From Phoenix dactylifera (lineage: Eukaryota > Streptophyta > Magnoliopsida > Arecales > Arecaceae): a stretch of DNA of 64,000 nucleotides. The translations under genes were made by a program, and so were the position numbers. The DNA is taken from assembly GCF_009389715.1 (NCBI RefSeq), contig NC_052393.1:6138001-6202000 (forward strand), read 5' to 3'. The notes under the pieces are model-generated. The model was not told the origin of the DNA. It saw only the letters and a list, made by a program, of their open reading frames with translations, and did not search any database. This document shows positions 1 through 64,000 of the stretch, piece by piece; the stretch's first letter is position 1, and each line of letters opens with the position of its first letter.

Positions 1-220
1 TAATCTTTTTGGAGGAGATTTTGGGTTATTACAAATTATATCAGAGCATATCCGGCCCATGACCCATGTGGACTAGAGGATAGTGCAGCACGATGTTATT
101 TGAATGGATTATGAGCTATGCATTAGATAGATATTAGATATTTGTATTATTGTATAAAGCCAAGGAATCTAAATAACATCTTTCAGCTAATTTTTTTGAG
201 TGAGGTCCTGGGTCGTTACA
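1..220 (+). mobile_element. TRIM retrotransposon remnant, cut by the window edge
   Basis: The end of one LTR (to about 33) is followed by a primer-binding-site-like stretch at 36-47 that resembles the initiator-Met PBS, TGGTATCAGAGC, with the core TATCAGAGC intact. After a short internal region a diverged second LTR runs from roughly 94 to 220 and ends in GAGGTCCTGGGTCGTTACA. The internal stretch matches the copy near 12.6 kb base for base over much of its length. No protein is encoded, as expected for TRIMs. Confidence 0.6.
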
Positions 221-251
221 TGGAGGCACCACAGAAGGTCGATGGTAAGGG

Positions 252-257
<6 letters not shown>

Positions 258-293
<36 letters not shown>
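258..293. repeat. (GA)n microsatellite
   Basis: About 18 uninterrupted AG dinucleotides. Confidence 0.95.
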
Positions 294-297
<4 letters not shown>

Positions 298-1629
298 AGA
301 GGTCGATTAGGAGAGAATAGGGGAGAAGAATGGAGTTGAAAAAGGTGTATGTAGTTGCCTGGTAATTAAGTTTGACCACATGCAGCTCGTCACCCCTTTC
401 CAATTGTCAATAATCTCCCCTCTCTTGCCTCTTTGATTTCTTAATTTGTAGTTCTCTTGCTTAGACTTACTCTTGAAACAGCGAGCATTGCCTCACCCCT
501 CACACCCCACTTCCCCAGAAAAGAAAAAGGTGAACACCAATAAAGCTGAGTTATCTTTGCGCAATGACGGATTTCATCAATTGTCTCTCTGGATCAAATA
601 AGAGCAAAGTAATTTTTCTCTATATGAGTGAAGAACATGAGTTTCACAGCCTAATAATATGCACAAACCTCGTGGTAAGTTGTTAATGCTGCAAATAAAT
701 GGATGGTTAAGGTTAGTTTTCTGGTGACGTCCTTGAACTAATTTGATTATCAATTAATTATTTGACTAACAAAAGTTTTTTTTTTTTGGCAGTTCGTAGT
801 GACCAAACTCAGTTGAATGTTTGCTTCAGATTTTGAATTATCTTAAACGTTTTTTATGTTTTGTCATTGCATTTGAAACAGCATGATTGTTGAATTTAAA
901 GGATGGCAAAGTGAACACCTTTATCAAATTGATCTTTGTGAGGCTGGAGCATTAGAGTAAGGCTCTGGACTACTTGTTCTGCAATCTAAACTGGATTTTA
1001 CACTGGTTTGTGATGAACACAACGTTTCCTTCTTTTTAGTTTCTGCTGCCATGATTGATAGTTTTTTACTGTTGATCTCACATCGAGAGCAGCTCCTTCT
1101 TGTTCAGCGTCGATCTTCCTCTAACTCCGAAGAATTGGTCAAGCATTGTGGAAAATACATCGTAGAGGTGACATTGCCGTTTATATGACCAGGTTGAGTC
1201 TCCATCCCAGGAATACACTAGAAATCGCCAAGGAGGCAAATTGAATAATTAAGAGCATGCAATTAGAACAAGTAAATATGTGTAATAATCAAACCTGATT
1301 CATTACCAACTGGAATTTGATAAGTGCTTTGACACATTTTATTGCATAATGTTCTGTAGCTTAGAAATCTATATATGCATCTGGCAAAAGATAATTGCAT
1401 AATTGCTAAAACCATAGTTGGTCTTGAAGAGATCACTGGTGGAATTATATTAAAGAGAAGTTCAATTTGTAAACATAAAACATGTCTTGCATATGTATTA
1501 AGCATAAAGTATAATTAGGGTTTGGGGCTTCACGTAGGAAACTATTATTTTTATTTTCAGGAAAGCTTTACAAAGGAGATTATAAGCAGTAGCAGTAATT
1601 ATTATTAAAGGAGGCCAGCGCATAGCATT
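294..1629. other. Intergenic, nothing recognised
   Basis: AT-rich sequence downstream of the first subtilase gene (which is on the minus strand). No reading frame, RNA gene or repeat could be supported here. Confidence 0.6.
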
Positions 1630-3924
1630 TTAAAGGAATGTGACTGCAATGGGACTCCTGACAAGGTATTTGCCGGATACCCATTTAAGCTGCCCTTCTA
1701 CGACTTCTCCTGCGCTCCACTGTTGGGAGCCCTTGTGGCTGAATGTGAGATCGAAACTTTGCTTCTCATCAACCTGGGAGAATTGCAGCGTAGCAGGAGT
1801 AACGTCTACACGGACTCCTTCTGGTTCCTCAACTTCGATCGTGTAGACAGTATCAGCATCTCCTACATTGGTCACTGTTCGATTTACCGCCGTCGTCGCG
1901 GAAGGTGAAGTTCCAAGGTGAACCATGATTGAAGGGTAGTTTAAGTCTTCTGGACGTATCTGATGGACCTGGGAGCAGTAGACTCTGCCACGAACAATAG
2001 CTGAAACTTGCCTGTCTGTGTACCCCAAACCACAGAGGTAATGGACATAATCATAGTAATGAAGATCATAAATCAGGCCTGGATCGTTGGCAGCGACAGG
2101 ATTGATATGTCCTGAGCCCATGGCGAAGACGCTGGCAGCCGTGTCATTGAACTGATCGGCAATGAGATTCCCGGTGTTGTCGAACCTGCGTGCAGTTGTC
2201 ATGAGTGCTGATTTGATGGCGGCCGGTGACCAGTTTGGGTGAGTGTTCTTGAGAAGGGCCACGACCCCGGAGACATGAGGCGTCGCCATGGAGGTGCCAC
2301 TCAGAAAATCGAAAGTCTTGGATGTGCCCGTTGGATTGGGACCGACCTCCCATGGCCATGCTGCTAGAATGTTCCCGCCGGGAGCGATGATATCAGGCTT
2401 TATGATGCCCCCGTTCCTAAGGCTAGGCCCTCTTGAAGAGAAGGAGGCGACTGCCGGCGTCGGACGGGCTCCAAACTGCGTGCCATTGAAAATGATTGTT
2501 GCGGTAGCATTCGCCGTACTTCTGAAGTACTTCACGAGCTGCTTTGCAGCACTTAGGGGGAGATTGGAGGCCGGAAGGCCAGGAGTCTCGGCGCCGGTTG
2601 TTTCACCTTGATCCCAAACGTTCATGACTATCATGGCGGCCCCTCCGGCATTCCTGATGATGCTGGCTTTTTGGTGGACATCAATGATCGTTTTCCAGCA
2701 CAGCACAATCTTATCTTGGACGTCCAAGTTGGCCATCGAGACATTGCAACCACAGGCATCAGCTGTCCGTAGATCACACGGGTACACCAGGGGCAACTGC
2801 TTCGACTCGAAGGACTCCGGCTGGTAGGCAGACTCTCCAAGCAGTTCCATCCCATTTCCAAGCCTCACGATTGCTTGTATTCTTCTACTCACGGTGCTCG
2901 CTCCAACTGTTAGGATCCAAGGAGCATCATTAGCCATGATGCTTTTGAAAGGCCCATCGTTCGCCGCAGCCGCGCAAGGGACGATCCCCCTTGTCATTGC
3001 AGCGAATGAGGCCTTGGCAACGCCGTTCTGATAGTCAGGCACTCTGGATGAACCAAGAGACATGGAGAGGATGTCGACGTCGTCGCGGATGGCTTGGTCT
3101 ATCCCTTTCAATATATCACTATCAAAGCCACTGGTTTTGCCCTGGAAATCATGCAGCACTTTATAGATTGCCAGGTGAGCTCTAGGTGCCATCCCAGACG
3201 CCGTGCCGTTGGCGTTGCCAAGAACGTGAGCGTCGTTGACGAAGTTTCCTGCCGCCGTACCGGCGACATGTGTACCATGGCCATCGTCATCCTGGGGATT
3301 CGTCGTCCTTCCATACTTAAACGCTGCAGCCCCAACGAGCTTGTTGTTGCAAAGGGGAGGCCCCCAGTAGCAGTTGCCGGACCAGTAATTCGGGGGTGGC
3401 GGCATCCCGTCATCCTGAAAGGAGGGGTGAGTAGGATCTATCCCGGAGTCGATCATCCCGATAACCCTCCCCTGGCCCAACGTGGAGGGATACCAGAGAC
3501 CGCCCCATTGGTTCAGGCCCAACATTTTTGGCGTGTAGGTTGTTTTGAGAACGTACTCGTTCTCCGGATGCGCCAGCAGGAATCCATCCATGGCTTCCAT
3601 GGCCTCCACTTCCTCCGGGGTCAGTCTTGCGGCGAAGCCACTGATCACACGGCGATAAGCGTAGAGCATCCGTGGCTCCCCGGAGTCTAGGGTGTTGTTG
3701 GGCAGGAAGGACGTGTACCAATTTACTCTGTCCCTGAAGTGGAGGAACTTGGTGCCCTTGGGCTTTTCTACGTGAACGATGTAGGTATGCATCTGGGTAG
3801 CATTGGCCACCTGGTCGTTGATGATGGGGAGAAGCTGGCTTTGAGCTAAAAGTAGATGACTGGATGACACGAAGAGGAAGGCAGCGAGGAAGTGGATAAC
3901 TAGAGATTTCTGATGAGTCTCCAT
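1630..3924 (-). CDS. Subtilisin-like serine protease (plant subtilase, S8), copy 1
   Basis: This is a secreted plant subtilase of 764 residues, encoded without introns. The ATG at 3924 is preferred over an upstream in-frame TTG because it starts directly with a signal peptide (residues 1 to about 28). Domains in order are an I9 propeptide (about 46-125), the S8 catalytic domain with a PA insertion (about 365-480), and a C-terminal Fn3-like domain (about 660-764). The catalytic residues are visible: Asp159 in MIDSGIDPTHPSF, His216 in DGHGTH, oxyanion Asn322 and Ser545 in SGTSMATPH. The residue before Asn322 is Ala, where the neighbouring copy and most family members have Gly. Such enzymes act in the apoplast on wall or peptide-hormone substrates; the substrate cannot be read from sequence. 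Its closest relative here is the gene at 8438-10741, same strand, so the two look like a tandem duplicate. Confidence 0.95.
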   Translation of the reverse strand: METHQKSLVIHFLAAFLFVSSSHLLLAQSQLLPIINDQVANATQMHTYIVHVEKPKGTKFLHFRDRVNWYTSFLPNNTLDSGEPRMLYAYRRVISGFAARLTPEEVEAMEAMDGFLLAHPENEYVLKTTYTPKMLGLNQWGGLWYPSTLGQGRVIGMIDSGIDPTHPSFQDDGMPPPPNYWSGNCYWGPPLCNNKLVGAAAFKYGRTTNPQDDDGHGTHVAGTAAGNFVNDAHVLGNANGTASGMAPRAHLAIYKVLHDFQGKTSGFDSDILKGIDQAIRDDVDILSMSLGSSRVPDYQNGVAKASFAAMTRGIVPCAAAANDGPFKSIMANDAPWILTVGASTVSRRIQAIVRLGNGMELLGESAYQPESFESKQLPLVYPCDLRTADACGCNVSMANLDVQDKIVLCWKTIIDVHQKASIIRNAGGAAMIVMNVWDQGETTGAETPGLPASNLPLSAAKQLVKYFRSTANATATIIFNGTQFGARPTPAVASFSSRGPSLRNGGIIKPDIIAPGGNILAAWPWEVGPNPTGTSKTFDFLSGTSMATPHVSGVVALLKNTHPNWSPAAIKSALMTTARRFDNTGNLIADQFNDTAASVFAMGSGHINPVAANDPGLIYDLHYYDYVHYLCGLGYTDRQVSAIVRGRVYCSQVHQIRPEDLNYPSIMVHLGTSPSATTAVNRTVTNVGDADTVYTIEVEEPEGVRVDVTPATLQFSQVDEKQSFDLTFSHKGSQQWSAGEVVEGQLKWVSGKYLVRSPIAVTFL

Positions 3925-5627
3925 ACCCTTTGCCAATGAGCAGCGTGGAGTGCATATGGGAGAAGTGAATGGGGCTGCCTTCTTTATGCAGCCATAAAGC
4001 AGAAAGCGTGGGCAAGAAAGAAGGGGAAGATATTTGGAGGGACCCTAAATAATTGGTGGGATTATTAAGGAGCCTGAATTATAGGAAAGAAACAGACAGA
4101 AAAGAGCTCTGGCAGAGATCAGAAAATAATAATAGAGCAATATAGGCATGTTATATATGTAGAGTGTGACGCATTTTTTAAATAACAGAAAATTACTTTC
4201 TACTGGCCTCTTTCTTGCAGTCATTTGATGATAGAGGTTCATTTAATCAAAAATTTGGCCCCTTTTTACTTATTTTTGTCCTTAATCTTTCATATAAAAC
4301 GATCACAGGTTGAGCCTAATATAGATTTAACTATGTCAAACTTAACCATTAATATGTATATGATATAAGACACTAGCTGTGCACATATATAATATATAAT
4401 TGAGATCAAAAGATAATCAAAACTTGGTCAAGGCCTAATACTCAAACGGCAGCCAAACCAAAGTAATGAAATAATCTTCCCTAGAAAAATCAAAGAACGG
4501 CATGTGATAATTGTGTGAAGGACCCGATGGCAAATTGATATGTGAAAATAGCATGATCGATGATGAAAAGAAGAGTTTAGACCTCCATCTTTGAGTAAGC
4601 CTGACAGCTAGTTCCTCACAAGGGTAACCCGATAAATGACAGGCAATTCCTCCCAAGGTATCCAAGGTATTAGATTTCAGGCGACTTGGTCCTAAGATGT
4701 AGTCAATTACGGTTCAGGTATGGTGTGGCACTGGGCACAACTTGTGCCCATTTTAGGTATTTCAACATGATTTAGGTGATTTGACGTGTGGTCCGTGTGG
4801 TTTGGTGTACTTGTGGTCCTTAACACGCTTTCAGCATGGTTTAGAGGAAGAAGCTGCTCCCTGAATGCAGCCAAGACTGTTCGCAATATGTTTCTCTATT
4901 ATTTAAGAAGAGGTGGCATGGTCTTTTTTCTTTTCTTTTCTTTTCTTTTTCCGTAAAAGAGGTAATGATTTATCCATGAAGGCGAAGTAAATTACAGTAC
5001 CCCTTCGTCCAAGTGGATCTTGCATCCAATACACATCCGGCCTGCATATAAATGGATGTAGGTGGTTTACAGTGTAGGTACGTAGCACTTGTGTAAGAGG
5101 TGAATTAGAGATAGAAAGTTGGCTTCTAAACGAAGAGAACAACAAATACAAAACTCTTGCATCTCATAATTTTAAAATAATACTAAAAATAAAAAAAAGC
5201 CATCTTTTGGTACGACTAGCATTGGATGCCAGAAGAACTGTTCCAAAATAGAAACATATATTAAGAGAAGCCTAATGAATAGGAGATGACAGACACAACT
5301 ATAGATATATTTCATTCCCCTCCTCATCTAATTTTGGTAAGCTCTCAGTCCCTAAAGTTAGTCTTTTTTTATTCGGTAGACTCAAAAGTTAGTTTTTGAT
5401 AACAAAAAGCTTCAATCTCTCCTTGCATCTCAAACAAAAAAAATACGGTCATTATGGAATTCGGAACTAAATTTGATCATGTATATCATATGTGCAGATT
5501 GTTTAGTGCTAGTTGGCAACCTGGAGTTTTTATGTGAAGGAACGCTGGTTCTATTAGATCTGGCTCTAAAACCCCCATGGCATCTATTTATAATAATTTG
5601 CAGCCAGAACTAGAGCCATCCATGCAT
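3925..5627. other. Intergenic; no gene seen
   Basis: AT-rich sequence upstream of subtilase copy 1. It contains a short (TTTTC)n tract at about 4924-4949. No clear TATA box was found at a usual distance from the subtilase ATG, only a weak CATAAAG-type sequence on the minus strand. Nothing else could be supported. Confidence 0.5.
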
Positions 5628-6153
5628 CTCTTCTGGGCTAAGTCCCCCACGGAGAGAAACTCACAGCATGTCGGCGGATGAAGTATATGGAGGAGTGGGA
5701 TTTATGATCAGAGACCACCATGGTAGTTTAGTTGGGGCAGGAGGTCGGCGCTCTCCTGATTTGACTGTCATTGAGGCTGAGCTTCGGACAGCATGCGAGG
5801 GTATCTTCTATGCAAGGAGGGTACTTGATACAGACAGGATATAACTCGAGGAGAATTTCTCCACAGTGATTGATTGGATACGGGGAGGTGATCGATATGG
5901 GGATGGTCATCCACTGATTTGTGAGACTCGCAGATTGGTTAGGAAATTGGCCTCCTTCCAGGTAGCACACGTGTATCGGAAGGCGAACAGAGTTGCAGAC
6001 TGGGTTGCCTTCTATGTTGCTCGGCACTCCAAAGAGTTTTTTTGGACTACTGACACTGAGATTCTCTCTCCATTGTATCATTTTATTATTTCTGACTTGG
6101 CAGGCTGTACCCATATAAGAGCTATATGAATGTCGTTTTCTACCAAAAAAAAA
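5628..6153 (+). pseudogene. 5'-truncated LINE, RNase H tail and poly(A)
   Basis: Translation gives the C-terminal RNase H-like domain of a plant LINE ORF2: GGVGF, EAELRTA, VIDWI, AHVYRKANRVADWVA and GCTHIR. It lines up with the RNase H end of the LINE at 29-35 kb. One in-frame TAA interrupts it near 5843. The fragment ends in a short A tract (6145-6153), which fits a 5'-truncated target-primed insertion. Target-site duplications were not found. Confidence 0.75.
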
Positions 6154-7294
6154 GGGCCCCTCGGAGCTGTTCACCCTAGCGTGCATGTGGACGACGCATT
6201 AAAATATTTTCAGCAAAATTAAAGAAAAACAAGAAAGAAAGAGAGAAGTGATTTTATTTTTCTGTTCTATCATATTCAATACATCTCAGAAGTTATATAT
6301 AGTCGTGTATAAACACTATATAAAAAAATAATATAGACTAATATATGATCATGCTAACGAAGAAAAATATTATGGATGATACAAGTTGTTAATTATGTGA
6401 TCTTTAAAATCACTCTAACAAGATCATGCTAATAAAAAAATGATATAAATTGATACGGGAGCATGTTAATAAAGAAAAATATTATAGATGATGTAGGTTG
6501 TTATGTGATCTCTAAAATTATACTCACAAAAAACAAGACTACTACAGATGGAGAATGTTTTAGACATACAACCATTTTTTTTTTATGACAAGGGAGGCCA
6601 ATTTTAGACTTACAAGTTCCAGACTACTATGATGTTGAAAAGGGTTTATTATATATAACATGAGTCAAAATACGAAATGAGTATATTCATGGGATTCTCG
6701 AAATGAGGATGGCATAGCTGCCATATCAGAAGGTTTTATGGAAATGCTACGCTGCTGGAAACAGGCGAGAACTGCCATTATCAGAATCACTATTTTGATC
6801 GCATCATTATATAGGAGACGCGAGCATTGACGATATGACAGTTGGAGAACAATGCTCCGAGTACTTTTCACAAGCAGAAGACAAGCATCGACAGTAATAA
6901 GTGGCATCAATAATGGAGATCCAGTTTAAGTGGTTTCACATTTAGAGGGCTTAATAATGCAGAAGCAGATCATGAAGGTTTCAATCATGGGGAAGCCTAT
7001 GCGGAAGAAGAAGGCAATAATGCTCTGTCAGATAATGTTCATGGCAATTCATGGCATGTCGCATTATAGCCTGAAGGAATGCTATTTCTCAGAAAAATGT
7101 TATAAGAATGCTAGATGCAAGAAAGATAGATGCCAGAGATGACCATCGAGCATTAGCTCGGATGGTATTCTCTCGCCTCTTAGACAAGAGGTCGGTGAGT
7201 TCTATTCCTAGTGTCAGCCCTCAGTATTTTAGGACTTCGGCCCCCTATTACCCCGGATAAAATGTCCTGGTCTTGGAAGCCTAGGTTAAAGCTT

Positions 7295-7311
7295 GGGTGG
7301 GGTGGGGTGGG
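7295..7311 (+). other. G-quadruplex-type motif
   Basis: Four runs of three or four G separated by single T bases. This is the pattern of a very compact G-quadruplex. It is followed by further GGGAT and GGGGT words to about 7340. Confidence 0.55.
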
Positions 7312-8128
7312 ATGGGATAGGATGGGGTCAGTGTAGGGTGGCTCTGGCTTCCCCTGTTTTGGGGGGTAATGTTCAACCAGAAAACCATCCTACGTTTGCT
7401 CAAGGCTGTATATTCCCTGCATTAGACTAAGATATTATAAAGTGAATAGGTGATTAATGCAGCATGCTGCCCTAGTGATTGCAATTATAATCCATTCAAA
7501 TTTCATATCATTTGGCATGAGAAGTACACAAGGACAAGGTTGTTCTTTCTGGCCAAAAAAACATATAAGCTCGTGAAAATTCCAATAATAATGCATATAT
7601 GTAAAATATAGATAATATCATCCAAACCACTTCCTATAAGAAAATAATGCTATCGACATATGGAAGCGAAGGAACAAGTATTTTAGAGGTTTGATGGCAG
7701 TAAAAGGAGAAAGGGTCATAAGGACTCTGGAAAAAGCCAAGGTAAAAATTAATGGCTGTGCAGAATTTTCAAAAATTATGCATGAAGTACTAGCTTTAAC
7801 TCATATATAGAACCGTCACATTCACAAACCTGGTAGACCTGAGAAGACAGACTATTTGCATAGAAAAATCACTCTTAATGATTATCCAGTTTAAGGGCCA
7901 CCTTTAAATGTAGGCTACCATGATGAGGAATGGGATGTATCAAGCTGAGGCAAAACCTTCTTCCTAGTCAAGCCTTTAATCAGATAATATCCCTTCGATC
8001 AAATTTTTGCCGTAGAGTTGGCTGGGACGACCCCAAAAGGAGCAGCAGGGCCAAATGGATTTCAACACGATATTTCCTCGAAAACATTTCCATATAACCA
8101 AAAATAACCCAAGGGACACGTAAATCTT

Positions 8129-8131
<3 letters not shown>

Positions 8132-8169
<38 letters not shown>
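8132..8169. repeat. (TC)n microsatellite
   Basis: Nineteen TC dinucleotides without interruption, downstream of the second subtilase stop codon. Confidence 0.95.
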
Positions 8170-8170
<1 letters not shown>

Positions 8171-8437
8171 AAACGGACACATAAATCTCTCACTTCCTCC
8201 GCATTACATTCAAAAAGACATCTCAAGGTTTAAGATAAATCATATCCCAGAAGACATCTCAAGGTTTTCACGATTGTAAATCATGACACCACTATCATTT
8301 TATTTTGCGAAACGAAGAGCGCTGTAACATGCCATTCATAACTCATGAATGCTACAACTTATGAATCATAAGACTTAGAAACCACGAAGAAGAAAAGCAT
8401 GCATGAAGAAACTGGAGGGGTTGCTGGTTATGGTGTT

Positions 8438-10741
8438 CTAGGTAAATGTGACAGCAATGGGAGTTCTCACATAGTACTTGCCAGATACCCAGGCGAGATG
8501 CCCTTCCGAAACTTGACCTGCGACTGGAGCGGTGCCTCCGATAACGCTCAGAGTGACGTTATAGCTTTTCTTTTCATCAACCTGAGAAAATTGAAGAGTA
8601 TTAGGAGAAACATCAACTCTTACTCCTTCTGGCTCTTCAAATCGGACCCTGTAGACAGTATTGGCATCTCCCACGTTTGTGGCTGTCCGTTTGATAGTCT
8701 TCGTAGTTGAATTCGAACCAAGATATACTCCAATTGAAGGATAGTTCAATTGTTCTGCACTGATTGCACGCACTCGAGAACAATTCACGGAGCCTTGAAC
8801 TATAGCAGTGACTTCACTATCTGCGAATCCACTGCCACAAAGATAACGAATGTAATCATGGGGCTGGATATCATAGATGAGACCAGGATCATTAGCTGCC
8901 ACTGGATCGACATGTCCTGAGCCCATGACAAAGACGCTGGCAGTGCCATTGTACTGATCTGTGATGGGATTGCCATCGCGGTCCTGTGTGTACGCAGTTG
9001 TCATGATTGCTGACTTGATCGCAGCCACCGACCAATTCGGGTGATTGTTCCTGAGCAGCGCCACGACCCCAGAGACATGAGGTGTGGCCATGGAAGTGCC
9101 ACTCGCAAATTTGAAAGTTCTGGAAGTATTCGTACGATTTTGCCCGACCTCAAATGGCCAAGCGGCTAATATATTGACGCCGGGTGCGATGACATCTGGC
9201 TTGATGATGCCGCCGTTCCTGAGACTGGGACCTCTGGAGGAGAAGTAGGCTACTGCAGGTGCTGGATGGACGCCGAATTGGGTGCCGTTGAAGGTGATGG
9301 CCGCGGTGGCGTTCTGCATCGTTCCGACGTACTCTACAATCTCTCGTGCATCGACGCCGCCAACATGAGCAACTGGGAGGACATGAGGATCGGCAGACGT
9401 GGTGTTTCCCATAAGAAGAAAGTTCAAGAGGATCATGGCGGCCCCTCCCGCCGCCTCGACAATCTTGCCCTTCTCAACATCATCAACTTCATCAATCTGT
9501 CCGCTCGAACAGAGCACGATCTTGCCACTTACGTTGAAGGTATCCAAGGAGCCGTTCAGGCAGAACATGGTATCTCTTGTTCCCAGAGCACCTGGGAACA
9601 CCAACGGCAGCTGTGTGGAATTGGATGGGCTAGGCTGGTAGCCAGATTCTCCATAGAATTCCACCCCATTTCCAAGCTTCACAATCGCCCTTATCCTTCT
9701 ATCCGTGGTGCTTGCTCCGACTGTTAGAATCCAAGGGGCATCGTTGCCTATAAGGCTTTTGAACGGCCCGTCATTTCCCGCGGCGGCACAGGGAAGGATT
9801 CCCCTTGTGATCGCTGCAAAAGATGCTTTGGCAATGCTGCTCTCGGAGAGACTTATATTGGTTGAGCCAAGGGACATCGAAAGGATGTCGACATGATCGC
9901 GGATAGCTTGGTCTATGCCTTTCAAAACATCACTGCTGTTGCCTGTGGATGGTCGTCCTGGCCTGTTGAATAGCACTTTGTAGATTGCTAGGTGAGCCCT
10001 AGGTGCCGTGCCAGATGCTGTGCCCCTCGCTTGGCCAAGAACCTCGGCATCATCAACAAAGCTTCCTGCGGCAGTGCTAGCCGTGTGAGTACCATGGCCA
10101 TCGCTGTCACTTGGGTTGGGGTACAAACCATGCCTGAAAGCCATGGCGCCGATGAGCTTCTTGTTACAAATGGGGGGGCCCCAGTAACAGCTGCCGTTCC
10201 ACTTTGATGGTGGTGGTGGCATATTCCCGTGCTCCCTGAAGGAAGGATGAGTGGGCTTGACACCGCTGTCGATTACACCGATGATTTGCCCTTGGCCGTA
10301 GAAGGCATCAACCCAGAGGCCATCCCATCGGCTCAGACCCAGGAAATCGGGAGTTGAGGTTGTTTGAGCTACGTGCTCAATCTCAGGGTGCGCTAGAACG
10401 AAGCCTTCCATTGTTTCCATGGTCTCCACTTCCTTGGGAGTCAGCATCGCAGCGAAGCCACTAATCACATGGCGGTATGCATAGATCAACCGTGGCTCCC
10501 CTGAGTCGACGGTCGTGTTAGGCAAGAAGGACTTGTACCAAGCTACTCGGTCCTTGAACCTGAGGAACTTGGTGCCCTTGGGCTTTTGTACGTGAACGAT
10601 ATAGGTCCTCATTGCGGTAGCATTGGCTCCGTGGTCATGGACGATTGGCAGAAGCTGGCCGTGCACCAAGGGAGGAGTTGGAGTGGACAGAGACAAGAGG
10701 AAGGCCACAAACAAGAAGAAGATGGATTTCTGAATCTCCAT
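8438..10741 (-). CDS. Subtilisin-like serine protease (plant subtilase, S8), copy 2
   Basis: Intronless subtilase of 767 residues. The ATG at 10741 begins a signal peptide (residues 1 to about 28, ending near LVHGQ); an upstream in-frame TTG was not used. I9 propeptide about 47-126, S8 domain with PA insertion about 365-490, Fn3-like C-terminus. Catalytic residues are Asp158 (VIDSG), His216 (DGHGTH), Asn323 (AAGNDGP) and Ser550 (SGTSMATPH). Many N-glycosylation sequons are present, as expected for a secreted enzyme. It shares long collinear blocks with the gene at 1630-3924 (for example TYIVHV, KPKGTKF, CYWGPP, GIDQAIRD), so the pair is a local duplication that has since diverged. A TATATAAA box lies 43 bases or more upstream of the ATG. 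Confidence 0.95.
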   Translation of the reverse strand: MEIQKSIFFLFVAFLLSLSTPTPPLVHGQLLPIVHDHGANATAMRTYIVHVQKPKGTKFLRFKDRVAWYKSFLPNTTVDSGEPRLIYAYRHVISGFAAMLTPKEVETMETMEGFVLAHPEIEHVAQTTSTPDFLGLSRWDGLWVDAFYGQGQIIGVIDSGVKPTHPSFREHGNMPPPPSKWNGSCYWGPPICNKKLIGAMAFRHGLYPNPSDSDGHGTHTASTAAGSFVDDAEVLGQARGTASGTAPRAHLAIYKVLFNRPGRPSTGNSSDVLKGIDQAIRDHVDILSMSLGSTNISLSESSIAKASFAAITRGILPCAAAGNDGPFKSLIGNDAPWILTVGASTTDRRIRAIVKLGNGVEFYGESGYQPSPSNSTQLPLVFPGALGTRDTMFCLNGSLDTFNVSGKIVLCSSGQIDEVDDVEKGKIVEAAGGAAMILLNFLLMGNTTSADPHVLPVAHVGGVDAREIVEYVGTMQNATAAITFNGTQFGVHPAPAVAYFSSRGPSLRNGGIIKPDVIAPGVNILAAWPFEVGQNRTNTSRTFKFASGTSMATPHVSGVVALLRNNHPNWSVAAIKSAIMTTAYTQDRDGNPITDQYNGTASVFVMGSGHVDPVAANDPGLIYDIQPHDYIRYLCGSGFADSEVTAIVQGSVNCSRVRAISAEQLNYPSIGVYLGSNSTTKTIKRTATNVGDANTVYRVRFEEPEGVRVDVSPNTLQFSQVDEKKSYNVTLSVIGGTAPVAGQVSEGHLAWVSGKYYVRTPIAVTFT

Positions 10742-10783
10742 GAGGAACAAATGGTCAGTGCGAAAAACAAGAGGGCACTGCTC

Positions 10784-10791
10784 TTTATATA
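10784..10791 (-). promoter_or_regulatory. TATA box of subtilase copy 2
   Basis: TATATAAA read on the minus strand, just upstream of the ATG at 10741. That spacing leaves room for only a very short 5' untranslated region. Confidence 0.6.
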
Positions 10792-10799
10792 AGAGACGA

Positions 10800-12616
10800 G
10801 AGCAGTGATGGAAAGATAGGGTAAGTGGCAGGTTCTAAACGCCTAGCTAGAGGTATCAATCGGCAACCAGAGACCTGAAAATAGTATTGGTAATAGACAA
10901 ATTGAACTCTGACGAAAAGGCCAAGGAACCGCTTGTTATTAAGAGAGCTACGATAGTATGGAAGCTGGTTGTAAAGGCATCAGTACAGGGATGTCCATGT
11001 GGGAAATAATTTGCACGGCAGTCGGAAGAAGGGTTTTTTTATATAAAACAACGAAGGTTGGATGGAAGAAAAACAATAATGCGGCATTATCGTCACGTCC
11101 ACGGCATGTAAAGTTATACGGATGCAAAGCAACTAACTTGGGAAACACAAGGGAGAGTGATGCAGCTGCATTACATAGGCTTCCTTTTCCTTTAAAACGA
11201 AAAAAAAAATCCATGCCTACTTCTTGCAGTGAGTGTAGACTAATCTTTGGATTGATCTTTTAATTATTTTTGTATGTGTGTGCGCGTGCATGTTTTTAGG
11301 AATATTGATAATATGGAGGCAGATTATGAGGCATCAGTTACCTCAACCATGTCATGAATACTGAATATAGAGGAAAGCGAAAAAAGATGTAAATAAGTAC
11401 TATGATTAAAAGCTCATACAATGAATTGATGTTTAGCATATAATAACCAATACTGATGACCAAATAAAATTTAATGTAAACATTAATTTTGTCATCAATT
11501 TTTTTTGATTATATGTTTCATAAAAAGCTCTGAAATGTAAATCATCTTGTACAATCTAGATTTGTACGCCTCAACAATATCAAGAATACAAAGTATATAT
11601 AGAGCAAAGTGCAAAGCGCAAATAAATTCCTTGATTAAAACAAAAGGTAGACATGAAATTGGAGATATTTGTGCTGCATTATAAGCAAGTTCATGGCATG
11701 TGGCACTCTATGAATGCTTAAAGTGAAATGAATCAAAATGATGACCTCCTAGAGATCTACAATTTTTTGAGCAAGTCCAAAATGATGAAGATCCATCTTT
11801 TTGATCAATTATTGTGATGCCAGTTTCACCATGCTTTTCTTTTTTCTGAGCAAAACCGGCCCGCTCTCTTTGTCCGCACACAGCCACCGTCAGCTATGTT
11901 CGGTTCCGTTGTACACTATGCTTGGAAGACTAGTTTTTATATGAATAGAAACTATAAAAAAAACAATTTTATATATTAGTTTACTTTTGAGGAACTCTCC
12001 TTCTGTGTGATTAGCATTGGATGCCTCGCTTCAGGAATCGTTCCATTGTAGCAATATAGGTACTGAGGGAGGCTGAGATGAGAGGAAAAAATGGGTCAAG
12101 AAGATAGTGGTCAACATCAACTGCAGGAAGCCCACACAACCACACACCCACACCCGGACAATACATCCAACAGTCGCCTGAGATGCATCATTTTGACTCG
12201 TTTGTTACTAGACCTTGTCATTGCCCTTTTCTCTGTTAAGAAAGGGAGGGAGAAGGAGTATGCTACTGGAAGCGCAAGAAGATGCATGGGTAGAAGAGAG
12301 GGGACAGAGATGGGCTCTGGAGCATTTTCTTTCTTCCTTCTTTTTTTTTCTATCTTTTAGTTTTCTTCTTACTATGTTCATCTCCAGCCGGGTGATACTG
12401 AGAGAATAGCGATCAAGTACAGAGAAGAGAAGGGATGGATGAGGAGGAGATGGCGTGTGGTTCGTGTGCAAGAGAAATCGTAAAAATATGGGAAGACGTG
12501 AGGCTAGAAATGGTGGTGTTGGAGGAAGAGGGTATTGGAACAGCACAAATAAGAAGCTTGAGGAGAGGAGATGAATATTAATGAACTTCCATGTTTCAAA
12601 CAGGGCGAGTAGTATA
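10800..12616. other. Intergenic, nothing recognised
   Basis: AT-rich sequence upstream of subtilase copy 2. Short frames occur on both strands around 12.1-12.6 kb, but none resembles a known protein. Confidence 0.5.
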
Positions 12617-12947
12617 TGAGGACTCGTGCGGCGTATGTTTAGTCCCACATCGATTATTCGTTGGATAGTTCTTAGGCACTTATACATAATCAAAGAATTT
12701 AAAAAATACATTCCGGCTAGCCATTTTGCGTGAGGTCCTAGGTTGTTATAAATAATATCAGAGCATACCCAGCTCATAACTTATGTAGACTAGGGAATAC
12801 TGTAGAACGGATCCATTGAGGCTGACTACGAGAACGTTAGGGTTTGCACGAGGAGAGTATGTGAAGACTCGTGCGGACGTTTGTTTAGTTCCACATCGGT
12901 TATTCGTTGAGTAGATCTTGGATACTTATACAAGATCAAGGAACCAA
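12617..12947 (+). mobile_element. TRIM retrotransposon, second LTR truncated
   Basis: The first LTR (12617-12750) starts TGAGGACTCGTGCGG, contains the plant TRIM-type word TTTAGTCCCACATCG and ends GAGGTCCTAGGTTGTTATA. A tRNA-iMet-like PBS with core TATCAGAGC lies at 12753-12764. A non-coding internal region of about 95 bases follows. A second LTR begins at 12860 (TGTGAAGACTCGTGCGGACG, then TTTAGTTCCACATCGG) and loses similarity at about 12947. The absence of coding capacity and the very short size fit a TRIM. Confidence 0.8.
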
Positions 12948-14406
12948 ATATACAAAACTGAATGGTTTCAGGCACAAAGAAAAGCATATCGTTCCTTCTC
13001 TGCACTCGGGGCATGGATTGGATAAGTCTTGTTTATAGAATTTAATATGATTTCTTGCTATTATAAATGGCATATAGTTTGAATATTTATTTATTTCAAA
13101 TGTTTTTGTCAAAATTTCAAATGTTTTTACAAAAAAATCTAAGTGCAAAGATTCAAATATGTTGTTTAACAGACCCATCGAAACGTTAACTTTTATATTA
13201 GGCCAATCACAAGTTTGATGGTTATTATGGTAAAAAATTTGTGTCATCTTTGTTCACTTTACGTTGAATAAAAAAATATTACATTTAAACCATCCAACCA
13301 CTTTTGAAGAAAAACTTGTTGCAAAAAGTTTGAATTTTGAAAAATAATATTTTATAAAAAGAAAGGCAAAAAAAAAAACAATGGTCCATATTTATGTTAT
13401 TGCAGGCAATTATAATGCAAATAACACATTCATGTTTTCCATTATTACAATGAGAGGGTATGAAGGCCATTATCACAACCACCATTGTAACAGTTATAAC
13501 ATACTATCTAAAACCTTGATTAATAACGGGACAACAAAGTTATTGTTTGAGTATGTAGATGTAAGTAGAATTTATTTGAAAATAGAACGACAAAATTATT
13601 TTTAATATAATCTTAATACAAGTGTGGTCAAAACGCTAAATGATGGTTCTTATTCCAATGATATTTATTTCTTCTAATTTTAATATAATAATAACATAAA
13701 TAAATGTACAAGCGCTCAAAAAGCTTATTCCTTGCTTGTAAATCAATATATGAGCTAGAAAAGTTAAAACATACACTTTATGCTTTTAGAAAGCATCCTT
13801 GACCATATAATGTCATTGTGCAAGATACAATAGCTATTGTATTATGGTTATTTAGACTTTGCAAAAGCATGTCTCAAAGCTTGTGTTCTGTAAACATGAA
13901 AAGTGGTGTATGTGTGCGCCTGCGCTTAAAAAAAAGTGCTCTTGGTCCTATTTTTCGTTTCTGCATTGTTTTTCCATGGTTCAAAGCATAGGGTGAAAGG
14001 AACTTTTTTTTTGTCACTATAAAGGTGATCATTTTTTTCTCTGAAGATGAAATATTTATTTTAATTACTACAATTTGTAAAGGTTAATTGTTTAAGGATT
14101 AGCCGCTATAAAATCTCAAAGTTGGTGTAAGAATTTCCCAGAACCTGTTCCATGGGAAAATTACTTTTCACGTTTCAGTAGCAGATTGTGCACTGGAACT
14201 TTCTTTTCATTGGAGCAAACCATCATTGCATTCTTACTACTGATAAAGAGTAGCAACAGGAGCTAACGGTAAGACGCCATTCAAACCTAAAGAGGTTCAG
14301 AACGTTCTAAATTAGGCTTTAAGCCCACCCAGCAGCCAAAACTTATTCGTACCTAGTAATCATATATAGATGACAGAGGTGATGTCCTGTCATTTTGAAG
14401 GCCTTC
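12948..14406. other. Intergenic, very AT-rich
   Basis: Low-complexity AT-rich sequence. No gene or element could be supported. Confidence 0.5.
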
Positions 14407-16467
14407 TTAAGGAGCGTAGCCTCCGTGGCCACCCCCATACCCACCTCCGGCACCCCTGCCACCAGCTGCGCCGCCTCCGTATCCACTGACACCACCAAAA
14501 CCAGAACCACCACCAGATCCTCCGCCACCACCATATCCACCTCCATGCTCTCCACCAGCACCATAGCCGGTTCCACCTCCAGCACCTCCACCACCGCCGC
14601 TTCCATAACCCCCGCCATGTTTTTCCCCAGCACCATACCCGGCACCACCACCACTTCCACCACCACCACCGTAACCGCCACCATGCTCGCCTCCTGCACC
14701 ATAGCCACCGCCGCTACCACTCCCACCGCCACCTCCAAAGCCACCACCATGCTCGCCACCTTCACCATAGCCAGCACCGCCGCCAGTGCCACCGCCACCT
14801 CCACAGCCACCGCCACCTCCACAGCCACCGCCATGCCCGCCACCAGAACCGCCGCCACCTCCATAGCCACCGCCGTGCTCGCCACCAGCACCATATCCAG
14901 CGCCGCTGCCAGTGCCACCTCCACCTCCATAGCCACCGCCATGCTCACCACCAGCACCGCCGCCAGTGCCGCCGCCACCTCCATAGCCACCGCCACGCCC
15001 ACCACCAGAACCGCCGCCAGCACCACCGCCAGTGTCGCCGCCAGCACCGCCGCCAGTGCCGCCGCCACCTCCATAGCCACCGCCGTGCTCGCCACCAGCA
15101 CCATATCCAGCGCCGCCGCCAGTGCCACCTCCACCTCCATAGCCACCGCCATGCTCACCACCAGCACCGCCGCCAGCACCACCGCCAATGCCGCCGCCAC
15201 CTCCATAGCCACCGCCGTGCTCGCCACCAGCACCATAGCCAGCACCGCCGCCAGTGCCGCCGCCACCTCCATAACCACCGCCATGCTCGCCACCAGCACC
15301 GCCGCCAGTGCCACCGCCAGCACCGCCGCCAGTGCCGCCACCACCTCCATAGCCACCGCCATGCTCACCACCAGCACCGCCGCCAGCACCACCGCCAGTG
15401 CCGCCGCCACCTCCATAGCCACCGCCGTGCTCGCCACCAGCACCAAAGCCAGCACCGCCGCCAGTGCCGCCGCCACCTCCATAGCCACCGCCGTGCTCGC
15501 CACCAGCACCGCCGCCAGTGCCACCGCCAGCACCGCCGCCAGTGCCGCCACCACCTCCATAGCCACCGCCATGCTCGCCACCAGCACCATAGCCAGCACC
15601 GCCGCCAGTGCCGCCACCACTTCCATAGCCACCACCATGCTCGCCACCAGCACCATAGCCAGCACCGCCGCCAGTGCCGCCACCACTTCCATAGCCACCA
15701 CCATGCTCGCCACCAGCACCATAGCCAGCACCGCCGCCAGTTCCGCCACCACCTCCATAGCCACTGCCATGTTCGCCACCAGCACCATAGCCAGCACCGC
15801 CGCCAGTGCCGCCACCACCTCCATAGCCACCGCCATGCTCGCCCCCAGCACCATAGCCAGCACCACCGCCAGTTCCGCCACCACCTCCATAGCCACCACC
15901 ATGCTCACCCCCAGCTCCATAGCCAGCACCGCCGCCAGTACCGCCGCCACCTCCATAGCCACCACCATGTTCTCCACCAGCACCATAGCCGCCCCCGCCA
16001 CCAGTTCCACTACCGCCTCCATAGCCGCCGCCATGTTCACCTCCGGCACCAAAGCCAGCACCACCGCCACTTCCTCCACCAGTACCATACCCACCTCCAT
16101 GCTCACCTACACCACCATACTCTCCAACTCCATACCCACCACCAGAGCCTCCGCCGCCGCCGCCGCCATAGCCACCTCCATGCTCCCCAGCAGCTCCATA
16201 GCCGGCACCACCTCCACCACCACTACCATAGCCACCACCCATGCCAACCCCATGGTCCCCTACCGCACCATAACCGGGAGTAAATTGCCACCCCACTCCA
16301 TTACCGCCACCATAGCCTCCTCCAGCACCACCTCCGCCGCCACCAATGCCGTGGCCGGCACCATAGGGCAATGTCTCTAGAGTAAGAAGAGCTCTAGTGG
16401 CCGAGCAAATGGTCACACCTAGCAGCACTAGGAGTGCAACACTAACCAGTCGAGTAGCAGTACCCAT
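14407..16467 (-). CDS. Glycine-rich cell-wall-type protein, 686 aa
   Basis: A secreted glycine-rich protein with a signal peptide (residues 1 to about 26; hydrophobic core VALLVLLGVTICS) and a short unique segment ending near TLETLPYGAG. The remainder is repeats of GYGGGGGTGGGAG and GYGAGGEHGG type, about 18-22 residues each, with more than 20 EHGGG(Y/F)G occurrences. It ends GGYGGGHGGYAP. Similar plant proteins are structural wall components; the regular Tyr and Glu-His spacing may matter for cross-linking or ion binding, but that is inference. No intron is visible. The N-terminus is nearly the same as that of the gene at 19981, which lies on the opposite strand. A TATA box is present upstream. 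Long frames on the other strand and in another minus frame are by-products of the GGN codon bias. Confidence 0.9.
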   Translation of the reverse strand: MGTATRLVSVALLVLLGVTICSATRALLTLETLPYGAGHGIGGGGGGAGGGYGGGNGVGWQFTPGYGAVGDHGVGMGGGYGSGGGGGAGYGAAGEHGGGYGGGGGGGSGGGYGVGEYGGVGEHGGGYGTGGGSGGGAGFGAGGEHGGGYGGGSGTGGGGGYGAGGEHGGGYGGGGGTGGGAGYGAGGEHGGGYGGGGGTGGGAGYGAGGEHGGGYGGGGGTGGGAGYGAGGEHGSGYGGGGGTGGGAGYGAGGEHGGGYGSGGGTGGGAGYGAGGEHGGGYGSGGGTGGGAGYGAGGEHGGGYGGGGGTGGGAGGGTGGGAGGEHGGGYGGGGGTGGGAGFGAGGEHGGGYGGGGGTGGGAGGGAGGEHGGGYGGGGGTGGGAGGGTGGGAGGEHGGGYGGGGGTGGGAGYGAGGEHGGGYGGGGGIGGGAGGGAGGEHGGGYGGGGGTGGGAGYGAGGEHGGGYGGGGGTGGGAGGDTGGGAGGGSGGGRGGGYGGGGGTGGGAGGEHGGGYGGGGGTGSGAGYGAGGEHGGGYGGGGGSGGGHGGGCGGGGGCGGGGGTGGGAGYGEGGEHGGGFGGGGGSGSGGGYGAGGEHGGGYGGGGGSGGGAGYGAGEKHGGGYGSGGGGGAGGGTGYGAGGEHGGGYGGGGGSGGGSGFGGVSGYGGGAAGGRGAGGGYGGGHGGYAP

Positions 16468-16538
16468 GCAGGGAATTTGTTAAGAGCTAACTATGGAATG
16501 CACTGCCTCGGATGGAATGGGAACAAGGGGAGGGTGGC

Positions 16539-16546
16539 TATTTATA
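16539..16546 (-). promoter_or_regulatory. TATA box of the 686-aa glycine-rich protein gene
   Basis: TATAAATA read on the minus strand, about 72 bases upstream of the ATG at 16467. Confidence 0.65.
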
Positions 16547-17861
16547 GAATCGGGGAGCAGGGAATTCCCACTGGCTAAGGTGCGGAGTTGGCTACTGGGG
16601 AGTGGTTGGGCACATAGCTAAGCGCATGAACTTTTGTCCCCACCAAATACGAGTCCGCTTCTGCGCTTCGGCTGTCCTGCATGTTCCTTCTTCGCATGTT
16701 ACCCATCGTTTTCTCATGACCTGTGCTTAGATCAGTGGGTGAGGATGCGGTGCAAGCTGGAATTGCAACCACGACCTGTGCAAGTCGAACTGGAGACCAA
16801 TGGGTGCGGAGAATTGCAAAAGCTGGACAGGACAGGTTTGGTGAAGTGCAGGGGATCCACCCGTTGCATCACGTCCATCTTCCATTGATCCTCACCATCA
16901 TCGTGCATGATGCGGCTCGGACCGCGGAAAGTTATAGTCGCGCGGACGCGGTAAGTAAAAGCAGCACTTCTCCATTGGGTGTGACTTGAGTTTGTAGAGC
17001 CAAATAGGACCGTTGTATTTATTTTGTATAGGTCATACAATTAGTTAGCCGAAGGGTGTAGGGCAGAGCCTCCAAGGGCCGAATTAACCCGATTTACAAT
17101 TCGAGTCCAAACCGACTTACTCTGGAGGTTAGGGTTCGAGCGAAAAACTTGTGCTATATAATCTTCCATTTTTTTATAGTGAAATTTTTGAATCACCTAT
17201 ACACGTGGATGTAGGTTAATAAACCAAACCATGTAAATATTATGTATTCTTGTTACTTTTCGTTTTACTTGATGTAACAATCTCCGCCATCAATAAACAC
17301 AAGTATTTGCTTTTAACTATTTACTACCTAAATGGTATAAAATTTCTTTTCCAAGGAAATTTCTTTCAACTATGAGCACTGTCTTCTTTTCTACGTACCA
17401 ATGCAGGCAATATTGCAGCACGGTGGTTGCTCGTAGAACTGCACTCCGAGCAGAAACCACATGGGTTGGCCCCAAAGTAATAGAGAGAGACATCCATAAC
17501 CAGCACACCGGCCCACATGGAAATCTTTCGAGCTCTGGATTTGCAGGTAAACATTGTGGGGTTAAAGGCAAAACTTTTTTGATTCAAAATAAAAGGAATG
17601 TTGACAATTGTGAGATACGGACGTGCGGGCAACCAGACATTCGAGGAAGCTACTATCCTCACCTCGCGTGCACTAAGGATGCGAGCGGCAGCACTCACGA
17701 AAAGCAAGCGCGTGGTTCTTAGCGTGTCGGCGCCCGTGAGACCTAACCTTTATATCGAGGGTGTACCGATGAGATTCATCAAAGGTCTTTCATGGAGACT
17801 AGCTAGCTAGGTTAAGACCTATTAGCTTCATTAACTGCACAAATAATATTGCAGGTTCCAA

Positions 17862-17942
17862 CCATTCAGCAAACCAAACCAATTCATTAGTTTCTATTGG
17901 CTGTAACTGGTGCCATTCAGCAAACCAAACCAATTCATTAGT
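17862..17942. repeat. 30-bp direct repeat, 51-bp period
   Basis: A 30-bp sequence starting CCATTCAGCAAACCAAACC occurs at 17862-17891 and again, identical, at 17913-17942. The 21 bases between them are unrelated. Confidence 0.85.
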
Positions 17943-17986
17943 GAAACTACAGCTGCTTGTTTGTGATTATGGTTCATACTATGCGG

Positions 17987-18011
17987 ACACACACACACAC
18001 ACACACACACA
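17987..18011. repeat. (AC)n microsatellite
   Basis: Twelve AC dinucleotides. Confidence 0.95.
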
Positions 18012-19924
18012 TATACTTAACAATATTTAATATGCTATGTTAAGTATTCTCAAGAGACAATAGAAAAAATGATAATGTAGTGCTATCTCATAGTCTTAAT
18101 ATACCGAAAGCTAAATAAGTGCAGGTCTTTATAGACGCACATGTGAAGGAATGCTTGCATAAGGAATTGCAATGTCACCATCAGTCGCAACTGCAGTAAT
18201 GCACACAGATACATTACGCTACAACATTGAAGAACCAGGAGATGGGACTAGTTTTCTATGACTGTATTGGGTTTAATGAGTCTTCGAGTCTCACGATCGT
18301 TAGTCATTTTCTAAATTTTTTTTGGCGGTTTCTGTTTCTTGTTTAACATACCATATTCCATTCAACGAGTGAAAATGCGTAATAAGATGCTTTTATAGTC
18401 TTACGGCACATGAAATAAATCACTAGACCTAAAAACTGAGTTACTGTTCATAAAGCTTTTCTAGAGCCTATGCAAAGCATTTTTGAAGTCAGATTATGGG
18501 ATCGATATATACCAACCTATTTCTCTTCTTAGATGCAGAAATAACAGCATAACAATCTCATTTTTGTTGTTTCTTATGATAAGAGAAAGACAGCACCACC
18601 ACTACCACTGCTGCCAAGATTGGCATCGTTTCGTCGTGCTCATGTATGCACAGGATTCTGCGCGCTACGGAGCCTCAACTACTGCGATGCTTAGTTGGAG
18701 GCCACCATTTCCATGCTATCCGATTGCATTTTTACTTCTATTTCGTTATTGATCATAAGATAGGAATAGTTAATTATCATGAATAGAATATTACCAAACT
18801 TAAGGATGATGATAGCAGATCGTTTGCATGATTAGGAAACCAATAAGCAGAATATTGCTATGCATTTTTTAGTGGGCTAAGTGGGCTAATTGACCTCGCA
18901 GACGCGTAGTGCTTTCTAAATCATTAAAGCTAAAGAGAATGTCCAACTAATCCTACAAAGCAAACAGTCCTCAAACTGTATTCTTTTGAAAAACATATCA
19001 ATTGCAAAAGATTCCGATAATTTTACTGTTCAACTTATCTTTGATAATCAATTGATGGTTTTCTCTAAGAAAAGCAAAGGAGATGTGCTTCTTATGGAAA
19101 CCTCATGCATGATTTGCATAACAGTATCACAATATACGTACCCATATTCAACAACTGAGTGTCTCTGTCAGATCGGAAGGAAAGATCAGAAGGTGGCAAG
19201 GATTTTTCTTCTTTGAGGGGTGGAGAGAAGGTGACAAGAATTATATCCAATATAGCATCAGGGATCATTAAGTACTATAAATTAATTGATCCTAATTAGA
19301 CATCCAAAAGTCCATCTCCATCGGCAGAGTCCATCAAATTATTTATGTTCAAATCTAAACATTAAGTTTTTTTGTTTCATCAATCTTCTTTTTGAGATGA
19401 AGCTGGATAGGTTCCCATCCTTCTCTCGAAACATGAACCTTAAGCTTGCACTAGACCGCCTTCCAGGTTATTACACATACTGAAAGGACCATTTATAGTT
19501 AGAATAGGTACCGAGCTAATGCAGCTTTTGGCGACACTAACTACATTGATCAACTGCAGAAGACGCACCTAGTGCGATCCAAAATCCGGCTTCTAGAAAT
19601 GCTGCATGAGATTATGAGAGTGCTCGCTGCATGCCTAGAGCTTTTACTGGTAGGTCCTTGGTTGCCGGTGTGAAAAGAGTTTCAGATGACTCATCCTCGA
19701 CCAAGCAAAGGAAAAGTTGGCCAGGGAATTTAGGTCACGAGAAGAAATAACATACTTCCAAGGGATGTGCAGGCCAGAGGAAGCGCAACACTAGGGAGGG
19801 GGAACCTTCGTGGGCCCGGGCCATCCCAATGGGGGAACAAAATCCTACCCGTTCCCATATGCCTTCAACCACTGCCATGCGCCAAAGGCCAATGGAAGAA
19901 CGCGGCTTTGGGCAGCCCAAACCC

Positions 19925-19931
19925 TATAAAT
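19925..19931 (+). promoter_or_regulatory. TATA box of the second glycine-rich protein gene
   Basis: TATAAAT, 50-56 bases before the ATG at 19981. Confidence 0.65.
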
Positions 19932-19980
19932 TACCCATGACTCTTCCTCCCACCATCCGATAAGACACAGACCTCCCATC

Positions 19981-20808
19981 ATGGCTACTAGTACTGGAAT
20001 GGTTGTTCCTGTGGCACTACTAGTGCTGCTGGGAGTGACCGTATGCTCAGCCACTAGAGCTCTGTTGACTCTAGAGGCAGGAACTTATGGTGCTGGCCAC
20101 GGCATTGTTGGCGGTGCCCGCGATGGAGCCGGAGGTGGAGTTGCAGTTGCTGGAGGTTATGGTGGTGGAGGAGGTGGCGGATCCGGTGGAGGCTATGGTG
20201 CAGCAGGAGAGCACGGAGTTGGATATGGGAGTGGTGGTGGAAGTGGAAGCGGAGCTGGGTATGGAGTAGGGGAGGGTGGTGGTGGTGGCGGCGGCGGCGG
20301 CAGTGGAGGAGGCGGTGGTTATGGTGCCGCTGGAGGAGAGCATGGAGTTGGATATGGAAGCTGAGGTGGTAGCGGCAGTGGAGGAGGGTATGGTACCGGT
20401 GGAGAGAACGGTGGCGGATATGGAGGTGGCGGCGGTGGTGGCAGCGGTAGTGGCGGCGGCTATGGTGCTGGAGGAGCACATGGAGGGGGTTATGGTGGAG
20501 GCGGGGGCTCCGGTGGTGGTGCAGGGTATAGAGCCGGAGGAGAGCATGGCGGGGGCTATGGCGGTGGTGGTGGAAGCGGTGGTGGGGGTGGCTATGGCGG
20601 TGGAGACAGTGGCAGTGGTTACGGGAGTGGTGGTGGAGCTGGAGGTGGTGGGGGCTATGGCGGTGGAGGAGAGCATGGTGGCGGAGGAGGGAGTGGCGGT
20701 GGGGGAGGTGGCGGTTATGGAGGAGCTGGAGGGTATGGTGGTGGTGCAGGCGGTGGGAGTGGCGCCGGAGGTGGGTATGCCGGGGTGCATTATGGCTACC
20801 GTCCATGA
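19981..20808 (+). pseudogene. Glycine-rich protein gene with one in-frame TGA
   Basis: Paralogue of the gene at 14407-16467: the signal peptide (VALLVLLGVTVCSATRALLTLE) is nearly identical. The frame runs 127 codons to a TGA at 20362-20364 and then stays open for another 147 codons to a natural end (GVHYGYRP, TGA at 20806-20808). The region after the TGA is the same kind of Gly-Tyr-Glu-His repeat. An earlier repeat unit (near 20220) has a glycine codon at the matching place, so TGA most likely came from GGA by one substitution. It could still make a shortened secreted protein of 127 residues. Read-through or a sequencing error are alternatives. The promoter TATA is intact. Confidence 0.8.
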
Positions 20809-21965
20809 GGGCGGTCCCCTATCACTACTGGAAGGCGTCCTATATTATTATTCTTCAACCATTAGTAATATAAAATAAGTGTGGTTACGGGGTGCCAATG
20901 TTAAAGTGTGCTTATCTGGAAGTCGAGCGCATCAGCAGTAGTGATGTTGGAATGGATTGTTTCATGTTGAAACCAAGCTTAATTGACTCAATTATAAATG
21001 CATAATATGCATTGAATGGAAGATTGTACGCTTAGTGTATAATGATGCTGGTTATTTTTATGAGGTGACAAAACTGCCAAAAGACGCAACAGCATCACAC
21101 TTTGTTGTTACGCAGACAGAAGGACCCATAAAAAAACAAAGAAAGATATCACCAAAAGCCATTGCTAACCCAAATCCTGAACCTTTTTAAGATATTCCAA
21201 TCCATTTTTTAAAAAAAGGTGGCTCATAATGTCCTGCGCTACAATAAAAAGTAAAAACATGAATACGCTGGTGTTGCAAGATTTGTGGACTCATGATGCC
21301 TCCTAGTTTTTGCAACCTCTAATATGAAGATCATTTGAGAGGATGCCCTCCTCTCAAAATAGGGCATCTCCAAGGAAAATTCAACTGTCTCTTCTCTCTG
21401 ATTTAAGAGAAGGAAAAAGAAATGACAGCTGAAAAAGTCCCTATCCCAAATGATAAAACGCATAAATCAAACTGAGTTTCCCTTTAGCATATAGGGATGA
21501 ATTAATGAATTATAAATATTATTCTGCAATAGTATCATCATTGTTCACTTCCATTTTTATTTAGCAACATACTAGGATAACATACAAAAGCCAGTTAACC
21601 ACTAGTCACTAGCATGATCAACAAACTTGCTAAACTAAAAACTGAAATTTTGGAGGTCCTCCTAAGAGAACAAAAGTGCCTTATTTTTTTTATGATTATC
21701 TATTAACTCCAACTCATAAAACTGGAAAAAGGTTTATTTTAATAATAAATCACTGAAAGAAAGAAAAATATTTCACCGCTTCCCCGTGCATGGCGATTGA
21801 TGAGACGGAGCACAGGGACGCCCGTGTACCGCACCAATCCTTGACCACCAAGGTACTCCCACCAGCAGATGCTGGGAAATAGACATATCGCATAAGGAGC
21901 AGAAAAGCCACTATGATAATAGTCTTAATCAAATATATATATGGTACATCGGCTAGCCACATTGC
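20809..21965. other. Intergenic, nothing recognised
   Basis: AT-rich sequence downstream of the glycine-rich gene. No feature could be supported. Confidence 0.5.
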
Positions 21966-22340
21966 TTTCAGTGAGCGCAACCAGTTGCATCACTAGCAAT
22001 AAGACTACACAAAGCAGAAAGAACGGAAGACAGCAGAGTCTATAGAACACCTTCCGAATGATGAGCAGCAAATGGGGCAACGTAGTCAGCAGCCAGATTC
22101 GCTTTCTAAAGAACATGCCTGACCTGAACCGCAAGACACTTCCGGAGTAAACGGCGTGTGTCAAATAGAAGAGGATGCTCTAGCTCTTCTGGCCTTCCCT
22201 CTCGTAGGCTTTCTTAATGTTTTGAATGTGCCGAACCTACTACAGGAGCTAATAGGCTGGAAAGTCATTGCACGCAAACCATGCTTCAAAGGAACCAGCG
22301 GCAGGTCCAAAATGCATTGAGCTGCTGCAAAATTGCATCA
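21966..22340 (-). pseudogene. Decayed LINE RNase H fragment
   Basis: Translated on the minus strand, 21966-22185 reads as the end of a LINE RNase H domain: EHPLLFDTRRLLRK, VRHVL-stop-KAN, AADYVA, HHSEG and SDATGCAH. It aligns with the same region of the LINE at 29-35 kb and of the fragment at 5.6-6.1 kb. Further upstream, PAAGSFEAW matches the PAAELRAAW part of the domain. At least three stop codons and one frameshift make it a dead relic. No poly(A) tail is clear. Confidence 0.65.
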
Positions 22341-24158
22341 AACCATAGAAAGCATTGCTCGCTCCCCTGCTAAACCACCCCGTGTGTGCCCCTGCCACCA
22401 TATATTGATGCTGATGCAGAACCAATGCAATAGGTTGCGGGTCTGATATTGGATATCAAATCCCACACAACAGCTCAATTGGGCGTCTTTCACAGACTCC
22501 ATACTCTAAATTACAGGTTGATTTGAGATCAAGTGAGCTGCCAGTCCTCTTGGCCACCAATAGTGCCGCTGTTTTTATTAGTTATATGGCTTACATTATT
22601 CAGTTCTACTTGTATAAGCTACACACTGGATGATCAGACACATAGGCTTCAAGATGGATGATGATTGATGAATACTTTCTCTAATGTCAGTCAAATAGCA
22701 ACTAATTCTACTACCAGATCATTGACTGATGCAAGATTTTAGCCTTAGGAACCATTAACATGCGAGGCACGGTCCAACGGAAAGGTTTGTGATGAGGCCC
22801 TCTCGGTTTCTTTTCTTTAATAAGGAAAGATCGAGCTTTGGGTGTCATGAGGCGATTTTAGTGTCAAAAGTGGGCTTCCCTTTACCTCCAGAAGCTCAAC
22901 TCACTCTGCAAACCACTATGATGAATGTATACAATTATTTTTAGAAGGGAGGGTGGATAAATGTATGTTCAACTGGCGCAATGTCGAATAAGCTATAGAA
23001 ACAACATAAAACCAAACAAGCTGTAAAAATTAAGGTATAACCTCAACTGACCGTACATATAAGGTAAAACCTCAACTAGGCAGTAGATGGTGATATGGAG
23101 CATCCAGCTCAAGTTCATATTTATCCATTCAGGTCTCTCAATTACATGGTTAATTAGCATATACAGACCTTGAAAGCACCTCTTACACAACCTGCCATAT
23201 CATCCACATCCAGGCCACCCCCATGAGTCAAACCTTAAACCTCCACCAAAAAGGTGATCAACTTTTCATCTAAGTGCTTGTCAGTCCCAATTGCACCTTT
23301 GGTGACTCAAACTTATGGCTATATGAAGTGGTAAACATGAAAGCTAGAACTCTTGGGTGCCCAATGAATCAAACAGAAGCAAGATATGGCACTATATGCT
23401 CCTCAGATGCCAATTTGACTTTTTTTAGGAATCATTTCAACAAACGAGATATTTCACAATTGACATGAGACCCAAGACTTAACCTAATAAGTATTTTATT
23501 GGATTGGAAACTTCAAGTAAGAAATTTCAAAACTATCAAATTCAATTACTAGATTTAATCTACTCCCATTAAAAAAAAAATGGAAATCAAATTTATATAA
23601 TAAAAAGAAATCGATCCTCTTTCTTCGCTTCGGGGACGGAGGTCCTACTTGAAAATTCTATTTTATAAGCACCCCAACAGAATTCAGTGCCCATGAAAAG
23701 CAGCTTATCACTTTGTATCACAAGATTTGCATTTCAATGGTGGCTGGACTAAAACTATTTCTGCTGATTGAAGAATAAATGTAGCAGGATGTAACTTCCA
23801 GTAGTGATTTCTAATGAATTTACCAAGTATGGATCTCCAGCTAATTTAGCTATACATGCTACACTCCTACATTGTAGATTTCCAAATTCATGCAAAATTC
23901 CAAGTAGTAAAGGGGCATGATCAAGAAAATATACTTCAATTAAATCTCACAATAAGATCCCAACAGTTATTTATAAAGTTCAACATTTTCATTGAAGGTT
24001 ACAGAAAATTCCAGAATTGAAGCAAAACTGCAAGACATCAAAGCGAATGGAAGGACTGCTTCCTAATTTTTGGGCTGAAGAATGTCAGCCTAACCAAATT
24101 CATACCTTTCAGAACTATAATATTAAGGTTCTATCAGAAACAAACATTTTGTCAGTCC
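22341..24158. other. Intergenic downstream of IMPDH
   Basis: AT-rich, no recognised gene or element. Confidence 0.5.
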
Positions 24159-27100
24159 TCAAAAGGGTTTCTTCTCATACGAAACTAAGCCATGTATCCC
24201 TCCCTCAACTTGTGCAGCCCCTGTCCGGACCTGAAAGACAAGATATCGTAGGCAAAGATTAAATTATTATTCAACGGAAGGATAACAGTAAACTTCCAAC
24301 ATGCTCTGGACAATAACATAGAATAACCAAAATATCTTCTCTTGGTTCTGTTGCTTCTCAAAATGACCTTTTTTGGGTTAGATCAAAATGTCCTTCAAGA
24401 AAGTTTGATACCAAAAAAAGAGATGCTTTTAGTATTGACAAACTGCATAGTTCACCATCCAACAAAAAAATCACAAATCTTTCATGCCATGTAAACGAAT
24501 ATAACAAGGTTGCCCACCACAATACTTTTAAACTCCTCAAATACCTCCAAAAAAATCACATACTAACTTAAAAAAAGGGATGGCGCTGTTACCAAACAAA
24601 GGGAGGAAACCAACACATGAAGGCAATTCCTAACCTCTATGCAAGATTTAACAACTAAAGTCATATCAAAATCAATGGGTGAATGGATCTATCATGAACT
24701 CTTTGATGACAGAGTCAACAAATTTTTCACCATGCACCCCTTTTCTTCCTGAAAAGGGGGAGGGGAACAAGAATCTACAAATAGGATGTGTCAAATACCT
24801 ATCAAAACAATAATAGGCTATTTAGATTCAGAATCCAACAACTGCATCTATTACTCATTAATCAATGATATGCATACTTCAAAACTCCCCCAAATCAAAT
24901 GTTACTTAGATCTAATTAACATGCATCTACTGGATACAATGTACTATAAAGTAAGTGATACCAAATAAGATTAAGGACAGGTAAGTTTTGATGTATAATT
25001 TGCAGCACTCATGATATATGAACAAGTTTCTGAGTCATCATTCAGAAAACAAATGAGATTACAAAAACTTTTTATTGTTTCTTTCAAGCTAACTTCTCCA
25101 GGTATCCCTTTTGTAAACAATATAATGCCTGCTTTTTTGGAACACAAATTCCAGAAAATAATGAATTTATCATCCAAAGGCTTTCCAAGCACTATTTCTT
25201 GAAAATGAGAAGATTCAGTAGCAAACTGGATCCAAAGAACACTACCGTAGCTCCAGGGATATTCAACACATGCCATACTCAAGCATGCAAGATTTGAAAA
25301 CACAACTTCCAACATACCTCCAATCTTAGCACCTCTGATTGTAGAAGATTGTGGGCCGACTGCAAAGAGGATGCACCAAGATCTTGGAATCCTTGCTTGA
25401 CAGCCTGCATTGTGTAGGGAATAAACTTCAATATTGAACCTTTGTCTGCTACTGCTCCAACAACTCCCTGAGCAACTTTCAGCTTTAGTGTGTCACCCAA
25501 GTATCGGGCATCACTCCCCTTGGTCATAGCTTCAAGAGAGCCCATGCCTCTGTATTTTTTCACTCGGCGACCATTCTGGTAAAGCCAATTGTCAGATGAA
25601 ACAAAATTAACAGGAGAAAAGAGATTAAAAAAAATGGTTGCCCCAATAACACTTCTTTGTGGGAAGGTCCTGTCAAAGAGCTTCCATTTCATTAATAATG
25701 CTACATAGAAGGCAAATACCATAAGACACAAAGCCACCAGTTAAAACCATATTTAGGTGGAAAGTCTGAAATTTTAATTTGTATTTTATTTTGATTGTCA
25801 AGAGCATAACAGAAAACTTTGTACACACAGAAGCATAGTCGAAGCTCAGCTTTTGAGTATAAGTCAGCTATGGGAAAAATTTTGAAGTACAGAACATAGG
25901 TATTACACCAAAAGATCGAGAAAGAAAGTGCAAAGAAATAGTAACATAGTGAATAACATATAAATATCCTAAAGTTATTCTATAAACAAGTCAGCGAAAA
26001 CTAGAGCCTCTCGTATTTATTGTATATTTTTGAATTTTTTTAATCATTTGGGGAAATTTTGAAAACTTAATTGAAGTTAGGCTAGTTAGAAGTTACAGTT
26101 TGCCTGATCGAGCATTGCAAAACCTATTAAGATGAAAATAGTAGGAAGTCTAAGAATATAGCCACCGAAGAGTGATGTGCCAGTGGACTTAAAAAGGTAT
26201 AATTATTGATGGACATCCCTATCAAAATGCCTCATGCCAAAAATGGATATGAAAGAAAATAAAGAAACTAAAGAATGAACCCTCTCAAGAATGTGATGGC
26301 ATTTATGCTTATGCTCCAGAACACAGAGCATTAATAAGGAGTAAAAAGCTAAAGCAAAACATGATGGGAACAAGAGAAATAGAGGAAGCCATAAAGCATG
26401 TTCTACGTCTGAAGCTTAATATCAACCAAGATGAGAAATTCAATAAATGTCACGTAAGAAAAAGCCAAGAAAGAAAATCCATCAACTGATATAAACTAAT
26501 TGAAAAACCATCCTTGGAAATTGGAATGAAAGGATCGTGTTCAATTAAGTTTGTAACTCAAAAAAAACACCTAAAAGAAACATGAATACCAAATAATGGA
26601 TAATTATCCATCAATACGAAGTGGGTATAAAGTATATCTCAGAAAACAAATTCTATTACACCACAAATTATATCAAAAAGATATTATAGTTGAAGACGCT
26701 AAGCAAGAAATATCTTTTTTTCTTTCCTTTTTCAGAAGATTTTCATATTTAGATGGCACACCTGATACTCATAAACTCCAGGAGCCTCATGGCTGCCAGC
26801 TAAAAAGCTGCCCATCATAACAGTAGATGCCCCTAATACCAAAGCTTTAACAATATGTCCGGAATTTGCAATCCCACCATCAGCAATTACAGGCACATCA
26901 TGATCCTTGGCAAAAGATGCAACCTTGTATACAGCTGTTGCCTATAATAATCAAAACAGAGGTAGTATTAGAGAGGAGCCACAATATATAAAATCTACAA
27001 GCAACAAAAGCAACGGCAAGGAGAGTTGGCTCAAAGGAAGGGCAATCAAAATCTTGTCAAAAGCTGCATCATTTATACAAAGGAAGTGCTTTGACATTTT

Positions 27101-28380
27101 AAACCAACACTTGAACACCACCACTGCATGCAAAAGCCGCTTCTGTTAGCAGACGTTACGTTAATTAATCAGAATTTGTTATTCAATTGCTATCCTCAGT
27201 TTAATTATCAATATTCAATGATAATAAATAAATACAATTGAACTTTCCAACTATTTTCAAATAGAAACGTCAATGCATGAACTTTTCTAAATAATTCTGA
27301 AAACAGAGTATTTCAGGTAGCCATTACGTGTCACGCCTTGGAGGATGGAATGCAGTAAAACAGACGAAAGAGTGATTGTACCTGCCCTCTACCCACAGCA
27401 CAGACCTCCTGGGTGGTGCAGATGGACCCCGATCCCATCCCCACCCTCAACCCATCAACACCGGCCTTGATCAGATTCTGTGCCTGGGCTATTGTGACCA
27501 CATTACCCCCAATCACATCCAGCTGTGGGTACAGGTTCTTCGCATGCTTGATCATGTCAATCTGATATATGGAGTTCCCCTGAGAACTGTCCACCACGAC
27601 GACGTTCGCCCCAGCCTTCACAAGAAGTTCCAGCCTCTCCTTGTCCTCCTCCCTGGTCCCTATGGCCGCCCCCACCAAGAACCTGCCATCCGGACCCAAC
27701 GATGGCACCCCTAGCTTGGGGAAGCTCCGGATCCTCTCCACTTGCTCCGCCATGACCAGATCCACCACCTCCCCGTCCACCGCCACCAGCGGCGCGTACT
27801 CCAGCCCCTCCCCGGCCAAGAACGCCGCCACCTGCTCAAAATCGCAGCTTGCCGGAGCCGAAGCCGGGGCCGGCCGCATGTACTCGGAGACCGGCACGTT
27901 CTTGTCCGCAAGGCTCTCCCAGTCGGACAGCGCAACGACGCCAACCACCCTCGACTTAGCGGTGCCGGACTCGGTGACCAGGGCGTAGAGGGCGGAGTTG
28001 AAATCGGTGACATAGGCGATGCGGTCAGAGGGGGAGAAGAAGGCGGGGTCGGTGACGAAGGGGATGCGGCGGGACTTGGCGGAGCGGACGATGGCAGCCT
28101 GGTGGGCCGGGGAGGCGTTGCCGTGGACGATGGCGGCTCCGCCGAGGGCGGCCATCGCGACAGCCATGGCGGCCTCTGAGACGGTGTCCATGGGGGAGGC
28201 GACGCAGGGGATGGAGAGGGGTACGCGGCGGGAGAGGCGGGTGGAGAGGTCGACGGCGTCGGCGGGGAAGTCGATGTAGTGGGGGAGGAGGATCACGTCA
28301 TCGTAGGTGTAGGAGACGCCCTGGGAGAAGAGGCGCCCCGCCGCGAACCCGTCTTCGAGCTCGGACCAAGGTCCGTTCAT
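24159..28380 (-). CDS. IMPDH: Inosine-5'-monophosphate dehydrogenase, 4 exons, 502 aa
   Basis: Catalyses the NAD-dependent oxidation of IMP to XMP, the committed step of guanine nucleotide synthesis, in the cytosol. Coding exons on the minus strand are 28380-27382 (999 nt), 26941-26762 (180), 25575-25318 (258) and 24230-24159 (72). Every intron starts GT, ends AG and is in phase 0. The total is 502 codons plus TGA, the usual plant length. The N-terminal barrel half includes YDDVILLPH; a CBS-pair region lies at about 115-230; [10 protein letters not shown] carries catalytic Cys321. Exon 2 contains the IADGGI and MMGSFLAG phosphate-binding loops. The flap Arg417-Tyr418 is in SDARYLG, and the protein ends SYEKKPF. 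No broken residue or frameshift was seen. The three introns (440, 1186 and 1087 bp) hold no recognisable element. Confidence 0.96.
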
Positions 28381-28395
28381 GGCGCCGGAGCTAGG

Positions 28396-28419
28396 TTAGG
28401 GCTTCTAGGGTCTTGGGCT
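28396..28419 (-). promoter_or_regulatory. Telo-box-like and site-II-like words upstream of IMPDH
   Basis: On the minus strand GCCCTAA (28396-28402) and AGCCCA (28414-28419) lie just upstream of the IMPDH ATG. Such pairs are common in plant housekeeping genes. Their position may be in the 5' untranslated region. The assignment is by motif only. Confidence 0.3.
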
Positions 28420-29072
28420 TTGCCGGGAGGAAGGGGAAGAGGCGGCGAGAGAGACCAGCCTCCGGAGAGAGATGCGTGCCGGCCTGATGCTTCGGCGACG
28501 GATCAATGGGCAGAGCCGAATAGGGTTTTTTAGTAACCATTGTGCCCTTTTTAGGTGGCGCCGGATATGCAGCGGGCCCCACTTTGAAGTGGGATTTCTC
28601 CGGGCCTATTAGAGAGACCTGATGGCGGGGCCAATAGATGGACGGTTTAGATGGATGGACTCCGAGGGGCTGAGTGGGAAATGAATAGGGTGGGCGGTTT
28701 TTTTTTTGGGAAAGCGTTCGAGGATAACCGGGAAAGTAACAGGATGGAAGCGTGATGACGATTCTCCGATTATTCCGGGTATTAGAATTTTTAAATTATT
28801 TTTATATTTTTTGGGTGAATAATTATCTTAATTATTTTGGATAAACTGGAAGATATATACTAATCCTTAAAGATCTATTCACATAAATAGAATAATTTAA
28901 TAAAAATCTAATCCATAAACTAATCCTGGGAGATATATTTCGTTTGACGAATCCAATGACACTCCAATTATCCCCCATAATTGAATCCACCAAAATCACT
29001 GCTATTTGTTCCGTTTCAACTGATGGCTATTATAACGGTTAGTATGAGTGATTGTAAAGGGAAATGACGGGC
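28420..29072. other. 5' flank of IMPDH up to the LINE insertion
   Basis: GC-rich near the gene and AT-rich further out. No TATA box is obvious. The LINE begins about 700 bases upstream of the IMPDH start codon. Confidence 0.4.
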
Positions 29073-29087
29073 AATAACAACAGAATA
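29073..29087. repeat. Target-site duplication of the LINE, left copy
   Basis: AATAACAACAGAATA, repeated without mismatch at 35473-35487 after the poly(A) tail. Confidence 0.9.
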
Positions 29088-29160
29088 CCTGGGCTACACG
29101 AATCTTCGGGAAATGACGAATCTTCGGGTTCCCAGGGGGTCGAATACCTGGGCTACACGA

Positions 29161-30915
29161 ATGGCGCCGACCGATCCCAAGACAGAGGCGGTGGGCCAGG
29201 GAGCGAAGCCGGCGGTGGGACAGGGTGAGAAGCCGGCGAGGCCCCTAACGTCAGCTCGGTCGTGGGCGGATGTGGCGAAGGGCACGAAGGGGACGACGAG
29301 GCTGCCTCTTTGGACGAATCATCAAATCCCGGAAGAGGATCTGGAGGCCCTAAAACTGCGCTTCACAGATGTGGTGGAGATATCGCCGGAGGAGGGAGAG
29401 GTGGCTAGAGCGGCGTGGAGGGAGACCGCGGTGATCGTGCGGAGTGCGGGTCGCCGGGTGCCGGGGGAATGGATTCGCCGTGAGATGCGGACGGTGATGA
29501 AGCTCGACTATGATGTCGAGGAATTCCTGCTATCAAATGACACCTTCGCTTTCGGCTTCCGGACAAAGACCGACCGGGAAACCGCCATGGAGGCTGGACC
29601 GTGGTTAGTTGCTGGCCAACTTCTTGCGATGGAGAGGTGGCGACCGAACTTTGTTCCGGATAACAGGCAGCTCAGCCGGCTGATCGTCTGGCTTCGTCTT
29701 CCAAACTTGCCAATGGAGTATTGGACGAAAGGTATGATATGGAACATTGCTGCTAAGGCTGGCCGTCCCCTGGCACTGGACAAAATTACAGATCTCGGCC
29801 GGAAACTGGGCTTCGCACGAGTTAAGGTGGAACTGGATGCGCGGGAGCCGATCCGGCCAGGTACATTCATCCGGGTTGGGTCGGATTTGCACTGGCAGAT
29901 CTTTTGCTTTGAAAACCTCCCGGGGTTCTGCTACAAATGCGGCCGTCTTGGTCATGGAGAGGATGCCTGCTCTTTTTCCCCTGCTCCGGTGATGCCTGCA
30001 GCTGCGGACGACCATGGCGCTCAGCAGGCATCGTCATCGAAGTCGAAGGATGGGGAGGAGGCGGTGAAGATGGGTCTAGCAGAGGGGAATCGGCTCCCCT
30101 TTGGGCCGTGGCTGTCTACTTCCAGGATCTGGCAGCCTAGGGGGACCAAACCGATGAAGAAGACGACTGAGTCTAGGGGTGAAGCACCACCGGTTCACCG
30201 CTCTCCGGAGCCGGGGCCGAGCTCTCCATGCGTGGCGGTGGGTTCTCCCGAGTCGCCTGTTGACACAGAGGGGTGGCAAAAGCCGACCAAGCTGGCCAGA
30301 CGGAGGTCGCCGGCGACGGGGGAGGCGAGCGGCTCGCAGGCCATGAACGGTGAGTTCGCCCAACTCGGTGTGCTGCCTGAGTTGACTGGGTTGGCCCGGA
30401 ACCCAGCAGAGGAGATGGGCCAGAAGTCGGGCCCGGATGAGTCGGCCCAGCAGGTGGACCATGGGTTGGCCAGGGGTCAGAGCCCAAGCCCAATGAAGCG
30501 GGCTAGGAGCCCGCACAAGCCCAGTCCAGCGCTGGGGGCGGGGCCGACCCAGGGCCTATCCCGAACTGCTTCATCTTCGTCCTTCGATGGTCGGGAGGGT
30601 CGCTGGAGGGAGATTGGGAGGAGACACTTCCGGAGTGCCTCCCTGCCTCCGGCGAGGGCTCCTGCTCGACTGAAGCCGAAGCTGACCGGAGGTCCCGGCA
30701 GGGGGGTCGTGGAGTCTCCATCGGCGCTGCAGCCGAGTGCCTCTCCGGTTGAGGGTGGTGTTGCGTCGGGCGGAATGGAGCCGACGCGTGAGGGGATGTC
30801 GACGGCGGAGCCGGTGGCGGGGCCTGAAGTTGATGGGCTGTGCTCTGCTAGGGCGGTGCTCCCCCCCCCTCCCCGGATGCCGGAGGCTCCACGTCGAGCC
30901 GGTCGGTTCGGTTGA
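29161..30915 (+). CDS. LINE ORF1 protein (DUF4283 and zinc knuckle)
   Basis: Nucleic-acid-binding ORF1 protein of the LINE, 584 residues from the ATG at 29161. An in-frame ATG at 29113 lies within the duplicated 5' junction and is less likely. An N-terminal DUF4283-like region (about 50-240; EWIRREM, LSRLIVWLRLPNLPMEYW) is followed by a CCHC zinc knuckle (CYKCGRLGHGEDAC, about 259-272). The long Pro/Ser/Gly-rich tail has no clear fold. The protein would coat LINE RNA and help form the ribonucleoprotein for integration. The frame is intact. Confidence 0.85.
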   Translation: MAPTDPKTEAVGQGAKPAVGQGEKPARPLTSARSWADVAKGTKGTTRLPLWTNHQIPEEDLEALKLRFTDVVEISPEEGEVARAAWRETAVIVRSAGRRVPGEWIRREMRTVMKLDYDVEEFLLSNDTFAFGFRTKTDRETAMEAGPWLVAGQLLAMERWRPNFVPDNRQLSRLIVWLRLPNLPMEYWTKGMIWNIAAKAGRPLALDKITDLGRKLGFARVKVELDAREPIRPGTFIRVGSDLHWQIFCFENLPGFCYKCGRLGHGEDACSFSPAPVMPAAADDHGAQQASSSKSKDGEEAVKMGLAEGNRLPFGPWLSTSRIWQPRGTKPMKKTTESRGEAPPVHRSPEPGPSSPCVAVGSPESPVDTEGWQKPTKLARRRSPATGEASGSQAMNGEFAQLGVLPELTGLARNPAEEMGQKSGPDESAQQVDHGLARGQSPSPMKRARSPHKPSPALGAGPTQGLSRTASSSSFDGREGRWREIGRRHFRSASLPPARAPARLKPKLTGGPGRGVVESPSALQPSASPVEGGVASGGMEPTREGMSTAEPVAGPEVDGLCSARAVLPPPPRMPEAPRRAGRFG

Positions 30916-31299
30916 CTCGGGGCGCGCTGATGATGCCGGTGGCGGCGGCTGATGTTGGTGGACCGGCTCGTGTCGAAGGAGGAGAGGGTGGTGAAGCTTT
31001 CATGGTGGAGCTAGGCAACGAGAAGGGAGTTTCTTGCCTCTCTGCAGAGACTGTGGCGAGTGCTTCCCATGCTCTGTCGACCACTGTTCAAGCCGGGAGA
31101 ACTGGTTCGGAGGAGCTGGGCAGTCCGACCACAGAGAGCAGCTTCAATTTGCCAGTTGGGGCGGTGGTGACAAGGGGTGTGTCCGGGGCCTCGAGACAGG
31201 GGTCTCCGATTTTGGATCATGGGAGGGTTGTTGACCTGCTGAGAGCCTCAATCCAGGAAGGCAAGCTGGCTCCTGGTGCGGAGGGAGGTAATTAGTCTT

Positions 31300-34200
31300 A
31301 TGAAGGTGCTAGCTTGGAATTGTAGGGGGGCCGCCAAACCTTCCTTTTCCTCCTCTTTCAAGAGGTTAGTACAGCTTCATAATCCTGGAATTTGTTTCTT
31401 TTGCGAAACACGGGTATCCGGTGATGGATTACGTCGAGTTCAGCGGCGATTGGCACGTGATTGGGATTCCTTTGCAGTGGAGTCCCGGGGGTTATCCGGA
31501 GGCATTCTGATGTTGTGGAAGCGGGGTCTAGGTTCTGTGGATGTATTTTGTCATTGCTCTCAGCAAGTGGTAATGGTCATTTCAGAACCGAATGAACTCC
31601 CGTGGGTGTTGTGCGGGGTTTATGCTAGTACCGATTATAGGGTAAGGAGAACTCTTTGGGGAGAACTGACTAGTCTGCTGACCCAGGGAGTACCAACAAT
31701 GGTAGTAGGGGACTTTAACTGCATCTTAAGCTCAGAGGAGAAGAGAGGAGGTAGACAATACTCTGATTCGGTGGATAGAAGGGAGTTTCGTGAGTTTGTG
31801 GGGAGGAATGGATTGGTGGACCTCGGCTTTTCTGGACCTCGTTTCACCTGGTGCAATAATCAATCTGGGCAGGCTAGAGTGTGGGAGCGGATCGACAGGG
31901 CCATTGCATCCCCAGACTGGATCCAGCGTTTTCCTGCCTACCAGGTTAGTCATCTAGCTCGGATTGCTTCTGACCACTGCCCTCTCTTGATATCGACAGA
32001 GGCAAGATCGGTGCATCATAGCCCCTTCCGCTTTGAGAAGTTGTGGTTGTCATATCCCCAGTCATGGGATGTAGTCAGGGAGGCGTGGAGTGTGCCAGTA
32101 CGAGGGGATGCCATGCAGAGGGTGTCACGCAGGTTGGAGCTCACCAAACGCCGTCTTCGGCGTTGGAACCGGGAGACTGTCGGCAATATCTTTAGGAGGT
32201 TGGAGGAGGTGGAGGCAGTGATTTTGGACGCCCAGGGGAGGGAGGATCGAGGAGAGGACCTTACGGAGGCCGATATGGTGGATCTGCGGCGATCAGTAGC
32301 TTCCCACCATTCCTTGTTGCGCCAGCAGGAGATCTTTTGGAGATAGAAGTCCAGAATTCAGTGGGTTAAGGATGGTGACCGGAATACTTGTTTTTTTCAC
32401 CGATCGACAGTTATTAGAAGGCAAAGAAATATGATCCGGTCCTTAAGGGTTGAGGCGGGCCACCGGGTGGAGGAGGATTCGGCAGTTAGACAGGTATTAG
32501 TCAACTTTTTCAGGTCCAGATGGACTGAGGATGGGGGGATACTTGAGACGGGTCTACTTCCCCGGTCGGAGATCAGAGTGGATGAGTCAGAGAATACAGC
32601 CTTGATTCGGCCAGTGTCAGAGATGGAGGTGCAGGAGGCGGTTTGGGGTCTGGCAGAGGATAAGGCCCCTGGACCGGATGGCTTCCCACCATTCTTCTTC
32701 CGTAGATATTGGTGTATTATTCGAAGGGCAGTGGTGGAGGCAGTACAGTTTTACTTTACCCATGTAAGGATGGCAGATGATTGGAAGGCCACCTTTATCA
32801 CATTGATACCGAAGCGTGTGGACGCTTCGGAACCGAGTCATTATAGACCCATCAGCTTGTGTACCACCTTGTACAAGGTGGTGGCGAGGATCATGGTGGG
32901 GAGGATGAAGAGCCTGATGCCACGGATCATTAGCCGGGAGCAGGGAGCCTTTGTGGGGGGGAGGAGTATCTCAGACAACATTTTACTGGCTCAGGAGATG
33001 ATGGGGGATCTGCAGCGAGCCTCTAGGAGGCGATGTTTGATGGCAGTGAAATTAGACATGGAGCGAGCCTATGACCGGATCCGGTGGGACTTCCTGCGGA
33101 GGGCACTAGAGAGTCTTGGTTTCCACCAGGTTTGGATTGATTGGATTCTTGGATGTGTGCAGGGGCCTAGCTTCTCTATTCTGGTCAACGGCACGCCATC
33201 GCCCTTCTTCCGTGCTACTATGGGACTTCGCGAGGGATGTCCTCTGTCCCCATTTCTGTTTATTATTTGCTCGGATGTTCTTTCCCGGGCTATGCATGCT
33301 GCTTGTGGGAACCGGGAGCTGGCACCCTATTGCCCAGCCCCGGGTGCCCAACCTCTCTCACACTTATTATTTGCAGATGACTGCCTCCTACTCGCCAGGG
33401 CGCGGGTGTCGGATGCCAGAGCCCTCCAGGGCGTACTGACAGAGTATTGTGTGATGTCTGGGCAGAGGGTTAATCTACAAAAGTCCACTATCTTTTTCAG
33501 CCCTAGCACTGAGGGGAGGGTGCGCCGGGAGATCAGGGCGACTATGGGGATACAGGAGCAGACGGGGGCCCTGGTGTATCTTGGGGTTCCTATCACAGGG
33601 AGGAGGTTACGGGTGGCAGAGTGCGCCACCTTATTGGAGAGGGTGCGGAGCAGACTAGAGGGATGGAGGGCATCGTCTCTCTCTATGATGGGGAGATTGA
33701 CGTTGATCAGGTCAGTTCTGTCTTCCATGCCTATTTACTTGATGGCTCACACAGTGGTGCCAAAGACTGTGCTGGTGGGGATTGAGCGGCTTATGCGGAG
33801 CTTTCTTTGGGGCTCCTACCGGGGGGGCCATGGGATACATTTGGTGGCTTGGGAGAGAGTGTGTTTACCACTGAGGGAGGGTGGGCTGGGGGTGCAGTCA
33901 CTCTTGGTGCGACGCGAGGCTCTTTTGGCACGGAGGGCGGCACAGCTTGTCCTGGAGCCGCTTGGTCATTGGAGCCAGGTTATGATAGCCAGGTATGGCC
34001 GAGCGGGTCTCGAGGGCCAGGCGATAGGACGGCGGAGGAGATCCTTTATGTGGCGAGAGATTGGGAGGTATGTGCCTATGGCCCTGGCGCATTCGAGGTG
34101 GCTGATCGGCGACGGGCGGAGTGTTGATGTGATGGAGGATCCATGGGTGGATGCAGTTCCTTTGAGACTATGGCCGACGACTATTAGCATTGAGGTGGGG

Positions 34201-35445
34201 GAGGGACTCCGAGTTTCTGATCTTCTCTGGCCGGGAGAGGCAGAGTGGGATGGTGACAGGCTGGGCCAGCTATTTGGAGAGCACCTAGTTGAGCGGGTTC
34301 GGTCGATTCCCCTTCCGGGATCAGCAGGTCCAGATGTCAGGGTCTGGAGCACTACCTCTCGAGCGAGTGTTGGGATCAGAGAGGTTGCCAGGCTCCTTCA
34401 GTCAGGCTCACAGTTGGGCATAGATTGTGGCTGGGTGTGGAGGTTTGGGCTACACCAGCGGGTTGCTCTCTTCCTGTGGAAGGTGGCCTGGGAGCGGTTG
34501 CCGACATGCTCAGTGTTGTGCAGACGAGGTTTGAGCCTTTCCCCCTCTTGTCCAGACTGCGAGGTGGAGGAGTCGGTGGATCATGTTTTATTCCACTGCG
34601 TATGGGCGAGAGGGGTTTGGAGCTTGACTGGGATTCTGGGGGCCACCTGGAGTGGGAGAGATCTCTTCCTGGAGGAGGTTCGGCTGTGGGCTAGTGCACC
34701 TCAGACACGGGGATTGGCTATCAGGGCGTCTTGTACAGCGTACTAGATATGGCTGGCCAGGAACGCCCGAGTGTTTGGTGAGCGTCGGCTATCCCTACGT
34801 TTTGTGATGGAGCGGGCCAGAGCTCAGGCTGTAGAGATTGTTCAGGTAGAGCCAGCTCATCGACCTTTGATAGCTCGGGACATCTGGGGTTCCTATATTG
34901 CTTCGGCAGCTCCTCACAGGGTATTCTTTACCTGGGAGCCCCCACCCCCGAGCTTCCTCAAGGTCAATTTTGATGGCTCTGTCATGGATGGCGGCAGGAG
35001 GGGAGGGGCCGGATTTGTTGTTAGGGGCCCGAGTTTTGATGTGGTGGCAGCAGGGGGCCATCAGATTTTTGATATCTCTGTTCCAGGGGCAGAGCTGCGA
35101 GCGGCATGGATGGGCCTGTCTTATGCGTGGCGGGTACTCCGAGCGAGCTCGGTTTTTCTGGAGGGTGATTCGGCCACGGTGATTAGCTGGATCCGTAAGG
35201 GCCCGGGTAGTCATGCATGTGTTCATCCTTTGCTTCGCGACATTTGGACAATGGTGGGAGAGGGGGTTACATTTCAGGCCAGGCATGTATATCGTGAGGC
35301 CAATGGGGCAGCCGACTGGGTGGCTGCGTATGTAGCGAGCCACTCAGGAGGCACCCTTTGGGCTGGGGTGAGAGAGATGCCCGGTGCCCTTCGGGACATT
35401 TTGTATTCTGACTCCTTAGGGTGTATTCGTACCCGTGTTGTATGA
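31300..35445 (+). pseudogene. LINE ORF2 (endonuclease, RT, RNase H), two in-frame TAG
   Basis: Starts at the ATG for MKVLAWNCRGA, which is already the first strand of the apurinic-type endonuclease domain (GDFNCIL, FTWCNN, SDHCPLL). The reverse transcriptase follows (APGPDGFPPFFF, YRPISLCTTLYK, FADDCLL), then a zf-RVT zinc-binding segment near 34550-34620 (CPDCEVEESVDHVLFHC) and an RNase H domain (NFDGSV, GGAGFVV, AELRAAW, EANGAADWVA) ending GCIRTRVV. One frame spans all of it except TAG codons at 32344-32346 and 34744-34746. Each is a single C-to-T change from CAG. ORF2 therefore cannot give full-length protein without suppression. Confidence 0.92.
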
Positions 35446-35472
35446 AATGACCGCTTTAGCAAAAAAAAAAAA

Positions 35473-35487
35473 AATAACAACAGAATA
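35473..35487. repeat. Target-site duplication of the LINE, right copy
   Basis: Exact copy of 29073-29087, directly after the poly(A) tail. Confidence 0.9.
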
Positions 35488-35593
35488 AAACTACATTTAA
35501 TGGACAGTATTCTAAGTAATGTTTTATTTGAAAATATTTCTAATCAAATATTCTTTACTCCGCTGCGAGGCCGCTCGAGCAAATAACATAATT

Positions 35594-35690
35594 GTTTTTT
35601 TTTAATTTTTGGTACAACGACGCTTCAGGTAGGTGCAGCCCATAATATCAAAACGGATAAAGGAATACAAGGACAACCAAACAAACCCTG
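35594..35690 (-). pseudogene. Possible LINE 3'-end fragment
   Basis: The minus strand reads LYSFIRFDIMGCTYLK followed by a short 3' tail and an A-rich end. This resembles LYHFIISDLAGCTHIR plus tail in the fragment at 5.6-6.1 kb. The match is short, so it is only a suggestion. Confidence 0.4.
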
Positions 35691-37780
35691 GAATGTTGAG
35701 CTGGATGTCCATTATGATAAAATCCGTCATTGTATTATTGTAATGACCAATAATGCCATTAGAGTCTCGGTTTATTACTTTATTCACCTAAAAATCTGCC
35801 TGTGGGCCTGATCTTGCACTCAGATCCATCCCCTTCTTCCTCTCTGCAAATTCTGAAGCCATGTATCGCCACCTTCAAATCCAAAATTGAGGGCTTTCAA
35901 GGCTCAAGAGGGATGAGGGACACAAAGCAGTAACAGATTATGTTTTGACCTCGGTCTTGCTAGCCTAGATTATAAGATACTAGATTTTTGCAATGACATC
36001 ATTTGATAGTTGAACATGGCTTGACCAAAGAATGGATTGGCATTTCTCAACTCATATCTACTATTGCAATTACTAGAGTCGTGTGGTCAAATTTAAACCA
36101 TGAGATTCGATAATTTTAAAAATTATCAAACAAATTATTTAGAGATAGACAGATTGAAAAATGAATTTACCTTCCTTTCATAAAAAAAGTGGGAAATAAA
36201 TTTACATATGTTCGCTAATACATACGCATGTCGTAAGTATGCAATATATTTTTTAGAAAAATTTCCCCGCTTGAAAGAGAAATATCCATGAAATCTTTTT
36301 ACTCAAAAATTCTTTTTATGGCTTCACACTATGCTAAAGAGTAATGTTTAAGCAAGAAAGTGCAATAAGCTCAAGTTGCCATTCCTTTTACAAGGATCGA
36401 TGATGAGCTAAGCCATGGACAAGGAATGAAATGATGAGGCTCTGAGCATGCAATTTAATGTTCATGTTCTTGGCTTTATTAAAAGAAGGACACACTCTTG
36501 ATTTTAATCATTTAGAGTTACGTTGATCGGATGGTCTGCAACAAACTAGGATTGGTCCAATTCAGCATGCTATTGACCTTATATTTGTGTAATGTGTAGT
36601 CGTCTTGATCATTTATTAGAAGAAAAAAAAGAAGAAGAGTTCTACAAGGACTTCCTCTTAAAAGTAATTTATTATAAGAAGTTTTTAGCTTGTGCTTCAC
36701 AGGGCTATCCCTTTAATCACAACTACGCGGATGAAACATCAAAAAAAAAAACAGGGAAAGAGGAATCATGTGAATAGACGAGATCCCCTGGTGATAATCC
36801 AGCGAGCACTACTGCTGATTCACCGGTGCCATGCGATGGATTAAGATTGGTGCAGTGCAAGTGTCTAGATGGTGCCTGGTGGGCTTAGATACAGAAGTTG
36901 ATCTTTATCATTTTCCAATCAAATTATTGTTTCTGCTTCTCAAGGAGTGTTCCTTTGTAGGTTTTTTTTTTTTTTTTTGTGCTGAAAGAAGAAATATTAT
37001 ACATAACATGTACGGATACAACCAAGTAAATCAAAAAATAGTACATCTCAGAGTGCACTGGACAATTCTTTTTGTAGATTTTCGCAATGGTTTATAAGAA
37101 AGATGCTTGGTCCCACAACAATAAAATCTAGGCATGGTTGGGTTAGTTCTTTTAGCTTGCACTTTATTGGAGGTGAGGGCAGATTACTTTTATTTGGAGT
37201 TCTACTAGCTCCCATCTCTTTTCTAATAGTGGCTCATTGGGTTGAGTCATTACCAAATCCATTTAATCACTTTTTTAACTTGCTTAATTTGCTTAAAACT
37301 CATTTAGAATTTGTTTGGTTAGAAAGAGTCTAACTTCGAAATGAAAATGCAAATAAGTAACTTCCATTCCGGTCGTTTAGTTAGAAAAAGTTCTATTTTC
37401 ATTCCGATTCTATTAAAAAATGAAAATGTCCCAATATCCTAAAATTCAATTTTACTATTTTTTAATATTCAAATTTTATTCCGATTTCGGTTATGAATCA
37501 AACACGTCTGAAATTTAAATTTTGATTCCTTCCGCAAACCAAATATCGTTTTAATTCATTTATCTTGATTCAATCTATCCATTAATGAGTTACATGAACC
37601 AGATCTGCATCTTTTAATAAATAAGTTAAATCTGAATCGATAGATTTTTGATCCAACCTCTGTTTGCTGCCCGCTGCGTCAAAACCATCATAGTTGGAAG
37701 TGGATATTGTGAGATGCGGCCTTGGCCCAACAACACATAGTTGTATATTTTATTTACTAGTTAGCCTTCCTAGGGACCAT
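35691..37780. other. Intergenic, nothing certain apart from a possible MITE
   Basis: AT-rich sequence with homopolymer T runs (for example 36961-36979). The only repeat suspected is at 37309-37546. Confidence 0.45.
37309..37546. mobile_element. Possible MITE
   Basis: A non-coding AT-rich block with GTTTGGTTAG near its left end and CAAACCAAATA near its right end, in inverted orientation. A target-site duplication was not identified. Similar small elements are common near plant genes. Confidence 0.3.
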
Positions 37781-38063
37781 CCATCAAACGCTTGGCGACC
37801 GTCCACAAGCTGATAAAGACAGCGCCATCCCGCCAGAAGAACGTCATATCCAAGAAGGGACCCAATTCAGGCCCCTTCTTTCTTTCTGTCCTCCCGCCGG
37901 CTCGGAAATCCGCCCTCGGAGGACTCCGGAGATCGCACCCCTTTTCACCGCTTTTTCTTTCTGTTTTTTTCTCTTCTTGGCGATCCACTCGCAACCGGAG
38001 CCGGATATTTCCGGTGGTGAAGGATGTGAGCGGATCTTGCTACTCCGCTGAGCTTTTCATTGG

Positions 38064-41000
38064 ATGGAGGGCGGAGAGGGACCCCACAAGGTAATTGCTT
38101 CACCAATCCGCTCAGGTGAATGACTTACTTGATGGAAATTTCCTAGATTTTATAGCTCAATTTAGGGCTCATTCTCCCCATTCTATCCTTTATCTATGTT
38201 CTTGCATCATAGAGTAGATTCCGTGAGCGAGATGGGACGATGGATGCATAAATTCTTGATTGCATGAGGGCTAGGGTTAAGGGGGAATTCTTTTTATTTT
38301 TTTGGCAAACAAGTTCGAATTTAAAATATAAACGTACGATCTTGAATTATATCGATACTTGATTGATGAATGATGACGATGTTTTCTTGGATTTTATGGC
38401 TTCTTGTTGATTTGAATGATTTTGTCCCTTTTGTTCTCTTTGAGGGATGCTTTGATATTTTGCTGGACTTCCTTCAAGCAGTAGTTATCCTGTGATCTGG
38501 AACGCAGAGCATAATGCTTAATGCAGATATCAAAATCTTTTCCATGGCTTCTTGTTGCTTTGAATGATTTTGTCCCTTCTGTTCTCTTTGAGGGATGCTT
38601 TGAAATTTTGCTGGACTTCCTTCAAGCCGTAGTTATCCTGTGATATGGAACGCAAAGCATAATGCTTTATGCAGATATCAATAATCTTTTCCCAAGAAAG
38701 GTACCGAAAATCTAGTCATCTGAAGTTTTGACTTGCTAATGTTCAGTGAAAGGATTTGAAAGCTTTACAGCAAGGTTGTTATCTAACTATCCGGCTCCAT
38801 TGATTTTTTTTTTTTTTAATGCTCCTCATACTTGAAGGATATGAAGCGCCCTATCTGACACCTTGTCGCCCTATCCATGAGATATCTCCCTTGTTGGTTG
38901 TAAATAAAGGAATGAATTGTGAAGTCATAGAAATAGATGGAGGATATTGCTTCTCCAAATCGAGTTTTCCAGGATATTGAAATCCACCTAAAATGATGAT
39001 TTCCAATGTCCCAATATCTTGGGTTCCAAAAGTGGTCCTCACGGTCCCTCTGACTTCATCTTTGTTTCCTAACACCTTCTTATGTTGAAGAAACCACATT
39101 GGTAAGCTGGTTGGCCATCCAAATAGGCCCAAGTATCCCACATGGCCTTTTTTAAATAATAGTTCATGTGCTGATCTTTCTTCCAAATTTTCCTTGGTAT
39201 CTTATGCCTTGTTTTAATTCCTATGCTTAAACTAATGCAAAATGCCATCTTCTATATGTTTCTCCCCCTTGTGAAGCATTCTTTAATTGGGCTGGCTAAG
39301 CAATTGTCTCTGTTTAGTGAAGAACTTGCCTATGCCTTATATTTTCTTTCAAGGGAACTATGTTTTATATTTTCATATAATCTAGGGTACGTCTTCAAAT
39401 TTGAGATGATATATGTATAAATGCTCACAATATCATCTGCATCACATTGCCTATGACCTGTAACTTTCTTCGAAAATATTGATTCTTTCTCTTTTAAAAA
39501 ATAAAAAAAATGTTGGGGAAATTCATTCCTATTTATATTCCATATGGTTGATGATTAATATAATGGATAGAAAGGCATTGTTGAAGGAAAGACTAGGCAA
39601 AAATAGGGGCTGAAGGCTTCGCTGAAGGAAGCTAATTCACATGCTATATTCTCAAAATATCATGATATTAGGAGTAAACCATGGTGTGAGAGGTTGATTA
39701 AAACAACAACTGGTCTTCAAGCTGCAAGAGTGCTGATTAAAACAAAAGTTGCAGATGCAGATTGTTCAATACAGGATGCTGAGGGCAAAGTTGTCTAATG
39801 AAGAAGCACAAAAATGAAGATTGTAGCAACAATATACAGCTCCCAGAAGAAGAGTAGGGACAAGCTAAGAAGGAATGAGAGCTTGGAAGTCAAAAAGGAT
39901 GACTAAACAACCACACAAGGTGCTAGGTGCTTGAAGAAGAGAATGCAGAAAGTGGATCATTCGCAAGTGAAGAGTTGACTGGAGTAAAGATTCTGTGTGA
40001 AAATACGAAGACCAACTTGATAAGTAATATAAGCATGTAACTCCTAAAGAAATATCTTAGGGAGGAAAAGGACAAACAGTTGACTGCAGAGAAAATTGAA
40101 AACAAGGCAGCAGAGACATGCTTGATTGCTTCATTCCATGGATCTTCCCCGGAAAATACATGAAAATCTTAAAATGAAAAGAAAAGGACAATTGCCATAG
40201 TAGCAGCTACAAAAGGGAGTATTGAGGCTTAAAAGTAGACTAGCTAGAAATATGGAAACATATACTTGAGAGGATGGAGCTGACCCAAGAATCAACATTA
40301 GGTTGTGCAACTTGCTGGATCGATATGCGGCTAGTGGGGGCCTAGAAAGATTGTCAGAGATGAACAATCATCGAAAGAATGACAACACATAGAGGTGGCT
40401 GTTTCTCATGAAAACAAGGCATACAAAAGCCAATAAAAGAAGAGCTAAACCATAAATAAGGGAGAAGTTAGACCTAAATGGTGGTTAATATAAGGCTTAG
40501 TGGAAGATGCTTAGGTTCATCGAGGGATATTACGGTTCATGAAAGGTGAAAGTCTAGTGGTCAAGCAAAATAGCTGGAAATGCCAATGAAACAAAGAAAA
40601 GAGGGCTTAAGTTCGTTCAAGATATTATCTAACAGGAGCCTTAAAGCTGTAACTAAGGCTTATCGGGGCCAAAATAGGGAATCTTAAACAAAAGATCAGT
40701 TTAATAGGCTAAAAGATTCCCAAAAATCAGAACTGTTATATATCAAAAATTGCCCAATGTCAGTGCCAAAACACGTGGAGGCAAATAAGCTGCCTAAAGC
40801 CATCAGGACCATGAAAATGCCAAAACACTTTACTAGGAGTAAATAATTAATTTGTCGAGGTGCAGGAGGTAAGAAGTACCCTGAGAAGTTGAAAGTGAGG
40901 GAAAAATCCTTCTGGTTGGCAATAAACTGTAAGTTTGCAGATGGAACAGTCATCAACAACTGAATATTTGTGATCAGAGGTTTAACATACAAGCTAAATA

Positions 41001-42774
41001 CGAGAATCAGTGGTTGCCTACATTAAACAAACCCGATTTCACCTCCCAGATATAACACAGGCAGATAAAGACCAAAAAAAGAAGGAAAAAAAAAAAGAAC
41101 AGAGAGAGGGGAAGGGAGAGAGGGGGGTGGTAGAGAGAGAGAAATTCACCTGTGAGTCATAAGTATCTAACTTCTTGAAGGACAAATTTTTCTTGTATCT
41201 CTGGGGAGCTTTTAATTCTTTTCTTCTTGGATTGAATATTGATCATTCCTAATGTCAATCTCCTGTATAATCTAAATTGAGTTGACTTTGTCAGGTCTGA
41301 ATACGTACTTATATTTATTTTGCTACTAATTAACAATGAAGAAGTGTGCTTCTTCATTTTCCTTTGGGGTGTGGGGTGAAGGGAGTTGTATATTTGATTT
41401 GTTTCTGTTGGCTGTGATGAAAAAGGAATGCAAATTCTGAAAGGCCATAAGTATCTTCATGCAAAGATCGTAAAGACAATTTTATTATGCTTGAGTTAAG
41501 CGTGTTACGATTTGCATGTTGCTTTGAGGAGGTAGACAGATCACATGTTTTGGAAATCAATGGATCATTCAAAGTTATGATAGACATAGTGCCTTGTACT
41601 TGCAGCACTGGATATATAAGGCCAACTTGTCTTATTCCTTATCAAAATCTGACTGGATCTGGTGTTTTAATTTCAGGACTATTACAAAGTTCTGGAGGTT
41701 GATTATGATGCAACAGACGGGACTATTAAATTGAATTATCGAAGACTGGCACTAGTGAGTCATCTGTAGGCTTTTTATTCGAGTATTTTATCATTTGCTT
41801 TAAAACATCGTATTATTGAAATACTGAGGAGAATTATCCCAGAATTTTATATCCTATCCATGACTAGAAATGGCACCCTGACAAGCACAAAGGCAATAGT
41901 ACTGTCACAGCAAAGTTTCAGGAGATAAATGAAGCTTACAAGGGTAATTTCTATTAATTTCAAATATTTGTTTTGCCCTCTCTTTTGATGGAGAATGCCT
42001 TGGAAATTGTAAACTCACCTCAGGAAGATGGTGGTACAGGGCATATATCTCAGGATCAAGGCTTGTTTTGGTTAATACATTTAATGACTTAGTTGTCTTC
42101 TCTTTCTTTCTTCTTCTTCTTCTTCTTCTTCTTCTTCTTCTTCTTCTTCTTCTTTTTTGTAGGGGGGGGGGGGGGGGGGGGTGTTTGGGTGATTACATAC
42201 ACTCAGATTGTTATATCAGTTTAAGAAATATTATGGTGCTATAAAATCACATTGGAAATTATGATTATGAAATGAGTGAAATTAAATTCTTCAATTTATT
42301 GTCTGCAGTTCTAAGTGATCCAGCTAAGCGACTTGAGTATGATATATCTGGCACTTATGAGATCAATGGATACACTTTAAGAGTAAGAATCTCAAACAGC
42401 AATGATGATTTGGATAGTTGATTTGTGCTAACTTTTATTTTACCCCCCTCAGATTTAAGGAAATTGCATTCTCTTCATCTGATTGCTTTTCCTTATTTTG
42501 GATCAGCACATTTTCTGGATCTGATGGTTACTTTTCCTTATTTAGGAATATCTTGCCAGGTTCAAAGGAATGATACTCACCTGCAATGGTCTTGGTATCA
42601 ATCATTCTCCATTTTGGTAATTACTGTGCTTATTTTGTTCTTATAAGAACAGCAGATTTATGAAATGATAAAGACACGCTACTGAATGTCCTCAAGTGCA
42701 TCACTAAAAGGTTAATTGGTACTTTATTTCTCAGGACACAACAGCTGATGGAAACTGAAACAATCGATCAGTAA
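38064..42774 (+). CDS. Small J-domain (DnaJ-type) co-chaperone, 6 exons, 121 aa
   Basis: A J-domain protein that would stimulate an Hsp70 ATPase. Coding exons are 38064-38090, 41677-41754, 41868-41943, 42309-42382, 42546-42616 and 42735-42774. All splice sites are GT-AG and all phases join, giving 121 codons and TAA. The first coding exon has only nine codons (MEGGEGPHK), followed by a 3,586-bp intron. Helix II, the HPD motif (His38-Pro39-Asp40 in KWHPDKHK) and helices III-IV ([20 protein letters not shown]) are complete. There is no Gly/Phe region, zinc finger or C-terminal substrate domain. The C-terminal part ([19 protein letters not shown], then METETIDQ) is a conserved tail of a small plant J-protein type. 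No membrane segment or transit peptide is evident. Confidence 0.92.
38396..38692. repeat. 148-bp tandem duplication in intron 1 of the J-domain gene
   Basis: Copy 1 is 38396-38543 and copy 2 is 38544-38692, head to tail with a few substitutions and a one-base indel. Both begin ATGGCTTCTTGTTG and end CTTTTCC. Confidence 0.9.
42107..42181. repeat. (TTC)n followed by a run of 20 G, in intron 3 of the J-domain gene
   Basis: A (TTC/CTT)n tract at 42107-42153 is followed by a short T run and then 20 consecutive G at 42162-42181, all within the intron 41944-42308. The exact G count is a sequence type prone to sequencing error. Confidence 0.85.
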
Positions 42775-44088
42775 AAAGTAGGTTCTTTTTTCTCCTCTCT
42801 CCTTTTCTTTTATAGCTGATGAAAGATCCACTTATAATATCCAATATCATTCTTGTAGGTAGATGCTTTCGATAATGCATCAACTTTTAATCATGAAAAC
42901 GGGTCACCATTCCTCTTCTTAGCACCTGTCCATAATCCATTAAATGATTTTTAAAACTAATGCTGCGGAAGCCAGCAACTTTTGATATACTTGACCATTT
43001 CTCCCATCCGCGTGGCTCTTTGAAGCCAATCATCTATCATCTAGATGCTTGATGTGGTTTTTAGCATTGTGTGGTTGTACCGATAACTCCTTTCCCATGC
43101 AAAAAGAACTTCATAATTGGCTTATTACAAATTCACGTTGTGCGTTCCCGCCCCATGGTTGTGTCAAGTTGTATGGCAGTAAGCGCTAGTGTCCGCCTTG
43201 CACCCTTGCTGAATTCAGCTTGAACTTTTTAATCTTTTAGCTTGCAATTACCACGAAGCATGGAATACAAATTCATGGAAGGCAAGGTATTTCTTCTTCC
43301 GTGCTCCCATTGTTTTTGTTGACCTTGGTCGATTTTTTTTCCACTGGAACACACCGGATCATCCCACATAATAGAACTTAAATGTCATGTCTCTTTTGGG
43401 ACTCTTAGCAGACCTTAGACTATGAGATCCTGTTCATTCCAGCATGGAGTTTTCTTTCTAGCAGCTGCCTTTCCCTCTCTCTCTCTCTCCAGCAGCTGGG
43501 AAAGTTGTTGATATCGCCCACTGAATGGAAGTTTAGGTTAACCATCCAGGTCCTTCTTTAGAACTTGGCTTTCCACGCAATGGGCTGACGTGTTGATCAG
43601 GAATTTAATATCGCAGTTAACCTTACATTCTCTGGCAACGTGTGGAAGGAGCTGACTTAGAAAACAGAAAACAAAAACAAGAAAGAAAGGGTTCTTTTGC
43701 ACTTTGAGATTTGTAGGTAAAAGAGTGGAGATACATATATGAATAGGAGATCTGACTAGATTGCAATAACAGCAATGATGGATCGGACAACTATCCTTCA
43801 CATGATAGGTCGGAGTGTAGGACCATCTAGCCTAAGGATGTTAAGGTTGGTGCGAGGGATTGGTAACTCTATGCTACCATTATTGAGTTAGCGATTGCAA
43901 GGAAAAATAGTCTACAAATAGAATAATGCTTCAAGAGGCCACTTTTTCAATTTGTTTGGTTTTGCAGTAAAGTAACATACATGTATGGTTACTTTTCAAA
44001 TCCTAGGAAAAATTTTGGATCTTATCCCTTTCATGAAGAACTTTCCTTGAAAAACAAATCTAAGAGTCTCTTGAAGAAGTGAAATTAG
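42775..44088. other. Downstream of the J-domain gene, nothing recognised
   Basis: Probably begins with the 3' untranslated region. It is otherwise AT-rich with no supported gene. Confidence 0.45.
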
Positions 44089-46430
44089 ATTTTTTTTTTC
44101 TCTCCTGTTTTTGTTCTCTTTTCCTATGTCTTGCTTGATCAGAACACTTTAGCCAAATCTTTTTAAAGAAAGCTTTTTTTTCCATTTTTGGTTGTATCTT
44201 GATCTCCAGATCATGTAGTTCAAGAAAGAAAAATAGAAACTTTTGTTTGTTCTTTCAATGTTACATCTTTATCCGCATATCAAATAGTCCAAAGATCAAA
44301 TAGTCCCAAAATCCAAACCCATTATGTGAAGCTTCTCTAAGCATGATTTGTTTGTTTTGATTGACCGGATGGCTCTTTCTCGCCTAGTATGAATATATGC
44401 AATAGAGTCAGAAAACAAAACATCTCTAAATTGAACACGAATGCTCGAGAAAGACGTTGATGAGGTTCCTTTAGAGCACTCAACAACAAAAGTAGCAATT
44501 CAGCTAGCTGTACTGTTCGCCTCTATGTAGACATGGACAACTGTAAATGATGTACAAGTATCGGCTAGTCTTTGAATGTCCCATAGTAGGAGATGATCAG
44601 TGGAAGATCCAGTGAGTTTCGAAATCCAATCGACCACTATAGCCGAATTGTCTTCAAGGAGCATACTATAATCCCCTCTTAAGCAGCTTGCGACTCTGCC
44701 TCCGGAATAGGTAGATCAAAAAGCTATCTTTTATCTACCATAATAAATTGAAAATGTGGGCCTTTGATCACAAAATCCGTTCCTCCTTTGTTGTCTCTCT
44801 TACTAACACTACCATTAAAATTAGTCTTCATGAAGCTTGAGGGTGGCGGCTCCTAAGTAATAAATACCATCTTTGTGAGAGGTAAAAATATAGTGAAGTC
44901 CTAGGTGGCCCTAGCTGCCACTTCACTCGGAATCATTTCGGTAATTTGCATGAATGTTTTTTCTAGTATGAACCTCGATGAAAAAGATAAATATTCAAAA
45001 ATTCATTTATTTCTTGCATGCCAAATATGAAAGACAACATATGCAGAATATGTGCGATCTATCTTGCTTTCGGTTCTAAAACTGTATGTTTTCAGATGCT
45101 GGAGAAAAACCTCTAGTGGGAATGGTGATGAATAAAATATAGTCTGGACATTAGATAATTGTCAAACTTGCAGCACCTTTGGGCATTAAAAAAGAACATG
45201 AGTTATAGATTCCACTATATTTCAGCAAAGGTCACAATTAGAAGCAATATTTAGCCCCCTATTCATCAAAAGTCGATGGCATGGAATACAATCCCAAACT
45301 AATTTTCACAAAAATAAAGACACTCGAAGGTGCACGCCTAGCTACGATACCCAAGCCTTGTCCTTTCTACTATGGGGTACCTTCTTGAATAATTTATAGA
45401 TATCCTTGGCCCTCACTTTAGATATACATCTTGTCCCCTATGCCAATCTATCCACCAAATCACCGTCGGGCGGTGCAAAGGATGAAATTCTATCAGACAA
45501 GTCATCCTCAAAGATTTGTCTAACATAACCATCATTCTAACATTTTCCATTAGCAGAAAAAAGATCTCTAACTTTCAAGTTCATCATAATTCCTTGATTA
45601 AATATGGCTGGCTAAGTAGCAAGAGGGGTTGAGGAGATCCAATGATCTTGCATAAAATCAATGGAGTAGCCATCCCCAATCATCCGTCGATGATTAGATA
45701 ATTTCATCAGGGTATGATTATACCTTTTTAAAAATGAAGGAGTTATTGCATGGTGGGATAGGCTTGGCAAGCATCATCCAAGCCCCATATTTGGCCCTCA
45801 TTAACTTGCTCCACATATTATCAGGTTCAGGTACAAATTCACTGCATGTCTTGCTATTAAAACATTTTGCCTAATAATCAAAGAGTGGATTCTCAAGCCA
45901 TCATCCTGTTTAGGCATACAGATCTTATCCCATGATATAAGATGAATTCTTCAAATTTTCCCCATAATACCTCAAAGAAGATTTTTGAACATTTGTTCCA
46001 ATTGCAGAAGGGGAAAACTTTAGCAAGATAATATTGGACATAAGGTAGATCCGCATGGAGAAGAGCACTGACCTAATCAATGTGATCCGGCCCATTATAG
46101 AAAAAATCTCGACTTTTAACCATCAAGATGCCTTCTTGCCCTAGTTTCCAATTCCGAGCAATCGGCTCTCCCCAACTTTCTATTAGTGATAGGAATGCCA
46201 AGGTATTTTCATGACCTATTCTATTCTGGAAACTCCCAAGACCTCTTTGTTTGCATCTTGTAAATGTTGCTTGGTTTTTGGACTAAATTGTACTGTGAAT
46301 TTGAGTAGATTCATCCTTTATTCATAGTAATTCTCCATAATCCTCTTGAGTATCACAATTTTTTTTTTTCCTTCAATGGGTTTGGTTTGGTCAAAGGGGA
46401 AAAAAAAATTTACTTTGTCGCAATTACTAG
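44089..46430 (-). pseudogene. Decayed LINE ORF2 fragment (RT end, zf-RVT, RNase H)
   Basis: On the minus strand, in shifting frames, the LINE ORF2 C-terminal half can be read in order. The reverse-transcriptase tail (LGIPITNRKLGRADC, MGRITLIRSVLFSM, IYLMSN) lies at about 45990-46190. A zinc-binding segment (ESITHVLF-like) is near 45200-45300. The RNase H domain (NFNGSVS, GGTDFVI) follows, ending SDSIAYIHTR near 44375. Many stops and frameshifts are present. A T run at 44089-44098 is a candidate for the poly(A) tail. The family is the same general type as the 29-kb LINE. Confidence 0.7.
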
Positions 46431-46659
46431 TGATAGACTTCCATGCTCTGTTCTGAAAACTCCCAAGATCTCTTTAATTATAATTTTTAAATGTTGCTTG
46501 ATTTTTGAACTAAATTGTATTGTGAAATTGAGTAGATTCACCCTTCATAGTAATTCTCCATAATCCTTTTGAGTATCACAATTTACCCTTTATTTTTTCC
46601 TTCAATGGTTTCGTTTCTGTCAAAGGGGAAACAAAAAAGCAATTTACTTCGTCGCAATT
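46205..46659. repeat. Imperfect tandem duplication, 227-bp offset
   Basis: Copy 1 (about 46205-46425) and copy 2 (about 46432-46659) share long blocks such as AGTAATTCTCCATAATCC and GAGTATCACAATTT. Copy 1 overlaps the reverse-transcriptase part of the LINE relic, so a LINE fragment was duplicated. Confidence 0.75.
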
Positions 46660-47098
46660 CGAATGCAGGCCACTAGGGTTTGAAGCGGAATGGAATGCCT
46701 CCATGAATTGTGCGGTCATCTTGTGTCCATTCCATGTCTAAATTCCATGTCCGTGACGTATGCAGACCTATGAAGAAGGAAAACTCAAACCATTTCCCTC
46801 TTGAAGAAACATATGGATTGTTTCATCATGTGAATTCAAATCCAGAAACTTTTTTCCCTGATGCATGCACCAACGAGAAGGGTGGGTGCTGGCCAACGAT
46901 TCCAAATTCTATCGACGAGCCAAGATCCTAGCTTGTTCTAGCCTCTCAACAATACTTGTGCAAACCACTGCATGTAACGCAAATGCAACTTTCAAAAGAA
47001 TGCTTATTAACAATACATCCGCAAACCTCGGTATTCTTCCATCCATGACATCTTTGTAACATCTGGAACTTACATTTTGGAACGGTTAAATATTCATC
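46660..47098. other. Intergenic left of the gypsy element
   Basis: No gene or repeat was recognised. It ends at the target-site duplication of the Tat element. Confidence 0.45.
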
Positions 47099-47103
47099 AT
47101 AAT
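47099..47103. repeat. Target-site duplication of the Tat element, left
   Basis: ATAAT, repeated at 61141-61145 directly after the right LTR. Confidence 0.85.
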
Positions 47104-48307
47104 TGTTGCTGGAAATTGGACCAGGGGGCCGCCGCGAAGCCGGGGAAGGAGGAGCTCCCGCTGCTACAGGGGGCGGACGGCGGTGCGCCGGCCGGCGACG
47201 TCCTCCTGGAGGGTGTAAATCCTGCAAAAAGCCGGTGGCCGGGCTCCCCGGCGCCGGCCCTCCGATGCCTAAGTCAGAGGGGGCAAGTATGTGGAGAGAG
47301 CAAGGGAGAGAGTATATGGAGAAGACAGCAAGAACATTTGGATAAGATAAAGAAGACGAAGAGGATGATGTCCTCAATTGTGTCCGTGCTTTCCGGCGGG
47401 TTCAGTCCCGGGGATCTGTTTCCGTTTCTGTTTTTCCCCCCCCTTGGTTCTCCCAGGTTCCCTTTTATAGGAGGAGATTACGTTACCTGGGAGGTAACCG
47501 GGGGATTTGTCCCTGTCTGTGATAATTGGGCACGATTTGGCCCATTTATGGCATAGTGGAGAACGGGGCCGAATCAGACCAGAACCAGGGAGTTGTCACG
47601 GTCGATCGGACCTGTTGGAGTGGTTGAACCGCCGGCCGTAGCGGGCCTGGGGTCTGTGGATGGTAAGTGCATTTATTACCGAATGAACCGGCGGTCAGGT
47701 AGAGCCATGCGCTCTGATGGTTCAGTGATCCGGAGATCGTCTTGGGCCGTGTTCATTAAATGCCTGAGTGCATCGGAGACTTGAGGGAGTCTCATGCATT
47801 AATGGCAGGTCGTGCCGAACGCCTGCGGAGATCTTATGCCTTGATGGCTTGGAGATAGTGGCAGGTCGCAAGCCGTAGGAGTTGTCAGTCCCTTGGACTT
47901 TAGGCGGAGGTTGAACATTTGGTTAAGGCATCGGCTCGGCAAGGGTGCCGAGCCGAGCTGGTCGCCCAATGGGGCGCCTTGTGGCGGGGTTGCTTCAAGT
48001 ACTCCTGGTCGGCGCCCTTTAGTCGAGCGCCTTCCTGGTCGGCATCTTTTGGCCGAGCAGCTTTCCGGTCGGCGCTCTTCGGCCGAGCGGCTTTCCGGTC
48101 GGCACTCCTTGGCCGAGCAGCTTTCCGGTCGGCGCTCTTCGGCCGAGCGGCTTTCCGGTCGGCACTTCTTGGCCGAGCAGCTTTCCGGTCGGCGCTCTTC
48201 GGCCGAGCGGCTTTCCGGTCGGCACTCCTTGGCCGAGCAGCTTTCCGGTCGGCGCTCTTCGGCCGAGCGCCTCCGTGGATATATAACTTAGGGTTTTTTC
48301 CCTAACA
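47104..48307 (-). repeat. 3' LTR of the Tat element (left)
   Basis: 1,204 bp. It contains TATAAAAGG on the minus strand at 47461-47469 (U3 promoter copy). A 30-bp tandem array at 48001-48270 is mostly missing from the other LTR. Confidence 0.95.
48001..48270. repeat. 30-bp tandem array in the 3' LTR, nine units
   Basis: Nine units of exactly 30 bp. From the third unit on, two variants alternate (CTTTCCGGTCGGCGCTCTTC and CTTTCCGGTCGGCACTCCTT types), so the real period is 60 bp. In the other LTR only the first unit and 24 bases of the second remain. Confidence 0.95.
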
Positions 48308-48320
48308 CTACCCCCCGACT
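48308..48320 (-). other. Polypurine tract of the Tat element
   Basis: On the minus strand, AGTCGGGGGGTAG directly abuts the 3' LTR. This is the expected place for plus-strand DNA priming. Confidence 0.6.
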
Positions 48321-48696
48321 TCCGAGCTCCAGTTGGCTATCAGCTGGAGCGCGGGAAGTAGCTTTAATTGGGTCATCACGAATTCCGAAAATTTTGATTT
48401 ACTGTGCGTTTTGAGTTATCGAACGCTTCGAGGTGCCTTTAATAGGCGGCGTCTCTTCTTTTCCGAAGAGCCTCATTATTGGGACACCTTTTGCGAAGCG
48501 TCCTCGCGTCGTGGGCTCATGATAGGGCCGCACGATCTTCGATTGCGGACGCCTTTCCGCACGATCCGATGGGGCGCTTCGACGTTCGAAGCGCTAGCCC
48601 TAATTAAATGCGTCGTTCTGTCTTTTAGGCCGACACGTGTTATCATCTAACCAAGATGCAGCGCTTTCTTTGCTGATCCAGGCCATTGGGGAGGTC

Positions 48697-48704
48697 TATA
48701 TAAA
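48697..48704 (+). promoter_or_regulatory. TATA box of the opposite-strand gene in the Tat element
   Basis: TATATAAA, 139 bases before the ATG at 48843. A CCATTGGGG (reverse-CAAT type) word lies 13 bases further upstream. The following leader is pyrimidine-rich, as in plant core promoters. Confidence 0.5.
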
Positions 48705-48842
48705 CTCTCCCCCGGTCTCCCTGTTCTCTCTCTATTGCTTTCTGCTTCCAGCTTCCTATTCTCCCAGCCTTCCTCAGACCGAAGTCCCTTTTCTCCGGCA
48801 TCTTTCCCAGGTCCCCCTTCTTTTTGATTTCCCTCTCTTGTA

Positions 48843-51057
48843 ATGGGTTCTTTGCCTAGCGAAGTAGTATCCACCATGAGTGTCCTGGAGGTCGAGATGA
48901 CCGAAGAGTGGTTTTTCCCTCTTCACGGGTTCCGTTTGGAACCCGCCAGGCGAAGGGATCGGGTAACCGATCCTCCGGTAGGCCGGATCGGAGTGCACTC
49001 GGAGTCACTCTGGGCCGGCCTCCGATTTCCTCTTCACAGCTTTGTGAATGAGTTGCTGGCGGTATGCCAGTTGGTTCCGGCGCAACTCACTCCAAACGCT
49101 TGGAGGACAGTGATGGGTTTCCTGTCACTGTGTTTACTACAGGGGATTCCTACCTCTGTCAACGTCTTCCGGCGACTTTTTATTTTCAAGTCGAACCCGG
49201 GAGACGGGGAGTGGCTCTACATCGCCCTCCGGGTGGGTCGGCCACTTTTTCATGGTGCCCCCTCATCCATTCATGGTTGGAAGGAGAAATTCTTCTTCCT
49301 GGGTTCTGAACGGTCCTGGGGGTTTGACCCCAGGTGGAGGCCGGCCCAACTTAAATCCATCAACAGGCTCCCCCAGCTTTCTCCGCATGAGCAGGAGATC
49401 TTCGATACCATCCGCAGCCTTGGGGACGGGATTTTGCTGAACGGCCTCATTAGCGAGGACGCCCTGGTGAACGTGGGCTTGAGCTCGGCACGTCCTCAGG
49501 GTAAGGATAGTTACAGCAACTTCTTATCTCCTTATTGTTCTAATGTTCTAATTTTGCTTATCTTTGCAGACATCGCAAAAATGGTGACCAAGAGCGAAGT
49601 CCTTTACGCCCGCTTCCAGAAGAGGGCGGCCGAACTCTCAGGAGAACCGACCGAGCCGAGGAAGAAAGCAAAGACCTCGGCGAAGACCTCGACGACCACA
49701 ACAGTTGAGGCGCGCGCTTCTCGCCCCGTGCGCCCTGAGGCTGGTCGGGGAGAGGGCGTGGGCTCTGGCGGAGCCACGATGGCACTTCCGTGTCCGGTGC
49801 CGATTTCGCAAGTCCCTGGTCGGCGGGAAGCTCCAAATTCCGACCAGGGAGGGAGGACCTCAACAGATCTGGCGCTCGCACGCCCCACCTCTACCACGCA
49901 GCGGTCCGGTCAGCCGTCTACTCGACCCCAATTCCCCAGCTCTGAGCCGGGGAATAGCCAAGAAGCAACGGGGTCGGCCGCACCCAGGCCAGCTGAGGCC
50001 GGTCTGGCGGGTTCTTCGGGTCCTCAGGAGCGGGTGCCTTACGCTCCTGGATGGGCTGTTTTCGAGGGCGACTCGGCCCTCGATAATGCACAAGTGGCGC
50101 GCGAAGTTCTTCGGGTCGCGCTGCTCCCGGCCGACTAGGCCAAAATTCGGTCCATGAACTACGGCGAGTTCATGGACTCCGCTATTTGCTCTTCCATCCG
50201 AGTAAGTCAGCTTTTATCTTTGTGCAAATTTGTGTTTCGGCTTAAAACTGTTTCTTACATGTCCCTCTTGCAGCGCCTCCACGAGACCGAGACGATGATT
50301 CACATCATCCAGGACTATCGGGACCGGGCCCGAAGGCATCAAAGGGGGCGCGAGGAGGCCGAAACAAAGTTCCTCGCGTCTGAGGCCGAGCAGAAAGTGC
50401 TTCAAGCGAAGCTAGGGGCGGCTGAAGACGAGGTTCGGACCCTGGTTGCCGAACTTGAAGAGGAGAAGGGCGCGCACTCTTTGACTAGGTCCGAAGTGCG
50501 CGCCGCGGAGGCCCGCCGGACGGAGGCCGAATCGTCGCTCGCTATAACGCGAGCAGGAGGTGGGGGAGGCTCGAATAAAGGTCCGAGATCTCGAGATCCG
50601 TCTACTTGGCGTACAATCTCTGCTCGCGGATCGCGAAAGAGAAATAAAGATTTTGGAGCGGAAGGCCGCCTACCACGAGGCTCGAGAGAAGGAGGCCCGG
50701 GAGCAGGCCCAGGACGCCGTCAAGCTCTTCCGCGAATCGGAAGAGTTTCGCGACTTGATGGAAGAGGAAGGCGTCAATGGTCTCATCCAGGGCTTCAAGG
50801 ACTTCCGCAATCAGTTGCGGCGACTTCTCCCAGATTTCGACCTTAGCCTGCTTCAACCAGGCGCTGGGGTCGAAAACCCAGAAGCGGAGGCGGAGGTAGA
50901 GGTTCCAACCTCTGGCGGGACCGACCAGGAGGGTCAAGCTGAAGAAGGCGAGATCGTTCTCGAGGTCACCGAGGCAGCTCCCAAAGCCACCGTGGGGGCC
51001 TCGGCCGCAGAAGAGCCAACTGTTCCTGAAGTCGCCGGGCCTGAGCCCTTGGTGTAG
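48843..51057 (+). pseudogene. Antisense ORF of the Tat element (putative gypsy-type transposon family), 3 exons, degenerate
   Basis: A spliced gene on the strand opposite gag-pol. Exons are 48843-49500, 49570-50201 and 50274-51057; introns (69 and 72 bp) start GTAAG and end GCAG. The N-terminal half (WFFPLHGFRLE, ESLWAGLRFPL, GWKEKFFFLG) resembles the plant family recalled in Pfam as Transposase_28, which despite its name has no shown transposase activity. The last exon is rich in Glu, Ala and Arg with heptad-like spacing (a probable coiled coil) and ends in an acidic tail. It is broken twice: TAG at 50136-50138 in exon 2, and a frame change near 50544-50550 that looks like one inserted base. 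Intron 1 is also open in frame, so unspliced RNA would read through it. Additional antisense ORFs are known in Tat-lineage elements; their role is unknown. Confidence 0.75.
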
Positions 51058-51567
51058 TTTTCCCCTTTTTCCTATCTTCTTTTTCTTTTTGTAAGCCGGA
51101 GCGGCCTCTATACTTTGTTAAGGCCGGGTCCGAGCTCTTGTACTAGGCCTCCGGACTTTTTGAAATGAATATTCATTTGTGTGGAAACTCGTCTATTGTA
51201 GTCTAAGTTTCTCTGCTCGGATCTGTTTTAGGTTCCGAGGATATGCGCTCTAGGGCCTGAGCTTTTCCCGCCACAGGGTTTTGAGTTAGAGTTTGGCTTG
51301 CCGAGCTCTATTGCTCGGTTCTTCGACTAATGGTATAGCAACGCTTGTGCTTATACTAAGGGTTTGGGCTCGGAACGTTTTTCCGAGCCTAGTCCAGAAT
51401 TCGACTAAGCCCTAGGACGGTCGTTAGGACTTGGGACTTCTTAATGCGGCGAATTTCGAATCCGAGCCTCGGGTTGCCGGGGCGAACCGGATTCTTTTCT
51501 TACAAATGGACTGCATACCCGTCAGCCCGTGACGGGGATTCACCGGACTTGCAACAATGTGTCGGTG
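51058..51567. other. 3' flank of the antisense ORF inside the Tat element
   Basis: A T-rich stretch then GTAAGCC, and AATGAATATTCATT near 51164, may include a poly(A) signal for the plus-strand transcript. No coding region was seen. Confidence 0.35.
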
Positions 51568-53175
51568 TCATGAGCACTTCTTCGCCGAGGCGATCGAAGA
51601 CGCTCCTCTGTTCGGTGTCCACTTTTTGAGGACATCGGCAGAGAAATCCAATAATGGGTAATGTAAAAACATTAAATAAATGGGTACCTTGTACCGTATG
51701 CGTCCTTGCGCCGAGGCGACTGAAGACGCTTCTCTGCTCGGACTCCGTTCTTCGAGGACGTCGGCAGAGAAATCCAATAATGGGTAATGTAAAAACATTA
51801 AATAAATGGGTACCTTGTACCGTATGCGTCCTTGCGCCGAGGCGACTGAAGACGCTTCTCTGCTCGGACTCCGTTCTTCGAGGACGTCGGCAGAGAAATC
51901 CAGAAGCAGAATAGATAATGTAAAAAACATTAAATAAATGGGTACCTTGTACCGTATGCGTCCTTGCGCCGAGGCGACTGAAGACGCTTCTCTGCTCGGA
52001 CTCCGTTCTTCGAGGACGTCGGCAGAGAAATCCAATAATAGGTAATGTAAAGACATTAAATAAATAGGTACCTTGTACCGTGTGCGTCCTGGCGCCGAGG
52101 CGACTGAAGACGCTTCTCTGCTCGGACTCCGTTTTTGGAGGGCGTCGACAGAGAAATCCAATAATAGGTAATGTAAAGACATTAAATAAATAGGTACCTT
52201 GTACCGTGTGCGTCCTGGCGCCGAGGCGACTGAAGACGCTTCTCTGCTCGGACTCCGTTCTTCGAGGACGTCGGCAGAAAAATCCAGAAGCAGAATAGAT
52301 AATGTAAAAAATATTAAATAAATGGGTACCTTGTACCGTATGCGTCCTTGCGCCGAGGCGACTGAAGACGCTTCTCTGCTCGGACTCCGTTCTTCGAGGA
52401 CGTCGGTAGAGAAATCCAATAATAGGTAATGTAAAGACATTAAATAAATAGGTACCTTGTACCGTGTGCGTCCTGGCGCCGAGGCGACTGAAGACGCTTC
52501 TCTGCTCGGACTCTGTTTTTGGAGGGCGTCGACAGAGAAATCCAATAATAGGTAATGTAAAGACATTAAATAAATAGGTACCTTGTACCGTGTGCGTCCT
52601 GGCGCCGAGGCGACTGAAGACGCTTCTCTGCTCGGACTCCGTTTTTGGAGGGCGTCGACAGAGAAATCCAATAATAGGTAATGTAAAGACATTAAATAAA
52701 TAGGTACCTTGTACCGTGTGCGTCCTGGCGCCGAGGCGACTGAAGACGCTTCTCTGCTCGGACTCCGTTTTTGGAGGGCGTCGACAGAGAAATCCAATAA
52801 TAGGTAATGTAAAGACATTAAATAAATAGGTACCTTGTACCGTGTGCGTCCTGGCGCCGAGGCGACTGAAGACGCTTCTCTGCTCGGACTCCGTTTTTGG
52901 AGGGCGTCGACAGAGAAATCCAGTAATAGGTAATGTAAAGACATTAAATAAATAGGTACCTTGTACCGTGTGCGTCCTGGCGCCGAGGCGACTGAAGACG
53001 CTTCTCTGCTCGGACTCCGTTTTTGGAGGGCGTCGACAGAGAAATCCAATAATAGGTAATGTAAAGACATTAAATAAATAGGTACCTTGTACCGTGTGCG
53101 TCCTGGCGCCGAGGCGACTGAAGACGCTTCTCTGCTCGGACTCCGTTTTTGGAGGGCGTCGGCAGAGAAATCCAT
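51568..53175. repeat. 126-bp tandem array in the Tat element, about 13 units
   Basis: The common unit is 126 bp (GGTAATGTAAAGACATTAAA, a GGTACCTTGTACC palindrome, CGCCGAGGCGACTGAAGACG, CTCGGACTCCG). A few units are a little longer and carry a CAGAAGCAGAATAG insert. Because the period is a multiple of three, long open frames of 588 and 627 codons appear on the minus strand; they are not believed to be genes. Confidence 0.95.
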
Positions 53176-53319
53176 CGATGAAGGAACGAGCCGAGCTCGT
53201 TGGTTGAAGCTGGTAAAGAATGAGCCGAGCTCGTTTGGCCAATAAAGACAACATCCCAACGTATCGGGGCATCCCGATGAACCGGGGTATCTCGACGTCT
53301 CGAGGCATCCCGGCCGAGG

Positions 53320-54357
53320 TCGGGGTAGGAGCACGAGCCGAGCTCGTCCGGTCAGAACCGCTATTCAACAATCGATGGAGCACGAGCCGAGCTCGTCCGG
53401 TCAGAAAGGACCGCTACTCAATAAATGGAGCACGAGCCGAGCTCGTCCGGTCAGAAAGGACCGCTACTCAATAATCGATGGAGCACGAGCCGAGCTCGTC
53501 CGGTCAGAGAGGACCGCTACTCAATGGTCGATGGAGCACGAGCCGAGCTCGTCCGGTCAGAGAGGACCGCTACTCAATAATCGATGGAGCACGAGCCGAG
53601 CTCGTCCGGTCAGAGAGGACCGCTACTCAATAAATGGAGCACGAGCCGAGCTCGTCCGGTCAGAGAGGACCGCTACTCAATAATCGATGGAGCACGAGCC
53701 GAGCTCGTCCGGTCAGAGAGGACCGCTACTCAATGGTCGATGGAGCACGAGCCGAGCTCGTCCGGTCAGAGAGGACCGCTACTCAATAATCGATGGAGCA
53801 CGAGCCGAGCTCGTCCGGTCAGAGAGGACCGCTACTCAATAAATGGAGCACGAGCCGAGCTCGTCCGGTCAGAGAGGACCGCTACTCAATAATCGATGGA
53901 GCACGAGCCGAGCTCGTCCGGTCAGAGAGGACCGCTACTCAATAATCGATGGAGCACGAGCCGAGCTCGTCCGGTCAGAGGACCGCTACTCAATGGTCGA
54001 TGGAGCACGAGCCGAGCTCGTCCGGTCAGAGAGGACCGCTACTCAATAATCGATGGAGCACGAGCCGAGCTCGTCCGGTCAGAGAGGACCGCTACTCAAT
54101 AAATGGAGCACGAGCCGAGCTCGTCCGGTCAGAGAGGACCGCTACTCAATAATCGATGGAGCACGAGTCGAGCTCGTCCGGTCAGAGAGGACCGCTACTC
54201 AATAATCGATGGAGCACGAGCCGAGCTCGTCCGGTCAGAGGACCGCTACTCAATGGTCGATGGAGCACGAGCCGAGCTCGTCCGGTTAGAGAGGACCGCT
54301 ACTCAATAATCGATGGAGCACGAGCCGAGCTCGTCCGGTCCGAGAGGACCGCTACTC
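53320..54357. repeat. 53-bp tandem array with higher-order structure in the Tat element
   Basis: About 20 copies of a 49-53-bp unit centred on GCACGAGCCGAGCTCGTCCG and ending in three types: ...CAATAAATGGA (short), ...CAATAATCGATGGA and ...CAATGGTCGATGGA. The types recur as blocks of 209 bp (starts near 53422 and 53631) and 260 bp (53843 and 54103). The flanks (53241-53320 and 54358-54450) share CATCCCGACGTCTCGGGGCATC-type words with each other. Confidence 0.93.
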
Positions 54358-54700
54358 ATGTCTCGACGCCTCGAGCTTCCCGGTAACCGGGGCATCCCGA
54401 CGTCTCGGGGCATCTTGACCGTAGCCAGGGTAGGAGAACGAGCCGAGCTCGATGGAGAGCGCACCATGAACTCATGGACATCTTCAGGGAGTCCACGCAG
54501 GTACTCCATCATCCCGAGGTATCAGGGCATCCCAACCGTAGTTAGGGAAGAAGAATAAACCTGATGCCATGAGATAATCAAGAAAATTGGTGAGCTCGGA
54601 ATAAGTTCGCAAACCATCAATTTATCGTGAAATGAAATTCATAGAGTGAAATTCATAGAATGAAATTTAATGGTTGAATAATGAGGGACCCCTTAGGGTT
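54358..54700. other. Spacer between the 53-bp array and the end of pol
   Basis: Contains the flank repeats mentioned for the 53-bp array and a short direct repeat (GAAATTCATAGA) near 54636-54660. No coding region. Confidence 0.5.
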
Positions 54701-57700
54701 CTACTGGTGGTACACGCGGAGATTTTCAGAGCTCCAGCTCCGCGGAATGGGAGTCCCATCTAGAGACTCCAATTGGTAAGCTCCGGGTCGGCGAATGCGC
54801 GTGACTCGGTATGGTCCCTCCCAATTCGGGGCCAGCTTCCCTCGCTCAGTTGGTCGGGAGGTTTCAGCTCTTCTTAGGACAAGGTCCCCTGGTCTGAAAG
54901 ATTTGACTTTGACCCTGGCGTTGTAGTACTGAGCTGTCTTTTGTTGGTACCTCGCCATATGCACTCGGGCGACCTCCCTTGTTTCCTCGATCAGGTCGAG
55001 GTTGCCTCTGAGCTGCGAAGAGTTGGAGCTAGCATCGTGGTGCTCGACTCTTGGAGAGGGGAGCCCAATCTCTAGTGGAATGACGGCCTCCGTCCCATAT
55101 GTCAGGTTGAAGGGAGTCTCGCCGGTGGGGACGCGGAACGTAGTCCGGTAAGCCCACAGGACATTGTATAGGTCTTCGACCCATTGTCCTTTGGATTTGT
55201 CGAGCCTGGTTTTGAGACCCTGCAAAATAGTACGATTTGTTACCTCGGTTTCTCCGTTTGTCTGAGGATGCGCGACCGAGGTGAAGCGGTGGTCAATGCC
55301 AAGCTCGGAGCAGAACTCTCTGAAATGGATGTTGTCGAACTGGCGACCGTTGTCAGAGATAAGGATGCGGGGGAGCCCAAATCTGCAAATGATGGACTTC
55401 CAAACAAAATCCCGCATCTTCTGCTCGGTGATCCGGGCGAGGGGCTCAGCTTCCACCCACTTAGTGAAGTAGTCGATGGAGACGACCAGGAACTTCCTTT
55501 GCCCGGTGGCCAGAGGAAATGGCCCGAGGATGTCAATTCTCCACTGGGCAAAAGGCCAAGGGGAGCTAATAGAAGTCAGAGGAGCCGAGGGCCGGCGCTG
55601 AACATTGGCGTTCCTTTGGCACCGGTCGCATCTTTGGACGAAATCCATAGCATCCTTCTGGAGTGTCGGCCAATAATATCCTTGGCGCAGAATTTTATGG
55701 GGCAAGGCTCGTCCTCCCAGATGGTTTCCACAAATTCCTTCGTGGACTTCGCGCAGGGCATAATTAGCTTCCGTTGGGCGAAGGCATCTGAGAAGGGGAG
55801 AGGTGAAGGATTTCCGATAGAGCTTTCCCTCGTATAGTATGTACCGGGTGGCGAGGCGCTTGATTCGGCGAGCCTCTCGTACATCAGCAGGGAGGGTTTC
55901 GTCTTGTAGATAGCTGATGAGTCCATCCATCCAGCTTGGCTCGAGCTCGGTGCAGAGGGTCTGCTCGGGCTCGTCTATGCTGGGCTTTTGGAGATATTCC
56001 AGGACTGCCTCTTTGGGAAGCTCGCTCATGCGAGAGGACGCCAGCTTTGATAGCTGGTCGGCCCTGAGATTCTCCGACCTGGCAATATGTTGAATGTGGA
56101 AAGAGTCCAAGGTCGAGGCGAGATCTCGTACCTTCTGGAGATACTTCTGCATGGTCGGGTCTCTGGCTTCGAAGTCGCCCATAATTTGGTTGACGACGAG
56201 CTGAGAATCACTGAAGGCCTTCAAGTCCTTCACTCCTAGCTCTTTGGCTAGCTTAAGCCCGGCGACGAGCGCTTCATACTCCGCCATGTTATTGGAAGCA
56301 GGAAACTCGAGGCGCAGGGCCTGCTCGGCGACCACCCCCTCCGGGCTGGTGAGAATAAATCCTGCTCCACTACCCCCCGAGTTTGAAGAGCCATCGACAT
56401 GTAGAGCCCATGTAAAACTCGGGGTCCGCTCCAGCGGTGGCTCGGGTTCAGGCTCGACCTCATCTGGTATGGTGCACTCGGCTATAAAGTCTGCGAGTGC
56501 TTGTGCTTTGATCGCCGGTCTGGGCTGGTACTCAATGTCGAATTCCCCGAGCTCAATGGCCCATTTAGTGATCTGACCCGCACGATCTGATCTCTGCAGG
56601 ATCTGCTTGACCGGCTGGTCAGTCAGCACAGCCACTGTGTGAGCTTGGAAGTAGGGTCGGAGCCTCCGCGCCGAGATGACCAGAGCATAGGCGGTCTTCT
56701 CAAGCTTGGAGTATCGGGTCTCGGCATCCCTTAAGACCCGGCTGGTGTAATACACCGGTTTCTGAAGTTTCCCCTCCTCTCGGACCAAGACCGAGCTTAC
56801 CGCAACAGGGGAGACAGCTAAATACAAGTAGAGGAGCTCACCCTGTTGAGGCTTCGTGAGTAGGGGAGGGGAAGCCAGCAGGTGCTTGAGCTCTTCAAAA
56901 GATTGCTGGCACTCGTCCGACCACAAAAAGTTCTTCGGCTTCTTGAGGGCTGCAAAGAATGGAAGGCAGCGCTCGGCTGAGCGGGAGATAAACCTCCCGA
57001 GGGCTGCCACTCGGCCCGTGAGCCGCTGTACCTCCTTGACCGTCCTGGGAGGCGTCATCCCTTGGAGGGCTCGGATCTTCTCTAGATTGGCCTCGATTCC
57101 TCGTTGTGTAATGATGAAGCCGAGGAACTTGCCGGAGGTGACCCCGAATGCACATTTAGCTGGGTTGAGCTTTATCTGGTACTTTCGGAGTGTGGAGAAT
57201 GCTTCGTTGAGGTCGGCTATGTGGTCTTGCGCCGCCTTGCTTTTCACCAGCATGTCATCCACGTAGACCTCCATGTTTCGGCCTATTTGGTCTTTGAAGA
57301 TCCGGCTGACCAGCCTTTGATAAGTCGCCCCGGCACTTTTTAGACCGAATGGCATCACTTTGTAGCAGTAGGTTCCCCCGTCAGTGATGAAGGCTGTCTT
57401 TTCCTCATCTTCTGGCGCCATGCGGATCTGGTTATATCCGGAAAAGGCGTCCATGAATGCCAGCAGCTCGTGACCCAAGGTGGAGTCCACGAGCTGGTCG
57501 ATGCTGGGAAGTGGAAAGCTGTCCTTCGGGCAGGCTTTATTCAGGTCGGTATAGTCCACGCACATACGCCACTTTCCGCTAGCTTTTTTGACGAGGACCA
57601 CATTGGCGAGCCATTCCGGGTAGGATATCTCCCGGATGAAGCCGGCTTCAAGGAGCTTGCCGACCTCCTCGGCTGCTGCTCGTTGTCGTTCAGGGGCGGC

Positions 57701-60121
57701 GCCTCGCTTCTTTTGTCGCACGGGCTTGCAGGTCGGCTTCACCTGAAGCCGGTGGACCATGACCTCCGGGTCTATCCCCGGCATGTCTACAGGCGACCAG
57801 GCGAAGACATCCATATTGTCCCGTAGGAAGTCGACGAGGTGACTCCTCTCGTTTTCGCCAAGGCCAGAGCCGACCTGCACGGTTAGCTCGAGAAAGTTCT
57901 CTCGTAGGGGAACTTGAATTAACAACTCACCAGGCTCTACCCGCTCTTTCTGGGGGTTGACCCGTGCCTCCATAACTTCAGTCAAGGGCTGGTCAGTCGT
58001 TGGGGCAGGCACCTCGGCTGGTCGTCCTGCCTCGTGGGTCGCTAGGTAGCATCGCCTTGCCACCATTTGGTCCCCTCGGACTTCACCGACTCCCTGGCTG
58101 GTGGGGAATCGCATCAGCAGGTGGTGAGTTGAGACCGCTGCTCGGAGGGCGTTGAGTCCTGGCCTTCCAAGGATGGCGTTGTAAACCGAGGGCAGGCGTA
58201 TCACAAGGAAGCTCATACTCACGGTACTTTCACGAGGGGCGAGCCCGGCTGTGACCAGAAGGTCGATCTCGCCCTCTACTGGGACTGAATCCCCAGTGAA
58301 TCCAACTAGCGGAGCATTCATCCTCCGTAGCTGTTCTTTTGTCATCCCCATTTTGCAATAAGCATCAAAATACAAAACATTCGCCGAGCTTCCATTATCA
58401 ACCAGGATGCGTTTTACATCAAATTTATTTATGATCATGGAGATGACCATGGCATCATCATGGGGAGTTTCGACTCCTTCTAGATCGTCATCTGAGAAGG
58501 AGATGGCTTCAGAGGTGCGCGGGCGCTTCGAGGAGGCTCCTTCCCCTGAGGCTTCCCCAGCCGAGGTCCCTCCTCGGATAGTGTTGATGACGCCGGCGAT
58601 GGGCCTGTTGGCATTGGAACCTTCAGGCTGTGCTGCTCCTTCGGCTGGCTTCTTCCCTTCACGCCGGCCTTGCACAAACCGATCGAGCACCCCTCGGCGA
58701 ATGAGTGCTTCGATCTCATTTCGGAGCTGATAACAATCCTCGGTATCATGGCCGTGATCCCGGTGAAAACGACAATACTTCCGGAGATCACGCCGGATTC
58801 TGGTGTCTGGCTTTGGAGGGGGGAGCCGGATGCAATCTCGATTCTCAATCTCCATGAGGATTTCAGCCCGAGGAGCATTGAGGGGAGTATACTTTTCATA
58901 CCTCCCTTCAGGTGCACGGGCCTGCAGTGGGAACCTCGGGCGGAGTGACCTCTGCTGCGGCGGTCCTCTCAACCGGGGTGGACTCTTCGGGCAGGGCGGA
59001 TTCTTAGCTCGTCGTGGAGACGGGCTTCTGGGTCGGCCGCGCTCCTCGCGGCGTCTTTTCTTGGGGTTTTGCTCGGTTCCACCCCGCCTAACTGCCACGG
59101 CCTCTTCTGCCTTGGCATACTTCCGCGCCCGAGCGAACATTTCGGTGAGGTCCGCTGGGAAATTCTTCTCAATCGAGAAGAGGAATCTGTAGGACCGGGC
59201 TCCAGTCTTCAGCGCCGACATGGCGATTGACTGGTCAAGCTCCCGGACTTCCCATGTTGCGGTGGTGAACCGGTCCAGATATTCCTTGAAGGACTCTCCC
59301 TCCTTTTGTTTGATGTCGAGGAGGGAGTCGGATGTCCGCCGCTGGGGCTGGCTAGCGGCGAAGTTGCCGGCAAACTGTCTGCCGAGCTGCTCAAAGGAAG
59401 AGACAGTACTCGGCTTCAGCCCGGTGAACCAAAGCCGGGCTGGCCCTCGGAGCGTCGCCGGAAAAGCTTTGCACATCATGACCTCCGAGGCTCCTTGTAG
59501 GGCCATTAAGACCCGGTAACTCTCCAGGTGGTCCAGGGGATCGGCCTTGCCATTGTAGGGCTCCACCTGGGGCATTTTGAACCGTAGTGGGACCGGTTCA
59601 TCTTCGATCTCCGGGGAGAAAGGAGACTTCGTAGTGAACTCGAAGTCGTTATCACGTCCTGATTTTCTCCCGTGGAGCGCCTGGATTTGGCGTTCCAACT
59701 TCTCGACCTTCTTGTCGAGTTCATCATTCTGGAGGATCGCTGCAGCGGTTCGTTCGAGCGCAGGTTGCCCTGGAACCGACTCGGCTTCTGAAGGCTGTGG
59801 CCAGCCTCCGTAGCCTCTGGCTGGATGCTCTCTCCGGAGGGAGGCCTGGACTTGGGAGTCCCGACCTCGATGGGGAAGTCCGCTTGTAGGAGGCTCCGGT
59901 TGAGCCAGAGCCGGAGGAGGCGGTGTCGTTGGGATGCCCCTGGGTTGCAAGCTTTGGACAACGGTAGCCAAGGCTTGCACTTGTTGCACCAGGGCATCAA
60001 ACTGCTCCGGCCGAACCTGAGGGGTTGACTCGGCCGGAGGTGGTGAGTTCCGGACGGAATGCTCAGGACTGGGTGGAGGACGTCGAGAGGCGTTGGAAGC
60101 CCCTTTGCTTCTTAGCTTCAT
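54701..60121 (-). CDS. Gag-pol polyprotein of the Tat element, 1,806 aa
   Basis: One open frame from the ATG at 60121 (an upstream TTG was ignored) to a stop at 54701-54703. Domains in order, approximate residues: Gag 170-345; a knuckle-like CRFHRDHGHDTEDC at 450-463; aspartic protease with LVDNGSSANVL (Asp575; DNG in place of the more usual DTG or DSG); reverse transcriptase 820-1010 with YVDD at 953-956; a first RNase H with tether-like features 1095-1215; a second RNase H at 1237-1362 (HVDGSSN, AEYEAL, SDSQLV, ENLRADQLSKLA); and an integrase with an HHCC finger at 1460-1503 and a DDE triad at Asp1530, Asp1590 and Glu1626. The C-terminus (FRPGDLVLRR ... WEGPYRV) shows no chromodomain. The dual RNase H is a known Tat trait. 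No stop or frameshift is present, so it may be able to move. Confidence 0.95.
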   Translation of the reverse strand: MKLRSKGASNASRRPPPSPEHSVRNSPPPAESTPQVRPEQFDALVQQVQALATVVQSLQPRGIPTTPPPPALAQPEPPTSGLPHRGRDSQVQASLRREHPARGYGGWPQPSEAESVPGQPALERTAAAILQNDELDKKVEKLERQIQALHGRKSGRDNDFEFTTKSPFSPEIEDEPVPLRFKMPQVEPYNGKADPLDHLESYRVLMALQGASEVMMCKAFPATLRGPARLWFTGLKPSTVSSFEQLGRQFAGNFAASQPQRRTSDSLLDIKQKEGESFKEYLDRFTTATWEVRELDQSIAMSALKTGARSYRFLFSIEKNFPADLTEMFARARKYAKAEEAVAVRRGGTEQNPKKRRREERGRPRSPSPRRAKNPPCPKSPPRLRGPPQQRSLRPRFPLQARAPEGRYEKYTPLNAPRAEILMEIENRDCIRLPPPKPDTRIRRDLRKYCRFHRDHGHDTEDCYQLRNEIEALIRRGVLDRFVQGRREGKKPAEGAAQPEGSNANRPIAGVINTIRGGTSAGEASGEGASSKRPRTSEAISFSDDDLEGVETPHDDAMVISMIINKFDVKRILVDNGSSANVLYFDAYCKMGMTKEQLRRMNAPLVGFTGDSVPVEGEIDLLVTAGLAPRESTVSMSFLVIRLPSVYNAILGRPGLNALRAAVSTHHLLMRFPTSQGVGEVRGDQMVARRCYLATHEAGRPAEVPAPTTDQPLTEVMEARVNPQKERVEPGELLIQVPLRENFLELTVQVGSGLGENERSHLVDFLRDNMDVFAWSPVDMPGIDPEVMVHRLQVKPTCKPVRQKKRGAAPERQRAAAEEVGKLLEAGFIREISYPEWLANVVLVKKASGKWRMCVDYTDLNKACPKDSFPLPSIDQLVDSTLGHELLAFMDAFSGYNQIRMAPEDEEKTAFITDGGTYCYKVMPFGLKSAGATYQRLVSRIFKDQIGRNMEVYVDDMLVKSKAAQDHIADLNEAFSTLRKYQIKLNPAKCAFGVTSGKFLGFIITQRGIEANLEKIRALQGMTPPRTVKEVQRLTGRVAALGRFISRSAERCLPFFAALKKPKNFLWSDECQQSFEELKHLLASPPLLTKPQQGELLYLYLAVSPVAVSSVLVREEGKLQKPVYYTSRVLRDAETRYSKLEKTAYALVISARRLRPYFQAHTVAVLTDQPVKQILQRSDRAGQITKWAIELGEFDIEYQPRPAIKAQALADFIAECTIPDEVEPEPEPPLERTPSFTWALHVDGSSNSGGSGAGFILTSPEGVVAEQALRLEFPASNNMAEYEALVAGLKLAKELGVKDLKAFSDSQLVVNQIMGDFEARDPTMQKYLQKVRDLASTLDSFHIQHIARSENLRADQLSKLASSRMSELPKEAVLEYLQKPSIDEPEQTLCTELEPSWMDGLISYLQDETLPADVREARRIKRLATRYILYEGKLYRKSFTSPLLRCLRPTEANYALREVHEGICGNHLGGRALPHKILRQGYYWPTLQKDAMDFVQRCDRCQRNANVQRRPSAPLTSISSPWPFAQWRIDILGPFPLATGQRKFLVVSIDYFTKWVEAEPLARITEQKMRDFVWKSIICRFGLPRILISDNGRQFDNIHFREFCSELGIDHRFTSVAHPQTNGETEVTNRTILQGLKTRLDKSKGQWVEDLYNVLWAYRTTFRVPTGETPFNLTYGTEAVIPLEIGLPSPRVEHHDASSNSSQLRGNLDLIEETREVARVHMARYQQKTAQYYNARVKVKSFRPGDLVLRRAETSRPTERGKLAPNWEGPYRVTRIRRPGAYQLESLDGTPIPRSWSSENLRVYHQ

Positions 60122-60137
60122 GGCAGCGAACTCGGTC

Positions 60138-60155
60138 CCTTCCTCTAGCGCCAAC
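60138..60155 (-). other. Primer-binding site of the Tat element (tRNA not identified)
   Basis: Directly next to the 5' LTR the minus strand reads GTTGGCGCTAGAGGAAGG. TTGGCGC at this place is common in plant gypsy elements. Which tRNA it pairs with was not determined. Confidence 0.5.
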
Positions 60156-61140
60156 TGTTGCTGGAAATTGGACCCGGGGGCCGCCGCGAAGCCGGGGAAG
60201 GAGGAGCTCCGCTGCTACAGGGGGCGGACGGCGGTGCGCCGGCCGGCGACGTCCTCCTGGAGGGTGTAAGTCCTGCAAAAAGCCGGTGGCCGGGCTCTCC
60301 GGCGCCAGCTCTCCGATGCCTAAGTCAGAGGGGGCAAGTATGTGGAGAGAGCAGGGGAGAGAGTATATGGAGAAGACAGCAAGAACATTTGGATAAGATA
60401 AAGAAGACGAAGAGGATGATGTCCTCAATTGTGTCCGTGCTTCCCGGCGGGTTCAGTCCCGGGGATCTGTTTCCGTTTCTGTTTTTCCCCCCCTGGTTCT
60501 CCCAGGTTCCCTTTTATAGGAGGGGATTACGTTACCTGGGAGGTAACCGGGGGATTTGTCCCTGTCTGTGATAATTGGGCACGATTTGGCCCATTTATGG
60601 CATAGTGGAGAACGGGGCCGAATCAGACCAGAACCAGGGAGTTGTCACGGTCGATCGGACCTGTTGGAGTGGTTGAACCGCCGGCCGTAGCGGGCCTGGG
60701 GTCTGTGGATGGTAAGTGCATTTATTACCGAATGAACCGGCGGTCAGGTAGAGCCATGCGCTCTGATGGTTCAGTGATCCGGAGATCGTCTTGGGCCGTG
60801 TTCATTAAATGCCTGAGTGCATCGGAGACTTGAGGGAGTCTCATGCATTAATGGCAGGTCGTGCTGAACGCCTGCGGAGATCTTATGCCTTGATGGCTTG
60901 GAGATAGTGGCAGGTCGCAAGCCGTAGGAGTTGTCAGTCCCTTGAACTTTAGGCGGAGGTTGAACATTTGGTTAAGGCATCGGCTCGGCAAGGGTGCCGA
61001 GCCGAGCTGGTCGCCCAATGGGGCGCCTTGTGGCGGGGTTGCTTCAAGTACTCCTGGTCGGCGCCCTTTAGTCGAGCGCCTTCCTGGTCGGCATCCTTTG
61101 GCCCTCCGTGGATATATAACTTAGGGTTTTTCCCCTAACA
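60156..61140 (-). repeat. 5' LTR of the Tat element (right)
   Basis: 985 bp. It is the same as the left LTR apart from about 12 substitutions, three one-base indels and the loss of 216 bp of the 30-bp array. TATAAAAGG on the minus strand at 60510-60518 is the likely promoter of the genomic RNA. Confidence 0.95.
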
Positions 61141-61145
61141 ATAAT
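61141..61145. repeat. Target-site duplication of the Tat element, right
   Basis: ATAAT, matching 47099-47103. Confidence 0.85.
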
Positions 61146-61332
61146 CTAGACAAAATAGAAGGGCCTGTAATGATATATCCGATCACAAACAAGACCAGCT
61201 GCCATTTTTTCACCCACCTTGGATATCATGTCTCATAAACAGCAGATCCAAGAGATCCAAGGGCAAAAGAGGAAATAAAAGGAAAGACCCAAGCTCTCCG
61301 TCGATGAAGGGAGGCGCACCGGGAGAACCAGT

Positions 61333-61890
61333 CTAATTTTGGAGAGGAGAGCCCACGAAGATCCGAATCTGGTCGAGGAATGTGGTGTCCTGCGGCCGGT
61401 CCTTCCGCTTAACGTATCCCCTCGCCTCCCTCTCCGAGTACGCCTCGAACCCCCGCTCCCCGCTCCTTCTCCACATCTCCGTCGCGTAGCTCCGGTGCGC
61501 GTAGTACGCCTCCGCCTCCACCTCGTCGTCCTCCCCTTCGTCCCCTCGGGATCGGCGGCGGCGGGGGAGGACGAGGGAGATGGGGAGGCGCTCGTAGTGG
61601 CCGCGGGAGGTGCCTTCGAGGTCGTCCATGCGGGCGATGCCACGGGGGGAGACGGCGTAGACCTCGCCGCGGACGCGCTCGCCGGCGCCGGGGAAGTTGA
61701 GGAGGAAGGGGACGCGGTAGGGCCCGCAGACGAGGGGGAGGCGGCCAGCGGTGCGCGCGTCGCCGACGAAGGCCGCGTCGCCGCTCCGGATCATGTCCTG
61801 GATCAACCCGTGGTTGGAGAAACCCCGCTTCAGCGTCCCGTACGTGAAGACCAGCGTCCGATCCATCATTCCCTTCGCCTCCGCTCCCAT
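61333..61890 (-). CDS. AIG2-like gamma-glutamylcyclotransferase family protein, 185 aa
   Basis: An intronless gene starting at the ATG at 61890. The fold signature [14 protein letters not shown] (residues 14-27) is the substrate-binding loop of the GGCT/AIG2 family. MDDLEG (residues 88-93) holds the likely catalytic acid, Glu92. HYERL follows at 98-102. A basic then acidic insertion at about 110-125 ([14 protein letters not shown]) is low complexity. The C-terminus ([13 protein letters not shown]) is typical of plant members related to gamma-glutamylaminecyclotransferase. Family members release 5-oxoproline from gamma-glutamyl amino acids or amines; the true substrate of this one is not known. 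The Tat element sits 192 bases past its stop codon, in the same orientation. Confidence 0.92.
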
Positions 61891-62769
61891 GACGATGATA
61901 ACAACAATACCGATGAGGGGAAGCGATGGTGGGAATGGCTTTAGGGGAGTACGGACGGTGGTATTGGGGTACGGAGGGCTGTTTGTTGGCCTGCGAGGCT
62001 TCCCTGGGCTTGTGAGGCTCCTTCGGTCCTTCCTTAATAAATCACATACTCATCGTACTTGGCACCAAAAATAACTAGATTTAAATAGCGGCTCTGGTGA
62101 GATTATTGTTAAACGAAACGGCATCCAGGAAAAAGTTGCGTTAGAGACAAGTTTTCTTAAATATTGTGTGTTATGGCCGGTCTTGGTCTATGATTGATAC
62201 TTTTATTTTATTTTATTTTATTTGCGCTGAGATAGAAGGTAAAAAAATATAAAATAATTCGAAAAATTGATTTGAATATTTCATGAGTTGTGATCTAGTT
62301 AACATTGAACTAGTTAAAAAAAATTGATATTGTACCATTTTTGGATTCTACCAGTTAATAACATTTCAATTGAGATAATAAGGATAGATATTTAGATATA
62401 TCTTACTTGAGTATAACATTGGGCGCCCACCAATATGATATATCTTGACTCTGATCAGTTTGGCATATGTTTGTGGATGTATCTTGAAATATTGCCTAAT
62501 GCAATATTAACGGATCGATTGAGGATTTTTTAATCTTAAATTACCATGTTAGATGGCAGTATTATATAAAATTAAATGTCTTAAGATGGTAATTAAACTG
62601 AGTGGTACTACATCTGCAAAATTTCATTAGTATGGCAGTCTTTGGTCGCATGAAAAGTTCCTTCATACACCAAGAAAGAGATGGGTAGAGCAGAGCTTTT
62701 AGGACTAAATTACAGTGTCATAACACGGATGCATGAAGCCCTAAAAGTTCGTTTCTAAGATGCCCAGAA
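61891..62769. other. 5' flank of the GGCT-like gene and intergenic DNA
   Basis: Includes a weak TATTTAAA-type word on the minus strand near 62080. The rest is AT-rich with nothing recognised. Confidence 0.4.
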
Positions 62770-63590
62770 GTCCAGTCAAGTAGTTGACGGTTAGATTAAT
62801 GATTCACAATACGCCTTCCTTTAGGGAAGACGTATTCAAAATAAATTTGCCTACCCTGCTGAAATCATATATCATTGCAAGATTTTGAAGGAAGAAGGAA
62901 CTATACGTAAGACTTTGAGAGAAGAATATGATGGTGACAGCTGGTCCTTTCTCCTTCAGTTGTCAGAAGCCCAAGGATCTGGAGTCAAGTGGATACAGTT
63001 AATCCTTATATCCTCGAAATCAAAAATTCTTCTTAGGGTCTGTTTGGAAAACTACTAGAGTTGGGCTGAATTTTTTATAGAAATCAGGCCTGGTAGTCTG
63101 CCCAGCTTATTTTTATCTGAAGCCCATCGTAGTTTTAGAAATCTAATTTATGGGCTTGTTAGACAGCAGGATGAAGAAATAGACCTCCATAAGTTTTTTT
63201 ATCCCAAGGATTTGGGCTGGAGAGGAATTTGGTTGATGTGAACCTTTTTTAAATAGGCTCTGTAATCCGTGATCCAATGGGAAATCCAGCCTAATCCTGC
63301 TGGATTTTCAAACAGGCCCTAATGGAACTCAGGGAAAGCGAATTCATTGAGGCAGAGGTCTTTGCCAAGGAGATCCACTTCTCTCTCTCCTTTTTGGCTT
63401 GGTGGTAGATGGTTCTCTCTTGGACTCTTTCAAAGGCAGAAATAGAAAATTTGATCCTGGAATTGTGAGACTGAAACTACAATTTGCAGACGATACTCTG
63501 CAATTTTGGAAATCTGATATAGAAAAATTAAGCTGATCTTGGACAATTATGAGACTGTAAGATAAATTAAAATATGGAGATGTTTATGTA
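62770..63590 (+). pseudogene. LINE reverse-transcriptase relic, split by a MITE
   Basis: Before the MITE the plus strand reads NDSQYAFL-stop-GRRIQN and then WSFLLQLSEAQGSGVKWI ... SSKSKIL. After it the reading resumes with NGT, GRGLCQGDPLLSPF, VDGSLLD and the active-site block LQFADDT. These are conserved RT motifs of plant LINEs in the right order. Several stops and frame changes are present. The wording differs from the 29-kb LINE, so it belongs to another LINE family. Confidence 0.7.
63036..63319. mobile_element. MITE inserted in the LINE relic, 284 bp
   Basis: The ends are GGGTCTGTTTGGAAAA and TTTTCAAACAGGCCC, an inverted repeat with weaker similarity reaching about 40 bp inwards. TA lies on both sides; removing the element and one TA rejoins the LINE reading frame (KILL-NGT). 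The ends resemble Tourist/PIF-type MITEs, whose duplication is TWA, so one base may have been lost. No coding sequence. Confidence 0.75.
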
Positions 63591-64000
63591 CCAAAAAAAT
63601 TGCTATATCGATTCTCTCAGTTTATCTTGAGTTAAAAGAGAGATGGAGGAGAAAACTTGCAAGGTCCATGTTTCAAACTTTTGTTTGTCTTTCTGGGCCA
63701 CCGCAGCCTCCCCACTCACCACTTAGTGGCGGAGGATAGGGAAGGACATGTTTTTCCTTTCTCGAAGCAGGAAAAGCAAGAGAAATGAAGAAGACTGCCA
63801 TATCCTCTATGAGTATTTATTTGAGTTTTATATTCGTTTCCTTTCCTTGTTTTTGAAGAGTTTATCTTATTCTCACCTAATTGTTCTTACAATATTTGCA
63901 AGGCCATTTTCTATTTGATACTGTAAGTAGAACAATGAATACAATATTCAATGTGGCTATGGGACTCTAGATTGCTGTTTCTTCTGCTTATTGCCATTTA
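63591..64000. other. Window end, nothing recognised
   Basis: AT-rich sequence with no supported feature. Confidence 0.45.

Follow-up and report, generated by a model that had tools for sequence, protein, structure and literature searches.

Antisense open reading frames (ORFs) for the TRP28 domain are already known from Retand retrotransposons. A study that used ORF Finder reports them in 97% of Retand clusters and predicts DNA binding for their products (Vicient 2025, PMC11963269). A survey that required ORFs of 250 codons gives a figure of 23% for Retand elements with the domain (PMC6317226); the former study accepted shorter ORFs as well. Nearly every recently active Retand element is reported to have an antisense gene, the product of which has been depicted as one ORF, and gene23 of the maize element Grande is reported to have its own promoter. 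The literature searched yielded no description of introns in an antisense TRP28 gene; Steinbauerova et al., Gomez-Orte 2013 and Kejnovsky 2006 may mention them, and a word search of the main text of PMC11963269 gave no word beginning with "intron".

Here we describe such a gene in a 64-kb stretch of Phoenix dactylifera DNA, hereafter called the window. The explanation that best accommodates the sequence data, to which we assign a probability of roughly 0.8, is a Retand antisense accessory gene that is spliced, has its own TATA promoter, is under selection for its protein and encodes a possible nuclear accessory factor.

A complete Retand-type element surrounds the gene

The preliminary description of this locus had placed the gene inside a Tat element, and a complete element of this type was indeed found around it at 47104–61140. 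Its parts are as follows.

47104–61140, minus strand: whole Retand/Tat-type LTR element, 14.0 kb, defined by the LTR pair, its ends and the TSD
47099–47103 and 61141–61145: TSD ATAAT, 5 bp and perfect, flanking the element
60156–61140, minus strand: 5′ LTR, 985 bp, paired with the 3′ LTR
47104–48307, minus strand: 3′ LTR, 1204 bp, paired with the 5′ LTR
48007–48272: expanded 30/60-bp tandem array inside the 3′ LTR
54701–60154, minus strand: gag-pol, a single open frame of 1817 codons, from the ORF list and Pfam searches of four pieces
53328–54358: 53-bp tandem array between the antisense gene and pol
51583–53174: 126-bp tandem array between the antisense gene and pol

The two LTRs are 98.4% identical over 954 aligned columns. 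At a substitution rate of 1.3 × 10−8 per site and year, 12 mismatches in about 951 LTR sites place the insertion roughly half a million years ago. LTR ends of the form TG..CA together with a 5-bp TSD are a criterion of the Retand lineage, and both are present. The four pieces of gag-pol give the Pfam domain order gag, RT, RNase H, second RNase H (RVT_3) and integrase, with RT_RNaseH at residues 159–255 and RVT_3 at residues 303–398 of pol piece 3, and integrase in piece 4. Placement of aRH between RH and INT is a further Retand criterion, and the order equally fits Ogre; the full succession from gag to integrase is described for both Ogre and Retand elements (PMC6317226). The region between pol and the 3′ LTR, from 48308 to 54700, measures 6.4 kb and carries a PF04195 gene on the opposite strand, the published lengths of this region in Retand elements being 2.9–6.6 kb (PMC11963269). 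By these sequence features the element is a Retand (Tat-clade Ty3/gypsy) retrotransposon. Membership of Ogre was considered and rejected, as gag-pol is a single ORF of 1817 codons and no plant mobile domain was found in exon 1 of 13 family members or in the other exon pieces of the window gene. An Rfam search over the window gave no match at gathering scores.

A three-exon gene opposite to gag-pol

A model of the antisense accessory gene with three exons and about 690 codons, predicted on the plus strand at 48843–51057, is well supported.

48843–49500, plus strand: exon 1, start ATG at 48843, with the TRP28/Transposase_28 domain (Pfam) at residues 52–115
49501–49569, plus strand: intron 1, 69 nt, GTAAG..TGCAG, phase 1
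49570–50201, plus strand: exon 2, an Ala/Pro/Ser/Gly-rich linker with the basic cluster RKKAK
50202–50273, plus strand: intron 2, 72 nt, GTAAG..TGCAG, phase 0
50274–51057, plus strand: exon 3, Glu/Ala/Arg-rich, with the terminal TAG at 51055–51057

All three exons join in frame once both introns are removed. The G+C content of introns 1 and 2 is 32% and 38%, respectively, versus 57–63% in the exons. Seven GTAAG..TGCAG pairs of suitable spacing occur on the two strands of the window, and only these two introns pass a filter for intron-like composition with G+C-rich flanks. Both introns are multiples of three and free of stops in the subfamily to which the window copy belongs, so that an unspliced RNA would keep the frame too. 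The window copy itself carries an in-frame TAG at 50136–50138 in exon 2 and a frame change near 50.54 kb in exon 3.

The preliminary description had proposed a spliced gene opposite to gag-pol, carrying one TAG and one frame change that were to be sought in other copies. Its ATG, its two GT-AG introns and its in-frame joins were confirmed, and the splice sites are kept among copies (see below). The TAG and the frame change are real, and both are private to the window copy among 40 copies.

Close copies in the genome

Copies were sought in the genome (773 Mb, 2391 contigs) by a DNA search with 48600–51200 as the query. The best 40 of 1576 candidates were scored and every one proved to be a copy at 94–100% identity, so the genome holds at least 40 close copies. 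All 40 keep the ATG and the GTAAG and TGCAG ends of both introns, and the stop codon is kept in all 34 that are untruncated. Among these 34, 20 are without an in-frame stop or frame change and 14 have a lesion. Two stops are each common to two copies and neither pair consists of sisters; in this 40-copy sample, therefore, no clade has visibly descended from a broken gene. Intron 2 measures 70, 71 or 73 nt in several close copies whose exons are free of lesions, and two of its length changes are inherited by several copies. One copy (L042) has 21 small exon indels and looks like unpolished sequence; it was left out of the selection counts, which use 39 of the 40 copies, and kept in the 40- and 34-copy counts.

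Six of the copies (L043–L048) are mosaic, matching the window at 91–99% until about 50.7 kb and then at about 80% and 54–64%. By this pattern of identity an exchange within exon 3 has replaced their C-terminal tail. For the loci at C16 and C12 a similar exchange may have taken place: exon 1 is 99% and pol 97–99% identical there, with no nearby exon-3 match among the best 150 listed.

Diverged copies and the evidence for splicing

PF04195 scored above its cut-off at all 150 places scored, which were the best 150 of 3465 candidates. From these matches 20 diverged copies were picked by hand; they form a few related groups and so are not independent. Their exon-1 proteins are mostly 58–79% identical to that of the window. 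In 18 of the 20, exon 1 ends at precisely the same residue and a GTAAG donor comes next, the exceptions being L050 and L058. With the acceptor fixed by exon 2 homology, intron 1 runs from GT to AG at the homologous place in 13 of 14 testable copies, and L053, the exception, is without the AG. For intron 2, the AG lies where exon 3 homology predicts it in 13/13 testable copies; a GTRAG donor stands 69–80 nt above it in 11 of these, and two are without such a donor.

Intron 1 varies from 69 to 118 nt in these 13 diverged copies. Its length is not a multiple of three in five of them, and one intron that is a multiple of three contains an in-frame stop. Intron 2 lengths are not multiples of three in 9/11. 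Such lengths and the in-frame stop mean that splicing would be needed to make the protein in many diverged copies. On this comparative evidence, splicing of the antisense gene is well supported.

A listed gene copy lies within 20 kb of 21 of the 40 listed pol copies and an exon-1 match within 10 kb of 10 more, and gene and pol are on opposite strands in all 31 pairs. Two other pol copies have an opposite-strand exon-3 match about 5 kb away (C8:6655607 and C364:22865, by eye), and the remaining listed pol copies have no gene match within 20 kb among the matches listed.

A conserved TATA word upstream of the start

A candidate promoter had been proposed on the basis of a TATA word and a CAAT-type word, and these fared differently when copies were compared.

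48697–48704, plus strand: TATA word TATATAAA, kept in 40/40 close copies

In diverged copies, TATATAW occurs within 350 nt upstream of the start in 17 of 20; in 300 first-order Markov trials the mean was 0.10 of 20 and the maximum 2. On the reverse complement, where TATATA reads the same, it occurs in 4/20. The distance from the TATA word to the start ranges from 146 to 328 nt, and is 139–147 nt in the window's nearest kin. The conserved word fits a putative promoter belonging to the gene itself.

The CAAT-type word is an inverted CCAAT (ATTGG) at 48685–48689 of the window copy. ATTGG is found in only 2/40 close copies, and of the 17 diverged copies with a TATA word a single one has CCAAT or ATTGG in the preceding 60 nt; we attribute it to chance and reject it as a promoter element. 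A bacterial-type promoter scan of the window was also set aside as not meaningful for a plant promoter.

Purifying selection on the protein

Substitutions among the close copies were split into those private to one copy and those inherited by two or more. Expected counts came from 5000 simulations in which the same mutation types, CpG context included, were placed at random in the coding sequence. For inherited substitutions in 39 copies, 67 nonsynonymous and 96 synonymous changes were counted versus 109.6 and 50.6 expected, giving a dN/dS of 0.32. The 33 closest copies give 34 and 44 versus 51.4 and 26.0, or a dN/dS of 0.39, which is the safer estimate because the six further copies are mosaics. 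None of the 5000 simulations was as low as either value. Private substitutions have dN/dS values of 0.75 and 0.78, which are below 1 (P = 0.011 and 0.032) and much nearer 1 than the inherited ones. Stop codons were not significantly rarer than expected in this substitution test.

The constraint extends over the whole gene, with dN/dS values of 0.30, 0.39 and 0.31 for exons 1, 2 and 3 (39 copies). As a control for frame, the other two plus-strand frames give 1.65 and 2.16. The mirror frame on the minus strand gives 0.38, as expected because its third positions coincide with those of the gene; this frame is not open, there being no minus-strand ORF of 120 codons or more there. Between families, exon 1 shows dN/dS values of 0.14–0.22 (window versus 11 other members), ratios that are rough because dS exceeds 1.4 in 9 of the 11 comparisons.

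Insertions and deletions follow a similar pattern. Among 39 copies, frame-breaking indels that are inherited number 0 in 2073 exon columns, 2 in 141 intron columns and 3 in 383 UTR columns, and private ones, counted as distinct events, number 9, 3 and 6, respectively. Stops in exon 1 were counted by eye in 20 of the best 150 listed copies, and in an equal-length piece of pol in 18 of the best 150; given these similar counts, the gene seems to decay no faster than pol after insertion.

That purifying selection preserves the protein in replicating lineages is well supported by these substitution patterns. A dN/dS below 1 was the check that the preliminary description had called for, and its opposite, a lack of purifying selection among copies, is not what the inherited values of 0.32–0.39 reveal. 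It had also suggested that the gene could regulate the element through either its RNA or its protein; the selection data favour the protein half of this idea, the function being putative.

Predicted features of the protein

Exon 1 matches PF04195 (Transposase_28/TRP28) with an E-value of 2.4 × 10−14 and 53.7 bits against a cut-off of 26.2, which bears out the likeness to Transposase_28 that had been suggested at the outset. The exon-1 proteins of 13 family members can be aligned over 219 residues to the exon end, and all 13 match PF04195. Of the 20 diverged loci, 12 were selected manually for this alignment. A stop codon excluded L063, and L049, L051, L056, L058, L059 and L062 were omitted for want of a single clean full-length frame or for a differing end; L050 is also outside the alignment, with no separate reason.

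Exon pieces of the window gene other than exon 1 have no Pfam match above a cut-off. The plant mobile domain is accordingly absent from both sets searched, as exon 1 of the 13 members shows PF04195 only and the window's other exon pieces are without a match. IMG/VR viral contigs contained no confirmed relative of exon 1, and no solved structure is similar to it by sequence at E-values up to 1, whether exon 1 is used alone or as a 13-member profile.

Exon 2 contains one NLS-like basic cluster, a weakly predicted NLS. Exon 3 has the Glu/Ala/Arg-rich composition noted before and lacks proline in its first part. The coiled coil that had been proposed along with this composition is only suggestive: of 2000 shuffles in each case, 402 equalled the heptad periodicity of exon 3a, 1023 that of the whole of exon 3b and 93 that of residues 1–65 of exon 3b.

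Proposed mechanism and alternative explanations

We propose that RNA polymerase II would start at the gene's own TATA promoter, which adjoins the 3′ LTR, and read in the direction of the pol 3′ end, and that the antisense RNA would be spliced at both introns. The predicted protein would have the TRP28 domain at its N terminus, followed by a low-complexity linker containing the NLS-like cluster and a Glu/Ala/Arg-rich tail that is probably helical. It could act as a nuclear accessory factor of the element, in transcription or in the integration of new copies; the odds of such a role, which is argued by analogy from published work on Grande (PMC7264820) and a DNA-binding prediction (PMC11963269), are about even.

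Retrotransposition copies the element by way of its sense RNA. In that RNA, which is what gets reverse-transcribed, the antisense introns run backwards and are unspliceable, so they would survive each round. The laboratory retrotransposition reporter has the opposite arrangement, with an intron in sense with the element and inside an antisense gene (PMC12786077).

Four other explanations deserve consideration. The gene could be one unspliced plus-strand ORF in which the supposed introns are AT-rich in-frame stretches, since both are stop-free multiples of three in the window's subfamily and frames of about 742 codons are present in 14 of the best 150 listed copies (by eye). This reading is hardly tenable, and is largely refuted by intron lengths: intron 2 takes lengths of 70, 71 and 73 nt in lesion-free copies, with two of these changes inherited, and diverged introns are often not multiples of three (5/13 for intron 1 and 9/11 for intron 2) or, once, contain an in-frame stop. 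It is unlikely, if less markedly so, that the antisense RNA is the functional product, through sense overlap, double-stranded RNA or small RNAs, and that the protein is incidental. Such a transcript would be complementary to the 3′ portion of the sense RNA, and antisense RNAs are discussed in reviews as regulators of LTR elements (PMC7264820, PMC12786077); however, overlap of RNAs predicts neither the selection on codons and frame (0.32–0.39 versus 1.65 and 2.16) nor the conservation of splice sites between families. An RNA role beside the protein may exist and is compatible with the selection data.

The introns and the promoter also resemble those of a host gene, which could have been captured recently by this one element. 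We find this scarcely credible in view of the 40 or more close copies, the presence of PF04195 at 150/150 scored places, the opposite orientation to pol in 31/31 pairs and the report of antisense TRP28 in 97% of Retand clusters (PMC11963269); an ancient capture of a host gene is possible. Finally, the gene might be a decaying relic that no longer matters to the element, as the broken window copy, the lesions in 14 of 34 untruncated copies and the private dN/dS of 0.75–0.78 could be taken to suggest. A relic is highly unlikely, however, because lesions do not mark clades, inherited changes are constrained, and stops are about as frequent in exon 1 as in pol (20 and 18 of the best 150).

A spliced, protein-selected accessory gene is the reading that we carry further. 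It seems reasonably probable that antisense TRP28 genes of Retand elements are as a rule of this kind, with two conserved introns, their own TATA promoter and selection on their protein, that their introns could be kept only in the antisense orientation, and that ORF surveys often caught exon 1 alone. An open frame of 224–242 codons, below the 250-codon requirement, surrounds exon 1 in 44 of the best 150 listed copies (by eye). This is the length that a stop inside intron 1 or shortly after it would give, so the introns could explain part of the gap between surveys (23% versus 97%). If true, this may be the reason that only fragments of the gene turned up in surveys of uninterrupted frames.

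The three-exon model of about 690 codons would supply the entire protein for folding, expression and localisation work, along with exact junctions that RNA-seq data can be searched for. Codon selection in replicating lineages suggests that the protein matters to the element, and turns the role of this ORF into a testable question.

Comparison with known systems

Ogre elements are related members of the Tat clade and also have extra ORFs and an intron (PMC6317226). The Ogre intron is on the sense strand between two gag-pol ORFs (PMC6317226), whereas the window element has one gag-pol ORF and its introns are antisense. The extra ORFs differ as well: in Ogre the plant mobile domain is reported in 57% of elements (PMC6317226), while the window gene has PF04195 instead.

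Two described genes also resemble the window gene. ORF4 of Retand in Silene latifolia (Kejnovsky et al. 2006, via PMC7264820) is likewise antisense, carries PF04195 and resides in an element with a tandem repeat. Gene23 of Grande (Gomez-Orte 2013, via PMC7264820) is likewise an accessory gene on the antisense strand of the 3′ internal region; a promoter of its own is reported upstream of it, where the window gene has the conserved TATA word. ORF4 is described as an ORF and as weakly expressed, and transcription and nuclear location are reported for gene23 (PMC7264820), whereas the window gene is described here from its sequence.

The antisense TRP28 ORFs of Retand elements, as described in PMC11963269, share with the window gene the Pfam domain, the place between pol and the 3′ LTR, the antisense orientation and a long region often with tandem arrays. 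To this description the window family adds, for one genome, a predicted three-exon structure that extends across families, selection on codons and a conserved TATA word.

Exchanged gene tails

Six close copies of the antisense Transposase_28 gene elsewhere in the same genome (loci L043-L048) share 91-99% identity with its first 2.1 kb. Beyond this point, across window positions 50700-51200, all six carry a different tail, with identity of ~80% and then 54-64%. The tail switch is a recombination event within exon 3 that swaps the C-terminus.

Two further copies of the host element in this genome carry both pol and exon 1, with identities, for the pair together, of 97-99% in pol and 99% in exon 1:

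G000:C16:2636586-2645264, element copy
G000:C12:8945121-8953559, element copy

No match to exon 3 was found near either copy among the 150 matches listed, and their tails have possibly been exchanged or lost.

Tandem arrays of the element

Two of the element's tandem arrays are as follows:

51583-53174, 126-bp array (unit of 42 codons)
48007-48272, 30/60-bp array of ~9 units, in the 3′ LTR

Two minus-strand frames, of 627 and 588 codons, are open across the longer-unit array, probably for no other reason than that 126 is divisible by three. The 30/60-bp array is nearly missing from the 5′ LTR, so its length probably shifted during or after insertion of the element.

Other features of the window

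1630-3936 and 8438-10750, minus strand, tandem pair of subtilase genes (DNA identity ~70%)
14407-16467, minus strand, 686-codon ORF with Gly-rich repeats
27331-28380, partial IMP dehydrogenase frame with an ATG start
29113-35445, L1-type LINE split across several open frames

The strand opposite the Gly-rich ORF is likewise open, for 661 codons. The IMP dehydrogenase frame covers only profile positions 1-197 of 345, and the gene may extend further through introns. Domains recognized in the LINE are DUF4283 with a zinc knuckle, an endonuclease, a reverse transcriptase with zf-RVT, and RNase H.
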